Below are positions 1-64,000 of a stretch of DNA of 64,000 bases, piece by piece. The DNA comes from Ruminiclostridium sp. (GTDB lineage Bacteria; Bacillota; Clostridia; Oscillospirales; Ruminococcaceae). The DNA lies in the NCBI GenBank assembly GCA_017942025.1, contig JAGAVH010000077.1, positions 18,889 to 82,888 on the forward strand, given 5' to 3'. The notes below the pieces were generated by a model. The model saw only the letters and a list, made by a program, of their open reading frames with translations. It had not been told where the DNA came from and did not search any database. Every line of letters starts with the position of its first letter. Within the stretch, counting starts at the first letter, position 1. The translations under genes and the position numbers were made by a program.

Positions 1-638
1 AAATTGCGCACGTAATTGACGGCGTTGACGAAAATAATCTCTGCTGTGAAAGAAAGAATCTTGGTATCACACTCTTCTCCAAGACAGAAAGCCTTGAAAC
101 TCTTTATTTCAGAATGACAAATATGCTTGCTGTTATGGTAGATGATATCAAGCACAAGGCTATTTCCTATAATGCTGTTGCGGCTGATCATGGTTACGTT
201 CATCCAAAGAACTATAACGAAATAATCTGCGATGGTAAGGTTATAGGTAAAATTGGCCTGCTTTATCCTACTGTACAGAAGAAGATAGACAAGAAGGGTA
301 ACGTTGTATTTGCAGAACTTGATATTGATGCAATCGTAAATATTGAAAATGCGGGTATCAAGTATGCAGAAACCTCAAAGTTCCCCTCAATCGAGGTTGA
401 CCTTACTTTCCTAAGCGATAAGTACGCTCCTATAAAGAATGCTATCGAGGAAGTAAATTCCGAGCTTATAAAGAACGTCAGCGTTGTGGATATCTATAAT
501 GATGAAGCAGGCAAGGCCATTACGATCCGTATCAGCTTTGTACACGCTGAAAGAACTCTTACTAAGGATGAGGTAATGGAAATTGCCGATAAGATAATTG
601 CTATCCTTAAAAATCAGGGTATTGCACTCAAAGGCTGA
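1..638 (+). CDS. pheT: Phenylalanine-tRNA ligase beta subunit, C-terminal part
   Basis: The frame is open from the left edge of the window (first full codon at 3), so the gene begins upstream and only about 211 residues are seen. They match the end of bacterial PheT: part of the catalytic-like core (GKIGLLYPTVQKKID, then VVFAELDID) followed by the ferredoxin-fold anticodon-binding domain (KFPSIEVDLTFL to the end, with RISFVHAERTLTKDEV). PheT pairs with PheS in the tetramer that charges tRNA-Phe. The stop is followed 44 bases later by a hairpin that probably ends the pheST transcript. The identification rests on family pattern recognition and is firm; pheS would be expected just upstream. Confidence 0.93.
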   Translation, partial: IAHVIDGVDENNLCCERKNLGITLFSKTESLETLYFRMTNMLAVMVDDIKHKAISYNAVAADHGYVHPKNYNEIICDGKVIGKIGLLYPTVQKKIDKKGNVVFAELDIDAIVNIENAGIKYAETSKFPSIEVDLTFLSDKYAPIKNAIEEVNSELIKNVSVVDIYNDEAGKAITIRISFVHAERTLTKDEVMEIADKIIAILKNQGIALKG

Positions 639-682
639 TAATCGGTAAAGAAAATCACTTTTTGAGTTTTTAGTACAGACGT

Positions 683-714
683 TTAATCCCGCTGTTTGAC
701 AATGGCGGGATTAA
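683..714 (+). terminator. Terminator-like hairpin after pheT
   Basis: A perfect 10-bp stem (TTAATCCCGC at 683-692 with GCGGGATTAA at 705-714) closes a 12-base loop. Only a weak T-rich tail follows, so termination efficiency is uncertain. Confidence 0.6.
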
Positions 715-854
715 TTGTATCCTATACTGTCTGATTCAGAGCTTGCTTTGTTTCAGAAACGAAAAAATTTTTTAAAAAATTAAAAATAATTACCAACCTT
801 TTTAAAAATCTCCTCACTATATTATTGAGAACGTTCTTCAGGAGAGAAAAAGCA

Positions 855-2453
855 ATGAACAAAAAAGACGCTGATATGATAATATCCTCATACGTAAAAA
901 AGCTTTTCGGTTTCGCTATGTCAAAGCTTTCAAAAATTGATGAAGCGGAGGAGCTTGCGGCAGAAATAACCCTACAGGTTTACGAGTCGCTTCTGAAACA
1001 GGATAATATCGCAAATACTGACGGGTACGTATACCGTATTGCCAGAAACGTATATGCAAGATATATTGACGGCAGGAAAAAGGCGACCGCTGTTGACGGT
1101 ATTGAACTAATACCTGATGCCGATGATTTTACACTTGGACTTATTAACAGCGAAAGCTATGGTATACTCAGAAGGGAAATTACGTTTCTTTCAAAAACTC
1201 AGCGTGAAGTAATAATTCAGCACTATTTCCACGATAAAAAAGTAAAGGAAATTGCTTCAATGCTTTCTCTCAGCGAAAATACGGTAAAATGGCATTTAGC
1301 ATGCTCACGAAAGGAGTTAAAATCAGGTATGGAAAGAACAAGAACAACAGGAAATTTAGGCACAGAGCCTATCCGCTTCAACAGTATGGGACACGGAGGT
1401 ACAGCCGGTGCAATGGGTGATACGGCAAATTTCCTTGCAAAGGTAATAACACAGAATATAGCTTATGCGGCTTATCATCAGCCGAGAACTGTAAATGAGA
1501 TTGCAGAAGAGCTTGGTATAAATCCGATATTTGTAGAGGATGAAGTAGCTGTTCTCGAAGAATATGGCTTTATGGACAGACTTCCAAGTGGCAAGTATCG
1601 TACCAATATCTGTATACATGAATTTAACGAAACATACTATCGCATATATAAGGAATTGGATTTAAAATATACAAAGCTGTTTGCTGAACAGTTTTTTGCA
1701 CCTGCACTTGAAAGTGTCACTGAAATCCCTGAGTGGCTTCACGTGCCTGATAATGATATAAATCTGCTCAGATGGAGCATGGTTTGTTTTCTTTGCAACG
1801 AGCTTGCGGTTGCAGATATTTCGGCTGAGAAATTTTCTGTAAAGCGTCCAGATGGTGGTGATTATATAGCATATGCAAGTGTGGATGTAAAGCCCGACTG
1901 GGATATGAGCGATGCGGAAGAAAATATTTACTGGTCCTGCGGTGATATGAACCGAGATAGATGCAATGAAGATGTATGGTGGAAAAGCTGGCAGTTTGAC
2001 TGTCATTGGACTGCCAGACGAGGTAACTGGAGAGATAATCTTTTGGAAGATTATGATAAGATGTATTTCTGGCTTAATGACCAGCTTCCTGAAACGCCAA
2101 TCAACGCCGAGAGCTATGCACGTTTACTTGATAAGGGTTATCTTTTAAAACAAAATGGTGAATATAAGTGTAATCTTATCATCTGTGACAGCGAAAAGAA
2201 ATGGCACGAATTTATACCCGAAGCGACAGAAGAAATAAAAAATCTTTCCCGTGAATATGCCGCTGAGGCATTGAAAGCTGAACTTTACGGACAGCCAGAG
2301 CATATGCACGAGCTTCTGACCTGCTTTGCTCAGAATATGGCCTGCAAGCTTCATACAAGAATTATGAAGCAGTTACTTGATATGGGTGTGCTGAAAACAC
2401 CTACTGAAGAGCAGGCAAAGGGACTTTGCACCATTATGTATATAGGGGAGTAG
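855..2453 (+). CDS. Sigma-70 family (ECF-like) factor with long C-terminal extension
   Basis: The 532-residue product starts with a compact ECF-type sigma factor: a region 2-like segment at about residues 5-75 (AEELAAEITLQVYESLL, YVYRIARNVYARYIDGRK) and a region 4 helix-turn-helix at about 110-165 (LSKTQREVIIQHYF, VKEIASMLSLSENTVKWHL). About 360 residues then follow that ordinary ECF factors (160-200 residues) lack. Residues near 200-260 look like a winged helix (TVNEIAEELGINPIFVEDEV, LEEYGFMDR), and a tryptophan-rich stretch lies near 370-410. The start at 855 is chosen because AGGAGA at 839-844 is well spaced; an upstream TTG at 825 has no such site. No membrane segment and no anti-sigma neighbour are seen, so the extension may itself sense the signal. 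Target genes are unknown. Confidence 0.8.
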   Translation: MNKKDADMIISSYVKKLFGFAMSKLSKIDEAEELAAEITLQVYESLLKQDNIANTDGYVYRIARNVYARYIDGRKKATAVDGIELIPDADDFTLGLINSESYGILRREITFLSKTQREVIIQHYFHDKKVKEIASMLSLSENTVKWHLACSRKELKSGMERTRTTGNLGTEPIRFNSMGHGGTAGAMGDTANFLAKVITQNIAYAAYHQPRTVNEIAEELGINPIFVEDEVAVLEEYGFMDRLPSGKYRTNICIHEFNETYYRIYKELDLKYTKLFAEQFFAPALESVTEIPEWLHVPDNDINLLRWSMVCFLCNELAVADISAEKFSVKRPDGGDYIAYASVDVKPDWDMSDAEENIYWSCGDMNRDRCNEDVWWKSWQFDCHWTARRGNWRDNLLEDYDKMYFWLNDQLPETPINAESYARLLDKGYLLKQNGEYKCNLIICDSEKKWHEFIPEATEEIKNLSREYAAEALKAELYGQPEHMHELLTCFAQNMACKLHTRIMKQLLDMGVLKTPTEEQAKGLCTIMYIGE

Positions 2454-2510
2454 GGTTTAAATATACGGATAAAGTGTGAAACTGCACTAAAAAATCAACG
2501 AAGCATAAAG

Positions 2511-2540
2511 AAAACCGTCTGAGTTTTCTCAGGCGGTTTT
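2511..2540 (+). terminator. Rho-independent terminator
   Basis: A 13-bp stem (2511-2523 with 2528-2540, containing one G-T pair) closes a TTTT loop, with the run of T inside the descending arm. It separates the sigma-factor gene from the deaminase gene. Confidence 0.75.
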
Positions 2541-2563
2541 AGTAATTTTGAAAGGACAAAGTT

Positions 2564-2956
2564 ATGGATAAAATATGGACAGAAATGTATAACGCCGCAA
2601 AGCAGGTTTTTAATGCCCGCCGTATTTCAGAATACGTTACGGCAGGTGAAGTATCTGCGGCAATACTCAGTAAATCAGGTAGAATATATACGGGAGTATG
2701 TATAGACACCTGCAGTACCCTTGGAATTTGTGCTGAAAGAAACGCTATTTTCAATATGATAACCAATGGCGAGCAGGAGATAGATAAGGTTATAGCCATA
2801 CTTCCTGATGGCTCAAGCGGAGCACCCTGCGGTGCCTGCAGAGAGCTTATGGTACAGCTTATGCCCGATAGCTACAAGGATATTGAGATAATGATGGATT
2901 ATAAGACAGGCAGAACGATAACACTCGGAGAATTAACACCTGAGTGGTGGATTTAA
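2564..2956 (+). CDS. Cytidine/blasticidin-S deaminase-like protein
   Basis: The 130-residue protein has the zinc-dependent cytidine deaminase signature: CAE at residues 56-58 (zinc-binding Cys and catalytic Glu in GICAERNA) and PCGAC at 88-92, which supplies the other two zinc cysteines. The length and layout fit the tetrameric CDA class, including the blasticidin-S deaminase-like branch, that hydrolyses cytidine or related amino-pyrimidines to the keto form. An AAAGGA site at 2550-2555 precedes the ATG. It lies alone after a terminator, in front of a convergent Nudix gene. Pyrimidine salvage is the default role; resistance to a nucleoside drug is possible but not shown by the sequence. Confidence 0.8.
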   Translation: MDKIWTEMYNAAKQVFNARRISEYVTAGEVSAAILSKSGRIYTGVCIDTCSTLGICAERNAIFNMITNGEQEIDKVIAILPDGSSGAPCGACRELMVQLMPDSYKDIEIMMDYKTGRTITLGELTPEWWI

Positions 2957-3024
2957 AAGTTGTGTTAATGTATGATGTGTTTGAATATATCGTTTTAGCT
3001 AATGTTAATAAGATTTGAATAGGA

Positions 3025-3459
3025 TTATTCTTTCCACAGACGTACGGATAGCTGTTCCAATGCCCAATTCTGCATTTCAACAAACATATTGCCTTTCAGT
3101 TCTTCGTATTCTACCCAGCAGAGAATATGGTCTTTTTCCGTCGGTATAGAAACTTTATCAAGTAGTTGACCAAAATAATAGGTTTGTATCGGATGAAAAT
3201 ATCCGATTGTCGGATGTATGGTATAGGTTTCAGCGGAACATAATTTATCTTCGATATATGATAGACGTCCCGTTTCTTCAAGGCATTCTCTTTTAATGCA
3301 GTCGGAATGATTTTCTCCGTTTTCCAGACCTCCGCCTATAAAGAAATATCCTTTTGGTGTACTGATTACCCCAATCTGATTATTACGGCAGGGAATAAGG
3401 TAAGCGCCTTCTCGGTCTATGTATTCAGCATCTTCTTTAATTCCAAAAATTTTGTGCAT
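3025..3459 (-). CDS. Nudix hydrolase
   Basis: The 144-residue protein carries a nearly complete Nudix box at about residues 43-65 (GGLENGEN followed by KRECLEETGR), which binds Mg2+ and cleaves nucleoside diphosphate-X compounds. No domain beyond the Nudix fold is visible. Its promoter (TTGCTT/TATAAT) sits close upstream on the minus strand, giving a leader of about 30 bases. The substrate cannot be read from the sequence. It faces the deaminase-like gene tail to tail; the pairing hints at nucleotide clean-up but is only circumstantial. Confidence 0.85.
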   Translation of the reverse strand: MHKIFGIKEDAEYIDREGAYLIPCRNNQIGVISTPKGYFFIGGGLENGENHSDCIKRECLEETGRLSYIEDKLCSAETYTIHPTIGYFHPIQTYYFGQLLDKVSIPTEKDHILCWVEYEELKGNMFVEMQNWALEQLSVRLWKE

Positions 3460-3496
3460 TTTACTTTTCCTTTGAAATTTGTTTGTTTGTCAAAAT

Positions 3497-3525
3497 ATTA
3501 TATCACACTTACTTTCAAAAAGCAA
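3497..3525 (-). promoter_or_regulatory. Promoter of the Nudix gene
   Basis: On the minus strand TTGCTT (3520-3525) and TATAAT (3497-3502) are 17 bases apart, with TGA directly before the -10 (extended -10). Confidence 0.65.
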
Positions 3526-3640
3526 CCAAAAGCCAATAAGAAAAACCACCCCGTAGTTATAAATCAGATAGTTTAATGAGGATATTACAAAGCCAAATTT
3601 TACATTGATGTCAAAAGTGGCTTTGCATTTGCTTGTGTTA

Positions 3641-3669
3641 TTGACTTTTTATTATATGTTTGTTATAAT
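3641..3669 (+). promoter_or_regulatory. Promoter of the flavoprotein gene
   Basis: TTGACT (3641-3646) and TATAAT (3664-3669) are separated by 17 bases. The leader to the start at 3767 would be about 90 bases. Confidence 0.7.
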
Positions 3670-3766
3670 CGTCTTAGTTTAAAATAAGAATATGCGGAAA
3701 TTGATATAACAAAATTATGGCATTACTTTCAAGAGAATAAGGTGTTCTTGTGAAGAAAGGAATAAA

Positions 3767-4462
3767 ATGAAAGTAGTAGTTTTTTATGGGAGTCCAAGAA
3801 AAGGCAATACATACATTGCCACAAAAATCTTTATGGACGCAATGTCTCAATGTGGCGAAGTAAATTATTCGGAATTTTTCCTACCGAAAGATGTTCCGGA
3901 GTTTTGTCTTGGTTGTCAGTTGTGCCTTGGCAATCCGCGTGAAAAATGTCCCCACGCTTCATATATCGACCCGATATATAAGGCGATAATGGAGGCTGAC
4001 GCACTTGTTTTTACTACTCCGCATTATGGAGGCAGTTGTATGACAGGCAGTATGAAAAATCTATTGGATCATCTTGATTTTTTCACATTAACTGTATCTC
4101 CGCGAAAAGAAATGTTCGGTAAAAAAGCTTTTATACTTACAACAGCGACAGGTACGACCTCTGCTGTTAAGCAGATAAAAAAATGCTTAAAGGGCTGGGG
4201 GATAAACCGAGTATCCTCGGTAGGAATAAAGATGTTTACAAACAAGTGGGATAAAATGCCGATAAAGAAGCAGAAAAGTTTAGAAAAAAGGCTTGGAAAA
4301 GCGGCACGAAACTTTTACTCGATGAAGAAAAAGAGACCTTACGCATCGTCTGTTTTTATGTATTATATGAATAGATTTGTTATTAAAAGGTTTATCGGCG
4401 AGGGAAGTTATCCGTTTGAGTATTGGAAAGAAAATGGATATTTCGATAAGTGTCCGTTTTAG
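3767..4462 (+). CDS. NADPH-dependent FMN reductase / iron-sulfur flavoprotein family
   Basis: The 231-residue protein opens with the flavodoxin-like FMN phosphate-binding loop (VVFYGSPRKGNT, residues 4-15). A cysteine cluster follows (CLGCQLCLGNPREKC, about residues 46-60), like the cluster that holds a 4Fe-4S centre in iron-sulfur flavoproteins, and then TTPHYGG, a flavin-contact motif of this family. It probably passes electrons from NAD(P)H or ferredoxin to an unknown acceptor. The C-terminal 70 residues are basic and not recognised. GAAAGGA precedes the ATG. It is a single gene with its own promoter and terminator. Confidence 0.82.
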   Translation: MKVVVFYGSPRKGNTYIATKIFMDAMSQCGEVNYSEFFLPKDVPEFCLGCQLCLGNPREKCPHASYIDPIYKAIMEADALVFTTPHYGGSCMTGSMKNLLDHLDFFTLTVSPRKEMFGKKAFILTTATGTTSAVKQIKKCLKGWGINRVSSVGIKMFTNKWDKMPIKKQKSLEKRLGKAARNFYSMKKKRPYASSVFMYYMNRFVIKRFIGEGSYPFEYWKENGYFDKCPF

Positions 4463-4514
4463 ATTGATTTACCGTTTGCATGTTAAATTTAATTTTATCT
4501 GTAAGTTTTAACAA

Positions 4515-4546
4515 ATAACCCGTGAAGATACTTCCTCACGGGTTAT
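4515..4546. terminator. Terminator between convergent genes
   Basis: A perfect 11-bp stem (ATAACCCGTGA at 4515-4525 with TCACGGGTTAT at 4536-4546) is followed on the plus strand by ATTTTT. It lies between the flavoprotein stop and the spoVT stop and may serve both strands. Confidence 0.75.
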
Positions 4547-4591
4547 ATTTTTACTATCTGACTAATACTACGGGGTTTATCTCTTTATAAC

Positions 4592-5137
4592 TTAGATCTG
4601 CTCCATCTGTCTGCCAAAATAGAGTGCGGCGGCTTCTACAAGGGCGGTCTGCTTATCATTTGCAACTGAGTTTTCGTTATCCGATAGCATGATTACCGCA
4701 CCATTTACGTCACCCTCCGCTAAAATGGGAGCACAGGCGATGGCGAAGCGGTTTACACCTTCGATAGGATTCATTTTCACGTCGTCAGCTGTCTTGTGGT
4801 ATAAGGATTTGCGTTGTTCGATAAGGTCCTCAAGGGAGCTTGATACTCTTCTTTCAAGCACCTCTTTTTTCTGAATACCGCTTGCCGCTACTACGTGGTC
4901 TCTGTCGCAGATTACGGTAGGCATACCGCCGACCTTATAAAGCACCTCTGCATACTGATCGGCATTTCCTGAAATCTCTCCGACAGGGGAGTACTTGCGG
5001 AAAATTACCTCTCCATCAACGCTTGTATAGATTTCAAGGGGTGTACCTTCTCTTATTCTCATTGTACGTCTTATCTCTTTAGGAATAACAACTCTTCCGA
5101 GATCGTCAATTCTTCTTACAATACCGGTTGCTTTCAT
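4592..5137 (-). CDS. spoVT: Stage V sporulation protein T
   Basis: The 181-residue protein has the two-domain layout of SpoVT. An N-terminal AbrB-type swapped-hairpin DNA-binding domain spans residues 1-50 (TGIVRRIDDLGRVVIPKEIRR) and a C-terminal GAF-like domain covers about 60-181. In Bacillus it is made in the forespore under sigma G and tunes sigma-G-dependent genes. A strong AAAGGAG lies before the ATG. This copy is detached from spoVB, which lies 11 kb away, whereas in B. subtilis the two are adjacent. A possible promoter lies at the end of the TIR gene; a clear sigma-G site was not found. Confidence 0.93.
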   Translation of the reverse strand: MKATGIVRRIDDLGRVVIPKEIRRTMRIREGTPLEIYTSVDGEVIFRKYSPVGEISGNADQYAEVLYKVGGMPTVICDRDHVVAASGIQKKEVLERRVSSSLEDLIEQRKSLYHKTADDVKMNPIEGVNRFAIACAPILAEGDVNGAVIMLSDNENSVANDKQTALVEAAALYFGRQMEQI

Positions 5138-5236
5138 ATTATATAAATCTCCTTTTCGTTTGCTTTTAACAGAATAATTTGCTCATTCCGACAAATTTTT
5201 TAAATTGCCTTGTTATTATCTGTTAATGAAAAGAGA

Positions 5237-5264
5237 ATTATACTAAAAATTTATTTCTCATCAA
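5237..5264 (-). promoter_or_regulatory. Possible promoter of spoVT
   Basis: TTGATG (5259-5264) and TATAAT (5237-5242) on the minus strand have a 16-base spacer. The -35 overlaps the 3' end of the TIR gene. The leader would be about 95 bases. Confidence 0.45.
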
Positions 5265-6567
5265 GAGTAATTATAAACATAACGCCGCTCATCGGCATTA
5301 CCCATTCTTTTTCAAAGGAGATTTCCCGCAGCCCCTCAAAAATCTTGGTGTCCGCCGAGCTGGTAGCTCTGCTTAAAAATGGTATCATTTCAGCGTCTAT
5401 CTCGTCCTCAGGATAAACAAATTTTATGTAAGGACTGTACGTAGGATCGCTTATAGATACGAAGAAATAGCTTGCCTGCTTTCTGTGAGGAATGGAGAAC
5501 ACCAGTTTCAGTTCAAGAATGTTGTTGTTGATTTTATCGGAATCATCTATGGTATAATTTGCAAATATACCCGCTTCGTTTATTATAAGTCTCGCAGGCG
5601 TCAGCGAATAGCCGTTGATGTTAAGCTTTACTCTCATATTTTTAGTGTAGAAGCTGAGCTTTTCATCATCGCTTAGTTCAGATAGCTTTTTCAGATCGTT
5701 CTTTTCCATAAGCAGATTTTCGCTGAATAAGAAGTTTTCGCTTCTTAAAGCGTCGTCAAGCTCATCGAGATTTCTTACAAAGGATAACCAGAAGTTGTTT
5801 TTCTCCATCGGAGTCACAAGTTGTTTTCTGTATGCAAGATTTTCGGTAAGAAGGAAGTATTTTTCTTCGTCTATGTCGATATTGTTAAAGAAGAATTGCT
5901 CTCGTATCTCTATTTCGTAACGGAATACTGTTCTGATATTCTGAAGATTTTTAGCAGTAGTTGTGATATAGGAGCTTAACACATTACCGATTGAATCACC
6001 GTACTCACAGGTTAAAAGGCTTTTTATGAGCTTTTTTCTGGTTTCTGTGGGTAACTGCTCGGCGCCGCCGTCTGAAAGAAATGCAATAGCGGGCTCCAAT
6101 GCCGATTCATCAAGAGCGGCAGGGGAAGAGGTAAGTTCATTACAGAGCTTTTTCATAATACTATCAAAATGCTCTATGCTGGCTTTGTATCCCTGATACC
6201 CGAGAAGCTTCTGAATTTCTTCGGGAAGGTCAATCAGGTCTATAGTAGAAGGCATTCTGAAATCCTCTGTAAAAATGAGGATTATATGTTTCTGTGACTT
6301 TATAGCTGTGGTTATTTCCTTACGTAGCCAGTCGTCCTCGTTTTTGCATCTTTCAAGACAGTTTTTGCTTAAGACTACAATAACATCCTTTGCCGCTTCG
6401 ATAGTTTTAATAAGCTTAATACCAAATTCTCCCGACGTCAGTGTATCATGATCGAAAAATACCGAGTATCTTTTCTGAGTCAAGGATTCGTATATCAGCT
6501 TTGCCAGGGTTGAACCGCCTTCTCTTCGGTAGCTTATAAATATGTCAAACTTTTTGATATCATCCAT
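5251..6567 (-). CDS. TIR-domain protein
   Basis: The 438-residue protein begins with a TIR domain (about residues 5-140): FDIFISYRREGG, a BB-loop-like FFDHDTLTSGEFG, VIVVLSKN, and WLRKEI, whose Glu84 occupies the position of the catalytic glutamate of NAD-cleaving bacterial TIRs. The remaining 300 residues match no family I recognise. They contain many acidic and aromatic residues and no membrane segment or nucleotide-binding loop, and could be a sensor or effector-binding part. The gene overlaps the upstream dipeptidase gene by 8 bases, with its ribosome site (GGAGG) inside that gene, so the two are translationally coupled. An anti-phage role is possible by analogy with other TIR proteins; none is shown here. 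Confidence 0.8.
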   Translation of the reverse strand: MDDIKKFDIFISYRREGGSTLAKLIYESLTQKRYSVFFDHDTLTSGEFGIKLIKTIEAAKDVIVVLSKNCLERCKNEDDWLRKEITTAIKSQKHIILIFTEDFRMPSTIDLIDLPEEIQKLLGYQGYKASIEHFDSIMKKLCNELTSSPAALDESALEPAIAFLSDGGAEQLPTETRKKLIKSLLTCEYGDSIGNVLSSYITTTAKNLQNIRTVFRYEIEIREQFFFNNIDIDEEKYFLLTENLAYRKQLVTPMEKNNFWLSFVRNLDELDDALRSENFLFSENLLMEKNDLKKLSELSDDEKLSFYTKNMRVKLNINGYSLTPARLIINEAGIFANYTIDDSDKINNNILELKLVFSIPHRKQASYFFVSISDPTYSPYIKFVYPEDEIDAEMIPFLSRATSSADTKIFEGLREISFEKEWVMPMSGVMFIITLDEK

Positions 6568-7279
6568 TATTCTGATTTACCTCCGAAAGTTCAAATGCTG
6601 ATGAGTATATTGCATCTTTTCCTGTATAATAGCTCCAGAATATATCGCCATAATCGTAGTGCCACCATTCTGACGGGTAGTTAGTGAAGCCGCAGGAGCA
6701 AAGTACGTTGTAGAGTAATCTGCGGTTATTTCGTATTGTCTCATTTACATTATTTTTTTCGTACCAATCAGTATATGATCTGTCAGTGAATTCGTCGAAT
6801 TCGCTGCCCATATCAAGTTGGTTGCCGTTATTGTCAATTATAGTTATATCCACAGCACCGCCACTGGAATGTACAAAGGAGAATTTTTTTGATTTATCGG
6901 GATAGGAAACAAATTCAAGTGTTTTTTTGTGCAATTCCTCTTCTGAGCGAATATCGGGATTTTCTTCCTTTATATGATTATAATATCCGTTAAAAAGACT
7001 CAACTGTACGTCGTAGGGACGCCATGCATCAAGAACTTCAAAGGTATATCCATCAGGGAGCAGAGAAAGTGCTTCTATAAGTCTGTCTGCAACGCCTTTT
7101 CGTACAAAGGCGATATTTACAGAGCCGTTTAATTTAGCTTTAAAATATTGCATACTGATTTTTATTTTACCGTCTGAATAATGTTCTATATCTACAAATT
7201 TTTCACAAGTGTCATTGTAGTTTATTTTTGATGTATCAGGTAAGCAAAAAGAGGGAATAGGATTGTTTATTTTATTCAT
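6560..7279 (-). CDS. D-alanyl-D-alanine dipeptidase, VanX-like (peptidase M15D)
   Basis: The 239-residue protein has the VanX active-site set: WRP at residues 86-88, the zinc motif SFVHSSGGAVD (His137, Asp144) and EWWH (catalytic Glu204, zinc ligand His207). VanX-type enzymes hydrolyse D-Ala-D-Ala, for vancomycin resistance or for recycling wall peptides. No vanH, vanA or vanRS genes are nearby, so housekeeping or a role tied to the TIR partner is more likely than resistance. No signal peptide is present, so it should act in the cytosol. The start at 7279 is supported by AAGGAGG just upstream and by a promoter whose start point lies inside the longer frame. Confidence 0.87.
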   Translation of the reverse strand: MNKINNPIPSFCLPDTSKINYNDTCEKFVDIEHYSDGKIKISMQYFKAKLNGSVNIAFVRKGVADRLIEALSLLPDGYTFEVLDAWRPYDVQLSLFNGYYNHIKEENPDIRSEEELHKKTLEFVSYPDKSKKFSFVHSSGGAVDITIIDNNGNQLDMGSEFDEFTDRSYTDWYEKNNVNETIRNNRRLLYNVLCSCGFTNYPSEWWHYDYGDIFWSYYTGKDAIYSSAFELSEVNQNNG

Positions 7280-7304
7280 AACAGCCTCCTTATCTATCAA
7301 TATA

Positions 7305-7333
7305 ATTATATCACACAAAAACTATAAGGTCAA
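7305..7333 (-). promoter_or_regulatory. Promoter of the vanX-like/TIR pair
   Basis: Minus-strand TTGACC (7328-7333) and TATAAT (7305-7310) have a 17-base spacer and a TGA extended -10. The leader to 7279 is only about 20 bases. Confidence 0.7.
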
Positions 7334-7399
7334 TTATTAAAATGATATTACTTTTTTCTACATAATGTGCTTTAAGTGAATTGCGACCACAATTTGTTC

Positions 7400-7428
7400 T
7401 TGCAAATAAGTTTGGTTTGTGATATAAT
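7400..7428 (+). promoter_or_regulatory. Promoter of tepA
   Basis: TTGCAA (7400-7405) and TATAAT (7423-7428) are 17 bases apart, with TGA before the -10. The leader is about 85 bases. Confidence 0.68.
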
Positions 7429-7517
7429 TAGTATGTATATTTGTGTGATTTTTTAAATATCTGTGCATAATCAGTTTCGATTCAGGTACTATAATAAAAA
7501 ACCGAAAGGAAACAGAT

Positions 7518-8411
7518 ATGCATAAAGAATATACCAATAACGAGCAATATGAAGAAAATGAAGAAATTGTGCAGACGGAGCAGGAAGTGGCAGACAATGG
7601 AATTTCTGCTCTCATAAACGCAAAACACAACATTCACTGCCTGACTGTTATCGGTCAGATAGAGGGGCACTATATTTTGCCTCCACAGAATAAGACTACA
7701 AAGTACGAACACATTATGCCGGCTCTTGTTGCGATTGAGCAGGACAGAAGTATCGAAGGACTGCTTATAATCCTTAACACGGTGGGCGGAGATGTAGAAG
7801 CAGGTCTTGCAATTTCAGAGCTTATTGCGGGCATGAGTAAGCCTACGGTATCTATTGTAGTAGGCGGCGGACATTCGATAGGCGTGCCACTGGCAGTAAG
7901 TGCTAAGAGAAGCTTTATTGTGCCATCTGCTACAATGACAATACACCCCGTCAGAATGAACGGCTTATTGCTTGGTATTCCTCAGACGCTTTCATATTTT
8001 GAACGTATGCAGGAAAGAATAATAAATTTTGTCAGCAAAAACAGTCGTATAAAGCCTGACCGATTCAGAGAGCTTATGATGAAAAAGGATGAGCTTGTTA
8101 TGGATGTCGGGTCGGTTGTTGATGGTGAAACTGCAGTAAAAGAAGGACTTATTGATAGTCTGGGCGGACTTAATGATGCGGTAGAGTGCCTTTATTCTCT
8201 TATTGAAGAACAAGGAGATAAAAGCGAAAAATCTGTTTGTAAAAGTAAGACTCAGAAGAAACCTGTAAAAAGAAGGACTGCTGTATCAAAAAAATCAGTC
8301 AAGGCAGAAGAGCAGAGTAATGCTTGTGCGGTAGGCGGTAAAAGAACGGTACAGGTGCATCCTTTCAAGGAGTATCATCCTTCTGTCCGAATGGGTAAGG
8401 ATGGCAAATAG
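7518..8411 (+). CDS. tepA: TepA-type ClpP-fold serine protease
   Basis: The 297-residue protein has a ClpP/crotonase-like core: [18 protein letters not shown], the nucleophile region [14 protein letters not shown] and TIHPVR, which carries the usual catalytic histidine. In Bacillus TepA is linked to protein translocation and to degradation of small acid-soluble spore proteins. The N-terminal 40 residues are acidic and the C-terminal 60 are Lys/Arg-rich and low in complexity. ACCGAAAGGA precedes the ATG. The downstream ylzJ-like gene, and spoIIIE a little further on, repeat the Bacillus tepA/ylzJ/spoIIIE neighbourhood, which supports the call. Confidence 0.86.
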
Positions 8412-8412
8412 A

Positions 8413-8610
8413 ATGGTTTTGTACAGTATAGTTGATATATCGGATGTTCTTTATGGAAATTACTATGAAAGTGTTTCATATGTCAGAGGGAAGAGTGTGG
8501 AAACTGAGAAGAATTACAATTCACTGATATCCGCTGATAATACTTGCACAAAACGACCTTATTCAACCAATCCTGCGCATTATCTTGATAAAAGGTACTA
8601 TCCGTATTAA
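8413..8610 (+). CDS. ylzJ: YlzJ-like small protein
   Basis: This 65-residue protein is recognised by its ends: MVLYSIVDISDVL at the N terminus and the late YSTNPAHYLDKRYYP, which mirrors the conserved STNP-x-x-YLDP-x-Y of YlzJ proteins. Its function is unknown. In Bacillus it sits beside tepA and spoIIIE, as here. The start at 8413 fits the family; an in-frame ATG at 8401 would overlap the end of tepA by 11 bases. The ribosome site is AAGGA at 8398-8402. Confidence 0.72.
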   Translation: MVLYSIVDISDVLYGNYYESVSYVRGKSVETEKNYNSLISADNTCTKRPYSTNPAHYLDKRYYPY

Positions 8611-8676
8611 ATTTCAAAATAGGGGCGAAAGCCCTTACATATATTTAACAAAAACGAAAGGTTTAAAATAGCGATT

Positions 8677-9540
8677 ATGGATTACATAACTATAATAATA
8701 CAAGGTATTATACAGGGAATAACAGAATTTTTACCCGTATCAAGCTCAGGACATCTGTCGGTTGCACAGCATTTTATGAACGTGGGAGAAAACTCTCTTC
8801 TTATTTCTATATTTTTGCATTTAGGTACGCTTCTTGCGGTGTTTATCGCATTTTTCCCCACCATATCCAGAATGATAATAGAATTTTTCCTTACTATAAA
8901 GGATATATTTACCGGGAAATTTTCCTGGAAGAATATGAATGCAGACAGACGTATGATGTTTATGGTGATAATAGCAACGTTTATGCTTGTGCCGATTTAC
9001 TTCTTCAGAGATTTCTTTGTGTCCTTTGAAGGTGACAACGACATCATATTTGAAGGTGTTGCATTCTTGTTTACAGCCACTTTGCTGTTTATGTCCGACA
9101 AATGCGTAAAGGGAAAAAAGACAGGTGACAAGATGAAGGTTACTGATGCTGTTGCAGTAGGTGCAATGCAATGCGTAGCTTTATTTCCAGGTGTTTCCCG
9201 TTCGGGTTCAACAACAGCAACGGGACTGTTCTGTGGTCTTACAAAGGAAACTGCGGTAGCATATTCATTTATTCTTGGCATTCCTGCTATACTGGGTGGA
9301 AGTGTGCTTGAGCTTGGTCAGGCGGCCAGTGAAAGTGTACAGCTTGACCTGGTGGGACTAGGCATTGGATTTGCGGTTGCAGCTGTTGTTGGTTTGTTGT
9401 CAATTTTCCTTGTGAAATGGCTTATAAAAAGGGATAGATTCAAGATATTCGGTGTATATACTGCTTTGCTCGGCCTTTTTTGCATAGGTATAGGCGTATA
9501 TGAGCTGGTTACAGGCTCTCATTTTGTTATAATTTTCTGA
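8677..9540 (+). CDS. uppP: Undecaprenyl-diphosphate phosphatase
   Basis: The 287-residue multi-pass membrane protein has both BacA/UppP signatures: EFLPVSSSGHL (residues 17-27) and LFPGVSRSGSTT (about 168-179). It removes a phosphate from undecaprenyl pyrophosphate to recycle the lipid carrier for peptidoglycan and other wall polymers. That makes it relevant to the glycan locus at 27-42 kb, which needs the same carrier. It stands between ylzJ and spoIIIE, a place it does not hold in Bacillus. The ribosome site is weak (GAAAGG about 16 bases before the ATG). Confidence 0.94.
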   Translation: MDYITIIIQGIIQGITEFLPVSSSGHLSVAQHFMNVGENSLLISIFLHLGTLLAVFIAFFPTISRMIIEFFLTIKDIFTGKFSWKNMNADRRMMFMVIIATFMLVPIYFFRDFFVSFEGDNDIIFEGVAFLFTATLLFMSDKCVKGKKTGDKMKVTDAVAVGAMQCVALFPGVSRSGSTTATGLFCGLTKETAVAYSFILGIPAILGGSVLELGQAASESVQLDLVGLGIGFAVAAVVGLLSIFLVKWLIKRDRFKIFGVYTALLGLFCIGIGVYELVTGSHFVIIF

Positions 9541-9602
9541 TACAAAACAGATATATGATTGATAAAAAAAGGGAATTTCTATAAACGAAAGGATTGATAA
9601 AT

Positions 9603-12323
9603 ATGGCAAGCAGAAACGGTGGTAAGAGCACGGCTATAACCACTACAAAGCAGAATAAAGGTACAAGAAAATCCAAAGAAGAAACTTCATTTGTTGAGCG
9701 TCGCCGCAAAGAGATGGAACAGGAAGAGATAAAACACAGAAGAATGAGTGCCGTGATACTTTTTGCGGTTGGTGTTCTTCTTGTACTCTTTGCTGTAATA
9801 GGTTTAATCAGCTCAATGCAACCGGGCGATGATAATCTTCTTGATATGATTTATATGTTCTTATGTGGTATATTCGGCTTTACCGTGTTTTTCACAGGTC
9901 CGATTGTAATTTATGTTGCTATACTTATTGCAACGGATAAAAGCAGGACGAGTATCACGACTAAGGTTATACAGCTTTCTGCAGGAATTATTTTGCTCAG
10001 CACAGCTATTCAGATAATTTTTGTCGGCACTGTCGGAGAAAACACCACTAATCTTTTTGAGGCTATAGGTTCATTGTATATGGATGGTATAGCTCTAAAG
10101 GGCGGCGGTGTTGTTGGCGGACTCCTGGCAGCTATTCTGTTACTTTTTGGCAGAGTGGGTGCGATTGTAGTTATTTCGCTTATAATTTTTGTTTTTGTAA
10201 TGTTTATAAGTAGAAAAACTCTTATGGAGTTTTTAGGCTTTGTCGGAAAGCCTGTGAAAAAGGCGGCGGTGGTAGCTAAGGAAAAGCGTGATCAGCGCAA
10301 AGAGGAAATGGAAATCCTGCGTCTTGAAAACGAGCGAAAGAACCAGATAGAAGCAGAAAAACGCAAGCAGAAGATAGCAGAGCTTGAAATGGCAACCGCA
10401 GATAATCTGCACGATCCGATATCAAAAAGACGGAACGATATACTGGAAAGGCAGAGAGCGGAAAATGAAGATTTTATAAATACTCTCAATGAGTATAGTG
10501 GTAATGACGGTAATTCGGTAAGACCCGGAACGGATGTTTTACCTGACATTCATCAAGGATCAGAGGTACATAATTCTTGTGGAGATAAGCTGCCCGATAT
10601 CCCTGAAGTCTTTGATTGTGACGAATCCGATTCATATGTTATGCCCGAAATAGTTGTGGAAGAAGAGCAGATTTCGCCTGTGTTGAACTTCACTACAGAA
10701 CGTAAGGCACCTGTTGAAGAAGCACTCAGACGATATTCCGAAGAAAAAAATCCGTTAGATGATAACAAAGCAAAAAATGAAACAGAAACTGCAAAGACAG
10801 AGATAGAAAAGCAGATATCCGAGGAAGACAAATCTTCGATGGAGCAATATATTTTGCCTCCATCAGCTATCCTTGATGAAATATTACCTTCAAAAAGTGC
10901 CGACAATGTAAGAAAAGAACTTGAAGAAAATGCTACAAAGATAGTTGAGGTACTCAAAAGCTTTGGCGTGCAGACAAAATGTATAGGTGCTTGCAGAGGT
11001 CCTTCTGTTACAAGATATGAGTTACAGCCGGCAGCAGGTGTAAAGATTTCAAAAATTACCGGACTTTCCGATGATATTGCATTGAACCTTGCGGCAGAAG
11101 GCATCAGAATAGAAGCGCCTATTCCCGGAAAGCCTGCCGTAGGTATCGAAGTACCTAATAAAAAGACGGATTCTGTTCCTTTCAGAACACTTATAGAATG
11201 CAATGAAGTCAATACACATAAGAGCAAGCTTGCGGCGGCGCTTGGTAAAGATATAGCAGGCGATAATGTGATTATAGATGTGGCTGAAATGCCTCATCTG
11301 CTTATAGCAGGTACTACAGGTTCAGGTAAATCTGTATGTATGAACACAATAATTATGTCCATACTTTTCCGCAGTACACCGGATGAGGTCAGATTCATAA
11401 TGATTGACCCTAAGGCTGTTGAATTTATGTGCTATAATGGCATCCCACATCTGCTTATACCGGTAGTTACCGATCCCAAAAAGGCGGCAGGCGCGCTTGC
11501 ATGGGCTGTTACTGAAATGCTGAGAAGATATAATCTCTTCTCTGAATATAATGTTAGAAACCTTCAGGGCTATAATTCCTTGGCTGATAAAGACCCTGAG
11601 CTCAAGAAGCTTCCCCAGATTGCCATTTTCATAGATGAGCTTTCTGACCTTATGATGGCTTCTAAAAACGAAGTTGAAGATAGCATTTGCCGTCTTGCAC
11701 AGATGGCAAGAGCGGCAGGAATGCATCTTATAATAGCAACACAAAGACCTACAGTTGATGTTGTTACAGGTCTTATTAAGGCGAATATTCCAAGTAGAAT
11801 TGCTCTCAAAGTCGGAACGGGTATAGATAGCCGTGTTATTATTGATGAGCAGGGCGCTGAAAAACTGATCGGTAAAGGTGATATGCTTCTTAAAACGACC
11901 AGTATGCCTAAGCCCAAGCGTGTTCAGGGATGTTGGATATCTGATAATGAAGTCGAAAGAGTTGTTAATTTTATCAAAGATTCCTTCATTCTTGAATATG
12001 ATGATAATGTTATGAACGAAGTTGAAAGACAAGCTGAGCTTGTCCGCTCAAACGATAAAAAATCAGATATGTCTGCAGAAAGCGGCGATATAGATGTAAG
12101 TGATGAGAAGCTTGAAGAAGCTATACGTGTTGTGGTAGAGGCAGGCCAGGCGAGTACAAGTGCTCTTCAGAGAAGATTAAAGCTTGGCTATGGCAGAGCT
12201 GCACGTCTTATCGATATTATGGAAGAAATGGGAATAGTAGGTCCATCAGAAGGAAGCAAGCCGCGTCAGGTGCTTATGACAAGAGAACAGTATTACGAAA
12301 GACAGATGAATAATAACGATTAA
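9603..12323 (+). CDS. spoIIIE: DNA translocase FtsK/SpoIIIE
   Basis: The 906-residue protein has four N-terminal membrane helices (about residues 40-205), a charged linker rich in Glu/Lys (about 215-430), and the alpha/beta motor with Walker A GTTGSGKS near residue 570 and Walker B IAIFIDELSD near 675. A C-terminal gamma winged helix (about 835-895, STSALQRRLKLGYGRAARLIDIM) reads directional DNA sequences. It pumps chromosomal DNA through the division or sporulation septum. The ATG at 9603 is preceded by GAAAGGA at good spacing. A more upstream TTG at 9594 is too close to that site. It is probably cotranscribed with ygiQ downstream. Confidence 0.95.
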   Translation: MASRNGGKSTAITTTKQNKGTRKSKEETSFVERRRKEMEQEEIKHRRMSAVILFAVGVLLVLFAVIGLISSMQPGDDNLLDMIYMFLCGIFGFTVFFTGPIVIYVAILIATDKSRTSITTKVIQLSAGIILLSTAIQIIFVGTVGENTTNLFEAIGSLYMDGIALKGGGVVGGLLAAILLLFGRVGAIVVISLIIFVFVMFISRKTLMEFLGFVGKPVKKAAVVAKEKRDQRKEEMEILRLENERKNQIEAEKRKQKIAELEMATADNLHDPISKRRNDILERQRAENEDFINTLNEYSGNDGNSVRPGTDVLPDIHQGSEVHNSCGDKLPDIPEVFDCDESDSYVMPEIVVEEEQISPVLNFTTERKAPVEEALRRYSEEKNPLDDNKAKNETETAKTEIEKQISEEDKSSMEQYILPPSAILDEILPSKSADNVRKELEENATKIVEVLKSFGVQTKCIGACRGPSVTRYELQPAAGVKISKITGLSDDIALNLAAEGIRIEAPIPGKPAVGIEVPNKKTDSVPFRTLIECNEVNTHKSKLAAALGKDIAGDNVIIDVAEMPHLLIAGTTGSGKSVCMNTIIMSILFRSTPDEVRFIMIDPKAVEFMCYNGIPHLLIPVVTDPKKAAGALAWAVTEMLRRYNLFSEYNVRNLQGYNSLADKDPELKKLPQIAIFIDELSDLMMASKNEVEDSICRLAQMARAAGMHLIIATQRPTVDVVTGLIKANIPSRIALKVGTGIDSRVIIDEQGAEKLIGKGDMLLKTTSMPKPKRVQGCWISDNEVERVVNFIKDSFILEYDDNVMNEVERQAELVRSNDKKSDMSAESGDIDVSDEKLEEAIRVVVEAGQASTSALQRRLKLGYGRAARLIDIMEEMGIVGPSEGSKPRQVLMTREQYYERQMNNND

Positions 12324-12365
12324 ATCGTTCATTTGAGCAAACGATGATGAACAACGAGGTGCAAA

Positions 12366-14297
12366 ATGCCATTTTTACCGATAACAAAGGAAGATATGAT
12401 AGAGCGCGGTATAAACCAACTTGATTTTATATGCGTAACAGGTGATGCTTATGTCGATCATCCTTCCTTTGGCATTGCAATTATTTCAAGAATGCTGGAA
12501 AGCTGTGGATGCAGTGTAGGAATTATTGCACAGCCTCAGACTGACAGCGATTACAAAAAGCTTGGTGAACCTAAGCATTGCTTTTTAGTAACAGGCGGTA
12601 ACATCGATAGTATGGTGTCAAATTACACTGTATTCAAGAAAAAACGTTGGGATGATGCATACTGCGAAGGTGGTAAAGGGGGAAAACGTCCTGACAGAGC
12701 CGTTACCGTATATTGCAATAAGCTCAAAGAGCTTTTCCCCGATAAGGAAATAGCTATAGGCGGTCTCGAAGCCAGTCTCAGACGTTTTGCTCACTATGAT
12801 TATTGGGCGGATAAGGTTATGCCGTCTATTCTTGTAGACAGTAAGGCAGAACTTCTTATGTATGGTATGGGCGAGCTTACTATTGTTCAACTGTACAATG
12901 AGATAAAATCAGGGAAGAAGCTCAGTGAGATACACGATATAAGAGGTACCTGCTATCTGACAGAACCTAAAAACACCCCTTTAGGCGCTGTACAGTGTGA
13001 TAGCTATGAAATAGTGAGCGAGAATAAAAAAGCCTACGCCAAGTCGTGCAGACTCCAGTATGATGAACAGGATGAAATATATGGAAAGACTGTAATCCAG
13101 CGTCATGGAAATATGATGTTGGTGCAGAATCCGCCTCAGCGTAGTCTTACCCAGTCTGAATTTGATAAAGCGTATGAGCTACCCTATATGAGAGCTTATC
13201 ATCCTTGTTATGAACAGGGTGGTGGAGTTCCGGGGATTCAGGAAGTGGAGTTTTCTATAACACATAGTCGTGGCTGTTTCGGCTATTGTAATTTTTGCTC
13301 TATAGCGCTTCATCAGGGCAGAAGAATTCAGGTAAGAAGCGAAGAGTCAGTTATAAACGAGGCTATCGACTTATCGAATAAGCCTAATTTCAAGGGGTAT
13401 ATACACGATGTGGGAGGACCTACAGCAAATTTTCGCGCCCCTTCATGTGATAAACAGCTAAAAAACGGGCTGTGTAAAGGCAAAAAATGTCTTGCTCCTA
13501 CACCTTGTCCCGCTCTTAAAGCCGATCACGCGGAGTATCTCAATCTTCTGAGAAAGATACGTTCCCTGAAAAAGGTCAAGAAGGTGTTTATCCGTTCAGG
13601 TATCAGATATGATTACATGCTGAAGGATAAGGATGATACATTTTTCAGGGAGCTGGTAGAACATCATGTAAGCGGACAGCTTAAAGTTGCTCCTGAACAT
13701 GCCAGCAACAAAGTGCTTGATCTTATGGGTAAACCGCATATAGAAGTGTATGAAGAGTTTGAGAAGAAGTTTTACAGATATACCAAGGAATGTGGTAAAG
13801 AGCAGTATTTGGTGCCTTATCTTATGTCGTCGCATCCGGGATGCACAGTAAGAGAGGCAGTGGATTTAGCTGTCTTTTTAAAAAAACATAATATAAGACC
13901 CGAGCAGGTGCAGGATTTTTATCCTACTCCCGGTACTATTTCCACAGCAATGTATTACACAGGACTTAATCCTTATACAATGGAAGAGGTTTATGTTCCT
14001 AAAAAGCCTGAAGAAAAGGAAATGCAACGAGCATTGCTCCAGTATTTCAAGAAAGAGAATAAACAACTGGTCGCAAAAGCGCTTGTAAAAGCCGGCAGAA
14101 AAGAGCTCATCGGATATGGTAAGGAATGTCTTATTACACCTGATGGATTGAAGCTTGATAATGAAAAAGGAAGGGGGACTTCAAAAAATGGCAAAGGAAA
14201 CATCAAAAAAACAACCTTCGGCAAAGACGCAAAAAAAGAAAACAACAGAAGAAGCGGTAAAGAAGTCTCCAAAAACAGCACCAAAAGAAAGCGCTGA
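12366..14297 (+). CDS. YgiQ family radical SAM protein
   Basis: The 643-residue protein is a UPF0313/YgiQ member. It has an N-terminal domain (FICVTGDAYVDHPSFG), then the radical SAM cluster CFGYCNFC at about residues 304-311 that holds the 4Fe-4S centre and SAM, then the characteristic GGPTANF and cysteine-rich CKGKKCLAPTPCP segment. Its substrate is unknown in the family. The last 40 residues are a Lys/Asn-rich tail that runs 110 bases into the next gene in another frame. GAGGTG precedes the ATG. Confidence 0.88.
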   Translation: MPFLPITKEDMIERGINQLDFICVTGDAYVDHPSFGIAIISRMLESCGCSVGIIAQPQTDSDYKKLGEPKHCFLVTGGNIDSMVSNYTVFKKKRWDDAYCEGGKGGKRPDRAVTVYCNKLKELFPDKEIAIGGLEASLRRFAHYDYWADKVMPSILVDSKAELLMYGMGELTIVQLYNEIKSGKKLSEIHDIRGTCYLTEPKNTPLGAVQCDSYEIVSENKKAYAKSCRLQYDEQDEIYGKTVIQRHGNMMLVQNPPQRSLTQSEFDKAYELPYMRAYHPCYEQGGGVPGIQEVEFSITHSRGCFGYCNFCSIALHQGRRIQVRSEESVINEAIDLSNKPNFKGYIHDVGGPTANFRAPSCDKQLKNGLCKGKKCLAPTPCPALKADHAEYLNLLRKIRSLKKVKKVFIRSGIRYDYMLKDKDDTFFRELVEHHVSGQLKVAPEHASNKVLDLMGKPHIEVYEEFEKKFYRYTKECGKEQYLVPYLMSSHPGCTVREAVDLAVFLKKHNIRPEQVQDFYPTPGTISTAMYYTGLNPYTMEEVYVPKKPEEKEMQRALLQYFKKENKQLVAKALVKAGRKELIGYGKECLITPDGLKLDNEKGRGTSKNGKGNIKKTTFGKDAKKENNRRSGKEVSKNSTKRKR

Positions 14298-15522
14298 TTC
14301 CTCGAATAAAAAGGAAAATGAGACAAAGAAGTCTTCAAAGGCAGAAGCAGAACACAAAGATAAGCCGAAGGCAAGGACTGCTGAAAATTCGGTTGATAAA
14401 AAAACTAAAACTCAGGAAAAGTGCGATATTGCAGAAATAAAGGAAACAAATATAGTCTCAGGCTCAAAAACAGACTATAAAACAAGAAAAACAGGATCTA
14501 TACAAAAAAAGGATTCTCCGCGGAAGGAAAATGCTGAAAAGAAAAATAAGCCTGAGGGAGAAGAAACTCAGTACACACCATATAAAAAGAAGGTAAAGAT
14601 CAGTTTCAAAGGTTTTCTGATTTCCTTCCTGATAATAGCGCTTTTCCTGACTCTTAACCAGTTTATATTTCATATTCCAGGTGTCCCGACCTGGGAAAGT
14701 GTTTTTTCTGACGAAAAACCCTCTTTCTCTATACCTACAGGAGAAATGCAGGTGCATTTTATCGATGTAGGGCAGGGTGATAGCACGCTTATAGTAACTG
14801 AGAAAAAAGTGGTGCTTATAGACAGCGGAGAAACAGAATACGGAAATACGGTGATAGAATACATAGAAAAGCTCGGCATTTCAAAGCTTGATATTGTAAT
14901 CGGTTCACATCCTCATTCTGATCATATAGGCTCTTTGTCGCAGGTGGTTGACAAATTTGATGTAGACAGGCTTATACTCCCTAAAATGACAAAGGATATG
15001 ATACCTGATACCGTCTGCTATACAAATCTTATCAGAAGCGCAGATAAGAAGAAAGCTAAAGTAAGCTTTGTAAGAGGAGGAGAAGAGCTTGTATTATCCG
15101 ATGATTGCAGAATAGATATTCTTGCACCTGTGAGTGATTACGATGACCTAAATAACTATTCTGTTGTATGCAAGCTGATTCATGGTGAGAATAGCTTTCT
15201 GTTTACAGGAGATATCGAAACCTCTGCAGAGTATGATGTAGTTGAAGGCGGTGCAGACCTCAGTGCCAATGTACTGAAAGTGCCGCATCACGGCAGTGCA
15301 ACTTCAAGTTCATACAAATTTTTAAAGACTGTCAGACCGACTTATGCAGTGATTTCTGTAGGCTCTCCAAATGATTACGGACATCCGAATAAGGCTGTAT
15401 TTGAACGTTATAAAGAATTTGAGTGTAAGCGTTATCGTACTGATGTCAACGGTGATATTGTATTTAAAAGCGATGGCGTAAAGCTTATCATCGAAACAGA
15501 GAATAAAAATAGTCACGTTTAA
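14188..15522 (+). CDS. Membrane-anchored ComEC/Rec2-like metallo-beta-lactamase-fold hydrolase
   Basis: The 444-residue protein has a long Lys/Glu-rich cytosolic N-terminus (about 1-140), one membrane helix (FLISFLIIALFLTLNQFIF) and an outer metallo-beta-lactamase domain. HFIDVGQGDS begins the domain, SHPHSDHIG holds the metal histidines, FTGDIE and VPHHGS follow. This is the layout of the C-terminal ComEC nuclease-like domain, here without the ComEC channel, so DNA degradation at the surface is a possible role. The ATG at 14188 has GGAAGGGGG upstream, inside the end of ygiQ. An earlier TTG/ATG in the same frame is less well placed. Confidence 0.8.
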   Translation: MAKETSKKQPSAKTQKKKTTEEAVKKSPKTAPKESADSSNKKENETKKSSKAEAEHKDKPKARTAENSVDKKTKTQEKCDIAEIKETNIVSGSKTDYKTRKTGSIQKKDSPRKENAEKKNKPEGEETQYTPYKKKVKISFKGFLISFLIIALFLTLNQFIFHIPGVPTWESVFSDEKPSFSIPTGEMQVHFIDVGQGDSTLIVTEKKVVLIDSGETEYGNTVIEYIEKLGISKLDIVIGSHPHSDHIGSLSQVVDKFDVDRLILPKMTKDMIPDTVCYTNLIRSADKKKAKVSFVRGGEELVLSDDCRIDILAPVSDYDDLNNYSVVCKLIHGENSFLFTGDIETSAEYDVVEGGADLSANVLKVPHHGSATSSSYKFLKTVRPTYAVISVGSPNDYGHPNKAVFERYKEFECKRYRTDVNGDIVFKSDGVKLIIETENKNSHV

Positions 15523-15526
15523 AAAG

Positions 15527-15563
15527 AATCCCATCACATTCAACATGCGAATGTGATGGGATT
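15527..15563. terminator. Bidirectional terminator
   Basis: A perfect 14-bp stem (15527-15540 with 15550-15563) lies between two convergent genes, with T-rich sequence on the plus-strand side. Confidence 0.85.
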
Positions 15564-15571
15564 TATTTGTT

Positions 15572-16162
15572 TTAATTATCTTCCATAGCTTCTTTTAGCT
15601 CTGCTTCAGAAACTGTGAGATATCCGTGAATAAAGCTGTTAAGTACACCTCTGTATGCGCCGGCAGGGTTTGCAAAGAATTTTCTTTCCATCTGCTGTGC
15701 CGCTTCAAGAGTAGGTGCATATATTTTAAGCTCCATAAGATCGGCGCCTCCAACCTCGTTAATAAAGCGGATATAGAGATGATAACCCTGGTCTAGTGTG
15801 ATGATTTCGCATTTTACAGCTTTTTCAAGATGGGTATGTGCGGTTATCTTTTTTGCCAGATATACTGCGTCCTCACGGATGGACAGAGGGATGGAATATG
15901 CAAGCTCGATAGCTAGATAATTACTCTGATTTGTAGGATGGCATATTTCACAGCCATCTACTGTTTCTACTGTTATAAGCTTTTTTTCTTCCATGCTCAT
16001 AATGCAGGAGTGAAAATCGAAATATTTTACAAATTCCTGGTCTACAGTACATCGCATAAGCTCTTCCTTGCTCATACAGCCTACTTTTCTGAGTAGGTGA
16101 GCGATAAGTATCTGTATTTCCTTGTCCTCATACAAGGTGAGTTTAGGAGCACGAAAATTCAT
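15572..16162 (-). CDS. DUF4364-like probable transcriptional regulator
   Basis: The 196-residue protein resembles the DUF4364 family of Clostridia. Its N-terminal half (IQILIAHLLRKVGCMSKEEL and VKYFDFHSCIMSMEEKKLI) has the helix pattern of a winged-helix domain, and the C-terminal half is a mixed alpha/beta domain. There are no membrane segments. The function is unknown; DNA binding is inferred from the fold pattern only. It is transcribed away from spoVB, from a promoter that shares its -10 with the spoVB promoter, so it might regulate that operon. CGAAAGGA precedes the ATG. Confidence 0.65.
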   Translation of the reverse strand: MNFRAPKLTLYEDKEIQILIAHLLRKVGCMSKEELMRCTVDQEFVKYFDFHSCIMSMEEKKLITVETVDGCEICHPTNQSNYLAIELAYSIPLSIREDAVYLAKKITAHTHLEKAVKCEIITLDQGYHLYIRFINEVGGADLMELKIYAPTLEAAQQMERKFFANPAGAYRGVLNSFIHGYLTVSEAELKEAMEDN

Positions 16163-16219
16163 AAGTCACTAATCCTTTCGGTTAAGAGAATGTGAATGTA
16201 TATAAATAAAATTTTTCAT

Positions 16220-16248
16220 TTGAATATATGTTGCTACTTTGATATAAT
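16220..16248 (+). promoter_or_regulatory. Promoter of spoVB
   Basis: TTGAAT (16220-16225) and TATAAT (16243-16248) have a 17-base spacer and a TGA extended -10. The leader is about 120 bases. Confidence 0.62.
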
Positions 16249-16272
16249 ACTATATTTTGGGGTGATTGTCAA
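16244..16272 (-). promoter_or_regulatory. Promoter of the DUF4364-like gene
   Basis: Minus-strand TTGACA (16267-16272) and TATTAT (16244-16249) have a 17-base spacer. The -10 overlaps the -10 of the opposite spoVB promoter. Confidence 0.6.
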
Positions 16273-16373
16273 GATACAGGCGCTTATGTAAAGCTTAAAA
16301 ATTCTCCTGAATTGTGCTTTTAACATAATCTCGTCCTTTTAGTAATATTATTTTACAGAAAGGAATGATTATT

Positions 16374-18077
16374 GTGAAACAGAACAATTTTGCTAAAAAT
16401 ACGCTGGTATTGTTTATTTCAATGTTTATAAGCAAAATAGTTGGAGCTATGTTCAAGATTCCACTTACAAATATTATAGGTGGAATCGGTATGGGATATT
16501 ATTCTACCGCTTATAGCATTTATACACCGGTATTTGCGCTTACAGCATCAGGGATACCAACTGTTATTATACGACAGATAGCAGAGAATATAGCAAAGAA
16601 AAATTATAAGAATGGCGATAAAATATTAAAAGTGGCACTTTTACTGTTTGGTTCGCTTGGAATTATAGGTACATTGTTTATAATTCTTGTGTCAGGCTTG
16701 TTTTCGGATTATGTAGCTAACTCACACGAGGGCGTATATGCTGTATTAGCAATATCTCCGAGTATTTTCTTTTGTTGCCTTTCCGCAGTGTTCAAAGGTT
16801 ATTACGAAGGCTATAATAATATGATACCATCAGCAGTATCTCAGATACTGGAATCAATCACAAGGGCGGTTGTTGGTCTTAGTAGTGCGGTTCTCATTAC
16901 AGAATGGGGTAAAGCGAGCTTTTACGATAACAAAACGGTGTTCGGAGTGTATTGTGACACTATTGCACAGGCAACAGAGCGAATTTTGCCGTTGTCAGCT
17001 GCTGCAGCGATATTTGCTGTCACAATAAGTGAGCTTGTATGTTTGCTTTGCATGGTTATTAAGCATAAATTGTTTAACAAAGAACGGTGTCATAATGGAT
17101 ATACGGGCGTTGTAGAGGAAAATCGGGTTATCGCACACAGACTTGTAAAGGAACTTATTCCTGTTGCTCTGGCGGCTATTGCGGTTAATCTCTCGTCTTT
17201 TATAGACATGATAACCATCCCGAGATGTATTGCTTATGCGATAACAAAGGATAGTGGATATTTTTCTTCTGTTTATTCACACATCATAAATTCTGGTATG
17301 GGAAGTATAAAATTATCCAATTTTATGTATGGAAGTTATACTGGAGTAGCAATAACGGTTTTTATGCTTGTTCCGGCTTTTACAGGTATGATAGGCAGAA
17401 GTGCACTTCCTGAGATAGCCGCATTCTGGTCATCGGGAAATCGTGAGCAATTTGCCGGAAGGCTTAAAGTAGTAATAAAATCAAATTTTATGATAGGCTT
17501 TCCGCTTTATTTTCTGATGGCGGCGTTTGCACCTGATATTCTGAAAATTCTGTATCACGGAAGACCTGACGAGGTTTCGATTTGTGTTACACCTTTATTT
17601 ATTCTTGCTGTAGGCGGTGTGTTTCTGACTTTATCATCAACATTTTATTCGGTGTTTCAGATGATAGGCAGGACGGATATTCCTATAAAGCTGACGCTTA
17701 TTTCATCGGCTGTGAAGCTTGTGTTGAACGTTTTTCTGATTTCTCTACCACAGATAAATATAAATGGTGCTGCAATATCTACTCTTATTGCATATTCCGT
17801 TTCTGCACTTGGAGGATATTTTGCGGTCGAAGCTGTTACAGGAATAGATTTAAAAATAATTTCTTGTATGAAATTTCCGTTTGTGGCCGCTTTTTTATGT
17901 GCTGTGTGTGCAAAGCTTTGCGAGTATTTCTTTGTCGGAGAGTTGAAGGGAATAGCGCTGTTTGTCGTTTGTGCAGTTGTTGGTATGTTTATATATTCTC
18001 TGTTTCTGACAATTAACAACAGATATAAATTAAAAATTCTGCTAAATCGACGAAAAAGAAAAATTTTGAAAAAATAA
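16374..18077 (+). CDS. spoVB: SpoVB/MurJ-like polysaccharide flippase
   Basis: The 567-residue protein is a MATE/MOP-type exporter with about 14 membrane helices. The opening LVLFISMFISKIVGAMFKIP and YYSTAYSIYTPVFAL are typical of SpoVB. SpoVB-type proteins flip lipid-linked precursors and are needed for the spore cortex. The GTG at 16374 fits the AGAAAGGA site (9 bases before); the ATG at 16365 abuts that site and is unlikely. It heads the conserved series spoVB-mazG-(hup)-yabO-yabP-yabQ-divIC. Confidence 0.87.
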   Translation: MKQNNFAKNTLVLFISMFISKIVGAMFKIPLTNIIGGIGMGYYSTAYSIYTPVFALTASGIPTVIIRQIAENIAKKNYKNGDKILKVALLLFGSLGIIGTLFIILVSGLFSDYVANSHEGVYAVLAISPSIFFCCLSAVFKGYYEGYNNMIPSAVSQILESITRAVVGLSSAVLITEWGKASFYDNKTVFGVYCDTIAQATERILPLSAAAAIFAVTISELVCLLCMVIKHKLFNKERCHNGYTGVVEENRVIAHRLVKELIPVALAAIAVNLSSFIDMITIPRCIAYAITKDSGYFSSVYSHIINSGMGSIKLSNFMYGSYTGVAITVFMLVPAFTGMIGRSALPEIAAFWSSGNREQFAGRLKVVIKSNFMIGFPLYFLMAAFAPDILKILYHGRPDEVSICVTPLFILAVGGVFLTLSSTFYSVFQMIGRTDIPIKLTLISSAVKLVLNVFLISLPQININGAAISTLIAYSVSALGGYFAVEAVTGIDLKIISCMKFPFVAAFLCAVCAKLCEYFFVGELKGIALFVVCAVVGMFIYSLFLTINNRYKLKILLNRRKRKILKK

Positions 18078-18078
18078 C

Positions 18079-18107
18079 TTGCATATTTCCTAGTTTTAGG
18101 GTATTAT
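18079..18107 (+). promoter_or_regulatory. Promoter of mazG
   Basis: TTGCAT (18079-18084) and TATTAT (18102-18107) are 17 bases apart, just after the spoVB stop. Confidence 0.6.
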
Positions 18108-18146
18108 TATATTTAGCTTATTTTTGCACATAGGAAGTGAATATCT

Positions 18147-18941
18147 TTGGAATTTAAAATGAAAGATAAGTATAATATTGACGATCTTCTTGAAGTTACC
18201 CGTATTCTGCGAAGTGAAAACGGCTGTGTATGGGACAGAGAACAGGATCACAAATCCATCAGAATGAATGTTCTTGAAGAAGCGTATGAGGTCATGGAAG
18301 CTATCGACAGCGATGATCCTGCAATGCTTAAAGAAGAGCTTGGGGATATACTGTTTCAGGCGGTTTTTCATTGTCAGATAGAGGATGAAAGAGGCCGATT
18401 CCGTTTTGATGATATTTGTGACGATGTAGCTAAGAAAATGATATATCGTCATCCACATGTTTTTGGCGATGTTTCAGTTGAAAATTCAGATGAAGTGCTG
18501 AAAAACTGGGATAAACTCAAAAAGGCTTCTAAAGGTCAGGAGACTATTTCAGATACATTTGATAGTGTTCCGAAGATTCTTCCTGCTCTTATGAGAGGAC
18601 AGAAAATAGGTAAAAGAGCGTCTAACGCAGGTGTTGATTTTGCTGATTCCAGACAGATAATCGGTTTGATGAGAAAACAGCTTGATAACCTTGAATTGGC
18701 TATATCTGACAAAAATGATGATGAAATTGATGAGGGATTTGGGGAAATTCTACTTTCTTGTTGTAATTTGTCCAGATTTATAAAAAAAGATAGTGAAAAA
18801 GCCTTGACAATTGCGACAAATAAGTTTATAATTCGATTTAGGGGTTTAGAGCAATATCTGAAAGATAATGGAAAAACTCTTGAAGATCTCACGGATGAAG
18901 AAAAACTCAGATTTCTTTCCGGAGAAGATGATATCAGTTAA
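18147..18941 (+). CDS. mazG: MazG nucleoside triphosphate pyrophosphohydrolase (YabN equivalent)
   Basis: The 264-residue protein has two MazG-like helical halves. The first has the metal motif EEAYEVMEAI and KEELGDILFQAVFH; the second has a weaker repeat (ELAISDKNDDEIDEGFGEILL). The size equals that of E. coli MazG, and the Bacillus YabN methylase half is absent. It hydrolyses noncanonical NTPs to NMP and PPi. The start is a TTG at 18147, chosen because AGGAAGTGA lies 7 bases before it; the next ATG at 18159 would be too far away. The 3' half carries a promoter for hup. Confidence 0.9.
   Translation: MEFKMKDKYNIDDLLEVTRILRSENGCVWDREQDHKSIRMNVLEEAYEVMEAIDSDDPAMLKEELGDILFQAVFHCQIEDERGRFRFDDICDDVAKKMIYRHPHVFGDVSVENSDEVLKNWDKLKKASKGQETISDTFDSVPKILPALMRGQKIGKRASNAGVDFADSRQIIGLMRKQLDNLELAISDKNDDEIDEGFGEILLSCCNLSRFIKKDSEKALTIATNKFIIRFRGLEQYLKDNGKTLEDLTDEEKLRFLSGEDDIS
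18804..18832 (+). promoter_or_regulatory. Perfect-consensus promoter for hup, inside mazG
   Basis: TTGACA (18804-18809), a 17-base spacer and TATAAT (18827-18832) match the sigma-A consensus exactly. The leader to hup would be about 160 bases and would include the end of mazG. Confidence 0.72.
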
Positions 18942-18999
18942 TTATGCTTTAAAAAAGCATTTATAAAAAATATAATAAAAATTTTTGGAGGATTAAAAA

Positions 19000-19278
19000 A
19001 TGACAAAGGCACAGTTAGTAACAATGATCAAGGACAAGGCAGGTCTTGCATCCAAGAAGGAAGCTGAAGCAGCTCTCAACGCTGTAATCGACAGCATCAC
19101 AGAAACACTCGCTAAGGGTGAAAAGATTCAGCTCGTTGGCTTTGGTACATTCGAAGTACGTGAACGTGCAGCTCGTAAGGGTATCAACCCCCAGACAAAG
19201 AAGGAAATCAAGATTGCAGCTACAAAGGTTCCCGCTTTCAAGGCTGGTTCTGCTTTAAAGGATGCAGTTGCTAAGTAA
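19000..19278 (+). CDS. hup: HU family DNA-binding protein
   Basis: The 92-residue protein is a canonical [25 protein letters not shown] at the start, [20 protein letters not shown] in the beta arm with the conserved NP that kinks DNA, and [14 protein letters not shown] at the end. It packs the chromosome as a dimer. TTGGAGG precedes the ATG. Codon use is plainly biased (AAG, CTC, GCT, ATC) compared with its neighbours, as expected for a very abundant protein. A terminator follows at once, so most hup transcripts should be short. Confidence 0.96.
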
Positions 19279-19295
19279 TTTATCTTGAATTTTTT

Positions 19296-19317
19296 GGAGG
19301 TAGATTTTTCTACCTCC
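19296..19317 (+). terminator. Terminator after hup
   Basis: A perfect 9-bp stem (GGAGGTAGA at 19296-19304 with TCTACCTCC at 19309-19317), a TTTT loop and a T run after it. Confidence 0.88.
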
Positions 19318-19337
19318 TTTTGTTTTTAGGAGGAAAT

Positions 19338-19577
19338 ATGCGATTAGATAAGTATCTCAAGGTATCACGTCTTATAAAGCGCAGAACTGTAGCTAACGAA
19401 GCCTGTGATGCAGAAAAAGTTACTGTAAATGGCAAGGTTGCCAGAGCATCATATGATGTAAAAATAGGTGATATAATAGAAATCAATATGGGAAAAAGCC
19501 CACTTAAAGTAAAAGTTCTTAAAGTTGTTGAGGTTGTAGGAAAAGAAGGCGCATCAGATTTGTACGAAGTGGTGTAA
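19338..19577 (+). CDS. rqcP: S4-domain RNA-binding protein RqcP (YabO)
   Basis: The 79-residue protein is one S4 fold (MRLDKYLKVSRLIKRRTVANEAC, VTVNGKVARASYDVKIGDII). RqcP works with RqcH on stalled large ribosomal subunits to add alanine tails in Firmicutes. The ATG at 19338 has AGGAGG at 19328-19333. It follows hup and precedes yabP, as yabO does in Bacillus apart from the inserted hup. Confidence 0.9.
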   Translation: MRLDKYLKVSRLIKRRTVANEACDAEKVTVNGKVARASYDVKIGDIIEINMGKSPLKVKVLKVVEVVGKEGASDLYEVV

Positions 19578-19647
19578 AATAGTTATATTCTGTCCGTTTT
19601 CTGAATAAAGATGTTATGTACAAACTCTTTATACAGAAGGAGAGCAA

Positions 19648-19908
19648 ATGGAACAGAATAAATTAACACTTATCGGCAGAAAAAAACTTACAGTAGAAAA
19701 TGTATATGAGCTTATAAGCTACGATGACGAGCTTATTGAACTTTATACACCGCTTGGCAATTTACGGATAAAGGGTGAAAATCTTTCGATTGACGAAGCA
19801 TTTTCGGTTGATGGTGCAGTCAGAATAAACGGATTTATAAGATCTGTTATCTACAGCGATAACAAAGAAAAGCTTGTTGATAACATTATTTCCCGTTTGT
19901 TCAGATAG
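19648..19908 (+). CDS. yabP: Sporulation protein YabP
   Basis: The 86-residue protein has the YabP/YqfC pattern: LTLIGRKKLTVENVYELISYDD, then IELYTPLGNLRIKGENLSI. In Bacillus YabP is made under sigma E and works with YabQ on the spore cortex. GAAGGAGAG lies before the ATG. The 70 bases upstream may contain a sporulation promoter, but I could not identify a clear sigma-E match. Confidence 0.9.
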   Translation: MEQNKLTLIGRKKLTVENVYELISYDDELIELYTPLGNLRIKGENLSIDEAFSVDGAVRINGFIRSVIYSDNKEKLVDNIISRLFR

Positions 19909-19916
19909 GAGCCGCT

Positions 19917-20459
19917 GTGAACGTTAATACACCTATCGCAGAGCAGATGCTGTACTTTTACCTGTGTGGTATTTTTATTGGCTTGCTTTATGAAATCCTG
20001 AGAATTCTAAGACAGCTTATAAAACACAAAAATTTTCTTATCGGAACAGAGGATGTTCTGTTTTTCTCCTTTTGTGGATTTTTGCTATTCGGTTTGTCTA
20101 TGAATATAGGAAACGGACAGTTCAGACTTGTCTATCTTATAAGTGCTGCAGCAGGAGCATTTTCGTATTACTTTACCGTTGGAAAATTGATAAATCTTAT
20201 TTGTAAGGTTATATTCAAATGGATTTATGCGGTGCTAGGTTTTGTCTTCTCGCCGTTTAAAAAGTTGATTGTCATATTTGTACTAAAAATAAAAAGCTTA
20301 TTTGTACGATTATACAAAAAAATCCGATTAGTAGTTAAAAATACATTTTTCCACTTGAAAAACAATACCGGAATGATGTATAATAAAATACGTATTAAAA
20401 GGAATAGGAGTGTGAAAAATGACATCAACGTTAAAATTAAAGCAAAAATCAAAAAATAA
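19917..20459 (+). CDS. yabQ: Sporulation protein YabQ
   Basis: The 180-residue protein has about four membrane helices in its first 115 residues (EQMLYFYLCGIFIGLLYEIL is typical) and a long Lys/Arg-rich C-terminal tail. YabQ is needed for cortex formation in Bacillus. The start is a GTG at 19917 with TAGGAG before it. The end overlaps divIC by 41 bases in a different frame. Confidence 0.87.
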   Translation: MNVNTPIAEQMLYFYLCGIFIGLLYEILRILRQLIKHKNFLIGTEDVLFFSFCGFLLFGLSMNIGNGQFRLVYLISAAAGAFSYYFTVGKLINLICKVIFKWIYAVLGFVFSPFKKLIVIFVLKIKSLFVRLYKKIRLVVKNTFFHLKNNTGMMYNKIRIKRNRSVKNDINVKIKAKIKK

Positions 20460-20730
20460 TAAAATGGTGTTCATTCTTGCTCCTATACTTATAGCTGTAT
20501 TTCTGATTGTTTCTTTTGGAATTATCACTACTCAGATAGAAATTCATCAGAAAAATGCTGAGCTTGAGAGAATTAACAACGAAATAACCCGCATAGAAAA
20601 CGAAAACAAACTGCTCAGCCGCTATTCCAAGGCGGAATTCAGAGTAGAGTATATCGAATCCATTGCTCGCGATGAGCTTGGATATGCACTTCCTGAAGAG
20701 CGTGTTTATTATATTATACCTAAGGATTAA
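20419..20730 (+). CDS. divIC: Septum formation initiator DivIC/FtsB
   Basis: The 103-residue protein has a short basic cytosolic start, one membrane helix (FILAPILIAVFLIVSFGIITT) and a coiled coil (AELERINNEITRIENENKLL), then ARDELGYALPEERVYYIIPKD, which is the family C-terminus. DivIC and FtsL hold the divisome together and activate septal wall synthesis. It closes the operon and is followed by a terminator. Confidence 0.92.
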   Translation: MTSTLKLKQKSKNNKMVFILAPILIAVFLIVSFGIITTQIEIHQKNAELERINNEITRIENENKLLSRYSKAEFRVEYIESIARDELGYALPEERVYYIIPKD

Positions 20731-20734
20731 AATT

Positions 20735-20760
20735 ATCCCCGTGAATTTGTTCACGGGGAT
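20735..20760 (+). terminator. Terminator of the yab-divIC operon
   Basis: A perfect 11-bp stem (ATCCCCGTGAA with TTCACGGGGAT) is followed by TTTTA. Confidence 0.88.
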
Positions 20761-20816
20761 TTTTATTGGCAGTAAAGAATATTGCGTAATTATGTACGGG
20801 AAATCGGATTTTGTAT

Positions 20817-21656
20817 TTATAGCATAATATCCGCAAGCTGAAAACCGAGTATTCCGAGAATACAGATAATTCCGCCTGCTATATTAAGCACTTTTGTGCT
20901 TTCCTTTCTTATAATACCGATAAAGAAAAGCGTTACCATTATCATAGGCTGAATAAAGGCATAATTTGTCATACTGGTTGCAATAACCATATTTTCAAGC
21001 ACAAGGCCGATAGCGTTAGGGATTTTTGTAAGTGCTACAAATATTGAGCCTTTAAACTTTGTTTTAAAGAGAGTCACTGGCTTTGCAAACGGGATAAGCA
21101 TAAGGGCAAGTAGTATAAGACCAAATAATAACGCAAGATATGAAGATATATATTCTTTAGATGCTGTTATTATCATTCCATATCCGTATTTCGCAAGAAG
21201 ATAGAAGAGTAGTGGTACAACAATCCGTTTGTAATTTATATGCTGGTTTTCAGATTTTGCTATCATAAATAATCCGATGGCGGTAATTATTATTGCAAGT
21301 ATCTTAAATGCATTGAATGAGCTTGTCCCTATAAAAATATCAGTAGCATATGAGATGAACAAAGTGAGCCCTAACCATGCTTTGAGTTCAAAAGCTGACA
21401 TTTCTTTCAGTATCAATGTTGCCAGCTTGAATTCAAGCAGCTTTGATACGGCGAGAAGAACAACCGCAAGAACAGACTGCCAGCACACAATAAAATAAGT
21501 GTCCGAGAAGGGAAGCATAAACAGCAGCAAAACAGAGGTGGGAGCAGCCATAAGAAATGTAAACTCATTACCTTCCATTTTAAGCTTTGCAACAGCGTAT
21601 TTATCACTCAGACTGCATATGGTGTAGCAAACTACTACAAGAAGCATCAATGTCAT
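20817..21656 (-). CDS. EamA/DMT-type membrane transporter
   Basis: The 279-residue protein consists of about ten hydrophobic helices in two similar halves, the usual drug/metabolite transporter layout (opening VVCYTICSLSDKYAVAKLKM, closing ILNIAGGIICILGILGFQLA pattern). The substrate cannot be predicted. It follows the small minus-strand gene at 21838 by 17 bases, so the two should be one transcript. Confidence 0.78.
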   Translation of the reverse strand: MTLMLLVVVCYTICSLSDKYAVAKLKMEGNEFTFLMAAPTSVLLLFMLPFSDTYFIVCWQSVLAVVLLAVSKLLEFKLATLILKEMSAFELKAWLGLTLFISYATDIFIGTSSFNAFKILAIIITAIGLFMIAKSENQHINYKRIVVPLLFYLLAKYGYGMIITASKEYISSYLALLFGLILLALMLIPFAKPVTLFKTKFKGSIFVALTKIPNAIGLVLENMVIATSMTNYAFIQPMIMVTLFFIGIIRKESTKVLNIAGGIICILGILGFQLADIML

Positions 21657-21673
21657 ATGTTTTACAAATCCTT

Positions 21674-21838
21674 TCAGATTATAGAATATTCGAGATTTTC
21701 ATAGTGCAGTCTGGTTCCTATGTCTGTGCCTAAGGGGAGTAAAGCAAGGGCAATAAACAGCTCCTCTGATGTGTCATCGTCTGCTATGTAGGCATATTCG
21801 CCTTCGATTCTGGTTACAATATAGTTTCTGGGTTCCAT
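21674..21838 (-). CDS. Small DUF3006-like protein
   Basis: The 54-residue product (MEPRNYIVTRIEGEYAYIAD at its start, then ALALLPLGTDIGTRLHY) resembles DUF3006 proteins, which are small beta-barrels of unknown function, often beside ComEC-like hydrolases. Here the nearest ComEC-like gene is 6 kb away. The start at 21838 has AAGGAAGG upstream. The longer frame would begin at 21898, inside the promoter. Confidence 0.55.
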   Translation of the reverse strand: MEPRNYIVTRIEGEYAYIADDDTSEELFIALALLPLGTDIGTRLHYENLEYSII

Positions 21839-21869
21839 ATGATTTATTTCCTTCCTTTTTCTCTTATTT

Positions 21870-21898
21870 ATTTTATCACATTTGAGAGTAAAAGACAA
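21870..21898 (-). promoter_or_regulatory. Promoter of the small gene and DMT transporter
   Basis: Minus-strand TTGTCT (21893-21898) and TAAAAT (21870-21875) have a 17-base spacer and a TGA before the -10. Confidence 0.55.
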
Positions 21899-21906
21899 TA
21901 AAATGC

Positions 21907-21935
21907 TTGAATAATCTCAAGAATTGTGATATACT
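21907..21935 (+). promoter_or_regulatory. Promoter of the MATE gene
   Basis: TTGAAT (21907-21912) and TATACT (21930-21935) have a 17-base spacer and a TGA extended -10. Confidence 0.62.
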
Positions 21936-21973
21936 TTTATGCTGAACAAAGTAAAGGAAAAAAGAATAAAAGA

Positions 21974-23296
21974 ATGAGAGATTTAACAAAAGGCAATATA
22001 ATAAAGGTTATGTTCTTCTTTTCGCTTCCGATTTTACTCGGAAATGTGTTTCAGCAAGCATATAACCTTGCGGATATCATTATAGTGGGAAAGAAGCTTG
22101 GCGATATGTCGCTTTCTGCAGTAGGGTCTACAGCATCGGTGGTATCGCTTCTTTTTAATATTATAAACGGACTTTGTACCGGCTTTGCAATACCTGTTTC
22201 GCGACATTACGGCAGTGGTGATCAGGATAAAATGAGGAAGAATATTGCAGGAATGATAACATTTTCAGGTGTTACTACTGCAATACTTATCGTTATATGT
22301 ACAATATTTTTAAATCCGCTGTTAACAGCTATAAATACACCAAAGGAGATATTTGACGAAGCGGGCAGATATCTGTCCATTGTGGTGTTTGGTCTGGTTG
22401 TAACAACTATATATAATCTCGAAGCAAATATGCTCAGAGCTGTAGGAAATAGTGTTGTACCGCTTATTATTTTGATTATTTCAGCATTACTTAATGTTGG
22501 CCTTGATTTACTGTTTCTTTATGTCTTTGAAATGGGCGTAGAGGGTGCGGCGCTGGCTACGGTAATAGCACAGTTTGTGTCTGCCTCGATATGTTTCGTT
22601 TATCTTATAAAGAAATGTCCTTTTTTGAGGCCTGTGCTATCAGATTTCAGATTTCAGGGCGGTATTATCAAGCCATTACTTGGAGCAGGTCTTGGAATGG
22701 CTCTTATGTATTCTATAGTAGATATTGGCTCTATCGTTTTGCAGAACGGTGTAAACGGCTTTGGCCCGGAAATTATAACTGCCCATACAGCAGCGAGAAA
22801 GCTGTTTGGTTTTTCGATAATGCCATTCTCGGCTATCAGCGCAACACTTGTTACATTTGTGAGTCAGAATTACGGTGCTTGTAAGTTCGACAGAATAAAG
22901 ACGGGCATAAAGTACGGAATTATGATAGAGTGGATATGGTCAACAGCCGCTGTCATAGTTGTATATCTTTTAAGCGATAAGCTGCCTCTTCTGATAGTAT
23001 CAGGAGAAAACAGCTTTATCACAGGCACAGTAGCTGAATATTTAAGGATAAACGTGCCGTTTTATTATGCACTTGCAGTGTTATTGTCACTAAGATGCAG
23101 TTTACAGGGACTTGGCAACAGTGTTTTCCCGATAGTTGCAAGCATCATAGAAATGCTATGGAAAATAATAACTGTAGTATTTGTAATTCCGAGCTACGGG
23201 TATTTTGGCGTATGCATATCTGAACCTATAATATGGGTAACGAGCGGAATACTTGTTACAATAATTACAATAAAAATGCTGAAAAAGGTTTGCTAA
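21974..23296 (+). CDS. MATE family efflux transporter
   Basis: The 440-residue, 12-helix protein has the MATE pattern: MRDLTKGNIIKVMFFFSLP then GNVFQQAYNLADIIIVGKKLG in the first half, repeated as HTAARKLFGFSIMPFSAISA in the second. It would export cationic drugs or metabolites using an ion gradient. The start at 21974 is preferred, since a longer frame would begin inside the promoter's -10. Its ribosome site is weak. Confidence 0.9.
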   Translation: MRDLTKGNIIKVMFFFSLPILLGNVFQQAYNLADIIIVGKKLGDMSLSAVGSTASVVSLLFNIINGLCTGFAIPVSRHYGSGDQDKMRKNIAGMITFSGVTTAILIVICTIFLNPLLTAINTPKEIFDEAGRYLSIVVFGLVVTTIYNLEANMLRAVGNSVVPLIILIISALLNVGLDLLFLYVFEMGVEGAALATVIAQFVSASICFVYLIKKCPFLRPVLSDFRFQGGIIKPLLGAGLGMALMYSIVDIGSIVLQNGVNGFGPEIITAHTAARKLFGFSIMPFSAISATLVTFVSQNYGACKFDRIKTGIKYGIMIEWIWSTAAVIVVYLLSDKLPLLIVSGENSFITGTVAEYLRINVPFYYALAVLLSLRCSLQGLGNSVFPIVASIIEMLWKIITVVFVIPSYGYFGVCISEPIIWVTSGILVTIITIKMLKKVC

Positions 23297-23300
23297 ATAC

Positions 23301-23329
23301 TTGCATTTTTTAAAATATAGTAGTATAAT
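23301..23329 (+). promoter_or_regulatory. Promoter of ppa
   Basis: TTGCAT (23301-23306) and TATAAT (23324-23329), 17-base spacer, directly after the MATE gene. Confidence 0.66.
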
Positions 23330-23390
23330 AATGATGTTGATAGGATTTATCTGACTATTAGCACAAAACAAAAAAGGAAAAGGTTTATAT

Positions 23391-23945
23391 ATGAACATCT
23401 GGCACGATATAGACAGCGAAAGAATAACCGCCAACGATTTTTTATCAGTTATAGAAATATCCAAGGGAAGTAAGGCAAAATACGAACTCGATAAGAGAAG
23501 CGGTGTGCTTATTCTCGACAGAATACTTTATACATCAACTCATTATCCGGCAAACTACGGCTTTATACCTAAAACACTTGCAGACGACGGCGACCCGCTT
23601 GATGTTCTTGTTCTTTGTAATGAAACACTTGTTCCGATGGTGCTGGTGCAGTGCTATCCTATCGGTGTTATCAATATGATAGATAACGGTAAGATGGACC
23701 AGAAGATTATTGCCATCCCCTTTGAAGACCCTAACTACAATTCTTACAGAAGCATTGAAGGTCTTCCTAGTCATATTTTTGATGAAATGCTTCATTTCTT
23801 CAAGGTTTATAAGCAGCTTGAGGGTAAAGAAACCGCAGTTAACGAAGTTATGGGACACAAAGCAGCGGTAGAGATTATAAAAGAATGTATAAACAATTAC
23901 AAGGAAGTTTACGGAGAAAGAGAAAATGCTGATTCTGGCAAGTAA
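23391..23945 (+). CDS. ppa: Inorganic pyrophosphatase, family I
   Basis: The 184-residue protein has the family I signature DDGDPLDVLV (about residues 64-73) with the metal-binding aspartates, plus YPANYGFIPKT and KVYKQLEGKE. It hydrolyses PPi to drive biosynthesis. AAAAGGAAAAGG lies before the ATG. The maf gene begins 20 bases before this gene stops, so the two are coupled. PPi released by Maf and by MazG would feed this enzyme. Confidence 0.93.
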   Translation: MNIWHDIDSERITANDFLSVIEISKGSKAKYELDKRSGVLILDRILYTSTHYPANYGFIPKTLADDGDPLDVLVLCNETLVPMVLVQCYPIGVINMIDNGKMDQKIIAIPFEDPNYNSYRSIEGLPSHIFDEMLHFFKVYKQLEGKETAVNEVMGHKAAVEIIKECINNYKEVYGERENADSGK

Positions 23946-24483
23946 ATCACCAAGAAGAATCGAGCTTTTAAAACTCGCAGATTTCTGTTTTGAAGTTATA
24001 CCTGCAGTATCAGAAGAAAAAACTGATCCTGCTATGTCACCTTGTGATATTGTTGTAAGTCTTGCTTGTCAGAAGGCAAGCGAGATTGCCGAAAAACATA
24101 AGGAAGATGTTATAATCGGAGCAGACACCATTGTGGTATGCAATGAAGAAATTATGGGTAAGCCTAAAGATAGAAATGACGCTTTCAAAATGTTAAGAAA
24201 ATTATCGGGACGTACCCACAGTGTATATACAGGCGTATGCATACAAAACGGCAGTAAACAACATACCTTTTATGAGGAAACAAAGGTTGAGTTTTATCCG
24301 CTATCTGATGAAGAGATAAATATGTATATCGATTCGGAAGAACCTATGGATAAGGCTGGTGCCTATGGCATTCAGGGAAAAGGGTCGCTTCTTGTCAGAA
24401 AGATAGATGGCGATTATTTAAATGTGGTCGGTTTGCCTTTATCACGACTAATTCGTGAATATAAGGCTTTTAATGCAGTATAA
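23926..24483 (+). CDS. maf: Maf-like nucleoside triphosphate pyrophosphatase
   Basis: The 185-residue protein begins LILASKSPRRIELLKLADF and contains VIIGADTIVVCNEEIMGKP and YTGVCI, all Maf landmarks. Maf proteins hydrolyse noncanonical or modified NTPs, such as m5UTP or dTTP analogues, and restrain septation in Bacillus. It overlaps ppa by 20 bases. Confidence 0.92.
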   Translation: MLILASKSPRRIELLKLADFCFEVIPAVSEEKTDPAMSPCDIVVSLACQKASEIAEKHKEDVIIGADTIVVCNEEIMGKPKDRNDAFKMLRKLSGRTHSVYTGVCIQNGSKQHTFYEETKVEFYPLSDEEINMYIDSEEPMDKAGAYGIQGKGSLLVRKIDGDYLNVVGLPLSRLIREYKAFNAV

Positions 24484-24508
24484 AATAACTAAAAAAGGAG
24501 CAAAACTT

Positions 24509-24772
24509 ATGAAGTATCTCAACAATCCATTCACACGCGATATTACAGAATACGATGGGGAAGTATTCGAAGAAGTGAGAGCAGTTGACGGAAAGATATA
24601 CCTTTCCAACGGCGCAATAATCAAGCAGACAAACGAAGGAAAATATTTTGATATTTCCACAAGTGAAAAGTACGGCACAGTATTTGAGGCGGCTGGTCCT
24701 GATGAGATTGGTGCGATTATCGGTTATGCGATAGTCACCGGACCTTCATCGAACGATCTTTTCGCGTTCTAA
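24509..24772 (+). CDS. Conserved-looking hypothetical protein
   Basis: I do not recognise this 87-residue product. It is soluble, acidic and beta-rich in appearance (EVFEEVRAVDGKIYLSNGAI, then DISTSEKYGTVFEA and AIIGYAIVTG), with no cysteines. AAAAAAGGAG lies at the right distance before the ATG at 24509, and a terminator follows. It is the last gene of the ppa-maf transcript. The good ribosome site and codon pattern make it real. Confidence 0.7.
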   Translation: MKYLNNPFTRDITEYDGEVFEEVRAVDGKIYLSNGAIIKQTNEGKYFDISTSEKYGTVFEAAGPDEIGAIIGYAIVTGPSSNDLFAF

Positions 24773-24784
24773 AAAAATAAAGTT

Positions 24785-24808
24785 CAGGAGGATTTTGCAA
24801 TCCTCCTG
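24785..24808. terminator. Terminator of ppa-maf, facing feoB
   Basis: A 10-bp stem (CAGGAGGATT with AATCCTCCTG), a TTGC loop and ATTTTTT after it on the plus strand. Confidence 0.87.
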
Positions 24809-24823
24809 ATTTTTTGTAAGTGG

Positions 24824-26884
24824 TTAATATAAAGCAAGATTTGCTATAAGATTATTAAAAATGCATATTGTAATACCGATAATTGTAGGAAGGAGAATAG
24901 AAACTATTGTCCACTTTAAGCTTTTTGTTTCCTTGTATATTGTAATACATGTTGTGGAACACGGAAAATGAAATAGTGTAAATATAAGCATATTTATCGC
25001 TGTAGTAATAGTCCATCCGTTATCGGTTAAAAGAGCTTTAAGGGCTGCAAGATCGGATATATCTGTAAGATTTCCGCTTGCCGTATAAGACATGATGATT
25101 ATTGGTACTACAATTTCATTTGCGGGTATTCCGAGGATAAAAGCGAAAAGTATTACTCCGTCAAGTCCTAACAATTTACCAAAAGGGTCGAGAAAATTGG
25201 TGCACATATAAAGAATGGTGTTATCTCCGATATATATGTTGGCAAGTAACCAAATTACAAGCCCTGCAGGAGCTGAAATTACAACCGCTCTGCCAAGTAT
25301 CACCAGAGTCTTATCCAAAAAGGAACGGATGAGAGTTTTGCCAATCTGTACTTTTCTGTAAGAGGGTAGTTCCAGCGTAAAAGCAGAACGTTCTCCTCTA
25401 AGGAGAGTCTTTGATAAAATATATGAGCTGAAAAAAGTCATGGCAAGCGATAACACCAGGATTACAGCAAGTGATAATGCTGACAGAATGCTGTTATACG
25501 GGAAAGAAACGGAACAGAGCACAAACATTGAAATAATACTTATAAGAGTAGGAAATTTTCCGTTGCAGGGTACAAGAGATGCAGTTATTACAGCAATAAG
25601 TCTTTCTCTGGCACTGTCGATAATTCTGGCTCCGGTAACTCCACAGGCATTGCATCCCAGACTCATGCAAAGGCTAAGAGCTTGTTTTCCACAGGCACCG
25701 CATTTTTTGAAATATCTGTCAAGGTTGAATGCGATTCTGGGTAATAGCCCGAAATCTTCAAGTATCGTAAAAAGTGGAAAAAATATTGCCATAGGAGGTA
25801 GCATTACAGATATTACCCAGGAAAGTGTTCTGAAAACACCCTCGCAAAGAAGCTGTACGAAAATGTCGTGAATCCCGATTTCTATTAAAAAGTTATATAT
25901 TACCTTTTCGCACAAGCTGAAAAAATCAGATAAAAGAGCAGAAGGGTAATTCGCTCCGCTTATTGTAAGCCATAATATAAGAATAAAAAGGCATAGCATT
26001 AACGGTATGGCGGTGTATTTACCTGTAATTATACGGTCTATTTTTCTATCACGTTCATATAATGTGTTTTTGTGAACAGATAAAACTTCGGAATATATGC
26101 TTTCTGCGGTCAGGATAAGGCAGGAAGCGAGATTATCAGATATGTTTGTATAATTCTTTTTTAATTTATTTATAGAAATTCTTATTATTTCTGTTTTTAT
26201 TTTATCTGCATCACAGAACTTTGTAATACTTCTTTCTGTCAGTGTATCGCTTGCAAGAAGCCTTATGGCTGCATAGCGAGGTGGAACACCGTTTTGTAAA
26301 TAGGGGATAATTATTTTTTCGGTGTCTTTTATAAGATTTTCTAAATCCTTGGCGTATTGCGGTTTATAGCTTTCTTTTTGTTTTGAGAAGTTCTCGATTT
26401 CGTCGTAAAGTGGGGTCAGACTTTTTTTATTTTTGGCACAAACTTCGACTACAGGTACTTTGAGAAGTTCAGAAAGCTTTCCGGAGTTTATATGGATGCC
26501 TCTCTTTTTTGCTTCATCAATAAGATTAAGACATATTATTACATCTGATGTGATTTCTAATATCTGCAGTACAAGATTCAGATTTCTTTCAAGACAAGTG
26601 GCGTCACAGACTATTATGGTGATATCGGGATTTGAAAAACACAGATAATCTCTTGCTATGGTTTCCTCGGGCGAATGTGAAAGCAGCGAATATGTACCAG
26701 GTAAATCTATTATTCTATAGCTATTGTTGTTTAACCTTGTAACACCTTCGGCATTTTCTACGGTTTTTCCTGCCCAGTTTCCTGTATGTTGTTTAAGTCC
26801 GGTTAAAGCATTGAATATTGTGCTTTTTCCTACGTTTGGATTTCCTGCAAGTGCTATTCTTATTTCTTTGTTTTCGGTTGACAT
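24824..26884 (-). CDS. feoB: Ferrous iron transporter FeoB
   Basis: The 686-residue protein has an N-terminal GTPase domain (G1 GNPNVGKS at residues 14-21, G3 DLPGTYSL, G4 NLID) and a membrane part with two Gate (nucleoside-recognition) repeats (residues 300-680). It moves Fe2+ across the cell membrane. No feoA or feoC gene adjoins it, unlike many feo operons; they may be elsewhere or absent. A possible promoter with an 18-base spacer lies upstream. Confidence 0.94.
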   Translation of the reverse strand: MSTENKEIRIALAGNPNVGKSTIFNALTGLKQHTGNWAGKTVENAEGVTRLNNNSYRIIDLPGTYSLLSHSPEETIARDYLCFSNPDITIIVCDATCLERNLNLVLQILEITSDVIICLNLIDEAKKRGIHINSGKLSELLKVPVVEVCAKNKKSLTPLYDEIENFSKQKESYKPQYAKDLENLIKDTEKIIIPYLQNGVPPRYAAIRLLASDTLTERSITKFCDADKIKTEIIRISINKLKKNYTNISDNLASCLILTAESIYSEVLSVHKNTLYERDRKIDRIITGKYTAIPLMLCLFILILWLTISGANYPSALLSDFFSLCEKVIYNFLIEIGIHDIFVQLLCEGVFRTLSWVISVMLPPMAIFFPLFTILEDFGLLPRIAFNLDRYFKKCGACGKQALSLCMSLGCNACGVTGARIIDSARERLIAVITASLVPCNGKFPTLISIISMFVLCSVSFPYNSILSALSLAVILVLSLAMTFFSSYILSKTLLRGERSAFTLELPSYRKVQIGKTLIRSFLDKTLVILGRAVVISAPAGLVIWLLANIYIGDNTILYMCTNFLDPFGKLLGLDGVILFAFILGIPANEIVVPIIIMSYTASGNLTDISDLAALKALLTDNGWTITTAINMLIFTLFHFPCSTTCITIYKETKSLKWTIVSILLPTIIGITICIFNNLIANLALY

Positions 26885-26917
26885 ATGATTACCGCCCTAC
26901 ATAATAAAAATTATTAT

Positions 26918-26947
26918 ATTATATGAATAAGACAGCTTATATGTTAA
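26918..26947 (-). promoter_or_regulatory. Possible promoter of feoB
   Basis: Minus-strand TTAACA (26942-26947) and TATAAT (26918-26923) have an 18-base spacer. No Fur-type inverted repeat was identified by eye. Confidence 0.45.
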
Positions 26948-26949
26948 TC

Positions 26950-26978
26950 TTGAAATTTCCAGTATAATGTGGTAAAAT
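26950..26978 (+). promoter_or_regulatory. Promoter of the phosphatase/glycan transcript
   Basis: TTGAAA (26950-26955) and TAAAAT (26973-26978) have a 17-base spacer and a TGG before the -10. A start codon at 26969 would fall inside it. Confidence 0.6.
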
Positions 26979-27016
26979 ATATTTATATATGTTATAGTAG
27001 AAAAGAGAATTTTACA

Positions 27017-27469
27017 ATGATAAAAATAATGTTCGTCTGCCACGGCAATATCTGCAGATCGCCAATGGCTGAATTTGTTCTTCGTGATATGGTAACAAAG
27101 CAGGGCGTAGGTGATGAATTCTTTATCCGTTCCTGCGCCACAAGTACCGAAGAAATAGGCAATCCGGTTCACTATGGTACAAAAAGAAAGCTCGCACAGG
27201 TTGGTATTTCCTGCGAAGGTAAAACAGCTGTACAGATGACAAGGGCGGATTATGAGAAATATGATTATATAATTGCGATGGATGAAAATAATATCCGTAA
27301 TATTATGAGGATTATAAAATCTGATCCATTGAATAAGGTAAGTCTGCTCCTCGATTTTGCAGGGGAACACAGAGGTATTGCCGATCCCTGGTATACGGGT
27401 GATTTTGAAGCAACCTATTCCGATGTAGTAAAAGGATGCGTTGCTTTGCTCAAAAAAATAAGCAAATAA
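27017..27469 (+). CDS. Low-molecular-weight protein tyrosine phosphatase
   Basis: The 150-residue protein carries the catalytic P-loop CHGNICRS (residues 8-15; Cys8 nucleophile, Arg14) and the acid loop DPWYTGDF near residue 120. The class dephosphorylates tyrosine or arginine. In Gram-positives it often controls capsule-type kinases, so its place in front of the glycan locus may matter. No bacterial tyrosine kinase is seen in the window. The ATG at 27017 is chosen because the promoter excludes the longer frame. Confidence 0.9.
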   Translation: MIKIMFVCHGNICRSPMAEFVLRDMVTKQGVGDEFFIRSCATSTEEIGNPVHYGTKRKLAQVGISCEGKTAVQMTRADYEKYDYIIAMDENNIRNIMRIIKSDPLNKVSLLLDFAGEHRGIADPWYTGDFEATYSDVVKGCVALLKKISK

Positions 27470-27511
27470 TAAGTTATATCAAAAAGTTTTTTATCAATAA
27501 TTGGGGAGGAA

Positions 27512-27958
27512 ATGAAAAGCTTGGAAAAAACGCAGTTGAAAAGGCTTATACAAGAGTTTATGAGATATATTTTAGTAGGCGGTATAGCATTTGTTGCAGA
27601 CTCCGGCTCGTTATTTCTTCTCAGAGAATTCTTGTTTAAAGACGAAAATGGATTAGGTTTGTTTATATCAGCCGCACTTGGTTTTGTTATCGGGTTGATT
27701 ACAAATTATATTCTTTCGGTTTTATTTGTTTTCAGAGGAGAAGACAACAAGAACAGTGGTAAATCTGTGGAATCGTTTATTGTATTTGCTGTAATCGGTG
27801 TTGTTGGGCTGGGACTTACAGAGCTTGGTATGTACGTAGGGGTGTTTCTTATGCATATGCACTATCTATTTACAAAAATTATAGTTGCGGGCATTGTTCT
27901 GGTATGGAATTACAGTGCACGAAAAATACTGGTATTCGGAAGAGGTAATGCTCAATGA
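27512..27958 (+). CDS. GtrA-like membrane protein 1
   Basis: The 148-residue protein has four membrane helices in the GtrA pattern ([20 protein letters not shown], then [19 protein letters not shown], and a final [11 protein letters not shown]). GtrA proteins are thought to flip polyprenyl-phosphate-linked sugars. GGGGAGG lies only two bases before the ATG at 27512, so the TTG at 27521 may be the true start. Its stop overlaps the next gene by 4 bases (ATGA). Confidence 0.85.
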
Positions 27959-29541
27959 AGAATGTGATAATAATCGGCGCCGGACCTGCGGGACTCACTG
28001 CGGCTTATACATTGCTTAAAGAGGGTAAAGATATTCACCCTGTTGTAGTAGAAGCAAGTGGAATTATAGGCGGTATTTCCCGTACAGAACGATATAAAGG
28101 GAATAGAATCGACATTGGTGGACATCGCTTTTTTTCAAAAGATAAAGAGATAATGAAGTTATGGACTGATATACTTCCTTTGCAGGGAGCACCATCAAAA
28201 GATGATATAATTCTAGGCAGAACGCATACTTTTTCTGATGATATAAGTGTAGACCCCGAAAAAACTGATGATGTATTTCTTGCCCGGACTCGCGTATCAA
28301 GAATATATTACCGGCATCGTTTTTTTGATTATCCCATTTCCTTGAAGCCTAGGACGTTTATAAATATGGGCTTTTGCAACACTATAAAGGCAGGATTTGG
28401 ATATATTGGAAGCGTTATACATAAATTGCCTGAAGATTCTCTGGAGAATTTTTATATAAACAGATTCGGCAGACCGTTATATGAAATGTTTTTTGAAGAC
28501 TATACCGAAAAATTATGGGGAGTTCATCCATCTGATATTTCGGCTGAATGGGGCGCTCAAAGAGTTAAAGGACTTTCAGTTCGCAAGGTGATTACATCTG
28601 CTCTTGCCAAACCCTTCAGAAAGAAAAACACTAAAGTTGAAACCTCGCTGATCGAGGAATTCTATTATCCTAAGTATGGGCCCGGTCAGCTTTGGGAAAA
28701 GCTTGCAAAAATAAACTGTGACATGGGCGCTGAATTACTTATGCACCGCAGTGTAGTTGGTATAAAAACCGAAGGAAACAGGGTTATTGGTGTTACAGTG
28801 AAAAATACAGATAAGTCTTCATCTGATTTCGGCAAATGTGAAGATATTTTATGTGATGAAGTAATTTCAACAATGGCTGTAAAGGATCTTATAGCTGCAA
28901 TACCTGATGTTCCAAAAAATATCTACGATATCGCAAATAAACTACCATACCGTGATTTTATTACTGTCGGACTGTTAATGAGCAGGCTTGAGATTCAGAA
29001 TAAAACAAAAATGAAAACCATCAACAATAACGTACCTGATTGCTGGATATATATTCAGGACAGAAACGTAAAAGTAGGACGACTTCAGATATTCAATAAC
29101 TGGTCACCCTATATGGTTGAAGATATGGAAAAATATGTCTGGGTTGGTATGGAGTATTTCTGTAATGAAGGTGATGATATGTGGAATACACCTTCAGATA
29201 AGTTTATAGATTTTGCTATTGGCGAACTTGAAAAAGTAGGTATTATCAAACGATCAAATGTCAAGGACAGTTATACCACAAAAGTAAAAAAGGCTTATCC
29301 GGCTTATTTTGGTACATATGCTCAGTTTGGCGAAGTCAGAAGTTATCTTGATTCTTACGAAAATTTATTCTGTGCCGGACGAAACGGACAGCACCGCTAT
29401 AACAATATGGATCACTCTATGTTGACGGGAATCTATGCGGCGCGTTGTATTATAAAAGGCAATCCCGATAAAGAAAGTGTATGGAATGTAAATACCGAAA
29501 AAGAATATCACGAAATATCCGAAAGTGAGGAAAAAGAATAA
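27955..29541 (+). CDS. FAD-dependent oxidoreductase, UDP-galactopyranose-mutase/protoporphyrinogen-oxidase-like
   Basis: The 528-residue protein starts with an FAD-binding dinucleotide fold ([15 protein letters not shown], residues 4-18), followed by [15 protein letters not shown] and the late [17 protein letters not shown]. It also has the [16 protein letters not shown] and [11 protein letters not shown] stretches of a family often placed beside glycosyltransferases. A redox or mutase step on a sugar or polyprenyl sugar is plausible but unproven. It is coupled to gtrA on one side and overlaps the GT-C gene on the other. Confidence 0.8.
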
Positions 29542-31054
29542 TAAAGTGGATTCCATTAAAAAAAAACAGAAATTAATTTATGCGGCTGTTGCTTTTGTGT
29601 ATGCTCTGATTACTTTGATTGGAGTAATCAATCATGAAATATGGTATGATGAAGCACAAGCATGGTGCGTTGCACGTGATAATGATATCTTTGGTATAGT
29701 AAATCATCTTAAATTTGAAGGACATCCGATACTATGGTATCTGATTATATTGCCGTTTGCTAAAATGGGACTCTCCTGCGTTTCAATCGGTTTCATCAGT
29801 TGGGCTATATCCGTCTTGACAGTTGGACTTATACTTTTCAAGATGAAGCTTTCTTTCAAAATGAAATTGTTTACAGTATTTTCCTGCGGCTTTTTGTTTT
29901 ATAACAGTATCACTTCAAGACCTTATTGTGTTATTGTATTGCTTTTGGTACTTATATCGCTGATATATCCACGTAGAAAAGAACATCCTGTAATGTTCGG
30001 CGTACTTGTGGCTTTGCTTGCAAATACACATATATGTATGAGCGGACTTGTCGGATTTCTTGGCATACAGATGATATATGAACTCTTTACAGAATGGAAA
30101 ACCTCACGTTGTAGCAGGAATTTTTGCAGATTAGGAGGGTTAGGAATAGCAGGTGTCGGTGTCGTTGCACTTGTCCTTCCTTTGTTTTTGTCGTTGCAAA
30201 GCAATCATGCGGTGACTGATTCGCCTCTGACCATCGGAAATGTTATTCCGAGATTGTTTAATTCATTTGATAATATCGGGAAAAATATTGCGATACAGAT
30301 TCCAGGGCTTAATAGTATGCTTGCCAGCATTATAGCGATATTTCTGATTGCGATGTTTATACTTATGCGTCACTACCGTAAGGGCTTAATTGCAATGCTG
30401 ATGTTTACGGCTTTTTATATCATTGCTACACAACTGATATATACTGTAATGCAGCCTACAAGAGCTATAACCTTTGTTTATACACTTTTATTGATATACT
30501 ATACCGCTAAGGAAAATGAAACACCCAATAAAAGCAAACAGAAGGACAACTCAAAAGCTGATTCGAAGATTTTAAAACAAATCACTGATAGTATTTTAAA
30601 AATCGATGCTTGCTTTGACAAGGGGATTGTGGTAATTTTTTCTGTTATAATGTGTATTTCTTCTGTAAGAGGTATATATTGGTATGTGAAAGATGTTATT
30701 GGTAACTATTCGCTTTCTGTTGTTACTGCAGATTATATCAGAGAAGAATTGCCCGAGGGGTCTGTATTTGTGGTAGATAATTATCATTTTGTTCCGATTT
30801 CGGCGGAGCTTCCTGAGTATTATTTTTATTTCGAATCCAATAATGAGTTTTTGACATATGCGCCCAATATATCTACTAAGGATATGAAAACTGATAAAGA
30901 GAAAACAAAGAATGATCTGGAAAAATATACAAATATCTATCGGATGAGGTTTGTAGCTGACGAAGATGGTGATGCACTGTTTTCTGAGTCATTTTCTCCG
31001 GATATTATGTATATATCCAGAGCGATAAGTATAACAGAATTTTCTTTTGAATAA
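29525..31054 (+). CDS. GT-C (GT39/ArnT-like) membrane glycosyltransferase
   Basis: The 509-residue protein has about 11 membrane helices and the first outer loop of polyprenyl-sugar-using GT-C enzymes: [12 protein letters not shown] with the Asp-Glu pair, followed by [10 protein letters not shown]. It should move a sugar from a lipid phosphate to an outside acceptor. The start is uncertain: GTG at 29525 overlaps the flavoenzyme gene by 17 bases, while a second GTG at 29546 lies just past that gene's stop. Neither has a strong ribosome site. Confidence 0.78.
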
Positions 31055-31100
31055 AGAAGTTTTCGCTCTCTTTTCTGTATGTAATAACAGCTGATAAATA

Positions 31101-31129
31101 TTGACAAATTTCCTTACGAGTGATATAAT
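31101..31129 (+). promoter_or_regulatory. Perfect-consensus promoter of the glycan array
   Basis: TTGACA (31101-31106), a 17-base spacer, TATAAT (31124-31129) and a TGA extended -10. It should start transcription near 31136. Confidence 0.78.
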
Positions 31130-31179
31130 TAAAAATGTGTGAAAAAACAAAGTTTTTACTTTTTAAAGGAATTATTTAC

Positions 31180-31581
31180 ATGTCTAAATCGTTTATAACA
31201 AGTATATTCAATAAATACAGAAATCTGATTTTATATGTGTTTTTTGGCGTCGCCGCTGTACTGATAGATTATGGTGTTTTTTTTGTTCTTGAGTTTTTTG
31301 ATATTATACCAAATCCCGAAATCTCAAGTATTATAGGTAATGTTTGTGGATTTATATTTACATTCACAACTAATACTTTTATTAATTTCAAAAAGAGTAA
31401 TAAAATTGTCAGACGCTTTTTATCATATGCTTTAGTATGCATTCTTGGAGCAGGTGTATCAACATTACTCATATATTTGTTGAAGTCGTATATAAATCTA
31501 TACATACTTAAAATCGGTGTAATGGGTGTAGTTTGTATACTTCAGTTTATACTGAATAAATTCATTACATATAGAGACTGA
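31180..31581 (+). CDS. GtrA-like membrane protein 2
   Basis: The 133-residue protein has four helices with the GtrA layout (LILYVFFGVAAVLIDYGVFF, NVCGFIFTFTTNTFINFKKS, final FILNKFITYRD). It is a second putative flippase, only distantly similar to the one at 27512, suggesting a different lipid-linked sugar. The ATG at 31180 has AAAGGA before it. The longer frame from 31135 would begin at the predicted transcription start, so it is rejected. Confidence 0.83.
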   Translation: MSKSFITSIFNKYRNLILYVFFGVAAVLIDYGVFFVLEFFDIIPNPEISSIIGNVCGFIFTFTTNTFINFKKSNKIVRRFLSYALVCILGAGVSTLLIYLLKSYINLYILKIGVMGVVCILQFILNKFITYRD

Positions 31582-31616
31582 TATGGGTCTGTATATGATG
31601 TAAAGGAATGGTGTAA

Positions 31617-32330
31617 ATGTCAATCAGTGTTGTTTTGCTTGCGTATAAAGAGGCAGAAAATCTTAAAGTTCTTTTACCGCAGATAAAGGAGAAAATTGAA
31701 GCAACCGGTGAAAATTATGAAATGATTATAGTTGATACTGCCCAGCCGCTTGATAATACATCTGAAGTGTGTGAACAGTTCGGGGCAAGGTATGTAAATC
31801 AGCGTTATCCCGGATTTGGCGGTGCTTTCAGAACAGGAATCGAAGAAGCACAATTTGATAAGTTTTTAATTATGGATAGTGATGGTTCTCATAATCCTGT
31901 TTATATTACAGATATATACAATCGTTTTTGTCAGGGTGCAGATCTTGTTATTGGTTCGCGTTATGTCAAAGGTGGAAAGACCAACGACGCATTTTCTTCA
32001 ATTGTTATGTCTAAAATTCTCAATACAGTATTCAGAATTGTTATCGGTGTCAAAGCAAAGGATATTTCGACAGATTTCAGAATGTACGATACCGCACAGT
32101 TGAAGAAGACTGAACTGACATGTCAGAATTACGATGTACTTCAGGAAGTGCTTATGAGGCTCAAGCAGAATAACAAAAAGCTTGTTATTGCGGAAGTACC
32201 TATTTCATTTGACAAAAGAATGTTCGGAGAATCAAAGCGTAGGCTTATACCATTTATTATAGGTTATATAAAAACTATGTTCAGACTTATAGCTATCAGA
32301 ATATCATCGTGCTTTACTAAAAGGAAATAA
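31617..32330 (+). CDS. GT2 family polyprenol-phosphate glycosyltransferase (DPM1-like)
   Basis: The 237-residue protein has the GT-A fold landmarks of dolichol/polyprenol-phosphate mannosyltransferases: VVLLAYKEAENLKVLLPQI, the metal-binding DSDGSHNP (about residues 84-91), RYVKGG and the closing KRMFGESKRR. It probably makes undecaprenyl-phosphate-sugar from a nucleotide sugar. The C-terminal end has one amphipathic or membrane-bound helix at most. AAAGGA precedes the ATG. Confidence 0.87.
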   Translation: MSISVVLLAYKEAENLKVLLPQIKEKIEATGENYEMIIVDTAQPLDNTSEVCEQFGARYVNQRYPGFGGAFRTGIEEAQFDKFLIMDSDGSHNPVYITDIYNRFCQGADLVIGSRYVKGGKTNDAFSSIVMSKILNTVFRIVIGVKAKDISTDFRMYDTAQLKKTELTCQNYDVLQEVLMRLKQNNKKLVIAEVPISFDKRMFGESKRRLIPFIIGYIKTMFRLIAIRISSCFTKRK

Positions 32331-32333
32331 GCT

Positions 32334-33890
32334 ATGAAAGATGCTTTAAAGGTTCATATAAAATCGAATTATAAATATTATATAATTCTGTTGGCATTAG
32401 CTTTGATGCATATTGTTCTTTTTTTTCTGTGTTGTGCGGAAGATATAATAAATTATGACAGCTCATATCAGTATTTTCTGACATTACATGATTTTGACGA
32501 AATTTTCAGATTGCTTCCGGAAGATTATAGCCCACCGTTTTATGCAGTTATATTGAAGCTATGGACTATGCTTTTCGGTGAAACACTTATTGTTATGAGA
32601 AGTCTTTCTCTCGTGGCTATGCTCGGCATGGCTTTTATTGCGTTATTTCCTGTTCGTGCCGCATTTGGTAATAAAACGGCTATTGTTAGCTCGTTACTGT
32701 TTGCATTTTCCAGTTTGAATTTTACCTTAATTCGTGAAATCCGCCCGACTGTTTTTGCCTTCTTTTTAGTAACGGCCGGGGCGGTGTATTTTTATTTGTC
32801 TTTTTTTCGCGAATACAGATATTCCTATATCTGTATGACAGTTTTTTCTGTTCTTGCAATGTACACACATAATGTCGGTATGCTCTCAATGCTATCGTTT
32901 TACATTATAGCTATTATTTTTTCAATTTGCACAAAGCGCTACGACAAAATGCGTAAATTTTTCATAAGCGGAGCAATCTGTGCTGTAGTGTATATTCCAT
33001 GGTTAATAGTAGTATTAAAACAGTTTGGCAATGTGCTTAATAATTATTGGAAGGGAACAGACCCGACCTTATCCAAGATACTTTCGTGGTCTGTGTGGAG
33101 TAATTTTATTGGGTCTGAGAACAATATTCTACTTCTTTTTGTAATTCTCCTGATAACAGCAGCGGTGCTTATTGTTACATTCTGCAAAATCCTGAATAAC
33201 TCTAAGAAGAAAAATGGAGAAAAGACAGAAAAAGAGTGCAAAAATCCGGATATTAAACAATATTTAATTAAAAGCCTGTTTGTTGTACTTTTGTTCGTAG
33301 GTCCTGTTGTAACACTTGTATGCTTCTGTGAGTTTGTATATCCTATTATTACGGCTCGTTATTTCTATATATTTGCCGGTATTGCATTGCTTATTATAGC
33401 ATTGATCATAGTTCATTGTGATAATAAGATTGTACAGTTTGTTTTTGTGGGCGTTATAAGTGTAAATATGGCATTATCTGTGTATAACACCAAGGTTTTG
33501 CAGGATGAATCTGATTTTTCAAAAATGATTACTTATATCGATTCAGATTCCGAAGGACAACCTGCTTTCCTTCATTCTCACGAGTGGACGCTCGGTATTT
33601 TTATGTATTATTTTCCTGATGCGAAACACTATATATATGATGGTACCTGGTGCGTTTTAAATACTTATGATGTTTTTTCCGGAGACGTGATTGATATCGG
33701 AGCAGTGGAAAATATAAAAAATTACGAGGACAGTTTTTATGTAATTGATATGCATTTTCCTGACACAGATGAACCGGTAACTGATTCCTTGCGCAGGTAT
33801 GAAGATTTTGAGTTTGCTGATTGCGGTGTATACACAGAATCATATACATTTCTGAAGAAATGGCTTCTTGTAAAAGTCGAATCGATATAA
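32334..33890 (+). CDS. Tandem GT-C-like membrane protein, copy 1
   Basis: This 518-residue protein has about ten helices. It and the next three genes share INYDSSYQYFLTLH near residue 40, LLPEDYSPPFYAVILKLW soon after, FPVRAAFG near 105, an IREIRPTVFAFF helix, MYTHNVGML, and a late outer motif, FLHSHEWTLGIFMYYFPDA. The topology equals GT39-type transferases, but the usual Asp-Glu pair reads Asp-Ser (YDSS). It probably transfers a polyprenyl-linked sugar to a wall glycan. The start ATG has AAAAGGA upstream, 4 bases after the GT2 stop. Confidence 0.78.
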   Translation: MKDALKVHIKSNYKYYIILLALALMHIVLFFLCCAEDIINYDSSYQYFLTLHDFDEIFRLLPEDYSPPFYAVILKLWTMLFGETLIVMRSLSLVAMLGMAFIALFPVRAAFGNKTAIVSSLLFAFSSLNFTLIREIRPTVFAFFLVTAGAVYFYLSFFREYRYSYICMTVFSVLAMYTHNVGMLSMLSFYIIAIIFSICTKRYDKMRKFFISGAICAVVYIPWLIVVLKQFGNVLNNYWKGTDPTLSKILSWSVWSNFIGSENNILLLFVILLITAAVLIVTFCKILNNSKKKNGEKTEKECKNPDIKQYLIKSLFVVLLFVGPVVTLVCFCEFVYPIITARYFYIFAGIALLIIALIIVHCDNKIVQFVFVGVISVNMALSVYNTKVLQDESDFSKMITYIDSDSEGQPAFLHSHEWTLGIFMYYFPDAKHYIYDGTWCVLNTYDVFSGDVIDIGAVENIKNYEDSFYVIDMHFPDTDEPVTDSLRRYEDFEFADCGVYTESYTFLKKWLLVKVESI

Positions 33891-33924
33891 TATGATATTT
33901 GTGTATTAAAAGGGGATAGATGGA

Positions 33925-35487
33925 TTGAAATTTGTTCAGATAATAAAAAACAACATAAGTTTAGTATATGCCATGCTCTGCGTTGTGTTTGCTGTAGGTG
34001 TAATAGTTTTCATTTTCCCACAGTGCACCATCGATTATATCAATTATGACAGCAGTTATCAATATTTTCTGACACAGCATTCTATGGCAGAGATATGGGA
34101 GCTGTTGCCTCAGGATTACAGCCCACCGCTTTATGCTGTGTTGCTTAAAATCTATACAATGATTTTCGGCAACAGTCTATTTGTAATGAGAACCTTTTCG
34201 TTGTTTGCGGTTGGCGGAATGCTGTGGCTTGCTTTTTTTCCTGTAAGAGCGGCATTCGGATGCAAAACTTCATTTGTATGCGGAGTTATGGTTTTTTCTA
34301 ATGCTATAGTGTATAGAATGCTTCCTGAAATACGTCCTACCATTTTTGGTATGTTTTTTATGATGGCGATAGCTGTATATGCATATATTGCCTTTTTCCA
34401 GGATAAAAAATATGCTTATATATGCCTGACTGTTTTTTCGGTTTTAGGTATGTACACTCATAATATCACAATGTTAGGCGCACTTGGGGTGTATGTAGTT
34501 TCATTGTTGTTTTGCCTGATAAAAAGGAATGTTTCAAAATTTAAAAAATTCTTTATAAGCGGATTAGTATGTGCGGTTATATATATACCGTGGCTTATTG
34601 TTGTTTTTAGGCAATTTGGTAATGTACAGGAGAACTTCTGGTCAACAAATATATCAACAGATACAGTTTTCAGATGGCTGTTCTTTGATTTTTTCAGCAT
34701 AGGAGTCCTTACTCCTTTTGGTAGTGTACTTGTTATCGTATCACTTTTACTTATAGCAGCGGCGGTAATTGTCGTACTCCTTGCTGTCAGAAATCGTAAA
34801 TTACCAGAAACTAAAACCGAGATAGCGGATTCGGTAGAAAAAAATCAGAGCATTCTATCACTTCCTTTTCTTGTGTGTGAATTGCTTTTTCCGATTGCTC
34901 TGATGGTTGGTTTTCATTACTTATGTTATCCTCTTGCAAGCAGAAGATATATGTTTATTTACAGTATTTTACTTGCAGTAATAATTTCTGTGGCAGTAAC
35001 AAAATATCTTCATAAGCTTGTTCCTGTTGCATACTGCGTATTAGCGATTATAAATTGCTGTTATAACAATGTTGCTGTCAGAGATGATATTTCCAAAAGT
35101 GACGCCTATGTTGTTTTTGAAAAAATAAAAAATGAAAATCCTGATGGTAAAATAGCATTTCTTCATACTCACGAATTCTTCTTGGGCATAATGTCCTATT
35201 ATTTTCCGGATGCAGAACATTATGTGTGTGACGAAACTTTTACAGTACTTAATACATACGATGTTTTTACAACCAACATTACAAATGTCGGCAGTATAGA
35301 AAACATATGGAATTACACCGATGAATTCTATATGTGGAGCGATTATAACTATGAGGAATATTGCACTTTTGATAAAGCTAAGGTGTTGTTATCTCCTGAT
35401 AATATAGAATGTAATCCGGATAAATATTATAAACAGGCATATACAACGTGTGACTGGATATTACCTTATAAACTTTCCAGAGAATAA
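33925..35487 (+). CDS. Tandem GT-C-like membrane protein, copy 2
   Basis: The 520-residue paralogue has INYDSSYQYFLTQHSMAEIW, LLPQDYSPPLYAVLLKIY, FPVRAAFG, MLPEIRPTIFGMFF, MYTHNITML and FLHTHEFFLGIMSYYFPDA. The first third is nearly the same as copy 3, the C-terminal outer domain less so. The start is a TTG at 33925, with AGGGGATA 8 bases before it; no in-frame ATG fits the ribosome site. The intergenic gap to copy 1 is 34 bases. Confidence 0.78.
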   Translation: MKFVQIIKNNISLVYAMLCVVFAVGVIVFIFPQCTIDYINYDSSYQYFLTQHSMAEIWELLPQDYSPPLYAVLLKIYTMIFGNSLFVMRTFSLFAVGGMLWLAFFPVRAAFGCKTSFVCGVMVFSNAIVYRMLPEIRPTIFGMFFMMAIAVYAYIAFFQDKKYAYICLTVFSVLGMYTHNITMLGALGVYVVSLLFCLIKRNVSKFKKFFISGLVCAVIYIPWLIVVFRQFGNVQENFWSTNISTDTVFRWLFFDFFSIGVLTPFGSVLVIVSLLLIAAAVIVVLLAVRNRKLPETKTEIADSVEKNQSILSLPFLVCELLFPIALMVGFHYLCYPLASRRYMFIYSILLAVIISVAVTKYLHKLVPVAYCVLAIINCCYNNVAVRDDISKSDAYVVFEKIKNENPDGKIAFLHTHEFFLGIMSYYFPDAEHYVCDETFTVLNTYDVFTTNITNVGSIENIWNYTDEFYMWSDYNYEEYCTFDKAKVLLSPDNIECNPDKYYKQAYTTCDWILPYKLSRE

Positions 35488-35509
35488 ACTTCAAAACGAG
35501 GCGATTTAT

Positions 35510-37069
35510 TTGAAAATTAAAGAGTGGTTGATAAAAAATTATTTATTTGTCATTATATGGGTGCTATGTACGACAATTCTGAGTGTTTTTGTCTTTCCGA
35601 AATTTTCTGCTGATTGCATAAACTACGATAGTAGTTATCAGTATTTTCTTACACAACATTCCGTTGCAGAGATATGGGAGCTGCTACCTCAGGATTATAG
35701 TCCTCCTGTTTATGCATTGCTTTTAAAATTTTATACTATGATATTCGGAAATACGCTGTTTATAATGCGTACAATGAATGTGATTATTATATCAGCTATT
35801 TTTTTGATAACACTTTTTCCTTTCAGAACTGCATTTGGTACAAAGGCATCGATTGTATATACGATATCTGTGTTTTGTTCTGCAACGTTATTAAACCAGG
35901 TTCATGAAATACGTCCTACTTTACTGGCTTTTTTTGCAGTTATCGGGATAGCGACTTATGCTTATCTGGTGTATTTTCGTACAAAAAAAGCATACTACAT
36001 AGGATTTACTGTATTTGTGATATTGGGTATGTACATTCACAATATTGTAATGCTTGTAGCACTGGGTATTTATGTGCTGATGTTATTGTTTTCTCTGGTA
36101 GAAAAGGATTATAAAAAGCTTAAATCAATTTTTATAAGCGGAATAATTGCGGCGGTTGTATATATACCATGGCTGATTGTTGTATTCGGTCAGTTTGAAA
36201 ATGCAAAATCCAGTTTTATAGAAATAATTCTCAATTTTGATATAGTTTATAAATGGCTTGTATCAAACATTATATTAACGCTTGACAATAATTTTATAGG
36301 AAGCTTATTGCTTGTTGCCTTTTCATTGGTGTTATGTTTTGCTGTAGTCGGACTAATTGACTGGAAAAAATTAAAAGGTGCAAAAACTGTTAAAGAAATT
36401 ATGCATGCCGATAAAGCAAGATATAAAACTCTGATATTTGTATGCGGAGAATTGATTCTTTCTTTAGTTATTGTTTTCGCGTTTCATTTCATTGCATATC
36501 CGCTTATTTCGGAAAGATACATATATATAATCGGTATGATTTTACTAATGGTTATATCGGTTATTGTAGCTGAAATGAGTCCTAAAATATTTGCTGTTGT
36601 TTTCTCTGTTCTTTTTATTGTAAATGGTACTCTGTCAGTGCTGAAGGTTCAGGAAAAAGCTGACTCTGCAACTATGTCAACTATGGTTGAAAATATAAAA
36701 AAAGAAAATCCGGATGGAAAAATTGTATTTCTTCATACTCATGAGTGGACGATAGGAACGCTTAATTATTATTTCCCTGATGCAGAGCATTACATTTACG
36801 ACAAAACCTTTACTGTTCTTAACGATATGAGTGTTATCAGTAAAAATATCGTGGATGTAGGTGAAATAGAAAATATCTGGAATTATACCGATAAAGTGTA
36901 TGTGTTCGAGCCTGAGGGCACCTGGGAGGATACATATTCTTATGAAGAAATAATTGAGCTACTTGATCCTGATACTATAAATAAACATGTGCAATACATA
37001 AATATGTATTCCTATCTTCAGGTGTGTTGTCCTGTTTTACTGGAAAAATCAAATGCTTTGACGGAGTAA
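35510..37069 (+). CDS. Tandem GT-C-like membrane protein, copy 3
   Basis: The paralogue of 519 residues has INYDSSYQYFLTQHSVAEIW, LLPQDYSPPVYALLLKFY, FPFRTAFG, VHEIRPTLLAFF, MYIHNIVML and FLHTHEWTIGTLNYYFPDA. I place the start at the TTG 35510, because ACGAGG lies 8 bases before it and the resulting length matches the other copies. A longer frame from 35450 would overlap copy 2. TTG starts thus occur in two neighbouring copies. Confidence 0.77.
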   Translation: MKIKEWLIKNYLFVIIWVLCTTILSVFVFPKFSADCINYDSSYQYFLTQHSVAEIWELLPQDYSPPVYALLLKFYTMIFGNTLFIMRTMNVIIISAIFLITLFPFRTAFGTKASIVYTISVFCSATLLNQVHEIRPTLLAFFAVIGIATYAYLVYFRTKKAYYIGFTVFVILGMYIHNIVMLVALGIYVLMLLFSLVEKDYKKLKSIFISGIIAAVVYIPWLIVVFGQFENAKSSFIEIILNFDIVYKWLVSNIILTLDNNFIGSLLLVAFSLVLCFAVVGLIDWKKLKGAKTVKEIMHADKARYKTLIFVCGELILSLVIVFAFHFIAYPLISERYIYIIGMILLMVISVIVAEMSPKIFAVVFSVLFIVNGTLSVLKVQEKADSATMSTMVENIKKENPDGKIVFLHTHEWTIGTLNYYFPDAEHYIYDKTFTVLNDMSVISKNIVDVGEIENIWNYTDKVYVFEPEGTWEDTYSYEEIIELLDPDTINKHVQYINMYSYLQVCCPVLLEKSNALTE

Positions 37070-37081
37070 GAGGTGTAAATA

Positions 37082-38608
37082 ATGCGTTATCGTATGAGTG
37101 TGATATTGTATTCTGTAGCAATGGCGGTATTATGCTTTATAATTTTTCCGCTTTCTGCTTCAGAAGACATATTTTATGACAGCTCATATCAGTATTTTCT
37201 TACACAACATAACTTTGCTGAAATTACACAGCTTATCCCGGAGGATTACAGCCCTCCGCTCTATGCGTATTTACTGAAATTATTTACGCTTGTTTTTGGA
37301 GATTCGCTTTTTGCAATGCGAGCGTTTTCACTGGTGGCAGTAGGGGGAATGCTTTATTTATCAACTTTTGTTGCGAGAAGAGCGTTTGGTGACGTTCCCT
37401 CTGTTATCTGCACCATATTGATTTTATGTTCAACTGTGAATTTACGAATTCTTTCTGATATACGCCCGTTGATTTTTGCAATGTTTTTTAATATGGCGCT
37501 GGTTTTATATGCATATTTGTCATATAAAGAAAATAAAACATATGCATATATATGTATGACAATTTTTGCGATAATGGCAATGTACACACATTATATTGCA
37601 TTGCTTTCGGCGTTTGGCGTTTATGTTACCGTAATCCTAATTTCGCTGGTAAAGAAGGAGTATAATAAATTCAAGAGATTCTTTGTGTCAGGTGTTATAT
37701 GCGCGGCGACATATATACCATGGCTTGCAGTATTAGCCGGTCAGCTCGGAAATGTAAAAGATCACTATTGGACGGTTAAATTCAGCTTTGATTCAGCACT
37801 TGAGTATATTTTATGGCGACCGTTTCAGGTAGAAAATACTACAATGGCTTTTATGAATTTAGTTATAAAGCTGTTTATATGTGTAGCTTTTGTAGTAGCT
37901 TTGATTATATTTATGAGAAGCGATAAAGTAAAAAATGTTACTCTGAAGAAGTTTTGGGCAGTATTAAAAGAAGAGGGAATAGGTAACGGATTATTGCTTG
38001 TATTATTGCTTGTGATTCCTGTTCTGATGTTTGCTTTTTTTGCAATCGTAATATATCCTGCCGCATCTCAAAGATATTTCTTTATTTTTCAGCCGATCTG
38101 GATGATAATTCTGTCCGTTTTTCTTGGGAAGATTTGTCCTCGTAAACTATCGTGTTGTGTTATAGCTGTAATTGTTTTTAATTTCTGTACAGCGTCGGTA
38201 ACTCATTATACACAAATTCAAAATAATACTCTTGAAGAAATGAATAGTCAGATTGTATCGAAGGATGGAGAAGCGCCTGCTTTCTTACATCTTCACGAAG
38301 GTACTCTGGGAATAATGTCCTATTATTTCCCTGAAGCAAGGCATTATGTGTGTTCAGATACATATACGGTGTTGCGCACATACGACATATTCACGACAGA
38401 TATACGCAGTATTGATGATATATGTGATATAGCAGATTTCGAGAGTAGTTTTTATATTTTTGACAGCAATTACACAAGCGCATTCCGGAATGACGAATAT
38501 GAAATTGAATTTGTAGGTGACTACAATTCGTCGTACGGCCTTTATGCATCAGGTTTTGGTCTCAATAAAATAACTTTGGTAAATAGCGATGTGTCGCTTG
38601 AAAATTGA
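37082..38608 (+). CDS. Tandem GT-C-like membrane protein, copy 4
   Basis: The 508-residue paralogue is the most divergent by eye: IFYDSSYQYFLTQHNFAEI, LIPEDYSPPLYAYLLKLF, ARRAFG, LSDIRPLIFAMFF, MYTHYIALL and FLHLHEGTLGIMSYYFPEA. It keeps the DSS and SPP core but lacks the N of INYD. Copies 1-4 follow one another without terminators and lead into gmd 30 bases later, so one transcript may run from 31.1 to 41.7 kb. Confidence 0.77.
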   Translation: MRYRMSVILYSVAMAVLCFIIFPLSASEDIFYDSSYQYFLTQHNFAEITQLIPEDYSPPLYAYLLKLFTLVFGDSLFAMRAFSLVAVGGMLYLSTFVARRAFGDVPSVICTILILCSTVNLRILSDIRPLIFAMFFNMALVLYAYLSYKENKTYAYICMTIFAIMAMYTHYIALLSAFGVYVTVILISLVKKEYNKFKRFFVSGVICAATYIPWLAVLAGQLGNVKDHYWTVKFSFDSALEYILWRPFQVENTTMAFMNLVIKLFICVAFVVALIIFMRSDKVKNVTLKKFWAVLKEEGIGNGLLLVLLLVIPVLMFAFFAIVIYPAASQRYFFIFQPIWMIILSVFLGKICPRKLSCCVIAVIVFNFCTASVTHYTQIQNNTLEEMNSQIVSKDGEAPAFLHLHEGTLGIMSYYFPEARHYVCSDTYTVLRTYDIFTTDIRSIDDICDIADFESSFYIFDSNYTSAFRNDEYEIEFVGDYNSSYGLYASGFGLNKITLVNSDVSLEN

Positions 38609-38611
38609 TAA

Positions 38612-40593
<1,982 letters not shown>

Positions 40594-40611
40594 ATGAAAG
40601 GTTGTGTTATT

Positions 40612-41685
40612 ATGAAATTGTGTGCCGTTATTATGGCTGGAGGAAAAGGGGAACGATTCTGGCCTAAAAGCCGCAATGATATGCCTAAGCAGTTTCTTTC
40701 GCTTACAGGTGACGATAAAACGATGATACAAAAAACTGTATCAAGAATCAAACCGTTGATTCCAGAGGAAAACATATACATTGTAACAAATCATAGTTAT
40801 ATCGATCTTGTAAAACAGCAGTTACCGGATATTCCCGCTGAAAATATTCTTACTGAACCGATGTCAAAAAATACAGCACCATGTATCGCGCTTGCAGCGG
40901 CGGTTATTGCCGCCAGACATGGTGACGCAATAATGGTGGTTTTACCTTCTGATCACTTAATCAGATACGAAGATATGTTTGTGGACACCATCCGCCAGGC
41001 GTCTGATATAGCTATTGAAAATAATAACCTTGTTACAATAGGCATAATGCCTACTCAGGCTGAAACAGGATACGGATACATCAAATTTAAGCCAAGTGTT
41101 GAAAAACGAGGCTTTGTATATGAGGTAGAAAAGTTTGTTGAAAAACCCTCCCTTGAACTTGCCAAAGAGTATCTTTCATCAGGTAAATATTTGTGGAACA
41201 GCGGTATGTTTGTATGGAAGGTGTCGTCAATAGTTGAAAATTTCCGTCAGCATTTACCACAGGTACATAAGTTGTACGGACAAATTTTCGATTCTGCCGA
41301 TAAACCAGAAAGTGAACGTATTCTGACGGAAGCTTATAAAGGCATTGATTCCGTTTCGATTGATTTCGGTGTTATGGAGCATGCAGATAAAATTTACACT
41401 ATACCCGGAAACTTTGGTTGGGATGATGTGGGTAGCTGGCTCGCTCTTGAAAGAATCAATCAGACAAATGAGCTTGGAAACGTGGTGAAGGGTGATGTTA
41501 TCACCATTGATACCAATAACTCAATCATTGTCGGCGGTAGTAAGCTGATTGCTGTTGTTGGTATGAATGATATTGTTGTGGTCGATACAGAGGATGCCAC
41601 TTTGATTTGTGCAAAGGATAGCACACAGGACATAAAGAAAGTGATTGAGAATATCAAGATTTGTAATCGTAGAGATGTAATGTAA
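40612..41685 (+). CDS. manC: Mannose-1-phosphate guanylyltransferase
   Basis: The 357-residue protein has the nucleotidyltransferase loop AVIMAGGKGERFWPKSR (residues 5-21), LPSDHLI, FVEKPSLE and WNSGMFVWK, all typical of GDP-mannose pyrophosphorylases. The isomerase half of longer ManC/AlgA proteins is absent. It makes GDP-mannose from mannose-1-P and GTP, feeding gmd and perhaps the DPM-like transferase. The ATG at 40612 has AAAGG 10 bases before it; an earlier ATG at 40594 directly follows the rmd stop and has none. Confidence 0.92.
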   Translation: MKLCAVIMAGGKGERFWPKSRNDMPKQFLSLTGDDKTMIQKTVSRIKPLIPEENIYIVTNHSYIDLVKQQLPDIPAENILTEPMSKNTAPCIALAAAVIAARHGDAIMVVLPSDHLIRYEDMFVDTIRQASDIAIENNNLVTIGIMPTQAETGYGYIKFKPSVEKRGFVYEVEKFVEKPSLELAKEYLSSGKYLWNSGMFVWKVSSIVENFRQHLPQVHKLYGQIFDSADKPESERILTEAYKGIDSVSIDFGVMEHADKIYTIPGNFGWDDVGSWLALERINQTNELGNVVKGDVITIDTNNSIIVGGSKLIAVVGMNDIVVVDTEDATLICAKDSTQDIKKVIENIKICNRRDVM

Positions 41686-41689
41686 TAAA

Positions 41690-41698
41690 TGCTATAAT
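41690..41698 (+). promoter_or_regulatory. Extended -10 promoter of candidate small RNA
   Basis: TGCTATAAT matches the extended -10 consensus (TGN-TATAAT). No good -35 lies 17 bases upstream. It sits just after the manC stop; the predicted start is near 41705. Confidence 0.5.
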
Positions 41699-41703
41699 AT
41701 ATG

Positions 41704-41862
41704 TTATGGGAACTTGTTCCCATAAAGCAACCGATAGGTTGCAGGTGCGAAGCACAAACATATATAACAAGGTTCACTCAGCCGTCGAAATTTTCGTTTT
41801 CGTTAGTGGCATAAGGGTCTTATAAATTAAGCCCACCGACTAAGTCGGTGGGCTTAATTTTA
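41704..41862 (+). ncRNA. Candidate small structured RNA, about 155 nt
   Basis: Between the extended -10 and a strong terminator lies a row of hairpins: TATGGGAAC/GTTCCCATA (41705-41713 with 41716-41724), GCAACC/GGTTGC (41727-41732 with 41737-41742), GTGC/GCAC (41745-41748 with 41752-41755), ATAAG/CTTAT near 41811-41822, and the 16-bp terminator stem. No open frame of useful size fits it. The first hairpin begins at the predicted start point, as in a 5'-protected RNA. It could be an independent RNA, a processed 3' UTR of manC, or a remnant of an IS200/IS605 element. No known RNA family was recognised. Confidence 0.45.
41825..41859. terminator. Strong bidirectional terminator
   Basis: A perfect 16-bp stem (41825-41840 with 41844-41859) around a three-base TAA loop is followed by TTTAA on the plus strand. 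It lies between manC or the candidate RNA and the convergent adaptor gene. Confidence 0.82.
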
Positions 41863-41874
41863 ATATAACATTTA

Positions 41875-42852
41875 TTATTTTTCAGTCAGAATAACTGTAT
41901 CGCCTTCGTTTATACCGCTTAAAATTTCGGTGTATCCGCCGGCTGAAGCACCGGTTTCTACAGGAATATCATATTTCTGGTCACCTTGAAGTATGGTACA
42001 GAAGGGATTCATACCATCTTTTTTTATAGCTGAATTTGGTACAACAAGAACATTTGTTCTCTTAGTGGTGATAGCATAGATAGTTGCCCATCCTGCATCG
42101 GCAGCTGATACGCCATCATTTTCATTTATAAGTCTGTCAACATCGTCAGCATTGATGGTAACGGCGCAGTATTTGGACGCATTTTTGGATGCTGTAGAAG
42201 GTACTGTATCAGGAGCTGCGCTGACTACACCTTTATAATCAACACTGTTTATTTTTAAATTGACATCCATACCGAAGCGCAGATTTTTGCCTGCTCCTTC
42301 AGAGTTATATACATAGATTGTTTCCGGGATAACTACAACGCACATTACATCGCCTTCTTTAAGCTCTGTGCCTTCTTTTGCATACGCACACTTTGAAATA
42401 ACACCATCATAAGGCGCTGTTACTACTGCTGCGTTTCTTTTCTTGAGAAGCTTATCAAGTTCTATCTGATAGTATTCTCTTTGAATATAATCACCGGTAG
42501 CGGCTATTTTGATTTCAAGCTCTGTTATCTGAAAGTCGAGGTCGGTTGTATCAAGAGCAATTAAAGCATCGCCTTTTTTTACCTTCTGGAACTTTCCGAT
42601 GTTGCAACTGCTGACCTTTCCGTTGAAGGGGGCGGCGAAGGTAGTTGATACTGCAAAATCAAGAGAAGCAGGGATTTTTTCTTCGGTTTCTATAGTTTTT
42701 ATTTCTGCTGTTGCAGTTTTATAAGAAACTTTTGTTGTGGTGCCTATGGGAACGTAAATTTCGTTTTCAACAACATTTTCGTTGCAACCTGTAACAGCGA
42801 CCAATAATGAAAATGTTGCTAAAATTCCTGCGATAATGCGTTTTGCGTTCAT
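41875..42852 (-). CDS. Efflux periplasmic-adaptor-like lipoprotein
   Basis: The 325-residue protein starts with a lipoprotein signal (lipobox LVAVTGC, Cys near residue 23), then a split biotinyl-lipoyl hairpin domain (FAAPFNGKVSSC and VTAPYDGVISKC) around a short helical hairpin, a beta-barrel region and the closing ILSGINEGDTVILTEK, as in MacA/HlyD-type adaptors. In Gram-positives such proteins partner with ABC exporters of the MacB type, but none adjoins it. It comes 30 bases after the epimerase gene. Confidence 0.83.
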   Translation of the reverse strand: MNAKRIIAGILATFSLLVAVTGCNENVVENEIYVPIGTTTKVSYKTATAEIKTIETEEKIPASLDFAVSTTFAAPFNGKVSSCNIGKFQKVKKGDALIALDTTDLDFQITELEIKIAATGDYIQREYYQIELDKLLKKRNAAVVTAPYDGVISKCAYAKEGTELKEGDVMCVVVIPETIYVYNSEGAGKNLRFGMDVNLKINSVDYKGVVSAAPDTVPSTASKNASKYCAVTINADDVDRLINENDGVSAADAGWATIYAITTKRTNVLVVPNSAIKKDGMNPFCTILQGDQKYDIPVETGASAGGYTEILSGINEGDTVILTEK

Positions 42853-42882
42853 AAATTATCCTTTCTCTGTAGGTCAATAGGC

Positions 42883-44043
42883 TTATGTACGGGTAATTAT
42901 TTCCAGACACATTCTTCCGTTGTGATAAGGACACTTCCAAGGGTCTACAACAGGCTTGAAGTCAGCGGGAATATCATCGTCTGTAAGCTGTGAGTGCCAT
43001 TCTCCGCCTTCTCTTGTGTCGACTATTTTTGTTTTGATATAGTTCCATAATGAGAGAGCAATATCAAGATATTTATCGTTATTATACCTCTGATATGCAT
43101 TGTAGAAGCCTACAACGCCTTCTGCCTGCACCCACCAGATATGCCAGGTGTTTATAACGCCTTTTTCTACTTCGTTATTAAGCCTGCCGTTGTTCATAGC
43201 ACGTTGTGCAATATTCTCAACAACCACTTTATTCATGTTGGACGCTTTTTGTGAAAGCTCAGCATCGCCGAGAACATCGCAGGCTCTGTCAACAAGCCAG
43301 GTAGCTTCGATGTCGTGACCGTAGGAATAGATATCACCGATTTCATTAAGATGCTTATCAAAGAATACAAGGAGCTTTCCGTTTTCCTTGTCATAGATTT
43401 TGTCAATCATAATTTGGAGCTGGAATTTAAGGCAGTTTGCTACTTCCTGATTCTTGCATACACGATAAAGCTCTGTGTAGGCTTCGATGAGGTGCAGGGT
43501 AGTGTTCATAGTTTTGTCTGCCATAAGACCATTTTCAGAAAGTGCATCGTTTTCAATAAGCTCCCAGGTTCTGGATAATGCCTCGAGATAAGCAATCTCA
43601 TCTCTGCATTTATCTTCTACGGTTCTGAATACATCAAGAGCAAGATTAAGTGCATTTTTATCCTTTGAAGCATCATAATAGCTGGACATAGCATAGATGA
43701 AAAATGCCTGACAGTATGTGTGCTTCATAGAGTCGTTTACTGTGCCATCGGCGTTCATCATCCAGTAAACACCGCCGTTTTCCTTATCAACACAGTAGGT
43801 TGATAAGAACTCGTATGCGTGCTTTGCTTTTTCAAGACATGCTTCGTCTTTTAAAACAAGATAGCAATTAGAGTAGAACCATAAAATTCTTGAATGAAGG
43901 ATAACTCCCTTGGGAGCATCCTTATCAAGCTTTAAATCGTTGGACAGATAGCCGTAGAATCCGCCCTTTTCTGTATCAGCGAGCTGATTCCAGAAGGGGA
44001 TTATGTGTTCTGTGAGTTCTTTTTGGATTTCCGTTTTGAACAT
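42883..44043 (-). CDS. Cellobiose 2-epimerase
   Basis: The 386-residue protein is very close in pattern to the Ruminococcus albus enzyme: TEHIIPFWNQL, GVILHSRILWFYSN, HAYEFL, GGVYWMM, SYGHDIEATWL, WWVQAEGVVGF and the C-terminal PWKCPYHNGRMCLEI. The fold is an (alpha/alpha)6 barrel with catalytic histidines in the last-named motifs. It turns cellobiose into glucosyl-mannose and mannobiose into mannosyl-glucose, linking cellulose or mannan oligomers to phosphorolysis. It has no signal peptide. AAGGAG precedes the ATG. The gene lies 27 bases after secA. Confidence 0.93.
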   Translation of the reverse strand: MFKTEIQKELTEHIIPFWNQLADTEKGGFYGYLSNDLKLDKDAPKGVILHSRILWFYSNCYLVLKDEACLEKAKHAYEFLSTYCVDKENGGVYWMMNADGTVNDSMKHTYCQAFFIYAMSSYYDASKDKNALNLALDVFRTVEDKCRDEIAYLEALSRTWELIENDALSENGLMADKTMNTTLHLIEAYTELYRVCKNQEVANCLKFQLQIMIDKIYDKENGKLLVFFDKHLNEIGDIYSYGHDIEATWLVDRACDVLGDAELSQKASNMNKVVVENIAQRAMNNGRLNNEVEKGVINTWHIWWVQAEGVVGFYNAYQRYNNDKYLDIALSLWNYIKTKIVDTREGGEWHSQLTDDDIPADFKPVVDPWKCPYHNGRMCLEIITRT

Positions 44044-44070
44044 TTTTTCATTTCTCCTTGTAGAGCTTAA

Positions 44071-46797
44071 TTATTCATCTGCTCCGCAACATCTCTTATA
44101 TTTCTTTCCACTTCCGCAGGGGCAGGGATCGTTTCTGCCTACTCTCTGGGAAGAATCTTTTTTTACAGGTGTGTGTGCTCCTGCATTTTCAGGTGCGGGT
44201 TTCATAACCTGCTCGCGCTGGGGAGGTGCTTCTGTTCTGACTTTGACTGTGAGCACAAGTCTTACTGTGTCTTCACGGATAGAAGCTATCATCTCATCAA
44301 ACATAGCAAAGCCTTCGATTCTGTATTCTACTACAGGATCACGCTGTGCATAACCTCTGAGTCCGATACCGCGCTTTAATTCTTCCATTGCGTCGATGTG
44401 ATCCATCCACTTTGTGTCAACTACTTTAAGCAGACAGATACGTTCAACCTCGCGCATGGTTTCGCTTCCGAGCTCTTCTTCACGGAGTTTATAACGCGAT
44501 TCAGCTCTCTGGATAAGCATTTTGATGATATCCTTACGGTCGATATTATTAAGATCGTCAATGGTATAATCAAAATCGGTTTCTGTTGTAAGCACATTCA
44601 TATAATGCTCACGAAGACCTGCAAAGTTCCAGTTTTCAGGATATTCATGTCCGCAGTAGGTAGCTACGCTCTCTTCAATGGTATCCTTAATCATACTTTT
44701 GATATAATCGCTTATATCTTCGCCGTTAAGCACCTTTGCACGCTGTGTATAGATTGTCATACGCTGCTGTGACATAACATCGTCAAAGTCAAGGACATTC
44801 TTACGGATTGAGAAGTTTCTGCCTTCAACCTTGCGCTGTGAGGATTCGATTGTGTTTGTGAGGAATTTGTTTTCAATAGGCATATCCTCTTCGATACCAA
44901 GAGTCTGCATAATACCCTGAACTCTTTCACCGCCGAACATACGCATAAGATCGTCTTCAAGAGAAATGAAGAAGCGGCTTTCGCCGGGGTCACCCTGACG
45001 GCCGGCACGACCTCTTAACTGGTTGTCGATACGGCGTGATTCGTGACGTTCTGTACCAAGAATAAACAGACCGCCTGCCTGTCTTACTTCTTCAGCTTCG
45101 CCTTCTATCTGATTCTTGAATTCTTCGTTATATTTGATATAGGTTTCTCTTGCGTTGATAATATCCTGATTATCTGTTTCAGCAAAGCCTGTTGCTTCGT
45201 TGATAAGGAATTCATCCATTCCTTCTTTTCTCATCTTTGCCTTTGCAAGGTATTCAGCGTTACCACCAAGCATAATATCTGTACCACGTCCGGCCATATT
45301 GGTAGCAATGGTTACAGCGCCTTTTTTACCTGCCTGAGCAACTATTTCAGCTTCTCTTTCATGATTCTTTGCGTTCAGTACCTCGTGCTTGATACCTTTT
45401 CTTTTAAGCATAGCAGAAAGGAGTTCTGATTTTTCTATTGTAATAGTACCTACAAGAACAGGCTGTCCCTTAGCGTGGCACTCTTCAATCTGTCTGATTA
45501 CTGCTGTGAATTTGCCGTTTTCATTTTTATAAACCTGATCCTGATGGTCAATTCTTGCTACCGGCTTATTGGTAGGAATTTCGATTACATCAAGAGCATA
45601 AATCTGTCTGAATTCTCCTTCTTCGGTCATAGCTGTACCTGTCATACCGGAGAGCTTATCGTAAAGTCTGAAGAAGTTCTGGAAGGTGATGGTTGCAAGT
45701 GTCTTACTTTCGTTCTTTACCTGTACGCCTTCTTTTGCTTCAATAGCCTGATGTAAGCCTTCGTTGAATCGACGACCGAACATAAGACGACCTGTGAATT
45801 CATCTACGATAACAACTTCGCCGTCTTTAATTACGTAGTCGACGTCGCGTTTCATTATGCCCTGAGCCTTTATAGCCTGGTTAACATGGTGCAGAAGAGT
45901 AACGTTTTCCATATCCATAAGGTTTTCTACACCAAAGTAAGCTTCTGCTTTTCTTACACCTCTTTGTGTAAGGGTAGCGCTCTTGGCTTTTTCGTCTATG
46001 ATATAGTCACCGTCGATGACATCCTGATCTTCCTTGCTGTCAAGTTCTACAACCTTGTAGGGGCGGAGGTTTCTTGCTAATTTATCAGCTTTCTGATAAA
46101 GGTCTGTAGACTTGTCACCGGCACCTGAAATGATAAGGGGAGTTCTTGCTTCATCGATTAAGATAGAGTCAACCTCGTCCACGATTGCAAAGTTGAATTC
46201 ACGCTGAACCTTGTCCTTCTTGTGGATGCACATATTGTCACGGAGATAGTCAAAGCCGAGCTCATTGTTAGTACCATAGGTAACATCACAATTATAGGCT
46301 TTTCTTCTCTGGTCGTTTGTCATATCATGAAGAATCATTCCGACTGTAAGACCAAGGAATCTGTGTACACGACCAATCATTTCGCCGTCACGCTTTGCAA
46401 GATAGTCGTTTACGGTTACTACGTGAACACCTTTGCCGCTGAGTGCAACAAGATAGGTGGGCAGTGCCGCTACAAATGTTTTACCTTCGCCTGTTCTCAT
46501 TTCTGCAATACGTCCCTGGAATAATACAATACCGCCAAGCACCTGTACAGGATATGGTTTTTTGCCGAGAACTCTCCACATAGCTTCTCTGCAGGTAGCA
46601 AATGCGTCAGGAAGAATGTCTTCGAGAGTTTCACCATTTGCAAGTCTGCCTTTTAAAATCTCAGTCTGTGACTTGAGCTCTGTATCTGTCATTGCTGCAT
46701 ATTTTGACTCAAGATCCAGAACCGCTTCTTTTAAAGGGGTAATTCGCTTAATTTCTTTTTCTGAATAATTTCCGAATAATTTTGTGAGTAAGCTCAT
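44071..46797 (-). CDS. secA: Preprotein translocase ATPase SecA
   Basis: The 908-residue protein has the full SecA layout: Walker A RTGEGKT near residue 103, Walker B/DEAD segment [12 protein letters not shown], the preprotein cross-linking domain, [20 protein letters not shown] and the helical scaffold. It ends with the zinc-binding SEC-C tail ([14 protein letters not shown]), preceded by a proline-rich linker. It drives protein export through SecYEG. AGAAAGGA precedes the ATG. The promoter is a perfect consensus with an inverted repeat in its spacer. Confidence 0.97.
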
Positions 46798-46879
46798 TTT
46801 ATATTGTCTTGTCCTTTCTATGTTCCAGATTAAATGCCTTTAAGGCACAACTGTTGTATTTTAATTTACATTCTTTAAT

Positions 46880-46908
46880 ATTATACACCTAACGGGTGTA
46901 TTTGTCAA
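46880..46908 (-). promoter_or_regulatory. Perfect promoter of secA with internal inverted repeat
   Basis: Minus-strand TTGACA (46903-46908), 17-base spacer, TATAAT (46880-46885). TACACC-N5-GGTGTA (46884-46900) fills the spacer and touches the -10, an ideal place for a repressor or MerR-type activator site. Confidence 0.7.
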
Positions 46909-46962
46909 TAAAAACTGTCGGTTATTTGTATATATTTTACACAAATTTTTTTAAATTAACTA

Positions 46963-46991
46963 TTGACTGTTTGGCTTTCTTGTGCTAAAAT
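46963..46991 (+). promoter_or_regulatory. Promoter of comFB
   Basis: TTGACT (46963-46968) and TAAAAT (46986-46991), 17-base spacer, TGC before the -10. Confidence 0.66.
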
Positions 46992-47042
46992 AACTATGTA
47001 GAATTGTATATAAGCCATACAATCAGAAAGGATGTATCAGTT

Positions 47043-47309
47043 ATGCTTATAAATATGATGGAACACTATGTTGATGAAAGGTTATCAGAGCTTTTATCCA
47101 AGAATGATTGCTGTAAATGTGAGGTATGTGTTGAGGATATGAAGGCATACGCTCTTAACAGATTGCCTTCAAGATACGTCAGCACAGTAAACGGCGAGAT
47201 ATTCACAAGAATCACTCAGGAGATGGAAAGCCAGCCTACAGTAGACCTTGACGTTGCTGTTATGCAGGCAATTACCAGTGTCGGAGCAAATCCCAGACAT
47301 AGAAAATAA
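47043..47309 (+). CDS. comFB: ComFB-like protein
   Basis: The 88-residue protein fits the late-competence ComFB family: MMEHYVDERLSELL, the zinc-type CCKCEVCVEDMKAYALNRLP and RYVSTVNGEIFTRI. ComFB-like proteins elsewhere bind cyclic dinucleotides; the exact role here is unknown. The ATG at 47043 has GAAAGGA upstream; a longer frame from 47004 lacks one. No comFA or comFC gene adjoins it. Confidence 0.85.
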   Translation: MLINMMEHYVDERLSELLSKNDCCKCEVCVEDMKAYALNRLPSRYVSTVNGEIFTRITQEMESQPTVDLDVAVMQAITSVGANPRHRK

Positions 47310-47460
47310 TATAATTATTCGTTGTGAGGTACGAGATATACTTTTACCGAACAGGCTTTTACAAACAGCGTTGACTGACTTTAAAGATGTAAAATCTGAA
47401 AAGAAAGACGGAGCTTTATAGAAATATAGCTATTATTGTATCGCTATAGCTATGCCTTTT

Positions 47461-47484
47461 ACAGCTGTGTCTTTGCATGGCTGT
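47461..47484 (+). terminator. Possible terminator or attenuator before the hyd operon
   Basis: ACAGCTGTG (47461-47469) pairs with CATGGCTGT (47476-47484), allowing two G-U pairs, and TTTATTTTT follows. It ends about 20 bases before the next start codon, with no clear promoter between. Confidence 0.5.
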
Positions 47485-47509
47485 TTTATTTTTGGAAAGG
47501 ACAAAAACT

Positions 47510-47782
47510 ATGTGCGAACAAGAAAGCAGAGTTGCTCTTATAGGAATTGTAGTATCGGAGCCTGACAGTGTTGTAAGGATGAACGAGCTTCTGCATGACA
47601 ATGCATCTTACATTATCGGCAGAATGGGAATTCCTTATGAAAAAGCAGGGGTATCGATAATCAGCATTGCTATAGATGCACCGCAGAATGTTATAAGTAC
47701 TTTATCGGGCAAGCTTGGTGCATTGAAGGGCGTTACTACCAAAACTATATATCAGAAGCTCCCGACGGAGAACGGAGAATAA
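47510..47782 (+). CDS. TM1266-type iron-only hydrogenase system regulator
   Basis: The 90-residue protein has an ACT/NikR-C-like ferredoxin fold (RVALIGIVVSEPDSVVRMNE, HDNASYIIGRMGIPY, VSIISIAIDAPQNVISTLSG, LGALKGVTTKTIY). Proteins of this family precede HydE and HydG in Clostridia and Thermotoga and are presumed regulators. It lacks a DNA-binding helix of its own. AAAGGA precedes the ATG at 47510. It lies one base before hydE, which supports the call. Confidence 0.85.
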   Translation: MCEQESRVALIGIVVSEPDSVVRMNELLHDNASYIIGRMGIPYEKAGVSIISIAIDAPQNVISTLSGKLGALKGVTTKTIYQKLPTENGE

Positions 47783-47783
47783 T

Positions 47784-48842
47784 ATGGATAAACTTAAAGT
47801 TCTTGTTGACAGGCTTTATGACACCCATCATCTCGAAAAGGATGAATATGTAACTCTTATAGAAAATCGTGACAGCATAAAGGATTACGTTTTTAGGCTT
47901 TCATCAGCAGTCAGGGAAAAGCATTATGGTAAGGATGTTTATATAAGGGGACTTATCGAGTTTACAAGCTATTGTAAGAATAATTGCTATTATTGCGGCA
48001 TACGAGCAGGAAACAAGGATGCAAAACGTTACCGACTCAGCAAAGAACAGATACTTGAATGCTGTGAGACGGGTTATGCTCTCGGCTTCAGAACCTTTGT
48101 ACTGCAGGGCGGTGAAGACCCTTATTACACAGATGATATTATATGTGATATTATAGGAGAAATAAAATCCCGTTATCCCGATTGTGCGGTTACACTTTCG
48201 ATAGGTGAAAAAAGCGAGGACAGCTATAGAAAGTTTTTTGAAGCCGGAGTAGACAGATATCTTCTTCGCCACGAAACAGCAAACTGTGAGCATTACAGCA
48301 AGCTTCATCCAAATCCGCTTACAGCGGAAAACAGACAGAAATGTCTTTTTAATTTGAAAAAAACAGGATTCCAGACAGGTGCAGGTTTTATGGTAGGTTC
48401 GCCATATCAGACAAACGAACATCTTGCAGAAGATTTGCTTTTCTTGGAGAAGTTACAGCCTGAGATGGTAGGAATCGGACCATTTATACCACATCACGCA
48501 ACTCCCTTTGCGGATATGCCACAGGGTACCGCTGAGCTTTCGATATTTATGCTCGCTCTTGTAAGACTTATTCTGCCTACTGCATTGCTACCTGCTACAA
48601 CAGCCCTCGGAACTATACTTCCAAACGGCAGAGAGCTTGCGCTGAAGGTTGGTGCCAACGTAGTGATGCCGAATCTGTCACCAACGGACGTAAGAAGCAA
48701 ATATCTGCTTTATGATAATAAAATAAGCACCGGCGAAGAATCAGCGCAGAGTGTAAAAAGTCTTGAATGCAGAGTTTTATCTGCAGGATATAAAGTAGTC
48801 AAAACCAGAGGTGATCACGCCTCTTTTACAGAAAGGAAATAA
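47784..48842 (+). CDS. hydE: [FeFe]-hydrogenase maturase HydE
   Basis: The 352-residue radical SAM enzyme has the cluster motif CKNNCYYCGIR near residues 63-73 and the HydE landmarks FVLQGGEDPYY, LLRHETAN and VGIGPFIPHHATPFAD. It processes the HydG-made iron-cysteine-CO/CN synthon toward the two-iron H-cluster precursor. The next gene starts 3 bases after its stop. Confidence 0.94.
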   Translation: MDKLKVLVDRLYDTHHLEKDEYVTLIENRDSIKDYVFRLSSAVREKHYGKDVYIRGLIEFTSYCKNNCYYCGIRAGNKDAKRYRLSKEQILECCETGYALGFRTFVLQGGEDPYYTDDIICDIIGEIKSRYPDCAVTLSIGEKSEDSYRKFFEAGVDRYLLRHETANCEHYSKLHPNPLTAENRQKCLFNLKKTGFQTGAGFMVGSPYQTNEHLAEDLLFLEKLQPEMVGIGPFIPHHATPFADMPQGTAELSIFMLALVRLILPTALLPATTALGTILPNGRELALKVGANVVMPNLSPTDVRSKYLLYDNKISTGEESAQSVKSLECRVLSAGYKVVKTRGDHASFTERK

Positions 48843-48845
48843 ATT

Positions 48846-50264
48846 ATGTACAACCCAAAATCACTTAAAGCAGAAGAGTTTATCAGCCACGAGGAAATTA
48901 TGGAAACTCTTCAGTATGCAGAAGAAAACAAGAATAACGAAGCGCTTATTGACAGTATTCTTGAAAAGGCAAGAGAGAGAAAGGGACTTTCACACAGAGA
49001 TGCCGCAGTTCTTCTTGATTGCGAGATTCCTGAAAAGAACGAGGAAATTTATGCTCTTGCACAGCAGATAAAGAAGGATTTTTACGGCAACAGAATAGTT
49101 ATGTTTGCGCCGCTTTATCTTTCCAACTACTGCGTAAACGGATGCCTCTACTGCCCTTACCACGCAAAGAACAAGACTATCTGCCGTAAAAAGCTTACTC
49201 AGGAGGAAATAAAGGCAGAGGTCATCGCACTTCAGGATATGGGACACAAAAGACTTGCTCTTGAAGCAGGCGAGGATCCCGTGAATAACCCTATCGAGTA
49301 CATTCTTGAAAGCATAAAGACTATCTATTCTATAAAGCATAAGAACGGTGCTATCCGCAGGGTAAACGTAAACATTGCCGCTACAACGGTTGAAAATTAC
49401 AGAAAGCTCAAGGATGCAGGAATAGGCACATATATTCTTTTCCAGGAGACCTACCACAAAGAAAGCTATGAGCGTTTACATCCCACAGGTCCTAAGCACA
49501 ACTATGCATACCATACAGAAGCTATGGACAGAGCTATGGAGGGCGGTATTGACGATGTAGGCATCGGCGCTTTATTCGGACTTGAACTTTACAGATATGA
49601 GTTTGCAGGCCTTTTAATGCACGCTGAACACCTTGAAGCAGTACACGGCGTAGGTCCTCACACTATTTCAGTCCCCAGAGTAAGAAGAGCAGATGATATC
49701 GATCCCGATGAATTTGATAACGGTATCAGCGATGATCAGTTTGCAAAGATTGTTGCTTGTCTCAGAATTGCAGTTCCTTACACAGGTATGATTGTATCAA
49801 CAAGAGAAAGCCAGAAGAGCAGAGAAAAGGTGTTACAGCTTGGCGTTTCACAGATAAGCGGCGGCTCCAAGACGAGTGTAGGCGGCTATGCAGAGCCTGA
49901 AGAGGAAGAGGATAACTCTGCACAGTTCGACGTATCCGATACCCGTACACTTGACGAAATAGTAAACTGGCTTATGAGACTCGGGTATATTCCTTCCTTC
50001 TGTACAGCTTGCTACAGAGAGGGAAGAACCGGCGACAGATTTATGAGCCTTTGCAAGTCAGGTCAGATTCAGAACTGCTGTCACCCCAACGCTCTTATGA
50101 CATTAAAGGAATATCTCGAAGACTATGCAAGCGATGACACAAAGAAAATAGGTGAAGAGCTTATCGCAAAGGAGCTTTATAATATTCCTAAGGATAAAGT
50201 AAGACAGATTGCAATGGAATACATCGATAACATCAAGAACGGACAGAGAGATTTCAGATTCTAA
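48846..50264 (+). CDS. hydG: [FeFe]-hydrogenase maturase HydG
   Basis: The 472-residue radical SAM tyrosine lyase has the N-terminal cluster motif CVNGCLYC (Cys96, 100, 103) and the C-terminal auxiliary cluster motif (CTAC near 386-389 and a third Cys about 22 residues on), plus HPTGPKHNYAYH. It cleaves tyrosine to give CO and cyanide bound to iron. Codon use is more biased (AAG, CTT, GAA) than in hydE or hydF, suggesting higher expression. Confidence 0.95.
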   Translation: MYNPKSLKAEEFISHEEIMETLQYAEENKNNEALIDSILEKARERKGLSHRDAAVLLDCEIPEKNEEIYALAQQIKKDFYGNRIVMFAPLYLSNYCVNGCLYCPYHAKNKTICRKKLTQEEIKAEVIALQDMGHKRLALEAGEDPVNNPIEYILESIKTIYSIKHKNGAIRRVNVNIAATTVENYRKLKDAGIGTYILFQETYHKESYERLHPTGPKHNYAYHTEAMDRAMEGGIDDVGIGALFGLELYRYEFAGLLMHAEHLEAVHGVGPHTISVPRVRRADDIDPDEFDNGISDDQFAKIVACLRIAVPYTGMIVSTRESQKSREKVLQLGVSQISGGSKTSVGGYAEPEEEEDNSAQFDVSDTRTLDEIVNWLMRLGYIPSFCTACYREGRTGDRFMSLCKSGQIQNCCHPNALMTLKEYLEDYASDDTKKIGEELIAKELYNIPKDKVRQIAMEYIDNIKNGQRDFRF

Positions 50265-50277
50265 AGGAAGGTAAACT

Positions 50278-51477
50278 ATGAGCCTTAATTCTACTCCCAG
50301 CGGAGAAAGAATCCATATAGGAATTTTCGGCAGAAGAAATGCCGGTAAATCAAGTCTTATAAATGCGATTACAGGTCAGGAACTGGCGGTGGTATCTGAT
50401 ACAGCAGGTACTACTACTGACCCTGTTTCCAAGGCTATGGAGCTTTTACCCTTAGGTCCTGTTATGTTAACCGATACCGCAGGTATCGACGACGTGGGCG
50501 AACTTGGAGCACTCCGTATAAAGAAAAGTCTTGAGGTACTTTATAAAACGGATATCGCCTTACTCGTAACGGATAGTCTTATCGGTGAAAACGAATATGA
50601 TAAGGAAATAGCCGAGAAGCTGAAAAAGCATAATATTCCTTATATCAGAGTGTTCACTAAGTCTGATCTGGCTGAACGTAACGATGATAAACAAACCGGT
50701 GTAATATATGTTGACAGCGTAACGGGCAAGAATATAAATGAGCTTAAAGAGCTTATTGCATCTACGTTACAGCTTAAAGACGAGGATAAGAAAATCTGTG
50801 CAGATTTACTGTCTCCTCTTGATACTGTTGTGCTTGTAGTACCGATAGACGCTTCTGCTCCTAAAGGCAGGCTTATATTACCCCAACAGCAGACTATCAG
50901 GGATATTCTTGAAGCAGGTGCAATTAGCGTTGTATGCAGAGATACCGAGGTTAAAGCAGCGTTAGAAAAGCTTTCTGTAAAGCCGAAACTTGTCATAACC
51001 GATAGTCAGGCATTTGGCAAAGTATCAAAGGATGTACCTGATGATATTATGCTGACGTCCTTTTCGATTCTTTTTGCAAGATACAAGGGAAATCTCAAAA
51101 AGAACGTAGAAGGTGTAAAAGCGCTTGATTCTTTATCCGACGGAGATACTATACTTATTTCGGAAGGCTGTACACATCACAGACAATGTGAGGATATCGG
51201 AACAGTAAAAATTCCTGCCTGGGTAAAGAAGTATACCGGTAAAGATGTAAAATTTGAATTTACATCAGGCGGCACTTTCCCTGAAGATTTGTCGAAATAT
51301 AAAATGATTATTCATTGCGGTGCTTGTACGCTCAGTGAAAGGGAAATGAAGTACAGAATTTCATGTGCTGCTGAGCAGAATATCCCTATAACCAATTACG
51401 GAATAGCGATAGCATATATGAATGGTATTCTGAAGAGAAGCGTTAAGCCCTTTGATGAAATTTATTCTCTTTTATAA
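50278..51477 (+). CDS. hydF: [FeFe]-hydrogenase maturase GTPase HydF
   Basis: The 399-residue protein has an N-terminal GTPase (GRRNAGKS near residues 14-21, DTAG, TKSD), a dimerisation domain, and a C-terminal cluster-binding domain with CTHHRQC (about 298-304) and HCGAC (about 347-351). It is the scaffold that loads the two-iron subcluster into the hydrogenase. AAGGAAGG precedes the ATG. The hydrogenase subunits themselves are not in this window. Confidence 0.95.
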   Translation: MSLNSTPSGERIHIGIFGRRNAGKSSLINAITGQELAVVSDTAGTTTDPVSKAMELLPLGPVMLTDTAGIDDVGELGALRIKKSLEVLYKTDIALLVTDSLIGENEYDKEIAEKLKKHNIPYIRVFTKSDLAERNDDKQTGVIYVDSVTGKNINELKELIASTLQLKDEDKKICADLLSPLDTVVLVVPIDASAPKGRLILPQQQTIRDILEAGAISVVCRDTEVKAALEKLSVKPKLVITDSQAFGKVSKDVPDDIMLTSFSILFARYKGNLKKNVEGVKALDSLSDGDTILISEGCTHHRQCEDIGTVKIPAWVKKYTGKDVKFEFTSGGTFPEDLSKYKMIIHCGACTLSEREMKYRISCAAEQNIPITNYGIAIAYMNGILKRSVKPFDEIYSLL

Positions 51478-51486
51478 GGTGAAAAT

Positions 51487-51972
51487 ATGGCTAAAGAAAA
51501 AGACAATAAAACCAATGCAATGAGGATTCTTGATAAAAACAAGATTCCCTATAAAGTAAATACCTATGATTGTGATGAATTTATAGATGGTGTTCATATT
51601 GCTGATATGCTTGGGCAATCCTATGACAGTAGCTTCAAAACTCTTGTAACCGAAGGAAAGTCCAAGAACTACTATGTTTTTGCGATACCGATTCATTTAG
51701 AGCTTGATATGAAAAAGGCGGCAAAAACGGTAGGAGAAAAGTCGGTAGAAATGCTTCCCGTGAAGGATATAAATGCTGTTACAGGCTATATCAGAGGCGG
51801 TTGTACGCCAATAGGTATGAAGAAACTGTACAAAACTGTTTATCACAGCACGATAAATAATTTTGAAGAAATAATAGTCAGCGGCGGAAAGCTTGGTACA
51901 CAGATTGTTATTAAGCCTTCGGATTTAATAAAGGTGACTAACGCTATTGTTTCGGATATAGTAAAAGAATAA
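51487..51972 (+). CDS. ybaK: YbaK-type Cys-tRNA(Pro) deacylase
   Basis: The 161-residue protein has the YbaK/EbsC fold: NAMRILDKNKIPYKVNTYDC, FKTLVTEGKSKNYYVFAIP and GYIRGGCTPIGMKK, which names the family. It hydrolyses Cys-tRNA(Pro). The gene follows hydF by 9 bases and shares its terminator, which may be chance; HydE and HydG do not need it as far as is known. Confidence 0.92.
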   Translation: MAKEKDNKTNAMRILDKNKIPYKVNTYDCDEFIDGVHIADMLGQSYDSSFKTLVTEGKSKNYYVFAIPIHLELDMKKAAKTVGEKSVEMLPVKDINAVTGYIRGGCTPIGMKKLYKTVYHSTINNFEEIIVSGGKLGTQIVIKPSDLIKVTNAIVSDIVKE

Positions 51973-51986
51973 TAACGTAAATTTTT

Positions 51987-52004
51987 GGATAGCTTCGGCT
52001 ATCC
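51987..52004 (+). terminator. Terminator of the hyd-ybaK operon
   Basis: GGATAGC and GCTATCC around a stable TTCG tetraloop, followed by GATTTTTTT. Confidence 0.9.
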
Positions 52005-52018
52005 GATTTTTTTGTCTA

Positions 52019-52047
52019 TTGCAAAAAGTTTTTAAAAAAGTTATTAT
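52019..52047 (+). promoter_or_regulatory. Promoter of the ECF sigma operon
   Basis: TTGCAA (52019-52024) and TATTAT (52042-52047), 17-base spacer. It looks like a housekeeping promoter; an auto-regulated ECF promoter was not recognised. Confidence 0.55.
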
Positions 52048-52119
52048 AAAATGGGAATATTTAATGGAAAAATCTTAACTTATTATATAGAGGGAAATAA
52101 TCTAAGGAGATGATAAAGC

Positions 52120-52674
52120 TTGCATACAAGTGATGAGCAAATCATAGAGATGCTATTTAACAGAAACGAGCAGGCTCTTACGGATACAGACAACAAATAC
52201 GGTAAGCTATGCAGAAAGATAGCCTATAATATAATAGGAAGTCAAAACGACGTGGAGTTTTGCGTAAACAATTCATATTTTCAGTTATGGAATGCCATTC
52301 CGCCTGCACGCCCAAAATCCCTTAAAGCGTATCTTTGCGGCATTGTAAGAAATATCGCTGTAAAAATTTACAGAGAACAGGCAGGCTACAATGAGGCACA
52401 CACAAGCCTTTCAGAACTGACCGAATTGTTTAAAGATAGCGTAAAGATTGAAGAACAGTTTGATGGCAATATGCTTGGCGTATACATAAACGAGTTTTTG
52501 TCTTCGTTAAGCGATACCAACCGCAGAGTTTTTATTCTGAGATATTACTACAACACACCTGTTCATACCATTGCCAAAGCACTTAAAATTAAGGATTCGA
52601 CGGTAGGAACAAAGCTGTACAGAACAAGAGAGGAGCTTAAGCGCTTTCTTATAGATAAGGGCTATAAGCTTTAA
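52120..52674 (+). CDS. ECF-type RNA polymerase sigma factor
   Basis: The 184-residue protein has sigma region 2 (FCVNNSYFQLWNAIPPARPK, LKAYLCGIVRNIAVKIYREQ) and region 4 (LSDTNRRVFILRYYYNTPVH, IAKALKIKDSTVGTKLYRTR). The start is a TTG at 52120, with AAGGAGA 9 bases before it; there is no in-frame ATG nearby. A membrane protein follows after 15 bases, the normal place for an anti-sigma factor, and then an ABC exporter that may be its target. Confidence 0.88.
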   Translation: MHTSDEQIIEMLFNRNEQALTDTDNKYGKLCRKIAYNIIGSQNDVEFCVNNSYFQLWNAIPPARPKSLKAYLCGIVRNIAVKIYREQAGYNEAHTSLSELTELFKDSVKIEEQFDGNMLGVYINEFLSSLSDTNRRVFILRYYYNTPVHTIAKALKIKDSTVGTKLYRTREELKRFLIDKGYKL

Positions 52675-52689
52675 GGAAGGGAGAAGGTT

Positions 52690-54204
52690 ATGAAGAAGAT
52701 ATACGATGCTTTGTCGGTGGCTATAGATAGCATTGATAGAGAGTATTATGAGGATGCGGCAGAGTTCCTGCCAATCGAAAGTAATGAAATTTCAAGATGT
52801 TATTTTATAAACGAGGAGGATCTTGTTGAAATGAAAAGTGAAGCAAAAAAGACAAGTAATATTGCAAAGATAGTGGCGGTAGCGGCGGCGTTTATTTGCG
52901 TTGCGGCAGTTTCAGTATTCCTTATTATGAATAATAATAAGGTGCAGGTGCTTGACGACTTATCATCAGGTTCTTATGAAAGCAGCACAAATATTTCTGA
53001 AAGCAACGCAAGCATCTCCGGGAACAATTCATACGATTATGTAACAGTACAAAACGCATACAATATGGAGAACATTCCAAATACGGAAGATTTTGATACA
53101 TCACAGATGCTTGTTAACAAGATAAATGTTGAAAAATTATACAGCTTCTCTACAGAAGTGGCACCTATATTATCGCAAAAAGAAATAATTGAAAATTTCA
53201 GAAACAGAGTAAAAGAAAACGTGGGTGAAAATTACAACGAAGATGAACTTCAAGTAATGAGTGTCAAAGATGCAAAAACGGGTGAATTTATAGGTGAAAG
53301 CAGAGCACCACTTTCTCTTTATGAGGAGCAAATAATAAGCGGTGAATATAAGTATGTTTTGTTATTTTACGAACAGATGGACAAGTACGACGAAAATAAC
53401 AAGCTTATCACGCAGTATTATGGCAACAATACGCTTATGACAGGGGATGTTATAGCAGAACTGAAAGGCAAAGGCAGAGATTTATACAAGCAGCTTTCGG
53501 GTGACTATAGTGGCACAGGTGGTATTGTGGCAGTTGTATCGTTACCTGAAAAGAAGAGAATTTTTCTCGGTGAATCAGGCAACGAAGCTTTATCGGAAAA
53601 AATAATTTTTTCTGATAAAGCGGTAACAGTTGAAGAAATGATCAAATCCGTAGAAAAAAATATATACGAAAATATAGTGTACGGTGCTTGTGACTTTGAT
53701 TACAAGGTCTCAGGTTTCACAATTACCGATGCAGGCAACGGAAAAGAGTGTGCATCTTTTTCAATCGCTCCGTACTTTGAAGGTTTGCCGCTTCTTGCTT
53801 ATGGAAACAGAGGGAGAACTGTTGCTCATGAAAATGACCCCAGTCTACGTGGAGAGGGAATAGAATATTATATGGGAGAAATCGGCTATGTAAGCAGCGA
53901 TTCTCACGATGCATTTAATTTCATGAATTACGGGAAAATCACAGAAAAAACAGAAATTAAGGGCATAATTGATCTAAATACTGCTTTAAACAAGGTTTAC
54001 AAGGAGAAAGCACCAGAGCTGAAGCTTGATATATATTCGGCAAATCTTAAATACGCCAGAACATCTGAATTAAACTATTTCCCTGTATGGCAAATAGTAT
54101 GTGTGAACAAACAGCAAAAGGACTCAGTATATGTGTATCTTGTTGACGCTGAAACAGGAGAAACTTGCATGTCAATTTATAATTTCCTTGAATACTTTAA
54201 GTAA
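52690..54204 (+). CDS. Single-pass membrane protein, probable anti-sigma or signal sensor
   Basis: The 504-residue protein has a cytosolic N-terminus of about 55 residues, one membrane helix (IAKIVAVAAAFICVAAVSVF) and about 420 outer residues, starting with a Ser/Asn-rich stretch. The last 80 residues (LNTALNKVYKEKAPELKLDI, YVYLVDAETGETCM) look like a PepSY/YycI-type fold. Its place after an ECF sigma gene points to an anti-sigma factor that senses the outside, but no known zinc anti-sigma motif is present. AAGGGAGAAGG lies before the ATG. Confidence 0.65.
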   Translation: MKKIYDALSVAIDSIDREYYEDAAEFLPIESNEISRCYFINEEDLVEMKSEAKKTSNIAKIVAVAAAFICVAAVSVFLIMNNNKVQVLDDLSSGSYESSTNISESNASISGNNSYDYVTVQNAYNMENIPNTEDFDTSQMLVNKINVEKLYSFSTEVAPILSQKEIIENFRNRVKENVGENYNEDELQVMSVKDAKTGEFIGESRAPLSLYEEQIISGEYKYVLLFYEQMDKYDENNKLITQYYGNNTLMTGDVIAELKGKGRDLYKQLSGDYSGTGGIVAVVSLPEKKRIFLGESGNEALSEKIIFSDKAVTVEEMIKSVEKNIYENIVYGACDFDYKVSGFTITDAGNGKECASFSIAPYFEGLPLLAYGNRGRTVAHENDPSLRGEGIEYYMGEIGYVSSDSHDAFNFMNYGKITEKTEIKGIIDLNTALNKVYKEKAPELKLDIYSANLKYARTSELNYFPVWQIVCVNKQQKDSVYVYLVDAETGETCMSIYNFLEYFK

Positions 54205-54215
54205 AGGTATACAAA

Positions 54216-55085
54216 ATGAAAAAACTTTTCAATGTGATATACAGTGATATTAAAAAATCAATATTCAACATCGGCTTTGTCGGTGCGGTATTCGTTACCT
54301 TTATCCTTTGCTTTGCAACAGATGTATACAACGACCCGACAAATGATAAGGCGTATTCTGTTTTTGAGATGATATTCAGCTCTGACAGCGAAATTTTACT
54401 GTCACAGATTTCTATGTCATCAATAATGGTATTTGAAAAAGCTCTTATCGGCTACGGAAATATGTTTTTGCCGATAGTAGCAAGCTTTCCTTTCGTAGTA
54501 TGCTTTTGTGCGGAGCGAAACAGCGGATATATGAGATTTTCTATATCAAGATCGGGTAAAATCAGATACTATATATCAAAATTTATATCCTGCATTTTAT
54601 CAGGCGGTTTAGCTGTAATGTTTGGCGTGTTTCTTTTTGGTGTAGCGGCAGACCTTATATTCCCCGGTATAGAAAACTACAGCACTATGCAGGACAGTAT
54701 ATCTGCTTTTTATCCCGACGGAATGATGATTGTTGTCGTTAAAAAGCTTATATCAGCAATGCTCCACGGAATTTTTGCTACTCTCCCTGCATTTCTGATA
54801 TGCTCCTTTTGCAGAAATCCTTATGTGATTTTGTGTTTGCCTTTCTTGTTTATGTACATATGGGAAACGCTGATAAACAAATTCACTATAGCAGGCTTTG
54901 AACAAGGAGATTTCAATGTGTTTAATACTATCGCTCCTTACTCCCCTTACTCCGCCTCCGACCTTCTCTATCCGCTTGAAGCAGAGCGTCTGATACCAAC
55001 GCTTATAGTTAATATACTACTTATCCTGATTGCATTAACAGGCTTTATCCTGTTTATGAACAAGCGTACAGACAGGGGGTGCTGA
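54216..55085 (+). CDS. ABC transporter membrane subunit 1
   Basis: The 289-residue protein has about six membrane helices in the ABC-2 style (VGAVFVTFILCFATDVYNDP, FLPIVASFPFVVCFCAERNS, FMYIWETLINKFT). The segment ERNSGYMRFSISRSGKIRYY is a common coupling region of bacitracin/lantibiotic-type exporters. It pairs with the next gene and the ATPase at 55967. The substrate is unknown. The gap to the sensor gene is 11 bases. Confidence 0.78.
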   Translation: MKKLFNVIYSDIKKSIFNIGFVGAVFVTFILCFATDVYNDPTNDKAYSVFEMIFSSDSEILLSQISMSSIMVFEKALIGYGNMFLPIVASFPFVVCFCAERNSGYMRFSISRSGKIRYYISKFISCILSGGLAVMFGVFLFGVAADLIFPGIENYSTMQDSISAFYPDGMMIVVVKKLISAMLHGIFATLPAFLICSFCRNPYVILCLPFLFMYIWETLINKFTIAGFEQGDFNVFNTIAPYSPYSASDLLYPLEAERLIPTLIVNILLILIALTGFILFMNKRTDRGC

Positions 55086-55086
55086 T

Positions 55087-55956
55087 GTGGAAAAAATAAA
55101 GAAATCCTTATCCTGTGCCTTTATAGAATATACGAAATGGATACTTGACAGCAGAATGATAATTATAGCTGTGCTACTTGTTTTTATTTATAGCTTTGTG
55201 ATAACACCGCTTCTTGATAATGCGATGCTTATGGGGAATATGCCTCTTAATCTTTTTGAGCCATTTATTGCAGTTGCAAATTCAGGACTTGTATTACTTA
55301 TTCTCCCTCTTACATTTATGGTACTTATTGCAGATTTCCCCAAAATCGACATAAGCACAATATTTTACATACATCGTACAGGCAGAGTGCAGTGGCTTAT
55401 TGGTCAGCTTTTAAAGCTTGTTATGATGGTGTTATCTTTCCTGTTAGTTATATTTTTAGGGAGCGTCATTCCTGTTCTCACTAACAGTTATATCGGAGAT
55501 AACTGGAGTAAGGTCGTGCTGGAATTTGCACTTATTTTCCCTGAAAAATCAGGGAATTTCGGTGTTCAGCTTTTACCCGAAAACCTTTATAATCAGATGA
55601 AAATTTCCGAAGCGGCAGTGCAAAGCTATTTGCTCCTTTTTGCTTATCTTATGATTATAGGTCTGATACTGCTTTTCTTCTCTGTGATAAAAAGAAAGAC
55701 AATGGGCTTTGTAATATGTGGTACAGTAATAGCACTCGGTACGGCTTTCTGCTCCATAAAAACTGAGCTTATGTGGACAATGCCGATGGCAAATTCTATT
55801 ATATGGCTTCACTATACAAAGTATCTCAGAAAACCCATAATGCCGATGTGGTTTTCGGTTTTGTATCTTTGTTTCTTTATCATTCTTCTGATAGTTTTAA
55901 GCTTTATTGCTGTAAAGAAAATGAATTATGATAATATATCAGAAGTGACAGCCTGA
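55087..55956 (+). CDS. ABC transporter membrane subunit 2
   Basis: The 289-residue protein is also made of about six helices and has the matching HRTGRVQWLIGQLLKLVMMV region, so the transporter is probably a heterodimer in the membrane. The start is GTG at 55087, one base after the previous stop, with GGGGG before it. Confidence 0.76.
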   Translation: MEKIKKSLSCAFIEYTKWILDSRMIIIAVLLVFIYSFVITPLLDNAMLMGNMPLNLFEPFIAVANSGLVLLILPLTFMVLIADFPKIDISTIFYIHRTGRVQWLIGQLLKLVMMVLSFLLVIFLGSVIPVLTNSYIGDNWSKVVLEFALIFPEKSGNFGVQLLPENLYNQMKISEAAVQSYLLLFAYLMIIGLILLFFSVIKRKTMGFVICGTVIALGTAFCSIKTELMWTMPMANSIIWLHYTKYLRKPIMPMWFSVLYLCFFIILLIVLSFIAVKKMNYDNISEVTA

Positions 55957-55966
55957 AAGGATAGCT

Positions 55967-56596
55967 ATGAACATAATAGAAATAACCTCTTTAAACCTCA
56001 CCCTCACCAAAACCGAAATACTAAAAAATATAAACCTCACCTTTGAGAAAGGCAAGATCCACGGTCTTATCGGCAGAAATGGTAGCGGTAAGACGATGCT
56101 TATGAAATGCATCTGCGGCTTTGTAAAGCCTACAAGCGGTGAAATAAAGGTGAATGGTGAGATAGTCGGCAAGGATTGTGATTTTCCTAAGAATATGGGG
56201 ATTATCATTGAAACACCGGGATTTATCCCATATTACAGCGGATACAAGAATTTAAAACTTCTTGCAGATCTCAATAAAAAAGCAGATAAAGACAAAATAA
56301 GAGAAACAATGAAAAAGGTCGGACTTGACCCTGATTTAAAACGTCATGTACGCAAATATTCCCTCGGTATGCGTCAAAGACTCGGACTTGCTCAGGCTAT
56401 TATGGAAGACCCCGAAATCCTTATTCTTGACGAGCCCTTCAACGGACTTGACAAGGATGGCGTAAATGATATGAGGACATATCTTCTCGATCTGAAAACA
56501 CAGGGAAAGACTATCCTCATCGCCTCGCATAACAGTGAAGATATCTCCGTACTGTGCGATACGGTACAGGAGATGGACAAGGGTGAGATTGTTTAA
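55967..56596 (+). CDS. ABC transporter ATPase
   Basis: The 209-residue protein has Walker A GRNGSGKT (about residues 36-43), signature YSLGMRQRLGLAQAI, Walker B ILILDEPFNGLD and the switch histidine IASHN. It drives the two membrane subunits upstream. It is on the short side for the class and ends right after the switch region. Its stop codon overlaps that of the convergent spmB. Confidence 0.92.
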   Translation: MNIIEITSLNLTLTKTEILKNINLTFEKGKIHGLIGRNGSGKTMLMKCICGFVKPTSGEIKVNGEIVGKDCDFPKNMGIIIETPGFIPYYSGYKNLKLLADLNKKADKDKIRETMKKVGLDPDLKRHVRKYSLGMRQRLGLAQAIMEDPEILILDEPFNGLDKDGVNDMRTYLLDLKTQGKTILIASHNSEDISVLCDTVQEMDKGEIV

Positions 56597-57108
56597 AAAA
56601 GCATTCTGACGGCAATTACACTTGCTATCCAGCCGGTCATATCTCCCACAAGTGCCGCAGGGATAGCGTATCTTGAATTTTTGATTTTAACGGCACCAAA
56701 ATATACTGCAACTGTATAAAAAGTCGTTTCAGTGGAGCCCATCATAACAGAAGCAACTCTGCCAATAAAAGAATCCGCTCCATACTGCGAAACAATATTA
56801 TTATATACCGATAATGCTCCGCTTCCTGACATAGGTCTTATAAATATAAGCGGAGCACATTCGCTTGGAAAACCGAAAAAATCTGTTAGCGGCTGTACAA
56901 ATGAAGCAAGTATCCCGAATCCACCGACGCTTTTAAACATACCTATACAAGTCATAAGACAAATGAGAGACGGAAGAATATCAAGACTTGTTGATATACC
57001 TTCCTTTGCACCTTCAAGAAATGCATCGAATATGTCGGTTTTTTTAAGCAAAGCAAAACCTGTTATTACAAGTATAATAGTAGGTATAAAATAATCAGTA
57101 AAAGTCAC
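56593..57108 (-). CDS. spmB: Spore maturation protein SpmB
   Basis: The 171-residue membrane protein has the nucleoside-recognition/Gate fold of SpmB (DAFLEGAKEGISTSLDILPS, FIRPMSGSGALSVYNNIVSQ, MMGSTETTFYTVAVYFGAV). SpmA and SpmB help dehydrate the spore core. The GTG at 57108 is chosen, since AAGGAG lies 8 bases before it and it is two bases after the spmA stop. A longer frame extends back into spmA. Confidence 0.92.
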   Translation of the reverse strand: MTFTDYFIPTIILVITGFALLKKTDIFDAFLEGAKEGISTSLDILPSLICLMTCIGMFKSVGGFGILASFVQPLTDFFGFPSECAPLIFIRPMSGSGALSVYNNIVSQYGADSFIGRVASVMMGSTETTFYTVAVYFGAVKIKNSRYAIPAALVGDMTGWIASVIAVRMLF

Positions 57109-57110
57109 TT

Positions 57111-57695
57111 TTATGTACTCCTTTTTGAAAATCGTGAAAATACTTTTACTGCAAGTACAGTAAGCGACAGAGTAATGGCGGAAACTACCCATACTGCAGG
57201 TATTATATCGGAGGGGGTTGCGCTTCCGTATTTGGCACGTAGTGTAATTATAGTAGCAGGGAAGAGCTGAAGCGCCGCCGTATTAAGTACTGTCAGCATT
57301 ATCATATTGTTGGAAGCCGAGTCGGTAACTCCCTCGTTTTTTTTCAGCTCTTCCATTGCCTTTATGCCGAGAGGGGTGGAGGCGTTTCCTAGACCCAACA
57401 GGTTTGAGATGAAATTGAGACAAATATATCCCATAGCTTTTGAATACCTGCCGATGTCGGGGAAAAGTATTCTCATTAAAGGAGTAAAAAAAGCCGATAA
57501 TTGTTTTACAAGGCCGGATTTTTCTGCAACATTCATTATTCCGCTCCATAGGCATATGCTTCCGCAAAGAGAAATCGATAAGTTTACCGCATTTGCACAT
57601 TCGGTAATAATTGAAAGCGATAATTTTGACATTTCGTTGTTTATCAAGGCTAATAAATACGAAAATATTACTATTATACCTATCAGGTATTGCAT
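57111..57695 (-). CDS. spmA: Spore maturation protein SpmA
   Basis: The 194-residue membrane protein carries SpmA landmarks (LCGSICLWSGIMNVAEKSGL, LNFISNLLGLGNASTPLGIK, NNMIMLTVLNTAALQLFPAT). It forms a pair with SpmB. AAAGGAGG lies before the ATG. A sporulation-type promoter is expected upstream, but I could not assign one. Confidence 0.93.
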   Translation of the reverse strand: MQYLIGIIVIFSYLLALINNEMSKLSLSIITECANAVNLSISLCGSICLWSGIMNVAEKSGLVKQLSAFFTPLMRILFPDIGRYSKAMGYICLNFISNLLGLGNASTPLGIKAMEELKKNEGVTDSASNNMIMLTVLNTAALQLFPATIITLRAKYGSATPSDIIPAVWVVSAITLSLTVLAVKVFSRFSKRST

Positions 57696-58041
57696 TGGCC
57701 CTCCTTTAAAAAATAAGTGTTTGGTGATTGTGTTACAAAATAATTTTTATATTCAGCTAAATTTATGCAAAAAGTAGAAATATTACAAAGAGTTATACAA
57801 TGGATAAAAAGAAAATATTTTATTACAAATTGTATATGAAAATATTCAGATGTAAAAGCTCTCCAATACACGGATTTACATTGTATAAATGAATAATATA
57901 CATATATATACAAGATATGATGTATAAAATAATAAAATTAGCTGATTTGACAAAATCGTTAGTTTTTGGTAAAATACAGTAGGTGAGAGATGACGGACTC
58001 TCACAAAAAACGGAAAGAAAAGTAAAAAGGAGTAAGTAAAA
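57696..58041. other. AT-rich divergent intergenic region
   Basis: These 346 bases between spmA and the AbrB-type gene hold the promoter at 57947-57975 and otherwise very AT-rich sequence (57760-57940) without a credible gene, repeat or stable hairpin. Confidence 0.55.
57947..57975 (+). promoter_or_regulatory. Promoter of the AbrB-type gene
   Basis: TTGACA (57947-57952) and TAAAAT (57970-57975), 17-base spacer, TGG before the -10. Confidence 0.7.
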
Positions 58042-58284
58042 ATGAAATCTACCGGAATTGTAAGAAAAGTTGACGAGCTGGGAAGAATCGTTATTCCCAT
58101 CGAACTGAGAAGAACTCTTGATATCGGCATCAAGGATTCACTTGAAATCTATGTTGATAACGATCAGATTATTCTCAAAAAGTATTCACCTGCATGTTCA
58201 TTCTGCAATAATGCAAGTGATATCAAGCAGTTCAAAGGCAAAAACATCTGTAAGGATTGCCTGAATGCTCTTACAAAAATCTAA
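58042..58284 (+). CDS. AbrB/SpoVT-type regulator with C-terminal zinc knuckle
   Basis: The 80-residue protein begins with an AbrB swapped-hairpin DNA-binding domain (TGIVRKVDELGRIVIPIELR, residues 4-23) and ends with a CSFCNN and CKDC pair (about residues 52-72), a small zinc ribbon. It is likely a transition-state regulator. AAAAAGGAG precedes the ATG. It is smaller than SpoVT and has no GAF domain. Its own terminator follows. Confidence 0.87.
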   Translation: MKSTGIVRKVDELGRIVIPIELRRTLDIGIKDSLEIYVDNDQIILKKYSPACSFCNNASDIKQFKGKNICKDCLNALTKI

Positions 58285-58300
58285 AAATAACAAAATACAT

Positions 58301-58323
58301 AACCGCTGTTTAAAACAGCGGTT
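58301..58323 (+). terminator. Terminator after the AbrB-type gene
   Basis: AACCGCTGTT pairs with AACAGCGGTT around a TAA loop; ATTTTTTT follows. Confidence 0.9.
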
Positions 58324-58344
58324 ATTTTTTTAACACTTTTGCTA

Positions 58345-58373
58345 TTGCATTTATATTTTAAATGTAGTATAAT
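58345..58373 (+). promoter_or_regulatory. Promoter of fba
   Basis: TTGCAT (58345-58350) and TATAAT (58368-58373), 17-base spacer, leader about 45 bases. Confidence 0.7.
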
Positions 58374-58422
58374 AAAAGGGATGAGCGGATATCCCGCAAT
58401 TTAAAATTAAAGGAGAATACAA

Positions 58423-59286
58423 ATGTTAGTATCAGCTAAGGAAATGTTAAACAAGGCTCGTGAAGGCAAGTACGCTGTAGGTCAGTTTAACATCAACAAT
58501 CTCGAATGGACAAAGGCAATCCTTCTCACAGCACAGGAGTGCAATTCACCTGTTATTTTAGGTGTTTCTGAAGGTGCAGGCAAGTATATGTGCGGTTACA
58601 AGACCGTAGTAGGTATGGTTAAGGGTATGATCGAAGAACTCGGTATCACAGTTCCCGTTGCTCTTCACCTCGACCACGGCTCATTTGAAGGTGCAAAGGC
58701 TTGCATCAATGCAGGCTTCTCATCTGTAATGTTCGATGGTTCACACTATCCTATCGAAGAAAACATCGCAAAGACAACAGCTCTCGTAAACGCTTGCGAC
58801 GTTCTCGGTATCTCTCTCGAAGCAGAAGTTGGCTCTATCGGTGGCGAAGAAGACGGCGTTGTAGGTGCCGGCGAATGTGCAGATCCCGACGAATGCAAGA
58901 TGGTTGCTGATCTCGGCGTAACAATGCTTGCTGCAGGTATCGGTAACATCCACGGCAAGTATCCTGAAAACTGGGCAGGTCTTTCTTTTGATACACTCGC
59001 TGCTATCAAGGAAAAGGTTGGCGATATGCCTCTCGTTCTTCACGGCGGTACAGGTATCCCTGAAGATATGATCAAGAAGGCAATCTCTCTCGGCGTTGCA
59101 AAGATCAACGTTAATACAGAATGCCAGCTCGCATTCCAGGCTGCTACAAGAGGCTACGTAGAAGCAGGTAAGGACCTTCAGGGGAAGGGCTTCGACCCCA
59201 GAAAGCTTCTCGCTCCCGGCTTTGAAGCAATCAAGGCTACAGTTAAGGAAAAGATGGAACTCTTCGGTTCTGTTAACAAGGCGTAA
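58423..59286 (+). CDS. fba: Fructose-bisphosphate aldolase, class II
   Basis: The 287-residue protein has the class II zinc motifs: PVALHLDHGSFE (catalytic Asp and zinc His), EVGSIGGEEDGV, GIGNIHGKY and LVLHGGTGIP. It splits fructose-1,6-bisphosphate in glycolysis. Codon use is highly biased (CTC, GCT, AAG, ATC), like hup, which marks one of the most expressed genes in the window. AAAGGAG precedes the ATG. Confidence 0.97.
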   Translation: MLVSAKEMLNKAREGKYAVGQFNINNLEWTKAILLTAQECNSPVILGVSEGAGKYMCGYKTVVGMVKGMIEELGITVPVALHLDHGSFEGAKACINAGFSSVMFDGSHYPIEENIAKTTALVNACDVLGISLEAEVGSIGGEEDGVVGAGECADPDECKMVADLGVTMLAAGIGNIHGKYPENWAGLSFDTLAAIKEKVGDMPLVLHGGTGIPEDMIKKAISLGVAKINVNTECQLAFQAATRGYVEAGKDLQGKGFDPRKLLAPGFEAIKATVKEKMELFGSVNKA

Positions 59287-59308
59287 GCTTTACAATCTGA
59301 TAATAAGG

Positions 59309-59332
59309 AAGGCAGACGGAAACGTCTGCCTT
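59309..59332 (+). terminator. Terminator after fba
   Basis: AAGGCAGACG pairs with CGTCTGCCTT around a GAAA tetraloop; TTTTA follows. Confidence 0.9.
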
Positions 59333-59344
59333 TTTATATAAAAA

Positions 59345-59375
59345 TTTTCCCCACAACCTAAAGTTGTGGGGAAAA
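59345..59375 (-). terminator. Terminator of the SLC13-like gene
   Basis: A perfect 13-bp stem (59345-59357 with 59363-59375), loop of five. On the minus strand it ends in a T run. Two back-to-back terminators thus separate the convergent genes. Confidence 0.85.
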
Positions 59376-59381
59376 GCGTTA

Positions 59382-60485
59382 TTAGAATATCATACAAAAA
59401 CCATTGAGTAAGAACAGAAATCCAAAGTTGAAAACAGAGAACTCTGCGATATATTTCTTTGTTTTGCCGGGGCAGACCGTGTTATATTGTCTTAACGTAA
59501 TAAGACTTGCAAGGGAAGCAATAAGAGTACCGACGCCGCCGATATTTACGCCGAGCAGAAGATTTCTGTAATCCTCGGTGAACTGGGATAACAGAATAGC
59601 GGAGGGTACGTTGCTTATTACCTGACAGGAAAGAGCGCTTACAAGCAGGGTGTTCATTTCCAGCATGCCGCCGATAAGCTCCTTTACTACATCGATTCTT
59701 GCCATATTTCCTGCAAAGATAAAGAAACATACAAAGGTTAATAGCAAACTGTAGTCAACAGCTTTCAGAGCCTTTCTATCTGTAATCAGAAGTGCCGCAG
59801 GAATTACGATAAGTCCCGTCCAGTAAGGGATTATATTAAATACAATGATTATAGAAAAAGCAAACAGAATGAGATAGAATATCGTGCGTGGCTTACTTAT
59901 CATTACCTTTTCGTCTGCGAAGCTCATAGGCTCTGCTTTTACAAAGATTATACAGCAAAGAGAAATGAGCACAACCGCAAATAAGAAGGGTGGGAGCATT
60001 ATCATTGTAAATTCGTCTATAGGAATATTGAATTTTGAGTATAGGTACAGATTCTGGGGATTTCCGAAGGGTGTCAGCATTCCACCTAGATTTGCGGCTA
60101 TATTCTGCATTATAAAGGTGAAAGCCATATGCTTTTCCTTGTTCGTTGTATGCAGAACGAAATAGCCCAGCGGCAGAAAGGTGAGAAGAGCCATATCGTT
60201 GGCGATAAGCATTGAGCCGATAAAGGTTACCCAGACAAGAACTAAAATACAAGCTCTTGCATTTTTAAATGAGCGTACTATTTTACAAGCTAAAATATAA
60301 AAGAAGTTTATGTTTTTTAAAGCACACACTACTGCAAGTACGCAGAAAAGGCAGGTGAGCGTCTTATAGTCAAAGTATCCTAGATACTGACTGTCGGGCG
60401 GTATGATGAAAGTTGTAATCATAGCCGCAAAAAAAGCTATCAGCAAAACGGCATTTTTTTTGCTGAATCCGAGTATTCTGTTCAT
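59382..60485 (-). CDS. SLC13/ArsB-like anion permease
   Basis: The 367-residue protein has about ten helices and the two hairpin motifs of the ion transporter superfamily: LTPFGNPQNLYLYSKFNIPI and CQVISNVPSAILLSQFTED. Related proteins move dicarboxylates, citrate, sulfate or arsenite. The substrate is not readable from the sequence. It is shorter than typical SLC13 proteins (about 420-480). GCGGAGAAA lies before the ATG. Confidence 0.82.
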   Translation of the reverse strand: MNRILGFSKKNAVLLIAFFAAMITTFIIPPDSQYLGYFDYKTLTCLFCVLAVVCALKNINFFYILACKIVRSFKNARACILVLVWVTFIGSMLIANDMALLTFLPLGYFVLHTTNKEKHMAFTFIMQNIAANLGGMLTPFGNPQNLYLYSKFNIPIDEFTMIMLPPFLFAVVLISLCCIIFVKAEPMSFADEKVMISKPRTIFYLILFAFSIIIVFNIIPYWTGLIVIPAALLITDRKALKAVDYSLLLTFVCFFIFAGNMARIDVVKELIGGMLEMNTLLVSALSCQVISNVPSAILLSQFTEDYRNLLLGVNIGGVGTLIASLASLITLRQYNTVCPGKTKKYIAEFSVFNFGFLFLLNGFCMIF

Positions 60486-60550
60486 TTTTTAGTTTCTCCG
60501 CTGTTTGTTGTTCTTTTCATTTTATGTCTGTATGTTTTTTACACAATACA

Positions 60551-60576
60551 ACACCGCACTCTTTCGAGTACGGTGT
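60551..60576 (-). terminator. Terminator-like hairpin after the SPFH operon
   Basis: An 11-bp stem with one mismatch (60551-60561 with 60566-60576) around a four-base loop. In the minus direction the T-rich tail is weak. Confidence 0.55.
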
Positions 60577-60603
60577 TTGTTTGTGAATCAATAATCGTAA
60601 AGA

Positions 60604-62001
60604 TTATACTAAATCATCCTCGTTGAAGGGGTCTCCGCATTCAGGGCAGAACTTAGGAGGATTTTCAGCGTCAGCAGGAGTCCAACCGCACTTGTCGCAC
60701 TTGTACTTCTTGGGAGCTGCAGGCTTGGACTTACCACAGTTGGGGCAGAATTTACCTTCATTTGTAGCACCACATTCACAAGTCCAGCTTGTAGATACTG
60801 TTGCAGGAGCTGCAGGAGCTTCCTTGCTTGCACCACAGTTAGCACAGAACTTTGTCATATTCTGAGCGCCGCAGGAGCAGGTCCAGGGCTCTGGCTTCTT
60901 AGTGCCGCAGGATGCACAGAATGCACCTGTATTAGTAGCACCGCAAGCACACTTCCAGCCATTTGCTGCAGGGTTGGGAGGTACAGGTGTTGTCTGCTGA
61001 GGAGCCGCAGGCATACCGCCTAAGATATTAGCGCCGGCATTCATACCCATGTTCATACCCATAAAGCCCATCATAGCGCCGCCTTCGTTGGAGCCAGCTG
61101 CTTCAAGTCCCTTTGCGATGCTTGTTGTCATCATAGCGCGCTGTGTATCAGCACCAAGCATTGTATCTGCATGCAGACGATCCTTGAGAAGTTCCTTGGA
61201 TTCGTCGGAAAGTGTGATGGGACCAAGACCGATGTATGTGAGTGAGAAGCCTCTGTCAGCCCAGTTGATAGCTGTCTGAGTCTTTGTCTTGTTTGTAAGG
61301 TTAGAAAGCTGGCTTGTAATCTGGTTGTAGCTGTAGCCTTCAGCAGAAAGCATATTGAGAGCTTCCATCATAGCCTGCATAAATTCATTCTTGTACTGGT
61401 CGTTCTGGAAAACAGACTTTACAGATACGTTGCCTGAAGCGATACCCTTGGAAAGTACTTCGCTGTAGAACTTAACAGCGTTTTCAGCGTCAGGAATCTG
61501 AATTTCGAATGTACCGTAGAAACGAAGATCTACAGTTGTATTGTATCTGGGATCGGGGTAGGGAACGGGTGTTCCTGTACCAAAGGGGATACCGGGCAGT
61601 CTCTGAAGGTTGATGTAAATAACCTTCTGCTGTGTTGAGGGGGTACCACCAAAGGTGAAACGGGAAATAAGTTCCTTTGCGGAATCCTTGATCTGACCTG
61701 CGAAAATAGAAGGCGCAGAGGAGTTGTCAAGGATATAGCGACCGGGTTCTGTAACAACGTTTGTGATTTTACCGTTGTCGAGAGTAAGCATACAGGTGTT
61801 CTCTTCTACCATAATAGCAGAGCCGTTACTGATCATATTGTCAGTACCCTTTGTATTGCTTGAACGTGCAGAACCGTCGTGCATCTTTACACCGTTTACT
61901 GCAACTGTGTCATTGCCCATAACGGGGCAGTGGATGGCTTCCTTCCAGGTATCACCAAGAGTACCTGAGAGTGAACCGATTGCGGCTTTAATAAGTCCCA
62001 T
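60604..62001 (-). CDS. SPFH-domain protein with four zinc ribbons (YdjI-like)
   Basis: The 465-residue protein has an SPFH/virion-core-like domain (about residues 30-330; GSAIMVEENTCMLTLDNGKI, VDLRFYGTFEIQIPD). A Gly/Met-rich linker follows, then four zinc ribbons from about 345 to the end, three of the form W-x-C-x-CG...FC-x-x-CG and a rubredoxin-like last one (CDKCGW, CPECGD). B. subtilis YdjI, an SPFH protein of the pspA operon, is the nearest named relative. It probably forms membrane-linked oligomers. It is last in a three-gene operon with the two membrane proteins upstream. Confidence 0.84.
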   Translation of the reverse strand: MGLIKAAIGSLSGTLGDTWKEAIHCPVMGNDTVAVNGVKMHDGSARSSNTKGTDNMISNGSAIMVEENTCMLTLDNGKITNVVTEPGRYILDNSSAPSIFAGQIKDSAKELISRFTFGGTPSTQQKVIYINLQRLPGIPFGTGTPVPYPDPRYNTTVDLRFYGTFEIQIPDAENAVKFYSEVLSKGIASGNVSVKSVFQNDQYKNEFMQAMMEALNMLSAEGYSYNQITSQLSNLTNKTKTQTAINWADRGFSLTYIGLGPITLSDESKELLKDRLHADTMLGADTQRAMMTTSIAKGLEAAGSNEGGAMMGFMGMNMGMNAGANILGGMPAAPQQTTPVPPNPAANGWKCACGATNTGAFCASCGTKKPEPWTCSCGAQNMTKFCANCGASKEAPAAPATVSTSWTCECGATNEGKFCPNCGKSKPAAPKKYKCDKCGWTPADAENPPKFCPECGDPFNEDDLV

Positions 62002-62033
62002 AGTTTTATTTCCTTTCGTTGTGAATTTTTAAT

Positions 62034-62804
62034 TTATTTTATTAAATTAAAATCTGTTACTTGCCATACTCTGTCATTGATAACGTTAAATCCGCTACCG
62101 CAGTATGGACATTCTCTGTTCTTTGAGCCTGCGTCTACCGGAGCACCGCAGTTAGGACAGTTACTTGTATAAACCATATTATTGGTTTGTTCGTGAATCT
62201 TCTGATTATATGTAAGTGTTACTCTGTATGCAACCTGAACAAGGCCGTTGCGGTCAGGACTGCTTATAAGCTTACCCAGTTTATATTTTTTGTATTCGTA
62301 CTGAAGTGAATACTCGAAAGCTACAATAGCTTCATCCTGCTTTTTAAGGTATGAACAAATACCGCATCTATGAATTTTTACGTTGTCGTATTTTTCTTCT
62401 TCACCCTTGCTTCCCAGGTCGTTGATTATATTGGTTACCTTATTTACAAGAGCGGGGGAACAGGAAATTTCAAGCAACCCTTCTGTGCTCTTCTTTTCAA
62501 TTGCATTGAAGGAAGCTATAAGAGCATTTCTTGCAAGCGATTCCATACCGCCATATCCCATTTCAGGAAAGTCACGCTGAATCTTAGGTGTGTAAACAGC
62601 AGAAAGCTCTGTAATTGCTTTAGGTGTTGTAACTTCTTCTCTTATCCCTTGATTGATAAGATTCATTGTCTGGCTCGGTGTCATACCTAGATAATCTTTT
62701 GTAAACTTACGTGTTTTAGACACAACAGTAACTATAACTATAGCTATCACAATGATAGGCATCAGTGAAAAAATTATAGGGATAATTATACTTAATAATT
62801 CCAA
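62034..62804 (-). CDS. Membrane zinc-ribbon protein, Tim44-like
   Basis: The 256-residue protein has one N-terminal membrane helix (IIIPIIFSLMPIIVIAIVIV), a soluble domain of about 170 residues and a zinc ribbon near the C-terminus (CPNCGAPVD, CPYCGSGF). The end, VWQVTDF, resembles that of its upstream neighbour, so the two share an ancestor. Start is a TTG directly after the upstream stop, with AAGGAG 8 bases before it; translation is coupled. It is probably anchored with the ribbon in the cytosol or at the membrane face. Confidence 0.72.
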   Translation of the reverse strand: MELLSIIIPIIFSLMPIIVIAIVIVTVVSKTRKFTKDYLGMTPSQTMNLINQGIREEVTTPKAITELSAVYTPKIQRDFPEMGYGGMESLARNALIASFNAIEKKSTEGLLEISCSPALVNKVTNIINDLGSKGEEEKYDNVKIHRCGICSYLKKQDEAIVAFEYSLQYEYKKYKLGKLISSPDRNGLVQVAYRVTLTYNQKIHEQTNNMVYTSNCPNCGAPVDAGSKNRECPYCGSGFNVINDRVWQVTDFNLIK

Positions 62805-63740
62805 TTACTGAACTCCTTTAATACCCTCGTCAACAGTATCGTTGCGAACTGTTGTAAATTCTGTAAGTACCCATGAATACTGGCCAGTAGTTACTATAGA
62901 GCCACAGTATTCACAAACGCCTGATGAAGAGATTTCCATGGGTGCACCACAGTTAGGACAGTTATGACCATCGTGCTTAGCGGTTTCGTCCTTTGTAAGA
63001 ACTCCCATAGAACGAACAAACTTCATTTTGTATCTCATATCCCAGCGGGTTGTCTTATCGCCGCGGATGATATTTCCTGTTTTTTCGTCTACCTGGTAGT
63101 CTATCATTCTTGCATTGAGATAGCAGGTGAGATATTCAAACTGTTCATCTCTTGCGTATGAAGTAAGATAAGCTGTGTTTATTGCGATGCTTTCATAGTG
63201 ATAAACTACACCTTGATCAATTTTGCTCTGTACCTGTCTTGCTGTAGTGTTATAAAGATTTTCGTGCATTACAGGTCTGACAGGAGAGAGATCACGTTTG
63301 CACCAGGCAGTCTGTATATCCATATATACGTTTTTTGCAAATGTTACAAAATCAGAAGCAGAGAAATTTTTATCATGCTTTTTCATCATATTTTCAATCA
63401 GTTCAGTTCTGTTAGGGATTACAACAAATCTGCCCTGATTCGAGGGAATAACCTGACCGGCGTTTCTATGTGCTCCTGTAGATGTATTGCTCTTCTTTTT
63501 GGTAAAGGATATTATGATTATAATGATGATTATTATTGCTATTCCTATACCAACAGGTCCCATATTGAAAAGATGCAGGATAAGGTTTAATATACCAAGT
63601 CCGTCCGATCCGCTACTTCCGCCATCTCCGCCGAAATCGAAGTCGTAATCATAATCATTGCCATCGAAGGCAAAGGCTGTACCGCACAGAAGCGAAGCTA
63701 AAAGTATAAATGTCAGTAAAATCGGTACTATCTTTTTCAT
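62805..63740 (-). CDS. Tim44-like membrane protein with signal peptide and zinc ribbon
   Basis: The 311-residue protein has a signal peptide (cleavage after TAFA near residue 24), a Gly/Asp/Tyr-rich stretch, a membrane helix (GIGIAIIIIIIIIISF), then a Tim44-like domain (NFSASDFVTFAKNVYMDIQT, AWCKRDLSPVRPVMHENLYN) and a zinc ribbon (CPNCGAP, CEYCGS). The order resembles YdjG-type proteins of the Bacillus pspA operon. It is the first gene of the operon; AGGGGT precedes the ATG. Confidence 0.78.
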   Translation of the reverse strand: MKKIVPILLTFILLASLLCGTAFAFDGNDYDYDFDFGGDGGSSGSDGLGILNLILHLFNMGPVGIGIAIIIIIIIIISFTKKKSNTSTGAHRNAGQVIPSNQGRFVVIPNRTELIENMMKKHDKNFSASDFVTFAKNVYMDIQTAWCKRDLSPVRPVMHENLYNTTARQVQSKIDQGVVYHYESIAINTAYLTSYARDEQFEYLTCYLNARMIDYQVDEKTGNIIRGDKTTRWDMRYKMKFVRSMGVLTKDETAKHDGHNCPNCGAPMEISSSGVCEYCGSIVTTGQYSWVLTEFTTVRNDTVDEGIKGVQ

Positions 63741-63761
63741 ATTTTACCCCTGGATTATGTA

Positions 63762-63780
63762 TTTGTAAACACTTTACAAA
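63762..63780. promoter_or_regulatory. 19-bp palindrome at the start of the SPFH operon
   Basis: TTTGTAAA-CAC-TTTACAAA is a perfect 8-bp inverted repeat with a three-base centre. It covers the predicted transcription start, just downstream of the -10, where a bound repressor would block initiation. Confidence 0.6.
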
Positions 63781-63784
63781 TTTT

Positions 63785-63813
63785 ATTATACTATAATATT
63801 GTCGAAATGTCAA
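63785..63813 (-). promoter_or_regulatory. Perfect promoter of the SPFH operon
   Basis: Minus-strand TTGACA (63808-63813), 17-base spacer, TATAAT (63785-63790). The leader is about 40 bases. Confidence 0.76.
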
Positions 63814-63820
63814 TATTTTT

Positions 63821-63853
63821 TAAACCCGCCAAATTTAAAAAATGGCGGGTTTA
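63821..63853. terminator. Hairpin between the IS element and the SPFH promoter
   Basis: TAAACCCGCCA (63821-63831) pairs with TGGCGGGTTTA (63843-63853). It may end transcripts from either side; T-tails are short. Confidence 0.5.
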
Positions 63854-63871
63854 AAGTTTTTGTGCAACGAA

Positions 63872-64000
63872 AACCACCTGCTATGCAGGTGGTTCCAAAA
63901 GGCTATGCCTATGAGTAGAAAATAAAAACCTCCAATGGTATAATGAAAGAGGTCTGCCAACCAAAATCAAAAAAACCAAAGGAGGTTGTTCAAGTGAACA
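63872..64000 (+). mobile_element. Left end of an IS200-like insertion sequence
   Basis: A subterminal hairpin (AACCACCTGC at 63872-63881 with GCAGGTGGTT at 63885-63894, TAT loop) is typical of the ends used by Y1 transposases. Further in, AACCTCC-AA-TGGT (63927-63939) can pair with ACCAAAGGAGGTT (63975-63987), hiding the ribosome site, as in IS200. The rest of the element lies past the window. Confidence 0.65.
63994..64000 (+). CDS. Start of the presumed IS200 transposase gene (truncated by the window)
   Basis: GTG at 63994 follows AAAGGAGG at 63978-63985. Only two codons are visible, so the product cannot be read; the call rests on the element's left-end structure. Confidence 0.4.

Follow-up and report, generated by a model that had tools for sequence, protein, structure and literature searches.

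Four tandem GT-C-like membrane proteins with a partly replaced acidic pair in a predicted glycosylation operon of Ruminiclostridium sp.

Introduction

What might four tandem copies of a GT-C-like membrane protein do in one bacterial gene cluster, when every copy has part of the acidic pattern after the first helix replaced, the pattern through which GT-C enzymes are compared? The question is raised by a window of Ruminiclostridium sp. DNA (the whole stretch that was analyzed, 64,000 nucleotides). Four consecutive genes in it, here GTC1 to GTC4, were originally predicted to form an apparently undescribed GT-C-like subfamily, grown by tandem duplication, whose members add different sugars or act at different positions of one glycan. 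In the available sections of one comparison the EL1 pattern is given as DxD, DD, or DE, with a DxD-like motif in all eukaryotic GT-Cs compared (PMC6801728). The locus thus poses two problems: (i) whether the copies are GT-C enzymes that look active and (ii) which donor and acceptors they may use.

Results

The four genes lie on the plus strand between 32334 and 38608, separated by gaps of 12 to 34 bases, and their complete ORFs bear out the sizes first reported (Table 1). GTC3 is counted from a TTG at 35510; its longest frame starts at GTG 35450. The four are paralogs, with similarity far above chance: pairwise BLASTP gave 34-45% identity at 88-95% query coverage and E-values of 8e-83 to 2e-141, computed at an assumed database size of 1e8. 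The shared motifs YDSSYQYFLT, DYSPPxYA, IRP, MY(T/I)H, and FLHxHE...YYFP(D/E)A are present. Their original wording holds in general, except that GTC4 reads IRPL (not IRPT) and YYFPEA (not YYFPDA). From the loop sequences, the reported contrast between Asp-Ser in all four copies and Asp-Glu in the protein encoded at 29525 is also correct. The observation behind the original prediction therefore stands, given the ORF sizes, the BLASTP paralogy, and the YDSSYQYFLT loop against YDEAQAW at 29525. GC of the four genes is lower (0.342 versus 0.381), for which membrane-protein codons alone may account.

Table 1. Features of the GTC locus, in window coordinates
Feature	Position	Strand	Evidence and remarks
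Sigma-70-like promoter	31101..31129	+	12/12 consensus bases, TG before -10; probable start of transcription unit
GtrA-type protein (PF04138), proposed flippase	31180..31581	+	Pfam; longest frame starts at 31135
GT2, DPM-synthase-like, proposed polyprenyl-phosphate sugar synthase	31617..32330	+	Pfam PF00535
GTC1	32334..33890	+	518 aa; putative GT-C-like membrane glycosyltransferase, Asp-Ser form (ORF, Pfam, motifs, BLASTP)
GTC2	33925..35487	+	520 aa; same GT-C-like family; copy with predicted structure
GTC3	35510..37069	+	519 aa; same GT-C-like family; sister of GTC2; PMT_2 below Pfam cut-off
GTC4	37082..38608	+	508 aa; same GT-C-like family
Gmd, GDP-mannose 4,6-dehydratase	38639..39664	+	NCBIfam TIGR01472, 486 bits against cut-off 415
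Rmd-like reductase, GDP-6-deoxy-D-lyxo-4-hexulose reductase type	39661..40593	+	best solved match 2pk3, E 1.7e-67
ManC-like mannose-1-phosphate guanylyltransferase	40594..41685	+	TIGR01479, 356 bits, just under cut-off 373
Perfect inverted repeat after last gene	41704..41725		terminator-like in minus-strand scan only

Assignment to the GT-C class is supported by predicted fold. The AlphaFold model of GTC2 (one copy of the four, built from nine sequences) has a GT-C membrane fold and matches PMT and ArnT structures. Pfam PMT_2 was matched by all four proteins, above the cut-off in three (GTC3 reached 17.9 bits against 26.1), and at E<=0.01 by 30 of 32 aligned sequences (22 of the subfamily and 10 relatives). 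In PDB sequence searches, a profile of the four proteins matched a terpene synthase alone (E 0.028), which we took as chance, and a 32-protein profile matched nothing at E<=1; the link to solved GT-Cs therefore runs through fold comparison only. By the DE criterion of GT39, the four would fall outside that family, as the Glu is absent from all 22 subfamily proteins; the PMT_2 gathering score was reached by three of the four. The subfamily can be called undescribed within the scope of NCBIfam: no model there fits GTC1-4, their clade is supported at 100/100, and they carry a private three-residue signature.

We compared residues between the 22 subfamily proteins (four from the window and 18 from elsewhere, spread over 14 genomes or MAG contigs) and 10 relatives outside the clade, which are the DE-type class-search matches used in the tree and the residue counts. 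Left out of both were L027 and also L018, L020, L021, L022, L024, L028, L036, and L041, which read D-E; the partial first copy of L005 lies outside the counted columns, and L058, being the contig of L007, was not counted. Invariant in all 32 proteins are D42, D64, P67, R137, H179, P222-W223, Q230, and R341-Y342, so the D..PPxY segment, the Arg of IRPT, and the His of MYTH are common to the Asp-Glu relatives. D42 (22/22 and 10/10) corresponds to the EL1 catalytic Asp of the GT-C superfamily after the first helix. The EL2 Arg, the EL3 positive residue, and the last-loop Arg are represented by R137, H179, and R341-Y342, respectively, if sequence order places these loops correctly. The DxD, DD, or DE pattern is absent from EL1 of the 22 subfamily proteins.

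What sets the subfamily apart is its signature. Position 43 changes from Glu to Ser (14 proteins), Asn (6), or Thr (2), H66 to Ser in 22/22, and M138 to Pro in 22/22; all 10 outsiders have Glu, His, and Met there, and the three positions switch together. The second position after D42 is Ser, Ala, Thr, or Phe. All 22 carry E417 in the distal motif, as do 4 of the 10 outside relatives. In ArnT, Lys85 precedes what we take to be a Pro-Pro-Leu stretch resembling HPPLYY, so H66 may occupy its place. This lysine, close to where the second loop-1 helix begins, reportedly contacts the donor phosphate (PMC7801869, available text).

Published work, as far as the accessible parts of each source go, helps to weigh these changes. 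In a mycobacterial PMT D74, D176, R441, and Y444 are essential, with D74 the base (PMC12331936). In a C. glutamicum GT39 enzyme, D65N or E66Q each abolish activity, although the authors caution on stability (PMC11727336). PimE uses a single Asp, D58, as base (PMC12041525), so some GT-Cs do without the EL1 acidic pair. Because the base and the phosphate Arg are retained, the joint loss of the Glu and of the His, both next to donor and base, would amount to a linked alteration of the pocket and not to loss of the enzyme itself. All four copies look active on this comparison.

The genes from GtrA through GT2, GTC1-4, Gmd, and the Rmd-like gene to the ManC-like gene form one row ending at 41685, in which no gap exceeds 36 bases. 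The region holds 51 promoter-like sites where shuffled sequence predicts 65.8; the class shows no enrichment, and the case for the candidate promoter is its perfection and its place. Because it and an AAAGGA ribosome-binding-like site point to ATG 31180, that is probably the GtrA start. A charging GT-A enzyme, a GtrA-type protein, and GT-Cs are encoded together behind this one promoter-like site. The best solved match of the GT2 is the P. furiosus DPMS (5mlz, E 5e-23), over residues 23-247 of 374 with further sequence in the same chain; a simple hydropathy scan predicted no membrane helix in the GT2. The Pfam name of PF04138 covers both GtrA and the DPMS membrane domain, and we infer that GT2 and GtrA may be a split form of a P. 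furiosus-type DPMS. Adjoining the operon, a cellobiose 2-epimerase-like protein is encoded on the minus strand (42883-44043; NF041848, 290 bits against a cut-off of 800). The same genome also appears to hold a second, canonical-looking three-component set (L133, contig C80), in which a CsbB/GtrB-like GT2 of 310 aa is followed by an ORF that is YfhO-like by eye.

Upstream, positions 27955-31054 encode an FAD-dependent oxidase (NF005546, 773 bits, cut-off 418) and then the 29525 membrane protein, which had been regarded as an ordinary GT-C. Profiles do not bear out that label: at E<=1 the protein matches no model of Pfam or NCBIfam, and at E<=10 BLASTP gives no match to GTC1-4. It retains the Glu in its YDEAQAW loop and a His before the loop proline. 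The oxidase occurs in 4 of 59 congeners; in three, one or two 29525-like genes come next (two copies in one of them), and the fourth has a GtrA instead. We considered the pair as part of the GTC system and dropped it, as the oxidase loci of congeners are without GTC1-4; the two form another module. Elsewhere in the window, three consecutive genes (47784-51477) encode proteins, two of them radical-SAM-like and one a GTPase, that resemble the [FeFe]-hydrogenase maturases HydE, HydG, and HydF, and a minus-strand gene (5251-6567) encodes a protein whose N-terminus is TIR-like by eye (DIFISYRREGG...).

The distribution of the cluster is patchy. The GT-C subfamily was found in none of 59 relatives at 1e-20 (35 of the same genus) and, with at most three candidates scored per genome, in none of 393 others of the order or 397 others of the phylum at 1e-40. 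The GT2 was absent from 39 congeners at 1e-15, and Gmd was present in 11 of 59. We would guess at horizontal gain of the cluster. A mobile origin was considered and rejected, as viral contigs gave 63 pattern matches and no relatives, and plasmids no relative.

A collection scan found three related loci: L005, with two tandem GT-C copies (one partial) and an ORF that is GtrA-like by eye and has no phmmer match to the window GtrAs; L006, with GT2 followed by one GT-C copy; and L007, a tandem GT-C pair in Saccharofermentans. Of 390 other genomes sampled from the class, 18 gave a match at 1e-15. The Asp-Ser form appeared in G315 alone, and the remaining 17 had Asp-Glu in at least one of the matches listed. 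Within the family of G315, 12 of 115 genomes carried the subfamily at 1e-40, all 12 of one genus, which includes Saccharofermentans because the contig of G487 is that of L007. Tandem pairs occur in three of these (G468, G476, G487); the two copies of G315 are on separate contigs. At most Saccharofermentans loci the GT-C lies among genes not recognized as glycan genes.

In the tree, all subfamily sequences form one clade (100/100), GTC2 and GTC3 are sisters (100/98), and the L007 pair fall together (100/100). The six sequences of the window and L005 (a related MAG) group at 89/88, below the 95 starred by the tool. With the tandem pairs in relatives, this upholds growth by tandem duplication and indicates that such expansion was recurrent. 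Whether it took place within this lineage is a narrower claim: the best tree puts the L005 copies inside the window group, and the AU test does not reject a clade of the window copies alone (p-AU 0.30), so an origin of all four copies within the window lineage alone is neither demonstrated nor rejected. The L007 pair has dN 0.13 and dS 1.13, a pattern as under constraint.

GT2 and the GT-C subfamily co-occur across the 115 genomes of this family, several of which are 69-88% complete. GT2 (E<=1e-25) was present in 22, namely 11 of 12 GT-C-positive and 11 of 103 GT-C-negative genomes (Fisher 1.1e-8); at >=55% identity the counts are 10/12 and 7/103 (Fisher 1.5e-8). Linkage does not explain this, because among the 11 genomes with both, the genes lie on different contigs in nine and 180 kb apart in G505; in G507 (L063) they are side by side, as they also are in the window and L006. 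Shared ancestry may account for the co-occurrence in part. G470 has GT-C without GT2, and 11 genomes have GT2 without GT-C, three of them 95-99% complete; a looser search of all these genomes returned only one 47-residue fragment, at a contig end in G480. In the GT2 tree, which excludes the G485 GT2 and in which L063, L006, and the window belong to no group, the GT-C label is not clustered (6 changes, a number not exceeded in 171 of 500 shuffles). The shortest path from the window GT2 leads to the GT2 next to the L006 copy. At six further loci, the neighbors of GT2 include a GT87-type GT-C in three (L091, L100, L102; genomes G540, without the subfamily, and G315 and G481, with it) and are without a Pfam match in the other three. 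The GT87 neighbors fit a GT2 product that serves several GT-Cs. L102 also has a GtrA domain fused to the GT87 protein beside the GT2 relative.

Discussion

We consider it fairly probable that this cluster is a three-component extracytoplasmic glycosylation operon in which four acceptor-side GT-Cs share one charged lipid, and the outline of its mechanism is likely to be as follows. ManC, Gmd, and Rmd would provide GDP-mannose and GDP-D-rhamnose, the latter being the predicted product of the Rmd-like reductase. GT2 would load one of these sugars onto polyprenyl phosphate, and GtrA would move the charged lipid across the membrane. By the inverting mechanism of GT-Cs, GTC1-4 would finally attach the sugar to a surface glycan or glycoprotein, the copies differing in acceptor or position; Asp42 would be the base, Asp64, Arg137, and His179 would line the site, and Arg341-Tyr342 would hold the phosphate. 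Use of a polyprenyl-phosphate-linked donor by GTC1-4 is proposed from the adjoining GT2 and GtrA. Counting against the model are the absence of the DE Glu in 22/22, the genome with GT-C and no GT2 (G470), the 11 genomes with GT2 alone, the setting of the GT-C at most Saccharofermentans loci, and the modeling of a single copy, for which Foldseek gave TM-scores of 0.3-0.5.

The earlier suggestion that the copies add different sugars is not favored, given one charging enzyme in the operon, to which the next-best match in the genome is at E 1.9e-6; action at different positions of one glycan appears to fit better. As to which sugar, GT2 is the sole glycosyltransferase recognized in the operon besides the GT-Cs, so GDP-D-rhamnose from Gmd and Rmd has one evident consumer there. 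This and G315, where Gmd-, Rmd-, and ManC-like genes accompany a GT-C copy (L029), favor polyprenyl-phosphate-D-rhamnose. Mannose is favored by the other loci, where GT2 and GT-C mostly do not adjoin Gmd or Rmd, and by the best solved relative of GT2, a mannose enzyme. Only tentatively, then, do we suggest that GT2 makes polyprenyl-phosphate-D-rhamnose and that the Asp-Ser clade consists of extracytoplasmic D-rhamnosyltransferases. If so, the replacement of Glu, His, and Met by Ser/Asn/Thr, Ser, and Pro would be an adaptation of the pocket to a 6-deoxy donor or to the acceptors, and the clade would be a GT-C family that uses a lipid donor derived from GDP-D-rhamnose and dispenses with the second acid of the DE motif. 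A literature search at the level of listings returned no polyprenyl-phosphate-rhamnose lipid name together with GT-C, which does not imply absence from print.

Two other catalytic roles have to be weighed. GTC1-4 might be PMT-like protein O-glycosyltransferases with different protein targets, rather than modifiers of a glycan or lipid-linked saccharide. This seems unlikely, as PMT structures match the GTC2 model over residues 8-393 only, whereas the matches to ArnT, OST, and ALG12 extend as far as the C terminus; the DE motif of GT39 is absent, and PMT_2 is the sole common domain, with no second Pfam domain at E<=0.01 in the first member of alignment A4. They might instead build a lipid-linked oligosaccharide stepwise on the outside, one residue per copy, as ALG3, ALG9, and ALG12 do with Dol-P-Man. 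The top three Foldseek matches of the GTC2 model are ALG12 and ALG9, and a chain of four additions would agree with four copies and a single predicted donor. However, E-value order among GT-C folds says little on function, relatives have one or two copies, so a fixed four-step chain is not general, and in the operon we found neither a flippase nor a transferase for an oligosaccharide of this kind; we judge this improbable as well. Very doubtful is a loss of catalysis in the Asp-Ser clade in favor of another role (non-catalytic subunit or lipid binding, compare PIG-U with its related fold), as loss of the DE Glu and HPP His in 22/22 and the GPI transamidase chains with PIG-U among the structural matches are set against an invariant catalytic Asp, second Asp, loop Arg and His, and phosphate Arg-Tyr, the single Asp base with which PimE functions (PMC12041525, accessible part), and duplicates kept intact and apparently under constraint.

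Under the preferred reading of four acceptor-side enzymes on one charged lipid, the operon ties one predicted donor route to all of them, which makes donor versus acceptor specificity directly testable. A clade without the Glu and the HPP His that has kept the other catalytic residues and was repeatedly duplicated is also a natural experiment on that pair.

Known three-component systems (GtrA/GtrB/Gtr; CsbB/GtcA/YfhO) combine a GT-A charging enzyme, a GtrA-type flippase, and a GT-C, according to the available portions of PMC8035078 and PMC11127046. The operon, in which genes for these components lie together, would work like those of Gram-positive and O-antigen glycosylation. The locus differs in having four GT-Cs per charging enzyme, a GT2 without predicted membrane helices, GDP-mannose and GDP-D-rhamnose genes in the row, and GT-Cs of the PMT_2 rather than the YfhO type. 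With GT39/PMT_2 protein mannosyltransferases GTC1-4 share the predicted fold, the PMT_2 match, the EL1 Asp, and the late-loop Arg-Tyr, but the DE Glu is replaced in 22/22 and the HPP His by Ser; identity to ArnT is about 10%. The accessible part of PMC11127046 also describes mycobacterial GT-C sets (arabinofuranosyltransferases) in which several GT-Cs are fed by one lipid-phosphate sugar; these belong to other GT-C families and are not described there as a tandem array of close paralogs. The single Asp base of mycobacterial PimE is a further likeness (PMC12041525, in part). In the literature searched, with subscription papers mostly outside its scope, we found no four-copy GT-C array behind one charging enzyme; as far as we have seen, that arrangement and the clade-wide Ser/Ser/Pro signature are new. 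Overall, the expansion of a known enzyme class that GTC1-4 represent is genuine, coherent, and somewhat out of the ordinary.
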